Source: a virus. From it: a stretch of 28,307 nt of DNA. This document shows, one piece after another, positions 1 to 28,307 of this stretch. The first letter of the stretch is position 1. Every line of letters begins with the position of its first letter. The translations under genes were made by a program, and so were the position numbers. Under the pieces are notes generated by a model. It searched no databases and had not been told where the DNA came from. It was given only the letters and a program-made list of their open reading frames with translations. The stretch lies in IMG/VR virus record IMGVR_UViG_3300028553_000132, positions 1 through 28,307 of that record; one strand, given 5' to 3'.

Positions 1-1007
1 CCAGTATCGGTTATGGTTTGTACTCCAGACCCGCCGCTGAGAGTAATTTTATTTGCTCCAGACTTAGCATCTGCAATAGTATAATGAAAGCTCAATTGGT
101 TAGAATTAACAAATCTTACAAAATAAACTGCGGCAGCAACACCAGAACCTGATCCGACTCCTGTTGCAACAAACCGATCTCCTACAGCAAACGTGGTTGC
201 ACCAATAGCCGACCAGTTAGTGTCTCCTACAGTTAGAATTTCATAGGTTCTTCCAGCGACAAAACTGCCTGCGTTGACGTTTTCCAACAACGGAGTTGCA
301 TTTGAACCAGTGCTGTTGTATAAAAATCCAACTCCGTTAATACCGCTGTTGAAACCATGATTGTTTATTACAGCATTTCCGCTGGTGAAACTGTTAATCG
401 TTTTTGTATATTCTGCAAAACTAGTAGGTTCTTCTCTAACACGTATAGGACCCGAAGGTTGCAGATAATTTGCATCTGTATACCCTTTGCTTACAAGTAA
501 ATTGTCTGCTGAGATCGGACTTCCTGCACCGTGTACAGTGTTCCACTCGTTAATAAGTGTGTTAACTCCTGCGGTATCTAATAAATCTGCTTGAGTTAAA
601 TTGTCATATGCAATTGCTGCACCTAGTTTCAAAGGTTGTACAGTAAATGGTGCAGGGTCTTGACTCAATTTGGTGTTAACAGCTTTAACCATCAGTTTTC
701 CGTCTGCAACAGAAAACGCAATAGTATTGGCAGGATCTAATGGATCATTGGTTCCAGCATCAGAAACAAATGAGAAAAAAGATATACCCGATGCATCATT
801 GTTAACAAGTAAAACTTTGTTTTCGTCTTGACCTACAACGTATTCTTGCGGCACATCATCTAGTGTCGTAAAACTGATCTGGCCGCCAAGTCCAAATACT
901 GCGTAAAGTTCGTTAAGATTTTCGTTAACTTTACGAAAGGATTCGCGGATACTATCGCCGGTGCCGTCGTTTCCTTCTACGCCAATGTTAACTATTTGTT
1001 GTGCCAT
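1..1007 (-). CDS. Virion structural protein (tail fibre/baseplate-like), C-terminus beyond window
   Basis: An open frame runs from ATG at 1005-1007 to the left edge without a stop, giving about 335 residues of a longer protein. It begins MAQQIVNIGVEGNDGTGDSI and continues RESFRKVNENLNELYAVFG, an N-terminal signature I know from large structural proteins of marine T4-like phages. Near residues 230-275 is a segment of the type GRTYEILTVGDTNWSAIGA followed by FVATGVGSGSG, a small beta-rich repeat unit often seen in such virion proteins. The low-complexity Gly/Ser/Thr/Asn-rich composition fits a fibre or baseplate-attached protein. It lies 12 bases downstream of the IscA-like gene on the same strand. 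The exact structural role cannot be told from this fragment. Confidence 0.7.
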   Translation of the reverse strand, partial: MAQQIVNIGVEGNDGTGDSIRESFRKVNENLNELYAVFGLGGQISFTTLDDVPQEYVVGQDENKVLLVNNDASGISFFSFVSDAGTNDPLDPANTIAFSVADGKLMVKAVNTKLSQDPAPFTVQPLKLGAAIAYDNLTQADLLDTAGVNTLINEWNTVHGAGSPISADNLLVSKGYTDANYLQPSGPIRVREEPTSFAEYTKTINSFTSGNAVINNHGFNSGINGVGFLYNSTGSNATPLLENVNAGSFVAGRTYEILTVGDTNWSAIGATTFAVGDRFVATGVGSGSGVAAAVYFVRFVNSNQLSFHYTIADAKSGANKITLSGGSGVQTITDT

Positions 1008-1019
1008 ACTCAAACTCCA

Positions 1020-1385
1020 TTATATGTCAGACGATTCAAGCTCGTCAAGATTAAAATTTACACTTACTCCGCAACCGCAACTGTTTTTTGCATTTGGATT
1101 GCGAATTTCAAAGTTGCTGCCTACTAAACTACGAACATAGTCTACTTCAGTTCCGATTAAAAACATAAGACTGTGCGCTCCTATAACAAACCTCCCTGCA
1201 TTGTCTGTATGTACAACAACGTCATTGGTTACTAATTCCGAAGGATGAGCCATAGTGCCCCAGTCGTATTCAAATCCTGCACATCCGCCGCCGCGAATAT
1301 TCAAGCTAATTGCATAGCAATTGTTTTCTTGACAAAGCGTGTCGATCTGTTTTTTAGCTGATTCTGTAAGTGTGCAAACTTCCAT
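1020..1385 (-). CDS. IscA/HesB/ErpA-like iron-sulfur cluster carrier
   Basis: This 121-aa protein has the full length and signature of the A-type Fe-S carrier family. The three conserved cysteines are present: Cys35 in GGGCAGF and Cys103/Cys105 in NSCGCGVSVNF. In the family they bind an iron or a [2Fe-2S]/[4Fe-4S] cluster for transfer to apoproteins. Extra cysteines are at 4, 18 and 23. ATG 1383-1385 is preceded by a purine-rich AGAAAGGGA and, 16 bases upstream, by TATAAATA (1402-1409), so late expression is likely. A-type carriers occur in several marine phages; which protein is served here is unknown. The family call is strong, the subtype is not resolved. Confidence 0.9.
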   Translation of the reverse strand: MEVCTLTESAKKQIDTLCQENNCYAISLNIRGGGCAGFEYDWGTMAHPSELVTNDVVVHTDNAGRFVIGAHSLMFLIGTEVDYVRSLVGSNFEIRNPNAKNSCGCGVSVNFNLDELESSDI

Positions 1386-1401
1386 GTTATTCCCTTTCTA
1401 T

Positions 1402-1409
1402 TATTTATA
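1402..1409 (-). promoter_or_regulatory. T4-type late promoter for the IscA-like gene
   Basis: A perfect TATAAATA octamer lies 16 bases before the start codon of the IscA-like gene, leaving room for the AGAAAGGGA ribosome binding site. This matches the T4 late promoter consensus. Confidence 0.6.
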
Positions 1410-1446
1410 GGTATTTTTTGTAATCTTAATGTAACTAAATATATAT

Positions 1447-1734
1447 ATGTTTATCAAACAAAGCATAGTCAAAACCTCACACGTGAGAAAAAGCAAAACT
1501 GGAGTTGAACATCATTATACCCGCAAGAAAACCATTGTGCATTTTCGTTGCGACAATTGTAATGAAGAATTTACACGTGAAAGAGGATCAATGGATCCTA
1601 AAAGATTGAGCAACAATTACTTTCACGTATGCACACTCTGCGACATAAAAAAATTCGCCCAACGCAAGGGCGTTGAGCGTAAAAAAGTTTGGACGTTAAA
1701 TGCTAGTTCAGGGTTGCCTATAAATAAACTTTAA
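1447..1734 (+). CDS. Small zinc-ribbon-like protein, plus strand
   Basis: This is a 95-aa basic protein with two CxxC pairs, Cys35/Cys38 and Cys62/Cys65, which would form a zinc ribbon or short HNH-like finger. The flanks are rich in Lys and Arg, so nucleic-acid binding is possible but not shown. It is one of only two plus-strand genes and converges with the coiled-coil gene ending at 1731, overlapping it by 4 bases. Upstream, CTAAATA (1434-1440) sits only six bases before ATG, with no Shine-Dalgarno sequence, as for other genes here in which a late-promoter-like motif abuts the start codon. The CxxC spacing and intact frame support a real gene; the function is unknown. Confidence 0.7.
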   Translation: MFIKQSIVKTSHVRKSKTGVEHHYTRKKTIVHFRCDNCNEEFTRERGSMDPKRLSNNYFHVCTLCDIKKFAQRKGVERKKVWTLNASSGLPINKL

Positions 1735-2015
1735 TCCGAACGTCTGTTAAATGTTTGTATTGCTTGCTTACGCTCGTTGCTTTCAGTACGCATTCGACGC
1801 TCTAGAGTAGCAAGTCTAATATCTTGCTCTCTAATTTTTTGTTCAAGATTTTGAACATATTTTTGTGTAGGAACATTGCGTTCGACTCCGTCTTCACCGA
1901 GCATAGAATAGTGATCAGCGCCTTGCCCGCGCAGGCCACCTAACACTCTATTTGTGTTTTTATTTGATTCAGCGGAAGGTCTTGACCCACCGTACATGCG
2001 ATTTAAATAACTCAT
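1731..2015 (-). CDS. Small protein with C-terminal coiled coil
   Basis: This 94-aa protein has a Gly/Ser/Asn-rich, probably disordered first half. A charged helical stretch at about residues 48-85 has heptad-like spacing (VQNLEQKI, IRLATLERRM), predicting a coiled coil. Its ATG overlaps the TGA of the UVDE gene as ATGA, so it is the last gene of the QueD-glycosyltransferase-UVDE operon and is probably translationally coupled. The late-promoter-like AATAAATA at 2020-2027 lies only four bases before the ATG, inside the end of the UVDE gene. I do not recognise a family. Confidence 0.65.
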   Translation of the reverse strand: MSYLNRMYGGSRPSAESNKNTNRVLGGLRGQGADHYSMLGEDGVERNVPTQKYVQNLEQKIREQDIRLATLERRMRTESNERKQAIQTFNRRSD

Positions 2016-3043
2016 ACAGTATTTATTTTTTTAGACTGCTGATACAACGTTATTGATGCAAGATTTTTCATTTTAGCTTCGACCATAATGTCAGCATGGG
2101 GCCAAAAGCTCAATGCCCAATCGTTTGCTGATTTGTTCCACATGTAATCGCTATGCGCTCTGAGTTTGGCCTTTTTGTGACCAGCGGCCAGCAATCCAGA
2201 AAAATCAGGCTTGACATTTTTATCGTGATCAACTAAGTAATCTTCTCTGCTTAAACTGTAATGCAGTGCAGGACGAACGCCGCGCCAGCTGTCGACAATT
2301 CTCTTAACGCGATCGTCGTCGACACTGATGTATTCGCCGCCGCTGTGACACCAATGGTGATGGAGATCTAGCACAAGAGCAACATGCTTTTCAAGTTCAA
2401 GACTTGCATCAATACCCCAACTGTTTTCATCATTCTCAATAGTAATACAGTTTCTTGCTTCAGGACTTAGTTTGCCAAGAGCATCAATAATGCCAGCAGG
2501 GCCTCTACGTCCACTGATATGTACGTTGCATTTAAAGTCTTGCCATTGCTTGCCATATCCCATCCAGCGGATAAGGTCGCAGTGATATTCAAACTCGTCA
2601 ATGCTGCGAGCTACGATGTCGTCGTTGTCGCTGGCTAAAACAGTGAACTGACCAGGGTGCATACTCAATCGAACATCAAGTTTACGTGCAGTTTCGCCAA
2701 CAGCACCATAGTGTTTTTCGCAGTATGCCAGCACATCAGGTTTACGCCAAAAATAACGCCAATCGTCCTGTGTAGCACAGGGCAACTGGTTGCTGCCTAG
2801 TCGAACCATTCTAAGTTCTGGAGGCAAGCTTCCTACATATTCTACTAATTTTTTAGCTGCGGCAGCATTGTGTTCCATGATTGTCCACAATTGTTGTTCA
2901 GCAACATCTCGAGTCTGACGGTTAAGCCAAGCAACTGTAGTACACTTTTCTGTTAATGGACGTTGAATCTCTTCCAACAATTTTGTTGAAAGAGTTTGAT
3001 CATTGTGCAGATACTTGCAAGCAAAGCCGATTCGTTGTGTCAT
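2012..3043 (-). CDS. uvsE: UV damage endonuclease (UVDE/UvsE family)
   Basis: This 343-aa protein matches the TIM-barrel UV damage endonucleases, which nick DNA 5' of UV photoproducts to start alternative excision repair. It shows the N-terminal RIGFACKY, MHPGQF at 128-133, Glu203 in TIENDE, Asp226 and His228-230 in LDLHHHW, His261 in LHYS, and His297 and Glu322 near the end. These are the expected metal-binding His/Glu/Asp positions, and the length is normal for the bacterial enzyme. The start overlaps the end of a small frameshifted gene as ATGA, and the stop overlaps the next gene in the same way, so it is embedded in an operon. A repair enzyme suits a phage of sunlit water. The family call is strong. 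Confidence 0.9.
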   Translation of the reverse strand: MTQRIGFACKYLHNDQTLSTKLLEEIQRPLTEKCTTVAWLNRQTRDVAEQQLWTIMEHNAAAAKKLVEYVGSLPPELRMVRLGSNQLPCATQDDWRYFWRKPDVLAYCEKHYGAVGETARKLDVRLSMHPGQFTVLASDNDDIVARSIDEFEYHCDLIRWMGYGKQWQDFKCNVHISGRRGPAGIIDALGKLSPEARNCITIENDENSWGIDASLELEKHVALVLDLHHHWCHSGGEYISVDDDRVKRIVDSWRGVRPALHYSLSREDYLVDHDKNVKPDFSGLLAAGHKKAKLRAHSDYMWNKSANDWALSFWPHADIMVEAKMKNLASITLYQQSKKINTV

Positions 3044-3166
3044 ATTTTTGTGCTGTCCGTGTTAAAATGTTTGCTGTTATACCAAGCGTATTCAACTGTT
3101 TATAGCATTGTGCTCTTTAGAACGCAAGAGCTTATACCATTCAAAAAATAGTTTTATTCGTTTCAT
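3040..3166 (-). pseudogene. Small gene with an internal +1 frameshift
   Basis: ATG 3164-3166 overlaps the glycosyltransferase TGA as ATGA. The frame reads MKRIKLFFEWYKLLRSKEHN, then AINS, then TGA at 3092-3094. Skipping one T there (AGT T GAA TAC) opens a second frame reading EYAWYNSKHFNTDSTKI, whose TGA overlaps the UVDE start codon as ATGA. Coupling at both ends, one upstream in frame 0 and one downstream in frame +1, argues for a single 41-aa gene carrying one extra base, or for a programmed +1 shift at AGU-UGA. It could also be a sequencing error. The protein is small, basic and of unknown function. Confidence 0.55.
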
Positions 3167-3972
3167 ACCCAATTTGTTCTTGGCCATTCATCAACACAAT
3201 CCGGTATGTTGGGTTCCCCATGAAATACTGCAATGCTTGTTTGATCTAGTATTTTAGGAGTTCCTGGATGTCTAAAATTTCTTCGCCCATTAACAACACC
3301 TAAATCGTTTCTACTGCGCATTTCCCATTTATAGCTTTGTATCCACTCGTCGGGCCAGAAAACAAATTCTTTTATATGTTTGAACATCCAATCCTGGTCA
3401 CCATGCATTCTTCGGGTAAACTGTTGAGGGTCTTTCTTAAAAATTTGATATTCATTATTATAGTATCCTGTTTTTACTCTAAAAACACTGCTGTTCATAC
3501 GATCCCAACTTTGTCTAATATTTCTGTTGAAGTCTCTTATTATACAAAATTTTTTTTCAGGTTTATAAGTAAACAATTTATCAATGTTTTTAAATACTAT
3601 AAGATCAAGGTCTAAAAAAATTAAAGTTCCGTTGATAGGAAGTTCGTTGCTCAAAAACCAAACTTTATACCACCAGCCAGACACTGGTATATCAGGTAAT
3701 GGTTCTACTCTTATAGATTTGTCAATACCAGAACGGTTTTCTGTAAAGCAAATAAATTCATGATCAACAGTTAGATTTCTTGATACCATAGACTTTAGTT
3801 TGTTGACATATTCAGGGCCATACTTGTTCCCCCATTTAAGACAAACAACATAGTTTTTATTATTTGTAGTGATAGTTGGTACAACTACTTTTGATTCAAT
3901 AGTAGAAAGGCCCGCTTTCTCACGAGCCTTTCTTGCTTTACGTTCTTGTTTATTTTCAGACTGAGGGTTCAT
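3163..3972 (-). CDS. Glycosyltransferase with DxD motif (GT8-like)
   Basis: I place the start at ATG 3970-3972 (MNPQSENKQERKARKAREK), giving 269 aa with a lysine/arginine-rich leader. The frame stays open up to 4044, but that extension lies wholly inside the QueD-like gene. The catalytic domain has FLDLDLIVF at about 119-127, containing the metal-binding DxD, then HGDQDW at 190-195 and FHGEPN at 250-255. This order fits GT-A enzymes that use nucleotide sugars and resembles phage and lipopolysaccharide GT8-like proteins. Possible acceptors are phage DNA bases, host surface glycans or a virion protein; the sequence does not say which. It overlaps both neighbours and belongs to the operon from QueD to UVDE. 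Confidence 0.75.
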   Translation of the reverse strand: MNPQSENKQERKARKAREKAGLSTIESKVVVPTITTNNKNYVVCLKWGNKYGPEYVNKLKSMVSRNLTVDHEFICFTENRSGIDKSIRVEPLPDIPVSGWWYKVWFLSNELPINGTLIFLDLDLIVFKNIDKLFTYKPEKKFCIIRDFNRNIRQSWDRMNSSVFRVKTGYYNNEYQIFKKDPQQFTRRMHGDQDWMFKHIKEFVFWPDEWIQSYKWEMRSRNDLGVVNGRRNFRHPGTPKILDQTSIAVFHGEPNIPDCVDEWPRTNWV

Positions 3973-4441
3973 TAAATGACATTTTCTGTAATCGGAAAGG
4001 TGTATAGATTGCACTATTAGCACCATGCTCCGCACATTCCACACTCTCGACCCAGCAACGTCTATCGGTCATCTCTTTTACCAACTGATTAGCAAACACA
4101 TGGGCATGATAAGCAAACTTCTCAACACCTACTCCATCAAGGATGGTTAGCTGTGCAAGACCTTTGTCCGCAAGCAACTTAAAGTCGTCAAGGTGAGGAT
4201 CTGCTGCGTCGAGAACAACTTTGTGATCGAATGTATCTTCCAGCCACGCTTTGAGAGGCTTTAAACCACCAAAGTCAACTACCCAGTTCTTGTTGTCTAG
4301 ATCGTTACATCCAAATACAAACTTAAACTGCAAGCTATATCCGTGTAAGAATCGACAGTGCGAATGATCTGCATGTGGCTGACGGAAGCAAGCACTCAAC
4401 CCAATGTTGTGTCCGTATGTTTTAGTAGAATAGTATGCCAT
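3956..4441 (-). CDS. queD: 6-pyruvoyl-tetrahydropterin synthase / QueD-like protein
   Basis: This 161-aa protein has the T-fold layout of QueD (6-carboxytetrahydropterin synthase), a step in making 7-deazaguanine (queuosine/preQ0-type) bases. Visible landmarks are the catalytic Cys29 in CRFLHGYS, His33, WVVDFGGLKPL at 53-63, FDHKVVLD at 71-78 and VECAEHGANSA at 134-144. The usual LHGH zinc motif reads LHGY, and the first zinc His of classical QueD aligns with Cys18, so zinc binding is altered; I recall this divergent form from other phages and alphaproteobacteria. No other pathway genes are in the window. ATG follows AGGAGTAT, and CTAAATA lies about 40 bases upstream. It leads the operon with the glycosyltransferase and UVDE. 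Confidence 0.8.
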   Translation of the reverse strand: MAYYSTKTYGHNIGLSACFRQPHADHSHCRFLHGYSLQFKFVFGCNDLDNKNWVVDFGGLKPLKAWLEDTFDHKVVLDAADPHLDDFKLLADKGLAQLTILDGVGVEKFAYHAHVFANQLVKEMTDRRCWVESVECAEHGANSAIYTPFRLQKMSFNEPSV

Positions 4442-4523
4442 TTTTATACTCCTATGTTAATGGAGTGTGCGGAATATTTAGAGTGGGTCGAACACATAGT
4501 CCACTTGCAATACTTATGAAAAG

Positions 4524-4802
4524 TTAGATGATATCTTTTCGAATTTGTTCGACTTCAAGTTTAATTTTCTCCAACTCGCCAACAGTAACATTGATAAATT
4601 TAGTTAATTTTAGAATACAATGCAGTGCCCACAACCAGCAACATGAAATAACAATAACCCATGTAAAAATTGCAATATTAAAAAACGTATCTAAAATTAA
4701 TATGTTTAGTATAAAAAATGTAATAGTAAACAGAATGGTTAACACTGTAATTAAATACAACACTTTTAACCATTCTATTTGCTGTGTGTTAATTGTTTTC
4801 AT
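4524..4802 (-). CDS. Small two-helix membrane protein
   Basis: This 92-aa protein has two hydrophobic segments, about residues 14-38 and 40-67, separated by a single Asp, then a charged C-terminal helix (ELEKIKLEVEQIRKD) likely to lie in the cytoplasm as a coiled coil. It could be a holin-like or inner-membrane accessory protein, but no family signature is visible. A perfect TATAAATA (4807-4814) ends four bases before the ATG and there is no Shine-Dalgarno sequence, so the predicted late transcript would be leaderless or nearly so. An antisense frame over the same span is a composition shadow. Confidence 0.7.
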   Translation of the reverse strand: MKTINTQQIEWLKVLYLITVLTILFTITFFILNILILDTFFNIAIFTWVIVISCCWLWALHCILKLTKFINVTVGELEKIKLEVEQIRKDII

Positions 4803-4806
4803 AAAA

Positions 4807-4814
4807 TATTTATA
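4807..4814 (-). promoter_or_regulatory. T4-type late promoter abutting a start codon
   Basis: Perfect TATAAATA, ending four bases before ATG 4800-4802. If transcription starts about six bases after the octamer, as in T4, the mRNA begins at the start codon. Confidence 0.6.
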
Positions 4815-4842
4815 CAGGCAATAATTTAATTAAACACACTAT

Positions 4843-5430
4843 TTAACGAGACTGGACAACAGAATCAGCCAGGCCGTAATCAACTGCTTCTTTAGCACTT
4901 AAGAAAGTATCTCTATCCATATCATGTTCAAAGTCTTTGTATGTTTTACCTGCACTGTTATGCTGCACATACAACTCAGTTAATCGAGTTTTCCAATACA
5001 TAAGTTCTCTGTAGGAAATTTCAATGTCACTGGCCATGCCGCTTGCGCCACCGCTGGGTTGGTGAATCATATGTCTAGCATTTGGAAGTAAATATCTATG
5101 TCCTACTGCACCAGCCTGCGCCAAGAAAGATCCCATGCTACAGGCTTGCCCCATTACAATAGTATGCACTTTGGGTTTAATAAATTGCATAGTATCGTAA
5201 ATGCTCATACCAGAAGTAATAACGCCTCCGGGGCTGTTGATGTAAAACTTGATTGGCTTTTCAGCGTCTTGTGACTCTAAGAAAAGCATTTGAGCAACGA
5301 TTAGATTTGCTCCGTTATCTTCCACAGGACCGTTTAGCATAACAATACGATCTTTTAAAAGTCTACTGTAAATGTCATAAGAACGCTCTCCTCGAGATTC
5401 TTGTTCAATTACCATAGGTACTAAGGGCAT
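4843..5430 (-). CDS. clpP: ATP-dependent Clp protease proteolytic subunit (ClpP)
   Basis: This 195-aa protein is full length for ClpP. The catalytic triad is in place: Ser98 in [10 protein letters not shown], His123 in [10 protein letters not shown] and Asp172 in [34 protein letters not shown] (63-82) is the conserved oxyanion and handle region. Family members form two stacked heptamers and depend on AAA+ partners such as ClpX or ClpA; none is encoded here, so the phage subunit would have to use a host unfoldase, or serve in prohead processing. ATG follows AAGAAGGAAAA, and a sigma-70-like TTGATA-16-TATAGT lies upstream, so early or middle expression is possible. Confidence 0.93.
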
Positions 5431-5445
5431 GTTTTTTCCTTCTTT

Positions 5446-5475
5446 ATAAAAACACTATATAACATTTTTTTATTT
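5446..5475 (-). promoter_or_regulatory. Possible sigma-70 promoter for clpP
   Basis: On the minus strand TTGATA is followed after 16 bases by TATAGT, in a very AT-rich stretch just upstream of the clpP ribosome binding site. It is weaker than the other promoters here. Confidence 0.4.
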
Positions 5476-5483
5476 TATCAATT

Positions 5484-6692
5484 TCAATGAGATGTTTTAA
5501 GAATAACTACATCGGCACCGATTCTTCCACTGAGTACAGTCTCGGTGGTGTTGATTTCTTCTAAAAACTTTCTTAGCTTGATTTTGCCTGCTGCTTTGAA
5601 TTCTTTCAATGTTTCTTCAGGTTTTCTAAGAGTTTTTTGCAAAGATTTTACTTCGTCGTAACCTATGAGAGCACTGCCTTTTACAGTCATAACACCAGCA
5701 TCACTGGCTGCAACATATTTTCCCAGTTTGCGAGTTTTGGTATTGAACACCCAAATTTCTGTGCTCTGCAACAACTCAAGAGGATTAACACTCGCAATCT
5801 GATACTTGTCATCTACCTGTTTGTATTTGAGTCCTGCTACAATCTTGTCCTTGCTTGGTGCTTTTTTAACCCTTGGTTTTCGAGTAGCTTTACTGGAATC
5901 AATTACCAGCATACAAGCACCTACAAGCATCTCTAACGCTGCTAAGTAGTTCTGAGCATCCTTTTTAGTAAGATGCTTGTAACCGTCGCGTATTTGCTGT
6001 GCAAAGTCTTTTTCACGCTCGTCTTTGATCTTAGCAATACTTTGCGGAGTAGGCAGGTTGACAATTAAACGTGCCTCCTCAAGTTCGCTTTCATAAATTT
6101 TCATGATCTTGCGAGCGTGTGCTTGAGTTATTTTATATTTTACAAAGTGTCCTGTAAAATCAAAACCTTTAGGATCAAACGTTTCCTTGTTTATTAAGAA
6201 ACTGTCCATCCATTCCTCAATATCTTCTAGAGCGTCAGCAACTTGCATCTGAATACGTTCTTGTATCGTAGGCACATATTTTACTTTAGGCTGCTCTACT
6301 ACTGCTTCGCCGACCTCTACTTCTGGTTTGAGCTTGGCTAAAATTTGACCTTCTTCAGTTAGATTGCCGATATACTTGACTATTCCAGTTTTGTATTGTT
6401 CTGGCACTAGTTCCGGATTAGTCTTCAACAAATATGCGGTGGTGGCCCAATGACTGAAATTTGAAGTCTTCCATTCAGGTAATCTATTGATATTTGCCAC
6501 TGCTTTTCGATCAAAGTTTGCTTTGATGTATTCTTTAACTTGAACGCCCCATTCTTTTGATTCGATTTCATAGTGAACAAAATGTTTTGCTCGCCAGAAG
6601 TCATCAGTGGGCATAAGCGCAAATCCACTTACCCGACGTGTTGCACGTACAGTTGCTTTTTTCTTTGGTTTTAATACTGCGCTGCGGGCCAT
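5484..6692 (-). CDS. Conserved hypothetical phage protein, 402 aa
   Basis: This 402-aa protein has a basic N-terminus (KPKKKATVRATRR), a mixed alpha/beta body and an acidic middle (about 115-175). A segment of about 265-290 is rich in Lys/Arg/Pro (KATRKPRVKKAPSKDK), typical of a linker or nucleic-acid contact. No catalytic motif is visible. I recall similar long hypothetical proteins in marine T4-like phages but cannot give a function. It has its own near-consensus sigma-70 promoter (TTGACA-17-TATATT at 6719-6748) and CGAGGAT as ribosome binding site, so it is probably expressed early, independent of the late genes around it. Confidence 0.8.
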   Translation of the reverse strand: MARSAVLKPKKKATVRATRRVSGFALMPTDDFWRAKHFVHYEIESKEWGVQVKEYIKANFDRKAVANINRLPEWKTSNFSHWATTAYLLKTNPELVPEQYKTGIVKYIGNLTEEGQILAKLKPEVEVGEAVVEQPKVKYVPTIQERIQMQVADALEDIEEWMDSFLINKETFDPKGFDFTGHFVKYKITQAHARKIMKIYESELEEARLIVNLPTPQSIAKIKDEREKDFAQQIRDGYKHLTKKDAQNYLAALEMLVGACMLVIDSSKATRKPRVKKAPSKDKIVAGLKYKQVDDKYQIASVNPLELLQSTEIWVFNTKTRKLGKYVAASDAGVMTVKGSALIGYDEVKSLQKTLRKPEETLKEFKAAGKIKLRKFLEEINTTETVLSGRIGADVVILKTSH

Positions 6693-6718
6693 AACAATCC
6701 TCGTTTCGTGTTACATTT

Positions 6719-6748
6719 AAATATACTATACTTTATAGTTATTGTCAA
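6719..6748 (-). promoter_or_regulatory. Sigma-70 promoter for the 402-aa gene
   Basis: TTGACA (rc of 6743-6748) and TATATT (rc of 6719-6724) are separated by 18 bases, close to the sigma-70 consensus. It reads into the gene starting at 6692. Confidence 0.75.
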
Positions 6749-6975
6749 TATTTAATCCTATAAAGCGTTTCGTGCTTAGGATCGAGATAAAATTCAAACG
6801 TTACTTCGTACATGTGTATTGCCGCTAGGTATTGTGGATCTTTAAACTCGATCTTAATAGCGTGTTTCTTTAAATAAATTAACCAATCCATGAAACAGAA
6901 AGAATCAAGGGTCATCATAACAGTTTCACGAGTGTGGCAATCAATTGGATCAAGTCTAAATGGTACAGCTATCAT
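6745..6975 (-). CDS. Small hypothetical protein, paralogue of its upstream neighbour
   Basis: This 76-aa protein shares a pattern with the 89-aa product just upstream: a Trp followed by YL..H, an Asp, then a Tyr-containing strand ending in T.E and a C-terminal ET.Y or ET.F. The two look like diverged tandem duplicates. Its ATG overlaps the previous stop as ATGA, placing it at the end of the operon that starts near the ligase gene. No known domain. Confidence 0.65.
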   Translation of the reverse strand: MIAVPFRLDPIDCHTRETVMMTLDSFCFMDWLIYLKKHAIKIEFKDPQYLAAIHMYEVTFEFYLDPKHETLYRIKY

Positions 6976-7241
6976 GTTAGTCTTTTAATGTTGTTGTAAT
7001 CTTCGCTAAATTGTAAATAAAACCAAGTTTCTTTTTCAGCAGATAATTCCCATGTAATTTTATATGTATCTGTGTACGCATAATTGTCTTTGTAATGATC
7101 TACATTTACAATTTTACCGTGTTCCTGCAGATATCTAACCCAAGGCAGTGAATACCACTCAGATAGTTTTTCAACAAAGGCAACAGGCTGACCTTTTATT
7201 TGTATATTTTTCTCGTCAACTCGTAGTAGCGTGTTTATCAT
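6972..7241 (-). CDS. Small hypothetical protein, paralogue of its downstream neighbour
   Basis: This 89-aa protein contains LPWVRYLQEHGKIVNVDHY and then YKITWEL, matching DWLIYLKKHAIKIEF and YEVTFEF in the next gene. The start and stop both overlap neighbours by four bases, so it is translationally coupled. The function is unknown. Confidence 0.65.
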   Translation of the reverse strand: MINTLLRVDEKNIQIKGQPVAFVEKLSEWYSLPWVRYLQEHGKIVNVDHYKDNYAYTDTYKITWELSAEKETWFYLQFSEDYNNIKRLT

Positions 7242-7438
7242 TCTTCTACTCCGAAATGTCTTAAAATTTGATGTTGATAAAATATCGACGGATTTGTTCC
7301 GTCATATATGACTTTATTACATTCTCGAATAATCAACTCGGCAAACATTGCGCTTTGTCTAGTTGGCATATCACATCCACAACCACACATGTCCAATCCG
7401 GCTTGTACAGCAATTTCACGAATCAGATCATAGTTCAT
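7238..7438 (-). CDS. Small phage protein of the FAELI.REC...HFGVE family, copy 3
   Basis: This 66-aa protein has the ends MNYDLIREIAVQAGL and FAELIIRECNKV...LRHFGVEE. These are shared with the two genes upstream and with many short phage proteins of unknown role. It has a CGCGCD cluster at about 18-23. The N-terminal coding sequence is nearly identical to that of the next paralogue (61-base direct repeat, 7392-7452 and 7745-7805), so the duplication is recent. It is coupled by ATGA overlaps on both sides. Confidence 0.7.
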   Translation of the reverse strand: MNYDLIREIAVQAGLDMCGCGCDMPTRQSAMFAELIIRECNKVIYDGTNPSIFYQHQILRHFGVEE

Positions 7439-7452
7439 GCGTCGACTCCAAA
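7392..7452. repeat. 61-bp direct repeat, copy A
   Basis: Nearly identical (two differences seen) to 7745-7805. It covers the gene junction and the first codons of copies 3 and 2 of the small-protein family, including the ATGA-overlap region. Confidence 0.85.
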
Positions 7453-7791
7453 ATGTTCTTTTAGAGTATGTACTGCGTCTTCTTTTAAGCGAAAAGCAGT
7501 AAACAGTGCTTCACCGACCTGATGTTCATACCCTTTAGGAGGGTTTTTGGCAAACTCTGCCCATCCGTCACCTTCTTTTGTCAAAAGATCACAGCACTCT
7601 TGCACAATCAATCTAGCAAACTTTCCTAGACCATCCTCGCTTAACATAGCAAGAACGGCATCTTGGTTGTTTGATATGAAGTCATCGTCGCTTTCTAAAT
7701 AACCGCCAAGACAATCATCGTCGTATGGTCTGCGGGGTTTTATTTCCAATCCGGCCTGTACAGCAATTTCACGAATCAGATCATAGTTCAT
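7435..7791 (-). CDS. Small phage protein of the FAELI.REC...HFGVE family, copy 2
   Basis: Starting at ATG 7789-7791 (MNYDLIREIAVQAGLEIKPR) gives 118 aa. The frame is open for 15 codons further, but that part overlaps the preceding gene, whereas the chosen ATG overlaps its stop as ATGA. The family core is split here by an acidic insertion (about residues 20-45) and continues as FARLIVQECCDLL and ends LKEHFGVDA. The first 15 residues match copy 3 exactly. Confidence 0.7.
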   Translation of the reverse strand: MNYDLIREIAVQAGLEIKPRRPYDDDCLGGYLESDDDFISNNQDAVLAMLSEDGLGKFARLIVQECCDLLTKEGDGWAEFAKNPPKGYEHQVGEALFTAFRLKEDAVHTLKEHFGVDA

Positions 7792-7805
7792 TCGTCGACT
7801 CCAAA
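7745..7805. repeat. 61-bp direct repeat, copy B
   Basis: Partner of 7392-7452. The 353-base distance equals one gene unit, indicating a recent tandem duplication. Confidence 0.85.
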
Positions 7806-8030
7806 GTGGGCTTTTATGAATCCACCAACTGGGCAAAATCCACGATCATAGTTGTTGTCTGCAACTTCGGCACATTCCCGAATAATCAGTTCAGCAAACA
7901 CTGCCAACGATCCAGGATTGTTCAGGGACTCCTGCCAAATACGCACAGGTTCTCTATCTGTTTCTTCATCTGCCCATTTGGTTTGTTTCAATCCTGCTTG
8001 CTTGGCAAGTTCTTTAATGCGGTTGTTCAT
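7788..8030 (-). CDS. Small phage protein of the FAELI.REC...HFGVE family, copy 1
   Basis: This 80-aa protein begins MNNRIKELAKQAGLKQTK, has FAELIIRECAEVADNN near residue 46 and ends IKAHFGVDE. It is the most typical of the three tandem copies and the form I recall most often in phages. It is coupled to the neighbours by ATGA overlaps. The function is not known. Confidence 0.7.
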   Translation of the reverse strand: MNNRIKELAKQAGLKQTKWADEETDREPVRIWQESLNNPGSLAVFAELIIRECAEVADNNYDRGFCPVGGFIKAHFGVDE

Positions 8031-8302
8031 TTGTTACCTTCGCTGTTTTTAACTGTATCAAGCATCATAGTTTTATTGTACATGTCTTCAACTTCGGCAT
8101 ATTTGGATTGAAGCTTGCTAATATGTTCGCCTAAATATTTTAAGTTAGTACGACTAATAGATCTAAGAGAGTCAAGCGTATCAAATGCACGGTCTAAAGG
8201 AACCTCGTCGCCTATGCTATCTAATTTTACTCCAAGCAGTGATACTTCACGTCGAGACATTTCGCAAATGTATCCGCCATTTGTGTTTGCAATAATTTTC
8301 AC
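8027..8302 (-). CDS. Hypothetical 91-aa protein
   Basis: This 91-aa protein has a short beta-rich N-terminus (MKIIANTNGGYICEMSRRE) followed by a long helical, coiled-coil-like region from about residue 50 (ISKLQSKYAEVEDMYNKTMM). It lies between the ligase and the FAELI-family genes with four-base overlaps on both sides. No family recognised. Confidence 0.65.
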   Translation of the reverse strand: MKIIANTNGGYICEMSRREVSLLGVKLDSIGDEVPLDRAFDTLDSLRSISRTNLKYLGEHISKLQSKYAEVEDMYNKTMMLDTVKNSEGNK

Positions 8303-9624
8303 AGCTTCTCACCTTTGTCAAATCCACGGAATGTCTTAAAGCGTGGAAAACGCAAGCTGTAAGTGCCGTCCTGGTTCTGTGTTACTGCATCAGCCCTAAC
8401 TTCCACAAGAGATCCAATAACACGATTATAGTCACGCCAAAAAGCATCGCGCTGTTCGTCTGTGAGACCGCTACCAACATTAACCCTAATATCTTTCCCA
8501 AGATCTTGCCCAGCGCATACCAGAGCCCCGAGTCTTCCTGCATTTTTACCCGTTCCTTCTTCAAGAGAAATAACCTCCAACGTTACTTCAATAAATGGTT
8601 TTGCTTTAAGCCAACTAGAACTACGTTTGCATTCATAAGGCGCATCCGGGTCCTTGATCATTACGCCTTCATAACCACCATCTACAGCCGCCTTATTAAG
8701 CTCTACAAAGCGTCGATAGCCTTCTGCGGTATCCAGGTCTACGGTTTCCCAACCTAGTACTGTAACGTGCTGTAGCGTGTCTGCGTGGTCGTCTACCCAG
8801 GCACTGATCATTTGGCTACGAAAGTTTTGAGGCTTATCCCATTGTTTGTTTTTAAAACAGCCTAGCGGAATGATATCAAACAAGTTGAGTACTGCATCTT
8901 TTGCGTTTACGTTTGACTTGCGCTGCACTTGTCGCATAAGGTCTTGGAAGGTGGCACTCATGATTTCTCCATCCAGCACCAATGGATATGGCGCAGGATG
9001 ATCTTTAAGAACTGCACGGATTTCTTCAATGATATGATCAAAGTTATGAAACTGTTTGCCGTTGCGACTAAACATTTCGATGCTCTTTCCGTGTCTGTCG
9101 TTGATAACAACGAGCACACGAACGCCGTCTAGTTTGACTTCGATCTGCTTCTTGCCACGCATCTTGTCTTCGTGATTTGCACTGTCATGTGCAAGTTGGC
9201 ATTCAAACACAGGAACTTGATACTGCGGGTGCTTTTTACAAACTTTGTTAACGGTTTTTTCGCTCATACCGCAGCGCAAATCTTTGATAAGAATGCGACG
9301 ATACCAGTCGTTCCACTGACCTGTGGTAGCTACACTCATTGCCAAGTTAATAGCATCACGTGCAGCATGTCCAGTTAGATTACGATAACGTAGATCGTTG
9401 GCCAGTTGTACAAAAACAGACCAAGGTAGTCCTTGGCTGTCGTTAGTATCTTTAAATGGCACTTGCTTAACGCCAAATGTAATCAGCGGATCCAGTGCCA
9501 TACGCACACCTTCAAAGAACTCGTCTAGTCCTTCTTTAACGGCTGCGGCTAGAATAGCTTCTTTGTCAAGACGACTGTTGTGATTTTCTAGATCTCGAAT
9601 AATAGAGTCGGGTTGTGTACGCAT
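8299..9624 (-). CDS. ATP-dependent DNA ligase
   Basis: This 441-aa protein has all nucleotidyltransferase ligase motifs in order: motif I EVKLDGVR with the adenylated Lys164, motif III SRNGKQF (186-192), motif IIIa LVLDGEIM (215-222), motif IV EGVMIKDP (319-326) and motif V WLKAKPF (338-344). An OB-fold C-terminus follows (FPRFKTFRGF near 426). The N-terminal alpha-helical domain (1-150) resembles that of T4-type ligases (gene 30), and the length is close. It seals nicks in replication and repair. The ATG follows AAGGATATAAC. Downstream small genes are translationally coupled to it. Confidence 0.93.
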   Translation of the reverse strand: MRTQPDSIIRDLENHNSRLDKEAILAAAVKEGLDEFFEGVRMALDPLITFGVKQVPFKDTNDSQGLPWSVFVQLANDLRYRNLTGHAARDAINLAMSVATTGQWNDWYRRILIKDLRCGMSEKTVNKVCKKHPQYQVPVFECQLAHDSANHEDKMRGKKQIEVKLDGVRVLVVINDRHGKSIEMFSRNGKQFHNFDHIIEEIRAVLKDHPAPYPLVLDGEIMSATFQDLMRQVQRKSNVNAKDAVLNLFDIIPLGCFKNKQWDKPQNFRSQMISAWVDDHADTLQHVTVLGWETVDLDTAEGYRRFVELNKAAVDGGYEGVMIKDPDAPYECKRSSSWLKAKPFIEVTLEVISLEEGTGKNAGRLGALVCAGQDLGKDIRVNVGSGLTDEQRDAFWRDYNRVIGSLVEVRADAVTQNQDGTYSLRFPRFKTFRGFDKGEKL

Positions 9625-9647
9625 GTTATATCCTTATTTAATTTTTA

Positions 9648-10001
9648 TTACTGCGAGGCAATACCAGTTAGCAGTGCTGCAAGTGTTACTATGGTGAATC
9701 CTAAAAAATACACAAGAGATAGATAAAACTCTGATTGTTTTTTAGACTTTATAAACTTTGCATCGGCATCTGCAAACTTTTGTCTATAGTCATTTTTCGT
9801 AGCAAGTAGATCAATGTAATTGTTTACTAAATCGTTATACTTATCAACAAGATCGATCAATTTCTGACGATCTTCAGTAGTCTCACTTGAGATTTTATTT
9901 TTCATAACCATAGATTTCTTACGAGCCATAAGCAAACAAGCAATTGCTTCTTGTTCACTTGTTGTACTTAATGCTTTAGCAATTAATTGATCAGCGCTCA
10001 T
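9648..10001 (-). CDS. Small C-terminally anchored membrane protein
   Basis: I place the start at ATG 9999-10001 (MSADQLIAKALSTTSEQEAI), giving 117 aa; the frame is open for 23 more codons but these lie inside the preceding gene, whose TGA overlaps this ATG as ATGA. The N-terminal TTSEQEAIACLLMARKK pattern recurs in short phage proteins. The middle is a coiled coil (about 45-85), and the last 25 residues form one hydrophobic segment (FYLSLVYFLGFTIVTLAALL). It could be a tail-anchored scaffold on the inner membrane; the function is unknown. Confidence 0.7.
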   Translation of the reverse strand: MSADQLIAKALSTTSEQEAIACLLMARKKSMVMKNKISSETTEDRQKLIDLVDKYNDLVNNYIDLLATKNDYRQKFADADAKFIKSKKQSEFYLSLVYFLGFTIVTLAALLTGIASQ

Positions 10002-10561
10002 GTTGATGCTCCAAATAGTGAAATTAGTTTTTGCAGGAATGAGCGTTTGGCTTGGCCAGTTGCGTACCATTCATTTAGTAGTTGTTTAGAAACTGATCGT
10101 GCTTCTACTTCCCAAGGAAAGTTTTTATATTCTTTATAAGTGGCTTTTTCTATCGCGTCAACCGAAAACCGTGTGTTTTGATAATAATAATCACCAGTGT
10201 CAAGGTGTTTAAAGTCGCCGCGCATTTCTTGTAGCACATGAGTCATCTCGTGAAAGATAATCCCAAAGATGGTGTGCATGGAATTGTTAGCAGAAATCTT
10301 AACTATAAAGTGACTGGGTTTGATCACAACGCCGTATTTCATATACTTGGTTGTACACAGTCCACTAGTTGACAAACTAAGATTTTCCAGTGTTTGGCCT
10401 TCAGTTCTATGTTCGATATGCTCCGGAAAGGTCACATACACAGGAGGTGTATAGACACTCATTTTATATTTGTTAATGAAAAACTCAAATGCATCGTGAA
10501 TCTGCTGCCACTGTTCATGTGTAAAATTCTTGCTAGCTGTGGTATGTAACTTAACTTTCAT
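9998..10561 (-). CDS. Zinc metallopeptidase-like protein (HExxH)
   Basis: Starting at ATG 10559-10561 (MKVKLHTTASKNFTHEQWQQ) gives 187 aa. Upstream ATG codons in the same frame overlap the promoter and are unlikely. HEMTHVLQE at 104-112 is a zincin motif, with two His ligands and a catalytic Glu, and PWEVEA (149-154) supplies a candidate third Glu ligand. The protein is short, without a signal peptide, like other small SprT- or zincin-like phage proteins. A strong sigma-70 promoter (10596-10624) lies directly upstream. The substrate is unknown. Confidence 0.75.
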   Translation of the reverse strand: MKVKLHTTASKNFTHEQWQQIHDAFEFFINKYKMSVYTPPVYVTFPEHIEHRTEGQTLENLSLSTSGLCTTKYMKYGVVIKPSHFIVKISANNSMHTIFGIIFHEMTHVLQEMRGDFKHLDTGDYYYQNTRFSVDAIEKATYKEYKNFPWEVEARSVSKQLLNEWYATGQAKRSFLQKLISLFGAST

Positions 10562-10595
10562 TGAAGCTATCTCTACGTTGTATAATCTATAGTTC

Positions 10596-10624
10596 ACTAT
10601 AACAAAAAATTGTACAGCGGTCAA
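10596..10624 (-). promoter_or_regulatory. Sigma-70 promoter behind a terminator
   Basis: TTGACC (rc of 10619-10624), a 17-base spacer and TATAGT (rc of 10596-10601). It follows immediately after the terminator hairpin at 10628-10650, so the tRNA array ends and the metallopeptidase operon begins within 30 bases. Confidence 0.8.
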
Positions 10625-10627
10625 GAT

Positions 10628-10650
10628 AAAAGGCGCACAAGGCGCCTTTT
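10628..10650 (-). terminator. Rho-independent terminator at the end of the tRNA array
   Basis: Nine-base stem AAAAGGCGC/GCGCCTTTT with a five-base loop, then TTTTAT on the minus strand. It lies just after the last tRNA (10664). Confidence 0.8.
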
Positions 10651-10663
10651 ATTTCTTATTAGT

Positions 10664-10740
10664 TGGTGCCCTTGGCGAGACTCGAACTCGCACTAAACAG
10701 AGTTTGAACCTGCTGACTCTACCAATTGGCCTACAAGGGC
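10664..10740 (-). tRNA. tRNA-Leu(CAA)-like with short variable arm
   Basis: Acceptor GCCCTTG/CAAGGGC is perfect, the T arm GCGAG-TTCGAGT-CTCGC is perfect and ACCA is encoded. The anticodon stem GCAGG/TCTGT encloses TTCAAAC, so the anticodon is CAA (Leu). The variable region is only about five bases, whereas bacterial and T4 tRNA-Leu are class II with a long arm. Identity as Leu is therefore by anticodon only. Confidence 0.8.
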
Positions 10741-10746
10741 AAAGTG

Positions 10747-10877
10747 TTGTTTAAAGGTGGTATCAGCAATTTGTCTAGTACAAATTTATCGGGCCCAGAT
10801 GCGTTCAAACAACTATGTGTTTATTTTTACACCTACGTAAGGACTAGAATGTTTTTTATCCTTACTCCTTTAAACAA
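10747..10877 (-). ncRNA. Structured spacer closed by an 11-bp stem
   Basis: TTGTTTAAAGG and CCTTTAAACAA close a 109-base interior, which itself contains GTAAGGA/TCCTTAC. It lies between two tRNAs and looks like an RNA-processing stem rather than a gene; no ORF with a ribosome binding site is present on the minus strand. Confidence 0.45.
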
Positions 10878-10966
10878 TTTAGTAATTAGCCTAGCAATAA
10901 CCTATAGCATATCGCCGGGTCGCGGTCGACTCACTTCTCTTACACCCTCAAGGTGCAGGCTAAAAT

Positions 10967-11044
10967 TGGTTGCGGTGGGTAGGAATCGAACCTACGTATT
11001 CGGCTTATGAGACCGTGCTGGAACCACCTCCAGTCTACCCCGCA
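10967..11044 (-). tRNA. tRNA with CAT anticodon (Met or lysidine-Ile), copy 1
   Basis: The anticodon loop CTCATAA gives CAT. T arm GTAGG-TTCGATT-CCTAC is perfect and CCA is encoded. The acceptor TGCGGGG/CACCGCA has one G-A mismatch and one base is out of register near the T stem. The D arm is unusual (CTGG/CCAG). Initiator, elongator Met and Ile2 cannot be told apart. Confidence 0.75.
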
Positions 11045-11048
11045 ATAA

Positions 11049-11172
11049 TTCTGTTTTCAACTGCACTACCAAAGGACTCGAACCTTTTTCCCACTACCAA
11101 AGTTTAACACGGAATTGAACCGTCGGCCGCGCTTGTGGCGCCCACCATGGAGAAGTGCATGTGAAAACAGAA
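11049..11172 (-). repeat. tRNA-like element closed by the TTCTGTTTTCA stem, copy 1
   Basis: TTCTGTTTTCA pairs with TGAAAACAGAA (11 bp), two bases mismatch, then TGCACT pairs with AGTGCA. The interior has an anticodon-arm-like hairpin ACGG-TTCAATT-CCGT (would read CAA) and a perfect T arm AAAGG-TTCGAGT-CCTTT, with a long variable-like stretch between. The same closing stem recurs at 20235-20318. Confidence 0.6.
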
Positions 11173-11192
11173 TTGCTTCTTTACCCTGTAAT

Positions 11193-11277
11193 AAACTTAA
11201 CTAGTTGAACAGTCTCGGAAATGGAGTAGTTGTCTACTTCCAAGTGGGTCGGAACTCGAAAACTGTTCAACAAGTTT
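11193..11277 (-). repeat. Structured element closed by AAACTT...GTTGAACAGT stem
   Basis: Minus-strand AAACTT plus GTTGAACAGT pair with ACTGTTCAAC and AAGTTT, with a five-base bulge, around an inner hairpin GGAAGTAG/CTACTCC. No protein-coding signal. Confidence 0.5.
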
Positions 11278-11612
11278 AGTTTTTGCACAGGCTGAGATTA
11301 TACCGTGCGTTGAGCGCCTTTGCAGAGTACCCAGTCCCTTGCGAGGATGGTTGCCGCTTTGTCCACAAGAGCCATTTCTGGTCATCTTGTATCGCTCAGT
11401 GCTGCCTTGTTAAGGTGTGGCGTGTCACCTGTCGCACACTGCTATTCGTCCTTCTATCTTCCGCCTACCTTGCGAGCAGTTCACAGTCGCTAAACCGTTA
11501 CGTCTTCTTTCCGAACAACCACGTCCGCCTTGCGAGCTTCTGTGGACCACATTCTGTTGCCAGTGTGGTATTAAGCACCTTTCACAGTGTACCGGAGTAG
11601 TCTTTCGCTTTT

Positions 11613-11683
11613 GTTTCAAAACAGGGATTGAACCTGTGCCGATTCCTTAGAAGGGAATTACTCTACCGCTGAGTTATTTGCGA
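11613..11683 (-). tRNA. tRNA-Arg(TCT), acceptor partly mismatched, no CCA
   Basis: The anticodon arm ATTCC-CTTCTAA-GGAAT reads TCT (Arg AGA). T arm ACAGG-TTCAATC-CCTGT is perfect and the D arm is normal. Acceptor TCGCAAA/TTTGAAA mismatches at pairs 2-71 and 3-70, and no CCA follows. It may be decaying, or the sequence may contain errors. Confidence 0.65.
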
Positions 11684-12132
11684 ACCTATTGAGATGTGCT
11701 ACTCCAGTTGCACCATATCTTGTTAGATACAGTATACAACACACCTCCTGCTTTTGGCCTTGCGGGCTACTAAGCGTTACTTCAAGTATCCGGGTCCTAA
11801 CCCTTCCACTCTTGTAATGCTACTACGCCTTTGCTTGCGGGCTCAGACAGTGTAGCTACCTGTTAACTTTCAGCATTCGTTAGTTTGGCTGAACAGTGTT
11901 TGGGCGCCAACCCTTTTACTACTCACCGACCGGCTCCGTAGCTATCCTTTCGGACACTGTTCCTAACTTACTGCCTACCGCCTTTCTACGGACGGAAGTT
12001 GCTTTCGTTTGCACGAGTCAACTTTAGTTCAGGCTTGCTTAGATGGACCATTGCTGGCGCCGGTTTATAGGAAACCCGTCTTTGGGTGCATTACTGCACT
12101 TACCCTTGTATGGACGCTAAGCCGCCCATCTT

Positions 12133-12243
12133 ACTGTGTTTAAAACTATACATTGTGGAATTGAACCACCGAGTCGACCGTAAGGTCGACCTGTTCCATA
12201 ACATCGGCGCGGCCTACGCCTTATGTATAGTTTAAAACACAGT
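12133..12243 (-). ncRNA. tRNA-like domain closed by a 21-bp stem
   Basis: The minus-strand arms ACTGTGTTTTAAACTATACAT and its partner pair over 21 bases with one mismatch. Inside are a hairpin GTCGACC-TTAC-GGTCGAC resembling a long variable arm and GTGG-TTCAATT-CCAC resembling a T arm. The layout is that of a class II tRNA with a strongly extended acceptor, but no clear anticodon arm is present (TGTT-ATGG-AACA instead). Confidence 0.5.
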
Positions 12244-12251
12244 CATTACCT

Positions 12252-12266
12252 AATTTTCAAAGAACG
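12252..12266 (-). promoter_or_regulatory. BoxA-like antitermination element 2
   Basis: CGTTCTTTGAAAATT strongly resembles rRNA operon BoxA (E. coli TGCTCTTTAACAATT), bound by NusB/NusE. It lies about 30 bases downstream of the promoter at 12299-12327, and the preceding AACGCAGTTTACA is shared with the element at 20447. Confidence 0.6.
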
Positions 12267-12298
12267 TGTAAACTGCGTTGTTTGCTGCTTACTTGTTT

Positions 12299-12327
12299 AA
12301 TATAGTGTATCTTCTTGTGTTTGTCAA
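12299..12327 (-). promoter_or_regulatory. Sigma-70 promoter of the structured-RNA/tRNA unit
   Basis: TTGACA (rc of 12322-12327), 17 bases, TATATT (rc of 12299-12304). Near-perfect consensus, reading into the BoxA and the 1.2-kb structured region. Confidence 0.85.
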
Positions 12328-12345
12328 CTACTTTTTAGTCTTTTT

Positions 12346-12435
12346 TCAAACTTTTTTGCGCAGCATATTCAAGTAATCAATTAATGCTACAGTTTCTACA
12401 AACATAGTAAGCTCTTTGTCAGAATACTCAGACAT
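12346..12435 (-). CDS. 29-aa peptide gene
   Basis: ATG 12433-12435 follows GAGGAGAACAGC, an excellent ribosome binding site. The frame MSEYSDKELTMFVETVALID then YLNMLRKKV ends at TGA 12346. It has its own promoter (TTGACC-17-TATACA at 12462-12490) and ends about 20 bases before the promoter of the structured RNA. It is helical and acidic then basic. Strong signals support expression; function unknown. Confidence 0.6.
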   Translation of the reverse strand: MSEYSDKELTMFVETVALIDYLNMLRKKV

Positions 12436-12461
12436 GCTGTTCTCCTCTGTGTATCACTATG

Positions 12462-12490
12462 TATAGCATAGCGCATACACTAGGTCAACA
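12462..12490 (-). promoter_or_regulatory. Sigma-70 promoter for the 29-aa peptide
   Basis: TTGACC, 17 bases and TATACA on the minus strand, directly after the stop of the RelE-like gene and about 25 bases before the ribosome binding site of the peptide. Confidence 0.65.
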
Positions 12491-12871
12491 CTAAAATTTA
12501 CCAACCTTACAATCTTCATGAGTGCCCAAACACAACAGTTGTATTTCTCCAGGAGTTACTTTAAAAACTAATCCAATTCTAGATCCCATTAAATGCGCCC
12601 AAAGTGGTCTTTCGTACAAAGTGTGATACTGCAACATGTGAACGTTGAACTCGGGTGGATAATCTCGCATAGATGGTTGCTGATCATATTGCTCAATGAA
12701 CGACAACAGTTTTTGCAGTGGTTGCATAACTCTTGATTCTTTGCTGTACTTTTTAAAAGCACGTTTATACGCAGAAGTCTGAGATACAGTCCAACTACCT
12801 TTTTGTTCAGTTAAAACAAAAGTAGTGTAATCTGCAAGAGAGTTTGTTTCAATGATTTCAAATATTTTCAT
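12491..12871 (-). CDS. RelE/YafQ-like small protein (possible toxin fold)
   Basis: This 126-aa protein ends RIGLVFKVTPGEIQLLCLGT then HEDC, which resembles the C-terminal strands of RelE/YafQ/ParE-type mRNA interferases (L.Y...... I.LL.LGTH). The central YDQQPSMRDYPPEFNVHMLQ could position active-site residues. No antitoxin gene is adjacent, so a toxin role is only a suggestion. It opens MKIFEI behind AATAAATA-TTGT-ATG, a leader almost identical to that of the gene starting at 16574. The gene lies directly downstream of tRNA-Thr(AGT). Confidence 0.65.
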   Translation of the reverse strand: MKIFEIIETNSLADYTTFVLTEQKGSWTVSQTSAYKRAFKKYSKESRVMQPLQKLLSFIEQYDQQPSMRDYPPEFNVHMLQYHTLYERPLWAHLMGSRIGLVFKVTPGEIQLLCLGTHEDCKVGKF

Positions 12872-12875
12872 ACAA

Positions 12876-12883
12876 TATTTATT
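12876..12883 (-). promoter_or_regulatory. Late promoter-like AATAAATA abutting a start codon
   Basis: The octamer ends four bases before ATG 12869-12871 and begins five bases after the CCA of tRNA-Thr(AGT). Confidence 0.5.
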
Positions 12884-12888
12884 CTTAA

Positions 12889-12962
12889 TGGTGCCGGTAG
12901 AGAGAATCGAACTCCCGTCAGCTGATTACTAATCAGCTGCTAAACCACTCAGCTATACCGGC
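12889..12962 (-). tRNA. tRNA-Thr(AGT)
   Basis: Acceptor GCCGGTA/TACCGGC, anticodon arm GCTGA-TTAGTAA-TCAGC and T arm GGGAG-TTCGATT-CTCTC are well paired and CCA is encoded. Anticodon AGT (A34) is uncommon in bacteria. Confidence 0.88.
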
Positions 12963-12965
12963 TAA

Positions 12966-13121
12966 TTATTTGCGTACTAAAAAACAACTTTCCTCTATTC
13001 TAGATTCGTATCTATTTGGAAAAAGTTCTTCTACTACTTTATAAACATCGCCCCAGGTCGGCTCTGTTGGATACGAAAACCAGCCTTGGATTTTATTATA
13101 AAAATGTGAAATTTTACTCAT
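12966..13121 (-). CDS. 51-aa hypothetical protein
   Basis: ATG 13119-13121 opens MSKISHFYNKIQGWFSYPTE then PTWGDVYKVVEELFPNRYES and ends at TAA 12966. The aromatic, compact composition and full use of the space between tRNA-Thr and the next gene support a real gene. The ribosome binding site is weak (AGAAAG). Function unknown. Confidence 0.6.
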   Translation of the reverse strand: MSKISHFYNKIQGWFSYPTEPTWGDVYKVVEELFPNRYESRIEESCFLVRK

Positions 13122-13154
13122 CTAAATACTTTCTATTATAGAAGACGTTATTTT

Positions 13155-13328
13155 TTAATCCCACTCAAACCAGTAACCACATTGCACCCAGTCGCGCATT
13201 GCTGCGTCACAAAAGTCAACTTGTAGTTTTTCATCAGTTTCTTTGTGGATGACAGGTCCTCCGCATTCAATATTCATTAGCGAAATATATTCTTCTTTGT
13301 TCTTTTGGTAAATCCAAACGTATATCAT
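13155..13328 (-). CDS. 57-aa hypothetical protein
   Basis: ATG 13326-13328 follows AAAGGTCC. The frame MIYVWIYQKNKEEYISLMNI continues with ECGGPVIHKETDEKL and ends WVQCGYWFEWD at TAA 13155. Strand-rich with three Cys. It fills the space between tRNA-Gly(GCC) and the 51-aa gene. No family recognised. Confidence 0.6.
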   Translation of the reverse strand: MIYVWIYQKNKEEYISLMNIECGGPVIHKETDEKLQVDFCDAAMRDWVQCGYWFEWD

Positions 13329-13348
13329 GTAGAGGACCTTTCTTATCT

Positions 13349-13422
13349 TGGAGCGGGTAACGAGAATCGAACTCGTGCATTAACTTTGGCAAAGTTATAG
13401 GCTACCATTACATCATACCCGC
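13349..13422 (-). tRNA. tRNA-Gly(GCC)
   Basis: Acceptor GCGGGTA/TACCCGC, anticodon arm TAACT-TTGCCAA-AGTTA, T arm ACGAG-TTCGATT-CTCGT, discriminator U73 typical of Gly, CCA encoded. All helices pair. Confidence 0.92.
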
Positions 13423-13430
13423 ATTTTGTA

Positions 13431-13438
13431 TATTTATG
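13431..13438 (-). promoter_or_regulatory. Late promoter-like CATAAATA before tRNA-Gly(GCC)
   Basis: CATAAATATACAAAAT lies 8 bases upstream of the tRNA; an almost identical string precedes the split tRNA 5' half at 16110-16117. Confidence 0.45.
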
Positions 13439-13441
13439 ATC

Positions 13442-14014
13442 TCAATTTTCATAAAGATCTTCATAATCAAAGTCTTCATCTTCGGATAACCATTTGTCAT
13501 CCGGTGCGGCTTGATCATATTGCTTGTAATAGTCCTCATTGGGCATTAACTGCCTTATGTGAGGAATTTGTAGCTGTAATATTGTAAAATGTTTCTTGCT
13601 TGGAATGTCTGTAATAAACCAAAGTGTACCACATCCTCCGCCTGCTAAACGAATTGGTCCATGTGCCATACTACTAATAGCAGACTTTAATTTGGCACCG
13701 TGTTCAGTAATAACTCTTACAGTTTTACGGTGTTCAAGACGTAATCTGTCTGCTGGAGTCATTACTCTAATATCGGCACAGTTCTCATTGTCGATTGTAA
13801 CCACACAATCTTTGATTTTAATAGAACCTTTGGTGTGTGTGTTATCTGGCGTTTCTTTGGTGCTCCATGGAACACTACAATTTACGTGGTTAACGTAATA
13901 GGTTTCGCCTTTGAATTTGATAACCCACATAGGAATGGTCTCATCTTCTAAGTGTTTCTTGTTAAAATGAAACACTGCATCTCTACAAGCATATTCAATT
14001 TTGATCTATGACAT
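13442..14014 (-). CDS. Conserved hypothetical protein with amber codon at position 3
   Basis: The best start is ATG 14012-14014, six bases after a perfect AAGGAG (rc of 14021-14026). It reads ATG TCA TAG, then stays open for 187 more codons to TAA 13442. Protein begins IKIEYACRDAVFHFNKKHLE after the amber codon; the acidic C-terminus is EDEDFDYEDLYEN. Without readthrough the only in-frame start is GTG 13973-13975, with no ribosome binding site, giving 177 aa. WVIKFKGETYYVNHV and VPWSTKETPDN look conserved; I recall relatives in marine T4-like phages. Either the TAG is suppressed, is a sequencing error, or the gene is newly inactivated. Function unknown. Confidence 0.65.
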
Positions 14015-14045
14015 TTTATTCTCCTTGAAAGTCAATTTATAGTAA

Positions 14046-14120
14046 TGGTGCGTCCTACAGGTATCGAGCCTGCCTCCTGGGTTTTAGAAGCCCGTGACAA
14101 TCCATCTTGTCCAAGGACGC
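14046..14120 (-). tRNA. tRNA with apparent CTA anticodon (amber); Arg(TCT) is the alternative
   Basis: Acceptor GCGTCCT/AGGACGC and D stem GACA/TGTC are perfect, T arm GCAGG-CTCGATA-CCTGT pairs, CCA is encoded. Counting from the D stem, positions 27-43 are CGGGC-TTCTAAA-ACCCA, giving anticodon CTA with three G-C pairs and C-A mismatches at 27-43 and 31-39. A TCT reading (loop CTTCTAA) leaves only one stem pair. Position 54 is C rather than T. It lies 32 bases upstream of the gene with the amber third codon. Confidence 0.7.
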
Positions 14121-14127
14121 AAAAGTT

Positions 14128-14210
14128 TGGCGAGGGTGTGAGGAATCGAACCCCTAGCGGACGGTTTTGGAGACCGTTGATGGCACCAGCCAACTTTACG
14201 CGACACCGAC
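14128..14210 (-). tRNA. tRNA-Trp(CCA), copy 1, degenerate
   Basis: Anticodon arm ACGGT-CTCCAAA-ACCGT is perfect and reads CCA. Acceptor GTCGGTG/CACCCTC mismatches at pairs 2-71 and 3-70, the T stem has an A-A pair and the D arm is irregular. Discriminator G and CCA suit Trp. A better copy is at 19711-19784. Confidence 0.6.
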
Positions 14211-14211
14211 G

Positions 14212-14397
14212 TTATTCTTTTGGTTGTTCTGCTGTTACTGAATCAGTAATTTGAGGATCTACAGTTGTTTCAACTGTAGGAGGATTAATAAGAGTGTCTG
14301 TGACAACTTTTATTACACCTTCGTAAAATACTGCAAATGCTGCTAAAAATGCGGCTGCAATACCAGCTATAATCTTTTTCTTGTGTTCAGCAAACAT
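14212..14397 (-). CDS. Small single-pass membrane protein
   Basis: This 61-aa protein has a basic start (MFAEHKKK), one hydrophobic helix (IIAGIAAAFLAAFAVFYEGV) and a polar Thr/Pro-rich tail (PPTVETTVDPQ). The topology would be N-in with the tail outside. A holin or spanin-type lysis role is possible but no family is recognised. AAGGAGAAC precedes the ATG and CATAAATA (14423-14430) lies 26 bases upstream, a textbook late promoter spacing. Confidence 0.7.
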   Translation of the reverse strand: MFAEHKKKIIAGIAAAFLAAFAVFYEGVIKVVTDTLINPPTVETTVDPQITDSVTAEQPKE

Positions 14398-14422
14398 AAT
14401 GTTCTCCTTGTGTTTTGCAAGT

Positions 14423-14430
14423 TATTTATG
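14423..14430 (-). promoter_or_regulatory. Late promoter-like CATAAATA
   Basis: Octamer 26 bases upstream of the membrane protein start at 14397, with AAGGAG in between, so this gene would have a normal leader. Confidence 0.5.
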
Positions 14431-14730
14431 TACATGCAAAAAAAATTAAACAAGTCCCGATCAGCATTCTGTTTATAACAGAGCCACCGCCTCACGACCC
14501 GAGCGTAAAAGCCACGGACCGCTTGTTTGTCCCCACCGCGTTGCTGGATCTCACGTATTAGTCGATCCGAAAGTTGTCCAGCATTACGACCACATTGTGG
14601 TATCTAGATCAACAGTTTAAAATTGCAGAGCAGTTTTACAACGTTTATTTCTACTCAGGTTGTAACCAGTTTAACGACCTGTATATTTCGCCAGCTTTAG
14701 CTAAGGTCGAGTCTTGACATAAGACTCCTA
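14431..14730 (-). other. Gene-free structured spacer in the tRNA array
   Basis: No supported ORF on either strand. Minus-strand hairpins include ACCACAATGTGGT, GCTGGA/TCCAGC around a 28-base interior, and a bulged pairing of AAACAAG...GGTCC with GGGACTTGTTT. It resembles the other IR-closed spacers rather than a decayed gene; no tRNA is recognisable. Confidence 0.4.
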
Positions 14731-14806
14731 TGGCTGGGTGGGCAGGATTCGAACCTGCAACCTGCGCATTCAAAGTGCGTTGCTCTACCAATTGAGCTAC
14801 CTCCCA
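14731..14806 (-). tRNA. tRNA-Gln(TTG)
   Basis: Anticodon arm ACGCA-CTTTGAA-TGCGC reads TTG. Acceptor TGGGAGG/CCACCCA starts with T-A, as in T4 tRNA-Gln, with one A-A mismatch at pair 5-68. T arm GCAGG-TTCGAAT-CCTGC is perfect; discriminator G and CCA encoded. Confidence 0.88.
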
Positions 14807-14888
14807 AAATAGTTTTAGTGTATTAAGTTATTGATGTTCATTTTTCACCTTGGTTGTCTACGTAGACTCTAATGTCAACAACTATTCT

Positions 14889-14967
14889 TGGTTGCGGGAG
14901 GGGCGCTTGAATCCCCCAGAGTTCTTGGTTATGAGCCAAGTGACTAACCATCTTGTCCTTCCCGGCA
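14889..14967 (-). tRNA. tRNA with CAT anticodon, copy 2, irregular
   Basis: Anticodon arm CTTGG-CTCATAA-CCAAG is perfect (CAT). The acceptor TGC-C-GGGA/TCCCGCA has an extra C on the 5' side, and the T arm GGGG-GATTCAAGCG-CCCC has a ten-base loop instead of seven. CCA is encoded. Single-base insertions (real or artefact) explain all deviations. Confidence 0.65.
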
Positions 14968-14993
14968 CAGTGTTCTGTGTTGTAGTAAGTTTT

Positions 14994-15056
14994 TGGTGCG
15001 GGTAAAGAGACTCTAACCCTCTACCTGCGTTGCTCTACCAATTGAGCTACCTCCCA
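14994..15056 (-). pseudogene. Hybrid tRNA remnant: Gln 5' half joined to another 3' half
   Basis: The first 31 bases, up to the anticodon stem ACGCA, are identical to tRNA-Gln(TTG) at 14776-14806. They continue directly into GGTAGAGGGTTAGAGTCTCT and TTACCCGCACCA, which resembles the 3' half at 15283-15316. No anticodon loop remains. It is 63 bases long and cannot fold as a tRNA. Confidence 0.8.
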
Positions 15057-15063
15057 AAAATTC

Positions 15064-15261
15064 TTATTCTGTTGCTTTAGCAACACCTACTGCGGTGTCA
15101 GTTAAGTATCGCAACACAACGTTTGCAAAGCCTACAACTAGCATTATAATTGGTTCGCTGCCTGGTGCAACAACATTAATCAAACCTGATAGTTCACCAA
15201 TACCTGCTAAAATAGTTGCAACGTTAAAAATAATAGTCCTGTAACCTTTTAAAAATGTCAT
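15064..15261 (-). CDS. Holin-like small membrane protein
   Basis: This 65-aa protein starts MTFLKGYRTIIFNVATILAG, and has two hydrophobic helices (about 9-28 and 35-55) joined by INVVAPGSEP, ending VVLRYLTDTAVG. The KGYRTIIFN start and LRYLT end are typical of a phage class II holin-like family. Holins time lysis by permeabilising the inner membrane. No endolysin is adjacent. ATG follows AAGGAGAAATATA. The family call rests on pattern recall. Confidence 0.65.
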   Translation of the reverse strand: MTFLKGYRTIIFNVATILAGIGELSGLINVVAPGSEPIIMLVVGFANVVLRYLTDTAVGVAKATE

Positions 15262-15282
15262 TATATTTCTCCTTTTCTAATT

Positions 15283-15316
15283 TGGTGCGGGTAGAGGGAC
15301 TCGAGTCCCTCTCGCA
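15283..15316 (-). pseudogene. 3' half of a split tRNA (partner of 16077-16098)
   Basis: AGAGGGACTCGAGTCCCTCT forms a T arm and TACCCGC-ACCA completes an acceptor whose 5' partner GCGGGTA is absent here but present at 16092-16098. Between them lie tRNA-Leu(TAG) and an HNH gene. No anticodon arm is seen in either half. Confidence 0.65.
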
Positions 15317-15331
15317 GTTTAATAGTATAAT

Positions 15332-15408
15332 TGGTACCCCTGGAGGGACTCGAACCCCCAAACTACCGGACCTAAGCCGGACGACTTTACCAATTTGCCC
15401 ACAGGGGC
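15332..15408 (-). tRNA. tRNA-Leu(TAG)-like with short variable arm
   Basis: Acceptor GCCCCTG/CAGGGGT (one G-T), anticodon arm TCCGG-CTTAGGT-CCGGT reads TAG (Leu CUA), T arm GGGGG-TTCGAGT-CCCTC, CCA encoded. The variable region is five bases, so it is class I, unlike normal tRNA-Leu. Its first base is the G of the HNH gene's TAG stop. Confidence 0.82.
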
Positions 15409-16034
15409 TAAATTGAATCAATTAGTTTATACTGGAATAATACTTTCTTTACAGTTGTAGCACTACCCCAGTTATATCCTAACTCTTTCAACGTAGTATT
15501 CATACTATTATTATTTTTAAATGCAGCAATAATTTCTTCATCGCTACATTTTCTAACTTGCTTTCCTTGGCGCTGTCCTACTTTCCAAGTATCAGTAATA
15601 CTATGGCAGTTGGGGCAAAGACATCTCAAGTTGCTTCTAACATTGTTTTTGTTGTTTCCGTCAATGTGATCCAACTCTAATGTTATACGCAAACCCATCC
15701 ACTCGTTAAGTTTGCAATGCGAGCATTTATATTCCTGCTCTTCCATTACAATCTTTTTGCGCAGCCTATGTCCAAGTTCTTCAAAAGATTTCTTTTCTAC
15801 TAACCTGCGTCTATGACTAATATGCGATTTCTCACGCATTTCATCTGTAAAGACAGGTACTCTTCCTTCAGCATGGGCTTGCTTTAAGCCTTTGCTGTTC
15901 TTTGCTCTGTTAGCAGGACAACTATTAGAACTGTTAGCACATCTGTACCTGCCTGTGCCTTTACTAAAATATTGCGCCGGCTGGCCACAGCCACTATCGC
16001 ACCGTTTTCCTTGTGGTATAACTATATTATTCAT
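15408..16034 (-). CDS. HNH homing endonuclease 1 with C-terminal DNA-binding helix
   Basis: This 208-aa protein has an N-terminal zinc-knuckle-like part (Cys12, Cys16, Cys32, Cys39), then a treble-clef HNH core: Cys104/Cys107, ELDHIDGNNKNN at 120-131 with Asp122-His123, and CPNCHS at 140-145 with the terminal His144. The last 45 residues (CSDEEIIAAFKNNNSMNTTL onwards) look like a helix-turn-helix that would select the target site. It ends flush with tRNA-Leu(TAG), and tRNA halves flank the HNH-tRNA pair. Its 5' leader carries GATAAATA (16040-16047) close to the start. Likely a mobile gene of the tRNA array. Confidence 0.88.
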   Translation of the reverse strand: MNNIVIPQGKRCDSGCGQPAQYFSKGTGRYRCANSSNSCPANRAKNSKGLKQAHAEGRVPVFTDEMREKSHISHRRRLVEKKSFEELGHRLRKKIVMEEQEYKCSHCKLNEWMGLRITLELDHIDGNNKNNVRSNLRCLCPNCHSITDTWKVGQRQGKQVRKCSDEEIIAAFKNNNSMNTTLKELGYNWGSATTVKKVLFQYKLIDSI

Positions 16035-16039
16035 ATAGT

Positions 16040-16047
16040 TATTTATC
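16040..16047 (-). promoter_or_regulatory. Late promoter-like GATAAATA of HNH gene 1
   Basis: The octamer ends five bases before the ATG at 16034. A hairpin AAATTAG/CTAATTT lies just upstream. Confidence 0.45.
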
Positions 16048-16076
16048 TAAATTAGTAGACAAACGCTAATTTGTTC

Positions 16077-16098
16077 CTACCAATTGGCCTATACCCGC
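16077..16098 (-). pseudogene. 5' half of a split tRNA (partner of 15283-15316)
   Basis: GCGGGTATAGGCCAATTGGTAG is a 5' acceptor strand plus D arm, broken in the D loop. Its acceptor pairs perfectly with TACCCGC at 15286-15292. A late-type CATAAATA lies at 16110-16117. Confidence 0.65.
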
Positions 16099-16109
16099 AT
16101 TATTTTGTA

Positions 16110-16117
16110 TATTTATG
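16110..16117 (-). promoter_or_regulatory. Late promoter-like CATAAATA before the split tRNA half
   Basis: CATAAATATACAAAATAATG runs into GCGGGTA, matching the leader of tRNA-Gly(GCC) at 13431. Confidence 0.45.
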
Positions 16118-16136
16118 TTCTTGTACAATTTTGTAA

Positions 16137-16574
16137 TTAAATTATAGTAACTTCTACTGGTTGTTTGAGAACATCAGTAACATAGGTACTCCTATGATGT
16201 CCACCTAATAACCAAATCCCACCAGTTTCAGGATCTTGAAGATATATAGGACGCTCTACTTGCTTGTCTTTTCCGTATAGCTTTGGTGCGCGGGCGCTTT
16301 TTGCAGGTTCAGTCCATTTGAGCGTACCAGTCCAACTATCACCTGTATTGCCTGCGCCTCTTACATCGTTCCTAGACAACAACTTTATTTTTGCCCTTGC
16401 AAGTGCAGCACGAAATACTCTCTTGTCTGCTAGTTTCTGCAAACGTTCATGCACCCAATCTGGCATCCACTGCGGATCGTAATTTTCAAGTTGATAAAGA
16501 ACTTCGTTATGCTCCTGATCTGCGTTAGGAGCAATCCAATTTATTTTACCTTGATAAATTTCAAATATTTTCAT
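16137..16574 (-). CDS. Hypothetical 145-aa protein with ParB/sulfiredoxin-like GGHHRS motif
   Basis: It starts MKIFEIYQGKINW and ends with PIYLQDPETGGIWLLGGHHR followed by STYVTDVL, where a strand followed by GGHHR.. resembles the nucleotide-binding GxHR of ParB/Srx-fold proteins. The middle is basic (ALARAKIKLLSRNDVR). A match to that fold is only suggestive. AATAAATA-CTGT-ATG is its leader, shared with the gene at 12871, and tRNA-Cys lies directly upstream. Confidence 0.65.
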   Translation of the reverse strand: MKIFEIYQGKINWIAPNADQEHNEVLYQLENYDPQWMPDWVHERLQKLADKRVFRAALARAKIKLLSRNDVRGAGNTGDSWTGTLKWTEPAKSARAPKLYGKDKQVERPIYLQDPETGGIWLLGGHHRSTYVTDVLKQPVEVTII

Positions 16575-16578
16575 ACAG

Positions 16579-16586
16579 TATTTATT
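16579..16586 (-). promoter_or_regulatory. Late promoter-like AATAAATA abutting a start codon
   Basis: Ends four bases before ATG 16572-16574. The 29 bases around this start match those at 12871 with a single difference. Confidence 0.5.
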
Positions 16587-16589
16587 ATT

Positions 16590-16671
16590 TGGAGGTCGAT
16601 GTGAGAATTGAACTCACTACTTACGTGCCTGGGATTTGCAATCCCGCCCCTTACCATCCGGGCCACCGACC
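16590..16671 (-). tRNA. tRNA-Cys(GCA)
   Basis: Anticodon loop TTGCAAA reads GCA, acceptor GGTCGGT/ATCGACC pairs apart from one wobble-type pair, T arm GTGAG-TTCAATT-CTCAC is perfect, and U73 with CCA is the Cys discriminator. The variable region is unusually long (about 12 bases). Confidence 0.88.
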
Positions 16672-16680
16672 ATTTAGTTT

Positions 16681-16756
16681 TGGTGCCCCCAGCGAGAATC
16701 GAACTCACTATCTTCGGGTTACAAATCCGTTGCATCGCCAGCAATGCTTTAGGGGC
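16681..16756 (-). tRNA. tRNA-Thr(TGT)
   Basis: Anticodon loop TTTGTAA reads TGT; acceptor GCCCCTA/TGGGGGC and T arm GTGAG-TTCGATT-CTCGC pair, CCA encoded. The anticodon stem has mismatches at 27-43 (A-A) and 31-39 (A-C). Confidence 0.87.
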
Positions 16757-16771
16757 GTTGTATTGTCTATA

Positions 16772-17038
16772 TTATAAATGTTTCTCTTTGTCAAGAACAA
16801 TGTGCAAATAATCATATACAGCTTCATATGAGTTGAACATTCGTGTTCCGTGCCGGCTTATGACTCTCACAATACTACCATAACAGTGTATTAGGCCAAA
16901 TCCTGAGTAACGTCCGTTACCAAGTCTACGTGTATTCCATCTAGTTTTTTTTGCTACAGGTTTGTTGTAAACGTGTGCTATTCCTAGTATTTCTGAGCAT
17001 TGTTCGTAAAATGCTCTCTTTTCATCTTCAGTTTTCAT
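16772..17038 (-). CDS. Hypothetical 88-aa protein
   Basis: It starts MKTEDEKRAFYEQCSEILGI, with a basic middle (KPVAKKTRWNTRRL) and an aromatic, mixed C-terminus. ATG follows TGAGAGGACAAT, a fair ribosome binding site. It lies between tRNA-Gly(TCC) and tRNA-Thr(TGT). No known motif. Confidence 0.65.
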   Translation of the reverse strand: MKTEDEKRAFYEQCSEILGIAHVYNKPVAKKTRWNTRRLGNGRYSGFGLIHCYGSIVRVISRHGTRMFNSYEAVYDYLHIVLDKEKHL

Positions 17039-17063
17039 ATTGTCCTCTCACATACGGATTATT

Positions 17064-17137
17064 TGGAGCGGGTAACGAGATTCGAACTCGTGACAAGAGC
17101 TTGGAAGGCTCGCATGTTACCGCTACACCATACCCGC
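17064..17137 (-). tRNA. tRNA-Gly(TCC)
   Basis: Acceptor GCGGGTA/TACCCGC, anticodon arm CGAGC-CTTCCAA-GCTCT, T arm ACGAG-TTCGAAT-CTCGT, U73 and CCA. Acceptor and T arm are the same as in tRNA-Gly(GCC), suggesting duplication. Confidence 0.92.
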
Positions 17138-17289
17138 AATTTTGACGGTGTTTGTTAACGCAGACCGACAACTGCTTCACAATTCAATTTCGTCACGCAG
17201 CCCCCTGCCCGCTCGTGGCGTGACCCAACCATTTTCCGCCCAATCCGAATCAACGGGCTAAACGCAAACTTTGAGTCTTCCTTTATTAA
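17138..17289 (-). other. Gene-free spacer in the tRNA array
   Basis: No supported gene. CACGC and GCGTG arms and a partial GTTTG/CAAAC closing stem are visible on the minus strand; it is GC-richer than the neighbouring genes. Confidence 0.35.
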
Positions 17290-17363
17290 TGGCGACCGAT
17301 ACGGGACTCGAACCCGTTTTACCTGGTGGACAGCCAAGTGTAATACCCATATACCAATCGGCC
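17290..17363 (-). tRNA. tRNA-Asp(GTC)
   Basis: Anticodon arm CTTGG-CTGTCCA-CCAGG reads GTC. Acceptor GGCCGAT/ATCGGTC and T arm ACGGG-TTCGAGT-CCCGT pair; discriminator G73 suits Asp; CCA encoded. Confidence 0.92.
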
Positions 17364-17500
17364 TAAAACACTGTATACTATCTCGTTCCAAACCAACATC
17401 CAGTGTTGATATGCTTTCAAAAGCCCCGCACTGTTATTTCAAACAGTTGCTCACGTTGCTATGCTTACGCTACTTGAGGGTTCACAGTGTGCGTTTAATT

Positions 17501-17592
17501 TGGCAGACAGGGTGGGATTCGAACCCACGGAACGCTACTAACGTTCGACGGTTTTCAAGACCGTTGTAATAATCCATCTCTACCACCTGTCC
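17501..17592 (-). tRNA. tRNA-Ser(TGA)
   Basis: Class II tRNA with variable arm GAACG-TTAGTAG-CGTTC. Anticodon arm ACGGT-CTTGAAA-ACCGT reads TGA; acceptor GGACAGG/CCTGTCT, T stem and CCA present, G73. Confidence 0.92.
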
Positions 17593-17596
17593 GTAT

Positions 17597-17631
17597 TGGT
17601 GCGGAATGACGGACTCGAACCGCCCACCTCG
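17597..17631 (-). pseudogene. 3' half of a split tRNA (partner of 18147-18167)
   Basis: GGCGG-TTCGAGT-CCGTC is a T arm, followed by ATTCCGC-ACCA. Its acceptor pairs 6 of 7 (one A-C, one G-T wobble) with GCAGGAT at 18161-18167. Between lie tRNA-Val(TAC) and HNH gene 2. No anticodon arm is present. Confidence 0.55.
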
Positions 17632-17639
17632 CTATAGTT

Positions 17640-17714
17640 TGGTGCGTGAAGAGGGTATCGAACCCCCGACCTGAGGTGTGTAAAACCCCTGCTCTACCAC
17701 TGAGCTACCCACGC
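17640..17714 (-). tRNA. tRNA-Val(TAC)
   Basis: Anticodon arm GGGGT-TTTACAC-ACCTC reads TAC; acceptor GCGTGGG/TTCACGC pairs with two G-T; T arm GGGGG-TTCGATA-CCCTC; CCA encoded. The HNH gene 2 stop codon TAG is formed by positions 8-10 of this tRNA. Confidence 0.9.
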
Positions 17715-18115
17715 AACTTATCTCTATATTTACGTTGATATCTGCTTCTTGCAGAGTTCTTTTTATTTCTGCCTTTAAAAGTGTCAGTTTGACTATGACA
17801 GTTTGGGCATAACAAACGTAAATTGTTAGGAAAATTGTTATCACTGTCACCGTCAACATGATCAACAGTAAGTGTTAATGGTTTTCCATTGTAAGAATTC
17901 CCAACATTGCATTCTTCACAATGTTCTCCTCTAGTCTCAACTAAGTATTTTTTTAGTGCTGGACTACCGTCACTCACCAAACCTGTTTCGACTTCAAGTT
18001 TCTTTTTAGAATTCCATTTGTGTTGTTGAAAACAATCTCCGTTGCAATACTTATTTGTAGTGCTATGTTTCCAATTGTTTTCTTTACCGCAGTTTAAGCA
18101 AAAAAATGTTTTCAT
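17705..18115 (-). CDS. HNH homing endonuclease 2
   Basis: This 136-aa protein has an N-terminal zinc finger (Cys6, Cys9, Cys24, Cys28), then the HNH core: Cys66/Cys69, LTVDHVDGDSDNN at 82-94 with Asp85-His86, Asn98, and CPNCHSQTD at 103-111 with His107. A basic tail (KGRNKKNSARSRYQRKYRDK) follows. The last codons are inside tRNA-Val. The leader has GATAAATA inside a hairpin that would hide AGGAG and the start codon. It is similar to HNH 3 in layout. Confidence 0.88.
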   Translation of the reverse strand: MKTFFCLNCGKENNWKHSTTNKYCNGDCFQQHKWNSKKKLEVETGLVSDGSPALKKYLVETRGEHCEECNVGNSYNGKPLTLTVDHVDGDSDNNFPNNLRLLCPNCHSQTDTFKGRNKKNSARSRYQRKYRDKLRG

Positions 18116-18152
18116 TGGTAGAGTATCTCCTATTTAAAGTATTTATCTACCA
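18116..18152 (-). promoter_or_regulatory. Start-hiding hairpin with internal late promoter, HNH gene 2
   Basis: TGGTAG (rc of 18147-18152) pairs with CTACCA next to the ATG; the loop holds GATAAATA (18140-18147) and AGGAG. A transcript from the late promoter would lack the 5' arm, so the site would be open only late, as described for T4 I-TevI. Confidence 0.55.
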
Positions 18153-18167
18153 CTGCGCCAATCCTGC
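18147..18167 (-). pseudogene. 5' half of a split tRNA (partner of 17597-17631)
   Basis: GCAGGATTGGCGCAGTGGTAG is an acceptor strand plus D arm (GGCGCAGTGGTAG is typical), cut in the D loop. The terminal TGGTAG doubles as the 5' arm of the HNH gene 2 hairpin. Confidence 0.55.
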
Positions 18168-18266
18168 ATTGTTTTGGTATCAACCAAGGACTTGAACCTT
18201 GAGCACAACCAGCACGACGCCTGTGATGCCACTGCTGCCTGCAAACCTGCATTGATATATTTCGAG
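18168..18266 (-). other. Spacer with a 3' tRNA fragment
   Basis: CAAGG-TTCAAGT-CCTTG followed by GTTGATACCA is a T arm with acceptor 3' strand and CCA, but no matching 5' strand (TATCAAC) is nearby. The upstream rest has no recognisable gene. Confidence 0.4.
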
Positions 18267-18344
18267 GGGTTGACCCGTTGCACCTTGAACAAACATTCTA
18301 GACTATTTGTTCTTCCTTGTTGCCAAGGCTCAGTGTGTCAACCC
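18267..18344 (-). ncRNA. Structured spacer closed by GGGTTGAC/GTCAACCC
   Basis: Eight-base closing stem with inner hairpins GAACAAA/TTTGTTC and CCTTG-GCAA-CAAGG. It sits between tRNA-Ala and the spacer above. No ORF. Confidence 0.45.
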
Positions 18345-18351
18345 AACTTAT

Positions 18352-18424
18352 TGGTGGACCGTATGGGAATCGAACCCATTGACAGCGATCTTGCAAGGAT
18401 CACCCGTTACCCATAACACAGCCC
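18352..18424 (-). tRNA. tRNA-Ala(TGC)
   Basis: Anticodon arm TGATC-CTTGCAA-GATCG reads TGC. Acceptor GGGCTGT/ACGGTCC pairs with two wobbles at 3-70 and 5-68 (the 3-70 G-T is the Ala identity pair). T arm ATGGG-TTCGATT-CCCAT perfect; short D loop; CCA encoded. Confidence 0.88.
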
Positions 18425-18532
18425 AAAACTATCTAAAGGAGACCAATCCTCTAGTAGGTAGACGCCGCATAGTCGCCGTTGTGAGCTTGGTCTTGCTCGG
18501 CATATGACCAGTGGCGGCAATCTACAATATAT
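18425..18532 (-). other. Spacer without a recognisable gene
   Basis: 108 bases between tRNA-Ala and tRNA-Ser(GCT). A short hairpin around TCTAAAGGAG.../...CTCTAGTA is visible; no tRNA or ORF is supported. Confidence 0.3.
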
Positions 18533-18620
18533 TGGCGGAGCGTCTGGGAATCGAACCCAGTCTACCCTTGCGAGTAGTACAGATTAGCAATCTGCTGCAT
18601 TACCATCCTGCCCACGCTCC
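18533..18620 (-). tRNA. tRNA-Ser(GCT)
   Basis: Class II tRNA with variable arm CTACTC-GCAA-GGGTAG. Anticodon arm GCAGA-TTGCTAA-TCTGT reads GCT; acceptor GGAGCGT/ACGCTCC perfect, T arm CTGGG-TTCGATT-CCCAG, G73, CCA. Confidence 0.93.
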
Positions 18621-18626
18621 AAATAA

Positions 18627-18857
18627 TTAATCTTTTCTGTGTGGTGCTTGCATATTAGCACGATCCAACTGCGTATTGCCACGATCTAAATAATAAGGAT
18701 CGTGGTTAAGTGCTGCTGCTACGTGATCTGCTACACTCTGGATTTGAGTGGTAACACACACAGTGGTAGTTCCAGATCGCACTTGCCATCGTTTAATGTT
18801 AGGTTCTGCTGTTGACGTATATGGATATACTTTGAAGTCATTACGCACTTTCGTCAT
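18627..18857 (-). CDS. Hypothetical 76-aa protein
   Basis: It starts MTKVRNDFKVYPYTSTAEPN, with a beta-like KRWQVRSGTTTVCVTT and a helical SVADHVAAALN, then an Asp/Arg/Gln-rich tail. ATG follows AAAGGAAAGCAA. A possible 31-aa frame upstream overlaps it as ATGA. No family recognised. Confidence 0.65.
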   Translation of the reverse strand: MTKVRNDFKVYPYTSTAEPNIKRWQVRSGTTTVCVTTQIQSVADHVAAALNHDPYYLDRGNTQLDRANMQAPHRKD

Positions 18858-18949
18858 TTGCTTTCCTTTGCAGTTAATTTAAACGCAAGAAGCACCGTTG
18901 CTACGCATTGAGACTGCCGTGTTGATCTTCTTGCTTTGGCTCTAACCAT
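18854..18949 (-). CDS. Possible 31-aa basic peptide
   Basis: ATG 18947-18949 opens MVRAKARRSTRQSQCVATVL then LAFKLTAKESK, ending as ATGA overlap with the next gene. GAGAG lies close to the ATG. The start lies in a repeated RNA spacer, so coding is uncertain. Confidence 0.3.
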   Translation of the reverse strand: MVRAKARRSTRQSQCVATVLLAFKLTAKESK

Positions 18950-18998
18950 CTCTCGGTTGACTTAGCTGCTTTGAAATCAAGCAGTACCGTGTTGTATC
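18950..18998 (-). repeat. Spacer repeat CACGGTACTGC, copy 2
   Basis: AACACGGTACTGC with a following GCAGCTAAGTC and, further on, TAGAGCCA match the spacer at 19890-19955. Downstream, CAACACGGCAGTCTC near 18910 is a third, weaker copy. Confidence 0.5.
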
Positions 18999-19076
18999 TG
19001 GTCTGGGTGACTGGATTTGAACCAGCGACTTCTTGCTTCCAAGGCAAGCACTCTACACAAGCTGAGCTACACCCAG
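18999..19076 (-). tRNA. tRNA-Pro(TGG)
   Basis: Anticodon arm CTTGC-CTTGGAA-GCAAG reads TGG; acceptor CTGGGTG/CACCCAG perfect; T arm GCTGG-TTCAAAT-CCAGT; CCA encoded. It lies 12 bases downstream of HNH gene 3. Confidence 0.92.
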
Positions 19077-19088
19077 ATAATTTTTGTA

Positions 19089-19532
19089 TTATCCGTATTG
19101 CGGCAAACCTAACGCCTTACGACCTTTGCCTGTATTCTTAGCCCCAAATGTTGCTTGTTGACTGTCACAGTTAGGGCATACTAGTTGAAAGTTATCAGGA
19201 TGATTGTTTGTAGCATTACCATCTATATGGTCACACCATAAACTAATTGTCTTGCCGTTCCATTCCGTTATGCCGCAACAGTTACACTTGTTACCATCAC
19301 GTTTAATTACAAACTCTCTAATTAGTGCTCTAGGATGCTTAACATCTAAGTCCTTTCCGTCTAACCAGTCGTTGTAGCGGCGTTCTCGTAGTGCAATAGC
19401 ATTAGCCTTTGCCCCTAACCTACTACATTCTAAACTACAGTATCTGTGGTTACTACTATAACCTTTAAACACAAATTCTGTGCCACAATGTTCGCAGTTA
19501 AACGTTTTGTCTTTTGTGCCTTTATAATTCAT
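19089..19532 (-). CDS. HNH-family protein 3 with altered last catalytic residue
   Basis: This 147-aa protein has an N-terminal zinc finger (Cys13, Cys16, Cys32, Cys36) like HNH 2, then Cys83/Cys86, WCDHIDGNATNN at 99-110 with Asp101-His102, Asn114, and CPNCDSQQ at 119-126. The residue that is His in HNH 1 and 2 is Asp123 here, so cleavage may be weakened or lost. Its leader has GATAAATA (19565-19572) within a GGTAGAG/CTCTACC hairpin next to AGAAGGA and the ATG. It lies just upstream of tRNA-Pro. Confidence 0.85.
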   Translation of the reverse strand: MNYKGTKDKTFNCEHCGTEFVFKGYSSNHRYCSLECSRLGAKANAIALRERRYNDWLDGKDLDVKHPRALIREFVIKRDGNKCNCCGITEWNGKTISLWCDHIDGNATNNHPDNFQLVCPNCDSQQATFGAKNTGKGRKALGLPQYG

Positions 19533-19534
19533 AT

Positions 19535-19579
19535 GGTAGAGTCCTTCTAAAAATATTACATTTTTATTTATCCTCTACC
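19535..19579 (-). promoter_or_regulatory. Start-hiding hairpin with internal late promoter, HNH gene 3
   Basis: GGTAGAG (rc of 19573-19579) pairs with CTCTACC just before CATATG; the loop contains GATAAATA (19565-19572), an inner AAAAAT/ATTTTT hairpin and AGAAGGA. Same design as HNH gene 2. Confidence 0.55.
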
Positions 19580-19586
19580 GTTAAAT

Positions 19587-19664
19587 TGGCTCGGGGAGTC
19601 GGATTCGAACCGACCTCATTCTCGGTTAACAGCCGAGCGCTATCGCCTAGACAGCTCTCCCCGA
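19587..19664 (-). tRNA. tRNA-Asn(GTT), copy 1
   Basis: Anticodon arm CTCGG-CTGTTAA-CCGAG reads GTT; acceptor TCGGGGA/TCCCCGA and T arm GTCGG-TTCGAAT-CCGAC perfect; G73 and CCA encoded. Confidence 0.92.
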
Positions 19665-19670
19665 ATAGTT

Positions 19671-19695
19671 TCTTTAGTCCAACTGAGCTAATTAG
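19671..19695 (-). pseudogene. D-arm fragment of a tRNA
   Basis: TTAGCTCAGTTGGACTAAAG is a typical position 8-21 tRNA string without the rest; probably a remnant between tRNA-Trp and tRNA-Asn copy 1. Confidence 0.4.
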
Positions 19696-19710
19696 AAACA
19701 ATAATTTATT

Positions 19711-19784
19711 TGGCACCGGTGCAGAGAGTCGAACTCTGGCCCTCAGTTTTGGAGACTGATGTGCTGCCGTAACACTTCACCGAT
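19711..19784 (-). tRNA. tRNA-Trp(CCA), copy 2
   Basis: Anticodon arm TCAGT-CTCCAAA-ACTGA reads CCA; acceptor ATCGGTG/CACCGGT with one T-G; T arm AGAG-TTCGACT-CTCT; G73 and CCA. Better paired than copy 1. Confidence 0.9.
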
Positions 19785-19792
19785 ATTGTCTT

Positions 19793-19870
19793 TGGCTCCC
19801 TCTGCTGGACTCGAACCGACCTCATTCTCGGTTAACAGCCGAGCACCATCACCTGGATAGCTTAGAGGGA
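19793..19870 (-). tRNA. tRNA-Asn(GTT), copy 2
   Basis: Shares 34 identical bases (GCTCGG...TTCGA) with copy 1 over the anticodon and T regions but has a different, perfect acceptor TCCCTCT/AGAGGGA. The T stem 3' strand CCAGC leaves one C-A mismatch. Confidence 0.85.
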
Positions 19871-19879
19871 ACGTTATGT

Positions 19880-19978
19880 GTTTGGCTCTACTGGGCACCA
19901 CTCCAGCGATTTAACTGCTTCGGCATCAGATGCAGTACCGTGTTTCTTGCGTCTTACGGAGTCAACCTCCTGCGCTAG
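19880..19978 (-). repeat. Spacer repeat CACGGTACTGC, copy 1
   Basis: AAACACGGTACTGC, hairpin ACTGC/GCAGT, TTAAATC and later TAGAGCCA match the spacer at 18940-18998. No ORF is supported here; function unknown. Confidence 0.5.
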
Positions 19979-19986
19979 TATAAATA
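19979..19986 (+). promoter_or_regulatory. T4-type late promoter, plus strand
   Basis: Perfect TATAAATA one base before the ATG-ATG of the 43-aa plus-strand gene, so the transcript would begin at or just inside the start. Confidence 0.55.
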
Positions 19987-19987
19987 C

Positions 19988-20119
19988 ATGATGATAAAAA
20001 AGATTTGGTCCATTTTACTACCATGTATAATAATAGCTAGTTTTCTACTAGCTGTTAACAATCTAATCACTACCCACCATAATAATCAACTTTTGTTAGA
20101 AATTATTAATAGTAAGTAG
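19988..20119 (+). CDS. 43-aa single-pass membrane peptide, plus strand
   Basis: The frame MMIKKIWSILLPCIIIASFL continues LAVNNLITTHHNN and ends at TAG 20117-20119. Basic start, one hydrophobic helix and a polar tail give a standard small inner-membrane protein, possibly lysis or envelope related. It directly follows TATAAATA and has no Shine-Dalgarno sequence; the second ATG may be used. It runs against the tRNA array. Confidence 0.55.
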   Translation: MMIKKIWSILLPCIIIASFLLAVNNLITTHHNNQLLLEIINSK

Positions 20120-20122
20120 CGT

Positions 20123-20234
20123 GATTTGCGCCTCGGTGTAGCCTAGGCTGCTACATGTGATCACTTAAGACGTTGCGCTATTGCGCTTGTGGCCTTTTTA
20201 TTTTAGTATCCGATACTTGCATCGGGCGCAAATC
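20123..20234 (-). ncRNA. Structured leader element closed by GATTTGCGCC/GGCGCAAATC
   Basis: A perfect 10-bp closing stem with inner hairpins GCGC/GCGC and GTAGC/GCTAC. It follows the next element without a gap and precedes the first tRNAs of the array. Confidence 0.5.
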
Positions 20235-20318
20235 ATTCTGTTTTCAGCTACACAAAAACTTAGCATAACGACCCAGCTGCTAGTCCTCTGTTAGCGTTTG
20301 TGTATGTGAAAACAGAAT
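20235..20318 (-). ncRNA. Structured leader element with the TTCTGTTTTCA stem, copy 2
   Basis: ATTCTGTTTTCA pairs with TGAAAACAGAAT, then after two mismatched bases TACACAAA pairs with TTTGTGTA. The outer stem is identical to that at 11049-11172; the interior differs. Confidence 0.6.
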
Positions 20319-20446
20319 TTCCAATGTTCTTGCGAACATCTTCAACACAGGAACGTACAGACATATTCGTCAGTTTGTTCTTCTGCTTCAGCCCGGTCAT
20401 CGCTTACGCTAGGGGCTTGTCCTAGTAAACTAGGAACATTCAATTA
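20319..20446 (-). other. Leader segment with small hairpins
   Basis: Between BoxA and the IR-closed elements; hairpins TCCTAG-TTTA-CTAGGA and GTTC-GCAA-GAAC are visible. No coding signal. Confidence 0.4.
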
Positions 20447-20461
20447 AATTTTCAAAGAGCG
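20447..20461 (-). promoter_or_regulatory. BoxA-like antitermination element 1
   Basis: CGCTCTTTGAAAATT resembles rRNA BoxA closely (GCTCTTT core). A hairpin GTAAC-GCAA-GTTAC lies just upstream, as BoxB does in some antitermination leaders. Confidence 0.65.
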
Positions 20462-20500
20462 TGTAACTTGCGTTACGTTTTGTTTTCTGTTTGTTTAGTT

Positions 20501-20529
20501 AATATAGCGTAGTTAGTTTGCTATGTCAA
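20501..20529 (-). promoter_or_regulatory. Sigma-70 promoter P2 of the tRNA array
   Basis: TTGACA (rc of 20524-20529), 17 bases, TATATT (rc of 20501-20506). Confidence 0.88.
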
Positions 20530-20593
20530 CTGTTTTTTCTTTTTTGTTTTTGGAACTTTAAGTTTCTCAACTGTCTGCGTTCTCTATGTATGT

Positions 20594-20622
20594 GTTATAT
20601 AGTGTGTGCCTGTGCTTGTCAA
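20594..20622 (-). promoter_or_regulatory. Sigma-70 promoter P1 of the tRNA array
   Basis: TTGACA (rc of 20617-20622), 17 bases, TATAAC (rc of 20594-20599). It is in tandem with P2, 93 bases apart. Confidence 0.85.
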
Positions 20623-20644
20623 CTGTCTTTTTGAACTACTAATG

Positions 20645-20677
20645 AAAAAACCCTCCTAGTTTTGCTAGGAGGGTTTT
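20645..20677 (-). terminator. Strong rho-independent terminator upstream of the tRNA array
   Basis: 13-bp stem AAAACCCTCCTAG/CTAGGAGGGTTTT with a five-base loop and six T on the minus strand. It isolates the array promoters from the operon upstream and may also work weakly on the plus strand. Confidence 0.9.
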
Positions 20678-20702
20678 GAAACTTTGTGAACTTGTTTTGT
20701 TC

Positions 20703-20792
20703 TTAGTCTCGTACCCCTCCAGAGCATAGATCTGCGCCCGGATTACTTGATCCGACTGTCCATAACTGTACTGTGGTGCTCGAGAGTTTCAT
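20703..20792 (-). CDS. 29-aa peptide gene
   Basis: ATG 20790-20792 opens MKLSSTTVQLWTVGSSNPGA then DLCSGGVRD and ends at TAA 20703. GAAGGA is 12 bases upstream and GATAAATA (20826-20833) further up; a terminator follows. Non-repetitive, Ser/Gly-rich with one Cys. The signals suggest expression; it could be a signalling or modified peptide, but nothing shows that. Confidence 0.45.
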   Translation of the reverse strand: MKLSSTTVQLWTVGSSNPGADLCSGGVRD

Positions 20793-20825
20793 TGAACTTT
20801 CTATTCCTTCTTTATTTTATATATC

Positions 20826-20833
20826 TATTTATC
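20826..20833 (-). promoter_or_regulatory. Late promoter-like GATAAATA
   Basis: 34 bases before the 29-aa peptide gene, leaving a normal leader with GAAGGA. Confidence 0.45.
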
Positions 20834-20912
20834 ATCGAGAATTAAGTACGCACTTAATTATGATTTTACAGATAATTCAAATGCTAGTTGATTTTTATTT
20901 TGGTCATTATAG

Positions 20913-21110
20913 TTAGGGCCACAAATGATCACGCCAGTAAATATCAGTAAAATCTTTCAACTTTTCTTGATAAGCTTCTTCACCAAAGGTGATACCGATA
21001 TTGTCTAGATGCTCGTACATGTCTTCTCCGTTCAACAGTTTGACGGTTACCCATTCGTGCATATCTTCAACAATCATTTCTTCTAGTTTAGACATAAAGC
21101 GCTCAGTCAT
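20913..21110 (-). CDS. Hypothetical 65-aa acidic protein
   Basis: I use ATG 21108-21110 (MTERFMSKLEEMIVEDMHEW), which follows GGAGCAAG and overlaps the stop of the gene upstream; an ATG four codons earlier is possible. Helical, acidic, ends DIYWRDHLWP. Last gene of a five-gene overlapping operon. Function unknown. Confidence 0.65.
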   Translation of the reverse strand: MTERFMSKLEEMIVEDMHEWVTVKLLNGEDMYEHLDNIGITFGEEAYQEKLKDFTDIYWRDHLWP

Positions 21111-21357
21111 CTTGCTCCACAATTACCCATTCAGTTTTTTCATAGTAAGACATGAAGAATGTCTCAGGTTGACCAGGTTTACCATAAACCATAATCATCG
21201 GACCATCTGTGTCTTCGGTGATCCAGATGTGATGGAAGATTAGATCGCCGGGTTGATCTAAATCTTCTGTTAGATAAGCAAGCTCGCCAGCAAGCTTCTT
21301 ACGCTGATCTTCTGTAAGTTCTGGCTGTTCTGTTTCCCATTCAATTTTGTAGTTCAT
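21103..21357 (-). CDS. Hypothetical 84-aa acidic protein
   Basis: MNYKIEWETEQPELTEDQRK then a beta-rich segment (IFHHIWITEDTDGPMIMVYG) and acidic end. Overlaps its upstream neighbour as ATGA. Strongly acidic small proteins like this are often early host-takeover proteins in T4-like phages, but no target is indicated. Confidence 0.65.
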   Translation of the reverse strand: MNYKIEWETEQPELTEDQRKKLAGELAYLTEDLDQPGDLIFHHIWITEDTDGPMIMVYGKPGQPETFFMSYYEKTEWVIVEQDD

Positions 21358-21587
21358 TGTGAAATAATCCTTACTTTGCCTTCCTTGATGCCTAATGTAT
21401 AGTCTAGGTTGTTTTCAACACGCTGCACAATACGATTTAACATTTGCCGATTTTCTGCCAAGCGACCTTTGTACATCGTATCGCCTAGAGTAGTGTCTCC
21501 TTTCTTGGCTTCTTCTGTAAGCCAAGCTTCTATCTGCTTGATCAAATCAATTTCTTCTTTGATTGCTTCGAGTAAATCATGTGCCAT
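21354..21587 (-). CDS. Hypothetical 77-aa helical protein
   Basis: MAHDLLEAIKEEIDLIKQIE and LAENRQMLNRIVQRVENNLD suggest two amphipathic helices. It starts directly at the stop of the preceding gene (TAATG) and overlaps the next. Unknown role. Confidence 0.65.
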   Translation of the reverse strand: MAHDLLEAIKEEIDLIKQIEAWLTEEAKKGDTTLGDTMYKGRLAENRQMLNRIVQRVENNLDYTLGIKEGKVRIISQ

Positions 21588-21808
21588 TATACTATCTCAA
21601 AAGTTTTTACATCATAAGCAACAGAAGCTTGTTGAGTTTCGTAAAACTCAGCAGCAGTTTCGTTCCACTGCAACACACCTTCGGTACCATAGTCATCTTG
21701 TGCTGCCATCATTGCAAGTTCAGCAGTTTTATAAAATCGAGAATACACTATTCTCAAATCTAAAGATTCTTCGTTTACTTGAAACTTTCTAAGTCTATAT
21801 TCTTTCAT
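21587..21808 (-). CDS. Hypothetical 73-aa protein
   Basis: MKEYRLRKFQVNEESLDLRI then YKTAELAMMAAQDDY; mixed alpha/beta. Coupled to both neighbours by 1- and 4-base overlaps. Unknown. Confidence 0.65.
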   Translation of the reverse strand: MKEYRLRKFQVNEESLDLRIVYSRFYKTAELAMMAAQDDYGTEGVLQWNETAAEFYETQQASVAYDVKTFEIV

Positions 21809-22158
21809 CGTGTCTTTTCCTTGTCGATCAATGTTACAAATCCTAGATTAGATTCAGGTTGTCTTAATCCTGCACGTATAACCATGCTGCCAGTGTCTGT
21901 GTATTTTACCAGCCAATTTGGATAGTTATAATTAAATAGCTTGAATCCAGTTAATCGTTTTAGCATGTTTGCAGGATACTCGTAAAGAGCATACTGATCA
22001 GCAAGATAACTTTTGTTCTTGAGAGCAAAGTAAGTTGCTCTTTTTTCAAAGTAGTTTTTAGTAAGAGGAGTAAATGAAATTGTCTGACATTCTTTTTTTA
22101 AGGACTTTGAGTATCGATTGAAGTCAGATTCTCTAATAATGATTCTTCTCTTAGCCAT
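21805..22158 (-). CDS. Hypothetical 117-aa basic protein
   Basis: MAKRRIIIRESDFNRYSKSL, rich in Lys, Arg and Tyr, could bind nucleic acid but shows no motif. First gene of the operon, 19 bases after the -10 of the promoter at 22177-22205, with CAGGAGAATGCT as ribosome binding site. Confidence 0.7.
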   Translation of the reverse strand: MAKRRIIIRESDFNRYSKSLKKECQTISFTPLTKNYFEKRATYFALKNKSYLADQYALYEYPANMLKRLTGFKLFNYNYPNWLVKYTDTGSMVIRAGLRQPESNLGFVTLIDKEKTR

Positions 22159-22176
22159 AGCATTCTCCTGTATATA

Positions 22177-22205
22177 ACTATAGCATACTGCTATACTGCG
22201 GTCAA
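22177..22205 (-). promoter_or_regulatory. Sigma-70 promoter of the five-gene operon
   Basis: TTGACC (rc of 22200-22205), 17 bases, TATAGT (rc of 22177-22182). It directly follows a terminator, in the same layout as 10596-10650. Confidence 0.85.
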
Positions 22206-22208
22206 TAG

Positions 22209-22230
22209 AAAAGGACCCAAGGGCCCTTTT
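22209..22230 (-). terminator. Terminator after the SPFH gene
   Basis: 10-bp stem AAAAGGGCCC/GGGTCCTTTT (one G-T) with a two-base apex, then TTTTCTATT on the minus strand. Confidence 0.85.
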
Positions 22231-22239
22231 CTATTTTGA

Positions 22240-23631
22240 TTATTGTTTGGTTGTAGTAGCAGCAACAGTTGGATCAACCTGTAGATCTCGTGCAGTCTTG
22301 ACCATCATCATCTGCATAAAAGTGTCTACTGTGCCTAGTGCGCTACCTGTGGAACCTTCGCTTCCACCAATCACAGTAGCAGGAACATTGATCTTACTTG
22401 CAGCATCAGCCCATACCTTCTGTGCTTCGGTCCACGCAGCCAGTTTCTGTGCTAGAGCACCGTCGGCTTCAAGGATAGCTTGCTTTGCGTAGGCTTCAGC
22501 ATCAGCAGCAACAGTTACTGACTGTGCGTCGATCTTAGCACGTTCTAGGTTAATTTGTGCAGTTTCCTTAGCAACACGAGCTTCTTCACGTACACGTTCA
22601 GCAGCAGTAATAGCTAGTTTCTTCTGAGTTTCAGCTTCAGTGGTCAACTGGATCTGCTCAGTTTTAGCCGCGGCCTGACGTTTTGCAATTTCAGTATCAC
22701 CGTTTGCAATTTCCAACAGTCGTTGTTCTTCTTGTTCCAACCGCTGTTCTTTAGCAATAACACGACGGCTTACTGCATCCTTACGCTTGGCTTGCTGTAC
22801 TTCGAACGCAGGGTCTGCATCGATCTTTTCAAGGATTGCACTAGACACTTGAATACCGTATTGCAAGTATTCAGGCACAGTACGAATTTCCTTGCCGTTC
22901 TCATCAAGAACTTTTTCGGCAACTGTAATCACAATAGTTGTGTCGCCTACACTGCTAGTGTCTTGGTTTGAAACACTGTCACTTGCGGATACTTGAGCAG
23001 GATCAGGATTGGATACTTCTTTTTGCACCAGTTGAACTTTTGGCTGACCTTTGATCAGTGTATCTTTAAACTCAGTTTTAAACTGATCACGCATCTGTCC
23101 GCTGTAGTATTGTTCCATGGTAAACATGTTAGCAACTGTGTCGATTGCAGTAGTAACACTTGGTTTTAGTGTAGTGGTAATCAGTCGCTCTGGGCTACGG
23201 AAGTCACGTGCCATTTTGAGAAACTGCTCAGGATCTTGAGGAATACCAAATCGTGTAGTTTCCGTAACGTCGCCGGTCCAGTTGTCGCTCATTCGCACAT
23301 TGTACGGGCCATTTACGCTGCTACCATCTGCGTTTGCATCAGCGGTGTGTGCAACAGTAATGTAGTAGGGCCATGCAGTGCTGGAACCCCAACCACTGAA
23401 GTACCAACCAGTAGCACATTCTGCACTTTCGGTACCAAAGATGGTACGAACGTGTTGGCAGTAACCAGCATCGTTATAACTAACTGCACCACCCAACCCA
23501 ATTAAAACGCCGAGTACGCTGGCGATAGTAGTCGAGATATTTCGTACACGTTTAATTTCCAAAGCCACTGGCATTGCACGGATAACAACAGCACCAATGA
23601 TAAGTAGTGCACCAAAGATAATTCCAAACAT
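22240..23631 (-). CDS. SPFH/band-7 (prohibitin-like) membrane protein
   Basis: I use ATG 23629-23631 (MFGIIFGALLIIGAVVIRAM), behind AAAAGGAAAA; an ATG 11 codons earlier is possible. 463 aa. An N-terminal hydrophobic segment (about 1-20) and a second (about 30-50) anchor it; a band-7 beta domain follows to about residue 260, then a long Ala/Glu/Lys/Arg-rich coiled coil (about 280-410) typical of SPFH proteins that assemble rings at membranes. TTKQ ends it. Prohibitin-like proteins are known in T4-related phages, with uncertain roles such as membrane organisation or blocking superinfection. It has its own promoter (23656-23685). Confidence 0.85.
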   Translation of the reverse strand: MFGIIFGALLIIGAVVIRAMPVALEIKRVRNISTTIASVLGVLIGLGGAVSYNDAGYCQHVRTIFGTESAECATGWYFSGWGSSTAWPYYITVAHTADANADGSSVNGPYNVRMSDNWTGDVTETTRFGIPQDPEQFLKMARDFRSPERLITTTLKPSVTTAIDTVANMFTMEQYYSGQMRDQFKTEFKDTLIKGQPKVQLVQKEVSNPDPAQVSASDSVSNQDTSSVGDTTIVITVAEKVLDENGKEIRTVPEYLQYGIQVSSAILEKIDADPAFEVQQAKRKDAVSRRVIAKEQRLEQEEQRLLEIANGDTEIAKRQAAAKTEQIQLTTEAETQKKLAITAAERVREEARVAKETAQINLERAKIDAQSVTVAADAEAYAKQAILEADGALAQKLAAWTEAQKVWADAASKINVPATVIGGSEGSTGSALGTVDTFMQMMMVKTARDLQVDPTVAATTTKQ

Positions 23632-23655
23632 ATATTTTCCTTTTGTTTCTAGTAA

Positions 23656-23685
23656 GTTCAACATAGCACCATTGTAGTGCTATTG
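23656..23685 (-). promoter_or_regulatory. Sigma-70 promoter of the SPFH gene
   Basis: TTGACA and TATGTT separated by 18 bases on the minus strand, just after the stop of the frameshifted gene and about 30 bases before the SPFH ribosome binding site. Confidence 0.65.
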
Positions 23686-23694
23686 TCAATTGGT

Positions 23695-23975
23695 TTATTC
23701 AAGGTCGCCTTCTTGAATTTCGATGTGATAGCGACTTTCTTCACGTTGGATAAAATCAATTACTTCTGCATCCAGTGTGCTGCGATCAACAGTGGCAAGG
23801 TCGACGTCAAACTCATACTTGACATCGTCGGCAATCGAATCTGCAATTGCAGCCTTTGCTAGTTTTCAGCACCCTCGGATGTAGTTGATGCAACCCATGG
23901 CGTGTAAAACGTATTCCAGTTTTCTCGACTTTGACCGTCTTCATCATCATAAAACGCAATATAAATCTTGGTCAT
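23695..23975 (-). pseudogene. Small acidic protein gene with an internal -1 frameshift
   Basis: ATG 23973-23975 follows AAAGGAAACTAAT. Frame 0 reads MTKIYIAFYDDEDGQSRENW, on to SEGAEN, then TAG at 23859-23861. Moving one base back gives LAKAAIADSIADDVKYEFDV and continues to IEIQEGDLE with TAA at 23695. The two parts join naturally as one acidic protein of about 93 aa. Likely a one-base deletion or sequencing error; the site GAAAACTAG is not a classical -1 slippery heptamer. It sits in the envelope operon between the exported protein and the SPFH gene. Confidence 0.7.
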
Positions 23976-23986
23976 ATTAGTTTCCT

Positions 23987-24526
23987 TTATTGATTTACGT
24001 AGGTGAGGTCGATTGGGCTCACAACAATTTCAGGTTCGAGATAAACTGCTTGCACTTCATCTTTTCCAGGAACCACACACATTACATAAGTTGCAGCAAG
24101 ACCTTGTGGCATGAAAAGACCATTGGGTTCTGCTTGGGGCATTGTGCCAACGTTTGAGTCGACGCGATCACCAACAAAATCTTCGTAGTCAACGACTTTA
24201 TCGGGGTTGCTGTACTGGATACTAGCGTTAATGCCATAACCTACACTGTCACAAATCTTAACAAGGTTACCATTCATAGTAACGATATAAGTGTAAGTAC
24301 GATAGTTTGGTTGGTCACGCAGTTCATACAACCACTTTACCATACGCTTTTCGGTGAAGTTAGTGATGGCCGGTAGACCAGTTTGACGCTCGCCTTCCTT
24401 AAGAAGCTTTTCCATTTGATCTGCAATTGCTTCATCAGTTGAAGGAGGTTCAACATCAAACCAACCAGCGTGTGCAGTTGTTGCAGTCATAACAGCCAAT
24501 GCCGTAGCAAAAAGAATCGTTTTCAT
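23987..24526 (-). CDS. Exported hypothetical protein, 179 aa
   Basis: MKTILFATALAVMTATTAHA is a clear signal peptide with an Ala-X-Ala site before GW, so the mature protein would lie in the periplasm. It has Cys92 and a second Cys near 151 that could pair there. No enzymatic motif is seen. It is the third gene after the promoter at 25007-25035 and is next to membrane proteins, suggesting a joint envelope function. ATG lies one base after the stop of the preceding gene. Confidence 0.75.
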   Translation of the reverse strand: MKTILFATALAVMTATTAHAGWFDVEPPSTDEAIADQMEKLLKEGERQTGLPAITNFTEKRMVKWLYELRDQPNYRTYTYIVTMNGNLVKICDSVGYGINASIQYSNPDKVVDYEDFVGDRVDSNVGTMPQAEPNGLFMPQGLAATYVMCVVPGKDEVQAVYLEPEIVVSPIDLTYVNQ

Positions 24527-24527
24527 A

Positions 24528-24845
24528 TTAGCGAGCCTTTACTTCACGGAGGAAGTCTTGAAGATGTGCTGGATAGTCGTTTGTATCTACGCTTGCAAAG
24601 ATATCACGAGTTGCATTTGCAATACCAATACGACCAGCACTGTCTGCTGTTTGGTAATCAAGGTACAAGTTGTTCAACTGCAATTTCATACCGTCATTGT
24701 ATGCTTGCGATTCTTGAAAAACTTTGGTACGCTGTGCTTCACGCTCTGCATTGAAGAAGCCATTAACATAAATGCCACCCCAGGTCAGCAGACCAAGCCC
24801 AACGACAGCAGCAGTGCCGTATAGTGCGATTTTTAGATTTTCCAT
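24528..24845 (-). CDS. Membrane-anchored hypothetical protein, 105 aa
   Basis: One N-terminal hydrophobic helix (about residues 7-28, ALYGTAAVVGLGLLTWGGIY) is followed by a soluble helical domain (FFNAEREAQRTKVFQESQAY and on). The ATG overlaps the stop of the 44-aa gene (TAATG). No family recognised. Confidence 0.7.
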   Translation of the reverse strand: MENLKIALYGTAAVVGLGLLTWGGIYVNGFFNAEREAQRTKVFQESQAYNDGMKLQLNNLYLDYQTADSAGRIGIANATRDIFASVDTNDYPAHLQDFLREVKAR

Positions 24846-24979
24846 TATTTTACCTTTTCAATAAGTGTTTCGTAGTTGCAGATAACATACCAAGTAGCAT
24901 GTTCAACGCCCTTGGCAACAAGATATAAACTTCCAAACATTACAAAGTTAGGAAGGATATAGTATACTAGAATATCCAT
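24845..24979 (-). CDS. 44-aa small membrane protein
   Basis: ATG 24977-24979 follows AAGGAGAATACACA. The frame MDILVYYILPNFVMFGSLYL then VAKGVEHATWYVICNYE ends at TAA 24845. One hydrophobic helix. First gene after a consensus promoter, coupled to the 105-aa gene by a one-base overlap. Confidence 0.75.
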   Translation of the reverse strand: MDILVYYILPNFVMFGSLYLVAKGVEHATWYVICNYETLIEKVK

Positions 24980-25006
24980 TGTGTATTCTCCTTGCTCTAT
25001 GATTAC

Positions 25007-25035
25007 ATTATAGTGGTTCAAGTAAAGTATGTCAA
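25007..25035 (-). promoter_or_regulatory. Consensus sigma-70 promoter of the envelope operon
   Basis: TTGACA (rc of 25030-25035), 17 bases, TATAAT (rc of 25007-25012): a perfect match, directly after a terminator. Confidence 0.92.
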
Positions 25036-25040
25036 TAGTA

Positions 25041-25064
25041 AAAAAGGGCCCGAAGGCCCTTTTT
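25041..25064 (-). terminator. Terminator after the NAD salvage block
   Basis: 10-bp stem AAAAAGGGCC/GGCCCTTTTT with a four-base loop TTCG on the minus strand, then TTTTTTACT. Confidence 0.92.
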
Positions 25065-25203
25065 ATTCTTGTACAGAGTCGTCTATAACTTTGTAACGTT
25101 CTTGATCATGCTGCTTTTCCGCAGCAATTTTTCGATTACGTTCATCGTTTAAGCGCCAAACTTCTGCCATAAAACGGGCTTGCTCAATATCTTTCAACGA
25201 CAT
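25063..25203 (-). CDS. 46-aa charged helical protein
   Basis: ATG 25201-25203 opens MSLKDIEQARFMAEVWRLND and ends DDSVQE at TAA 25063; the ATG one codon earlier is equally possible. It overlaps the end of nadV by about 20 bases in another frame, with GAAGGGGAA as ribosome binding site inside nadV. Fully helical and charged. Its stop touches the terminator hairpin. Confidence 0.65.
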   Translation of the reverse strand: MSLKDIEQARFMAEVWRLNDERNRKIAAEKQHDQERYKVIDDSVQE

Positions 25204-26635
25204 CATTGCTGTATTCCCCTTCTTTCATTGCAGCACGAGCACGGATATTTGCAAATGTATCCTCAACCAGCAACTCACCATTCAAGTAAACCTTGCGAAG
25301 TAGGTTGCTGCCATTATCTGCAACATATTTTGGAACTGTTATGATATTGGTAGGACCAATGCCTCCAGCTTCAATCAAACCAAGTAGACCCCTTTTCGAA
25401 AGTTTACCATGGTCACTGATTGGATCCTTAAACACATCATGCCATACACCAGCAGTATCACGACGAGCACTTGCCTTCATTGCATATTTCAGGGTATCAC
25501 GGTTCCACGCTTGTAGAAGCCCACCGCCCATACCAAATGCAATGTTGTCGATTGAAAAGCCCTTCGCAATCATATTGTCAATGATGCGTGGTAGAGATGC
25601 TTCATTGATACCATCACCTTGGATCAAGCGAATATAAGGTGGAAGAACCTTAAAGCCCTTTGAGTTCACAGTAAAGCCAAACTTGTCCATCAGGATTTCA
25701 ATCACTTCGACAGGAACAGTTTCAGGATCACCACTGTCTGGGCGTACCACCAAGGTGCCGCCTGATGCAATGACTTTATCCTTTAACTGAGTACCCCATA
25801 AGTCGCCCGCAGCTTCATAGATGTTAAAGCTATCAGACACACAAGCATACAACTTGCCAGCACCAGCAAACTTGTCGATCATGTTCTCGAATGCTTTGAC
25901 CTCGTTCTCACGACCCCAAGATGTGATCGTTGAATGTTCAGAAGCAGGGATCGAGAAGCCAACAACTTCATCAGTGTTGTACAGTTCCATAACACCAACC
26001 AGAGCTTCGGCAGTGTCAGTACCCATGAAGTTAATCAAGTGCGCCATACCACCGAGCATTGCTGTTTCAGTCGAAGAAGCACCGCGAGCACCGAAGTCGT
26101 GCAACTTGAAGAAGATTTGATCATTGACTGGAACATCACTTGTTTTATGCAAAGCAGCAGCAATGATTTTCTTCATTTTACGAGACTTGGTCGCAACCGT
26201 TGAAGGGTACCAAATACCACGAAGCATTGCAGTTTCAAGGTATGAAGTCAACCAGAACAAACGTGGATCGGTGTTTACCACCTGCACCTGAACGTTGCGA
26301 GTTGGCATAACAGTACCTTCTGGAACCGCCTCGATTTCAACTGGAAGCATCCCACCGTGTTCGTTTACAATGATTTCCCAACCTTCACGGTTGAATGGAA
26401 GACCATGAGCAAGAACGATCTTCTCGGCACGATCAACGTCTTTCATTGTAATTGGCGTCAGCATATATTCTTTGATGAACGCTTGTAGACCAAAGAACAC
26501 ACTTTCTTTCTCGCCGCCACGACTTTCAATGTAAGAGCTGATATGGGTCGTATCAGCTGGGTATTGCATCCACTGCGAAAACTTGTAGCTGTCGGTGCGG
26601 ATGATTGTAGTAAGTAGATTTAGTACGTTAGTCAT
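25184..26635 (-). CDS. nadV: Nicotinamide phosphoribosyltransferase
   Basis: This 483-aa protein matches NAMPT/NadV, which makes NMN from nicotinamide and PRPP. TDSYKFSQWMQYP (14-26) aligns with the human active-site strand holding Asp16 and Tyr18; HDFGARG (179-185), GTDT with Asp207, ASEHST with the catalytic His234 and VVRPDSGDPE with Arg298 follow in order. GDGINE (340-345) and GMGGGLLQ (368-375) complete the phosphate site. Length is normal. ATG follows AGAGGAGTTCT. With the NMN adenylyltransferase/Nudix gene upstream it forms a two-step NAD salvage route, as known from vibriophage KVP40. Confidence 0.95.
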   Translation of the reverse strand: MTNVLNLLTTIIRTDSYKFSQWMQYPADTTHISSYIESRGGEKESVFFGLQAFIKEYMLTPITMKDVDRAEKIVLAHGLPFNREGWEIIVNEHGGMLPVEIEAVPEGTVMPTRNVQVQVVNTDPRLFWLTSYLETAMLRGIWYPSTVATKSRKMKKIIAAALHKTSDVPVNDQIFFKLHDFGARGASSTETAMLGGMAHLINFMGTDTAEALVGVMELYNTDEVVGFSIPASEHSTITSWGRENEVKAFENMIDKFAGAGKLYACVSDSFNIYEAAGDLWGTQLKDKVIASGGTLVVRPDSGDPETVPVEVIEILMDKFGFTVNSKGFKVLPPYIRLIQGDGINEASLPRIIDNMIAKGFSIDNIAFGMGGGLLQAWNRDTLKYAMKASARRDTAGVWHDVFKDPISDHGKLSKRGLLGLIEAGGIGPTNIITVPKYVADNGSNLLRKVYLNGELLVEDTFANIRARAAMKEGEYSNDVVERY

Positions 26636-26684
26636 TTTAGAACTCCTCTAAAGTTAATGCCAAACTCACTGTTTGGACTTTTTC

Positions 26685-26978
26685 TCAAGCAGCAGCAGGT
26701 TTGGCTTCACACCATTCGCTAGTCCACCGTTCGAGTTCTCGATAACCTGTGGGCCAATCATTCAGCCCGAGGTCAGTTATTTTGCCACAGCATGGGCATT
26801 TGAAGCATACAGCAGGTTCACTTATCCGCCAAGGATATTCTTGGCCTTCATAGAACCTTAAATCGTCAAATTCAATCTCTAGTAGTGCTTCGCAGCCTTT
26901 GCCTGAGTTGCCCCAAGCGGTGCAGCGATGCTGGATAGTCCACTTTTCACCAACTCGTCCTGGTTCAAGAATTTTCAT
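26685..26978 (-). CDS. Hypothetical 97-aa zinc-binding protein
   Basis: MKILEPGRVGEKWTIQHRCT starts it; cysteines at 19, 29, 58, 61, 63 and 64 (AVCFKCPCCGK) suggest a treble-clef-like zinc site. The rest is aromatic and acidic. ATG overlaps the stop of the gene upstream as ATGA. I recall similar short zinc proteins in T4-like phages; function unknown. Confidence 0.7.
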   Translation of the reverse strand: MKILEPGRVGEKWTIQHRCTAWGNSGKGCEALLEIEFDDLRFYEGQEYPWRISEPAVCFKCPCCGKITDLGLNDWPTGYRELERWTSEWCEAKPAAA

Positions 26979-27253
26979 TTTTTGATCCTGATAGTATAAA
27001 CGCCTACGCTAAGTTTTTCTTTGCAAGCAGTTCGATAGATTGTTCTGCCTTTTGTATGAGCAGGAAAATGATAGGAAACATGATTGGTTAACCCACTGTA
27101 AGCGACTGCATAATCTTCACAATCACTATGATGAGCAATGAGATCATCAAGACTTTGAAATTCTGTTTCATCGTAATAATAAGAGTATTTAAAGATTTTG
27201 CCGTCAGGATAATGTTTCGACGGCGTTCTTGTCTCTACTAATTTTTCAATCAT
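26975..27253 (-). CDS. Hypothetical 92-aa protein
   Basis: MIEKLVETRTPSKHYPDGKI then YSYYYDETEFQSLDDLIAHH, beta-rich C-terminus. It lies six bases after the NMN adenylyltransferase stop and is coupled to the zinc protein. No family recognised. Confidence 0.65.
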   Translation of the reverse strand: MIEKLVETRTPSKHYPDGKIFKYSYYYDETEFQSLDDLIAHHSDCEDYAVAYSGLTNHVSYHFPAHTKGRTIYRTACKEKLSVGVYTIRIKK

Positions 27254-27258
27254 ATTTC

Positions 27259-28307
27259 TTATCCAATGTTCAAAAAGTAATCAATCAAAAAATAATGGTC
27301 TTCGAACATTTTTTCCTGTTTCACTTGGTTGAAGGGAACCCAAAATGCTTTTTCTGCGTCATCAGAACCTTTGACTTTGGGCAACTTTTCATCAAATCCA
27401 AGATCAATATAAAATGCTTGAGTGATAGTGCGGCCGCGTGCTGAACGATTTGGTGCATCAAATGTCTTGGACTCTTTTATACTGCCTTTCAAGACAGGAA
27501 CAGGAACTTTGATCTTTGTTTCTTCTTTCAGTTCACGAATAGCACCATCTAGCATTGTTTCTTCTTGGTTTAGGAAACCCCCAGGCAGTGCCCAAAGACC
27601 CTTTCCAGGCATGTCACCACGTTTAACAAGAAGCAAATGCCCCGATTGAACCACAACTGCATCAACAGTCATAAAAGTCGGAGGAAAAGGAGCAGACTTC
27701 CAAGCTTCCTTGTACTTCTTGATCATTTGATATTCTTGTGAAATTGTAGTAAACCAGTCGTCTGAAATATTACAAACAATATCTCGCATAGCAACAATCG
27801 CAGCGTTTGGCATCCTATTTCCATAGTATGAAATTTTCATGGGCCACGTTTGATCTTCCGTGTAACCGGTTTCCAATAACAAATTGCGAATATCAGTAGC
27901 ATTGATACCATCAACATTAGGTACACTTACGCTACCCCATGTTGGGAAGATTTTCAGATAGTAGCTAGTGCCATCTTTTTCATGACCGATAAGACCAATA
28001 CGGATTGGGTCAGCACTCCAAGAAATTGCACCATGCACTACATTTTGAACAGCAGCAACCCATTTGTTATCATCATATGGGTAATCACTAACAGGAACAA
28101 CTTTTACACGTGGTGTTTTGATATGCCCTTGTGCGCCAGCATAATTAAACTCGTCAGTATAAACTGCATCAATCATTGCTTTACGTTCTTCAAATGTAAA
28201 TGGATTTCGGGTATTTCGTGCAGCAAACGAAGAACCGACTACAACAATTACTTCTTTGGCCTGCTTTAGCGCTTCATCAATAACTGCTTTATGTCCAAGA
28301 TGAAAGG
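27259..28307 (-). CDS. nadM: Bifunctional NMN adenylyltransferase / Nudix hydrolase, N-terminus beyond window
   Basis: The frame runs off the right edge. The visible start reads FHLGHKAVIDEALKQAKEVI, the nucleotidyltransferase HxGH motif, and ARNTRNPFTFEERKAM supplies the second motif, so it should make NAD from NMN and ATP. The C-terminal half has a Nudix box: GGFLNQEETMLDGAIRELKE followed by ET, matching GX5EX7REUXEE, with the usual final Gly replaced by Lys. Fusions of this kind (NadM-Nudix; NatV in KVP40) combine NAD synthesis with ADP-ribose or NAD hydrolysis. An internal ATG at 28174-28176 is not the true start. Confidence 0.92.
   Translation of the reverse strand, partial: FHLGHKAVIDEALKQAKEVIVVVGSSFAARNTRNPFTFEERKAMIDAVYTDEFNYAGAQGHIKTPRVKVVPVSDYPYDDNKWVAAVQNVVHGAISWSADPIRIGLIGHEKDGTSYYLKIFPTWGSVSVPNVDGINATDIRNLLLETGYTEDQTWPMKISYYGNRMPNAAIVAMRDIVCNISDDWFTTISQEYQMIKKYKEAWKSAPFPPTFMTVDAVVVQSGHLLLVKRGDMPGKGLWALPGGFLNQEETMLDGAIRELKEETKIKVPVPVLKGSIKESKTFDAPNRSARGRTITQAFYIDLGFDEKLPKVKGSDDAEKAFWVPFNQVKQEKMFEDHYFLIDYFLNIG

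Follow-up and report, generated by a model that had tools for sequence, protein, structure and literature searches.

In the nut sites of lambdoid phages a boxB hairpin follows BoxA, and CRISPR arrays, which give long untranslated transcripts, also have BoxA leaders. GOLLD is a large RNA cage whose function is unknown. Its proximity to tRNAs and the presence of a tRNA inside it were already known (PMC12286853). Outside rRNA, BoxA is used by suhB, and the published survey of BoxA states that non-coding RNAs were not considered (PMC5725501). In rRNA operons boxB and boxA lie in that order just after P2, and the sequence of boxC is reported to be less important than pairing (PMC10250234). The leader of E. 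coli rrnB, which we fetched for comparison, consists of TTGACT-16-TATTAT, a GCCGCT/AGCGGC hairpin, AC and TGCTCTTTAACAATTT.

All relevant elements of the window, by which we mean the whole 28.3-kb virus record analysed here, are on its minus strand (Table 1). What the site 1 leader shares with the E. coli rrn leader is a set of strong sigma-70 promoters, a hairpin just 5' of BoxA, a BoxA that fits GYTCTTTRAMA, a long untranslated RNA with tRNAs downstream and a second BoxA further along. It differs in being phage-borne, in having neither rRNA nor boxC, and in its cargo of tRNA arrays and GOLLD. No rRNA genes were found in the window, and because no 16S or 23S rRNA is driven we describe the leader as working like the rrn type, not as a member of it. 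Like the leaders of CRISPR arrays and suhB it places BoxA outside rRNA, and CRISPR arrays likewise give long untranslated transcripts; those leaders, in contrast, serve chromosomal genes.

Table 1. Elements identified in the window, listed along the minus strand
Feature	Position	Strand	Basis or remark
Intrinsic-terminator-like hairpin (CCCTCCTAG...CTAGGAGGG, then T run)	20645..20676	-	sequence; fold -20.3 kcal/mol
Promoter P1: TTGACA 20622-20617, 17 nt, TATAAC 20599-20594	20594..20622	-	predicted start ~20587
Promoter P2: TTGACA 20529-20524, 17 nt, TATATT 20506-20501	20501..20529	-	predicted start ~20494
boxB-like hairpin GTAAC-GCAA-GTTAC (GNRA loop), 2 nt 5' of BoxA	20463..20476	-	fold
Site 1 BoxA CGCTCTTTGAAAATT	20447..20461	-	matches GYTCTTTRAMA
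Structured RNA directly 3' of site 1 BoxA	20100..20446	-	fold z -4.3 over 20090-20500
Array of 18 co-directional tRNA genes; small ORFs lie between them, one for an HNH endonuclease	10664..19870	-	ARAGORN
Site 2 promoter TTGACA-17-TATATT	12299..12327	-	sequence
Site 2 BoxA GTTCTTTGAAAATT	12252..12265	-	sequence
First helix of GOLLD transcript 5' region, 21-nt arms	12133..12243	-	fold z -5.05
Conserved 3' domain of GOLLD RNA	11289..11747	-	RF02032, 182.3 bits vs cut-off 150
tRNA-Arg embedded in GOLLD RNA	11613-11683	-	within 11289..11747
Second copy of AATTCTGTTTTCACATGCAC/GTGCAGTTGAAAACAGAATT stem, past GOLLD	11047..11174	-	sequence, fold
One further tRNA	10971-11043	-	Rfam
Terminator-like hairpin past last tRNA (Leu)	10624..10654	-	sequence, fold

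The two near-perfect promoters, the GNRA hairpin and the BoxA of the original prediction are all where it had placed them, and its reading of the region as a control region like that of an rRNA operon has survived every sequence-level test that we ran. The order is that of P2-boxB-boxA in E. coli rrnB, with boxC missing: after the two window BoxAs the best matches to boxC (UCUGUGUGGG) were 5/10 and 6/10, compared to 10/10 in rrnB, and in the other leaders boxC showed no excess over shuffles. As in an rrn-type leader, sigma-70 promoters lie shortly upstream of BoxA (P1 and P2 at site 1, a single promoter at site 2) and a boxB hairpin precedes it, clearly at site 1 and weakly at site 2. The predicted fold agrees with the site 1 GNRA hairpin, the stability of which is no greater than that of shuffles (z -0.17). 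With promoters defined by an exact TTGACA and a -10 of at least 5/6, the window contains five, all on the minus strand, where 300 dinucleotide shuffles have 0.54 on average; promoters with GYTCTTTRAMAATT within 65 nt occur twice in the window and not once in 300 dinucleotide shuffles.

Near and distant DNA searches of INPHARED with the leader region gave no match. The whole P1-P2-BoxA block of site 1 is present in two relatives (L173 and L154). Both retain the TTGACA and TATA columns of P1 and have TTGACA-17-TAAGTT as the counterpart of P2, and the invariant columns, amid divergence, take in most BoxA positions and the -35 hexamers.

Terminator-like hairpins lie at both ends of the unit. The upstream one is predicted to insulate the array from upstream genes, and the one past the last tRNA is likely the end of the unit, which is thus ~10 kb long and not about 8 kb as originally proposed. 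The structured RNA that follows site 1 includes the long stem AATTCTGTTTTCACATACAC/GTGTAGCTGAAAACAGAAT; all of its Rfam matches were below cut-off and it belongs to no known family. A recurring stem, in which CTGTTTTCACATRCRC pairs with GYGYAGNTGAAAACAG and encloses a variable insert, occurs in the window at 20231-20319 and at 11044-11174, and also in L150 (88-173 and 470-607), L158 and L134, in places right 3' of BoxA and 5' of tRNAs. No Rfam family matches it above cut-off; a novel small RNA and a processing stem are both possible. Another recurring leader RNA, with the motif ~CTTAGrGGwAACyCGATrATAGA, is found shortly 3' of BoxA in L151, L158, L162 and L164. Within the array, a 34-nt tRNA segment is exactly repeated at 14776-14809 and 15026-15059, 250 nt apart, which suggests recent tRNA duplication and decay. 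Other window genes encode ClpP, UvdE, a PTPS/QueD-like protein and an ATP-dependent DNA ligase, and at 25184-28176 a NadV-like nicotinamide phosphoribosyltransferase lies near a NUDIX-domain protein, a pair that suggests phage NAD salvage. Relatives of the NadV gene have tRNA arrays in places and almost no BoxA in their flanks.

A second leader, absent from the original prediction, lies at 12327-12252 on the minus strand, directly 5' of a GOLLD RNA. The 28-nt blocks that end in BoxA at the two sites (12252-12279 and 20447-20474) are 89% identical, and the first GOLLD helix begins 9 nt 3' of the site 2 BoxA. The RNA passes the RF02032 gathering cut-off over the full model (1-416), and resembles other members of the family in lying near tRNAs and in having a tRNA inside. 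An embedded tRNA is likewise contained in the GOLLD of the roseobacter phages DSS3_MAL1 and MD18 and of Caulobacter phage Magneto. What differs from published accounts of the family is the link to BoxA: we found no paper that connects BoxA with GOLLD or with phage tRNA arrays, in a search that did not cover most subscription-journal papers. The original prediction likewise named no description of a T4-like phage with this layout on its tRNA array, and a BoxA leader on these arrays and on GOLLD is apparently undescribed before.

Looking across phage collections, an rRNA-like leader on tRNA arrays and GOLLD is common to many unrelated phages. We scanned IMG/VR, without using knowledge of tRNAs or GOLLD, for TTGACA-(16-18)-TATANT-(15-45)-GYTCTTTGAAAATT and found 29 contigs, compared to 0 with a reversed-BoxA control; a promoter with the BoxA variant GCTCTTTAAMAAT occurs in 97 contigs. 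Of 99 distinct leaders, 72 have at least 1.5 kb downstream. A same-strand tRNA lies within 1.5 kb in 33 of these 72 and an opposite-strand tRNA in none, and the background rate is 0.5% (38 other viral contigs). In many arrays the first tRNA begins 12-16 nt from the end of BoxA. GOLLD exceeds the Rfam cut-off in 11 of the 29 contigs from the first scan. In the reverse approach, a scan for the GOLLD 3' motif, verified with RF02032, yielded 42 clusters that have 1 kb or more of upstream sequence. GYTCTTTRA lies 740-1060 nt 5' of that motif in 21 of them (shuffle mean 0.34), and in none on the opposite strand or in the neighbouring 380-700 region. The remaining half or so have no canonical BoxA near the 5' end, and some of these GOLLD genes have a strong promoter there. 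Since 'distinct' leaders are merely non-identical and some are related, there have been fewer independent origins than these counts suggest. A ROOL search over 45 BoxA contigs gave zero matches, as did the controls. Sixteen stretches from the GOLLD 3' pattern scan of genome contigs, which had no BoxA upstream and no RF02032 check, were taken as chance matches.

The original prediction had suggested looking for BoxA next to tRNA arrays in related phages. In many phages, isolated ones among them, the leader recurs 5' of tRNA arrays and GOLLD RNAs. Each of the roseobacter phages DSS3_MAL1 and MD18, the latter a Phaeobacter phage, has a single BoxA (GCTCTTTGACAATTT), which lies just 3' of a hairpin and ~118 nt 5' of the tRNA that opens a tRNA-GOLLD-tmRNA array. 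Scans of T4, KVP40, Felix O1, phiAS5, ICP1 and Caulobacter phage Magneto gave no match to the leader motif. The window had originally been called T4-like; we found nothing that ties it to T4, which itself is without the motif. In Serratia phage BF and Cronobacter phage GAP32 the motif falls within coding genes, in antisense orientation, and these matches were discarded as chance. Given phages such as T4 that do not have the motif, GOLLD genes without BoxA, and the leaders among protein genes in Proteus phage Stubb, we consider the leader common, not universal, and not restricted to RNA genes.

BoxA was also noted in several individual phage genomes. In Stubb (NC_048086), five copies lie at 4799-6194 in the pre-early region of this T5-like phage, among protein genes and at least some of them 3' of promoters, which suggests Nus-dependent early transcription. 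Alishewanella phage Slicko01 (OQ508956) has three copies within 700 nt (8107, 8341 and 8775), in a setting of small ORFs and ORF-free gaps, and the first two follow TTGACA promoters. In Stenotrophomonas phage RAS14 (OP752703; L357), a TTGACA promoter and GTTCTTTAACAATT lie inside a tRNA array on the minus strand (~305160-304200), and the ~950 nt that follow, without annotation or long ORF, are a candidate large RNA.

Judged by sequence, the phage BoxA variants resemble those in the rRNA operons of alphaproteobacteria and Bacteroidia. Several sampled alphaproteobacterial genomes, not all, have GCTCTTTGACA or GCTCTTTGAAA in their rRNA operons, and GCTCTTTGACA is the variant found in roseobacter phages. 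The window's BoxA has G at position 8, like alphaproteobacteria, where gammaproteobacteria have A (GYTCTTTAANA; PMC5725501). The best-covered INPHARED matches of the window GOLLD are DSS3_MAL1 and MD18, which agrees with that G, although no host has been established for the window phage. Bacteroidia rRNA operons have GTTCTTTGAAAA, GAAAT, GAATG or GAATT. The variants GTTCTTTGAAAA, GAAAT and GAATT recur in a large group of GOLLD leaders, which has a GTTCTTTGAAA/GAAT BoxA with TAnnTTTG-like upstream sequence. This group matches what is expected of Bacteroidota phages, the hosts being unconfirmed. Because the host of the window phage and those of most metagenomic contigs are unknown, the fit to hosts consists of two isolates plus inference.

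The sequences themselves show which elements the window holds and in what order, that many phages repeat them on tRNA arrays and GOLLD, and that the BoxA variants resemble those in the rRNA operons of two bacterial groups. From these observations we infer, with a probability of roughly 0.78, that the region is an rrn-type Nus-factor leader that keeps host RNA polymerase going through a long, mostly untranslated phage operon. Host RNA polymerase would start at P1 and P2, and host NusB and S10 (NusE) would bind BoxA as it leaves the polymerase. With NusA and NusG, and with SuhB and S4 where present, they would form a Rho-resistant polymerase complex, which could read on through the ~10 kb of tRNAs, structured RNAs and GOLLD, a unit that is for the most part not translated. 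The second leader would reload the system before GOLLD and add initiation for this giant RNA, much as a second BoxA precedes 23S in rRNA operons. Use of the promoters is predicted, and Nus binding and Rho resistance are inferred from the rRNA system in the absence of expression or binding data, as are antitermination and any help to RNA folding.

Alternatively, the leader may be a lambda-type nut site, in which BoxA and a hairpin bound by a phage N-like protein bring antitermination under phage control, and not a copy of the rRNA system. Lambdoid phages do use BoxA, and their nut sites share with the window a phage-borne BoxA 3' of a strong promoter; moreover, around half of the leaders lack a tRNA in their vicinity and some, in Stubb, lie among protein genes. 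Counter to this, the strongly enriched hairpin is on the other side of BoxA. In 28 of the 44 distinct leaders that precede a tRNA or GOLLD, a hairpin with five or more Watson-Crick pairs ends no more than 5 nt 5' of BoxA (shuffle mean 2.75, maximum 8), as in the window, whereas boxB of nut sites is 3'. Hairpins 3' of BoxA show only a weak enrichment, which is the same for leaders with tRNA (14/47, compared to 7.1 in shuffles) and for those without (14/52, compared to 6.8). The stems that precede BoxA, often with GNRA loops, vary in sequence among phages, so it is pairing and not sequence that is conserved, unlike a single protein-binding boxB. We used shuffles in place of pair counts because the MAFFT alignment of the hairpin leaders was not structure-consistent. 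The cargo of tRNAs and structured RNA also differs from that of lambdoid nut sites, and no N-like protein has been identified, the window being a 28-kb fragment. A nut site appears unlikely.

Still less probable, in our view, is that the motif is a folding or processing signal of GOLLD and tRNA precursor RNAs, unrelated to Nus factors. The BoxA does lie at the extreme 5' end of predicted transcripts, and the RNAs are flanked by recurring stems. However, the same 11-14 nt precedes GOLLD, plain tRNAs (12-16 nt away) and unrelated structured RNAs, and is also found among protein genes; the motif is thus not tied to one RNA, and its variants resemble the BoxA variants of rRNA operons. Chance, whether as strong promoters beside an AT-rich BoxA look-alike or as joint inheritance without function, could draw on the shortness of BoxA and on the antisense matches inside coding sequence in phages BF and GAP32, and is strongly disfavoured given 0 joint promoter and BoxA occurrences in shuffles, 0 reversed-control contigs, the strand-specific tRNA association, motif columns conserved amid divergence, and enrichment in independent GOLLD clusters.

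If the region is indeed an rrn-type leader, a broader and much more speculative possibility is that in several bacterial groups phages have more than once assembled an 'rRNA-like operon' for tRNA arrays and GOLLD, each with a host-type BoxA. The tether of BoxA, NusB and S10 might then not only block Rho but also loop the nascent RNA, letting the GOLLD cage and the tRNA precursors fold and undergo processing co-transcriptionally, as has been proposed for 16S rRNA. We put this forward tentatively, and consider it somewhat doubtful.

The Nus-factor leader would add a further use of BoxA to those known from rRNA, lambdoid phages, suhB and CRISPR arrays, and its pattern can serve as a search tool for unannotated phage RNAs, the RAS14 gap being one example. 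For GOLLD it offers a regulatory handle: a start site and a leader, and with them a probable need for host Nus factors. The prediction that follows is that phages with such arrays would be sensitive to loss of nusB or suhB. More generally, an unprotected polymerase would be expected to fall to Rho in a long, untranslated tRNA array, and the leader suggests a testable way in which phages express such arrays.
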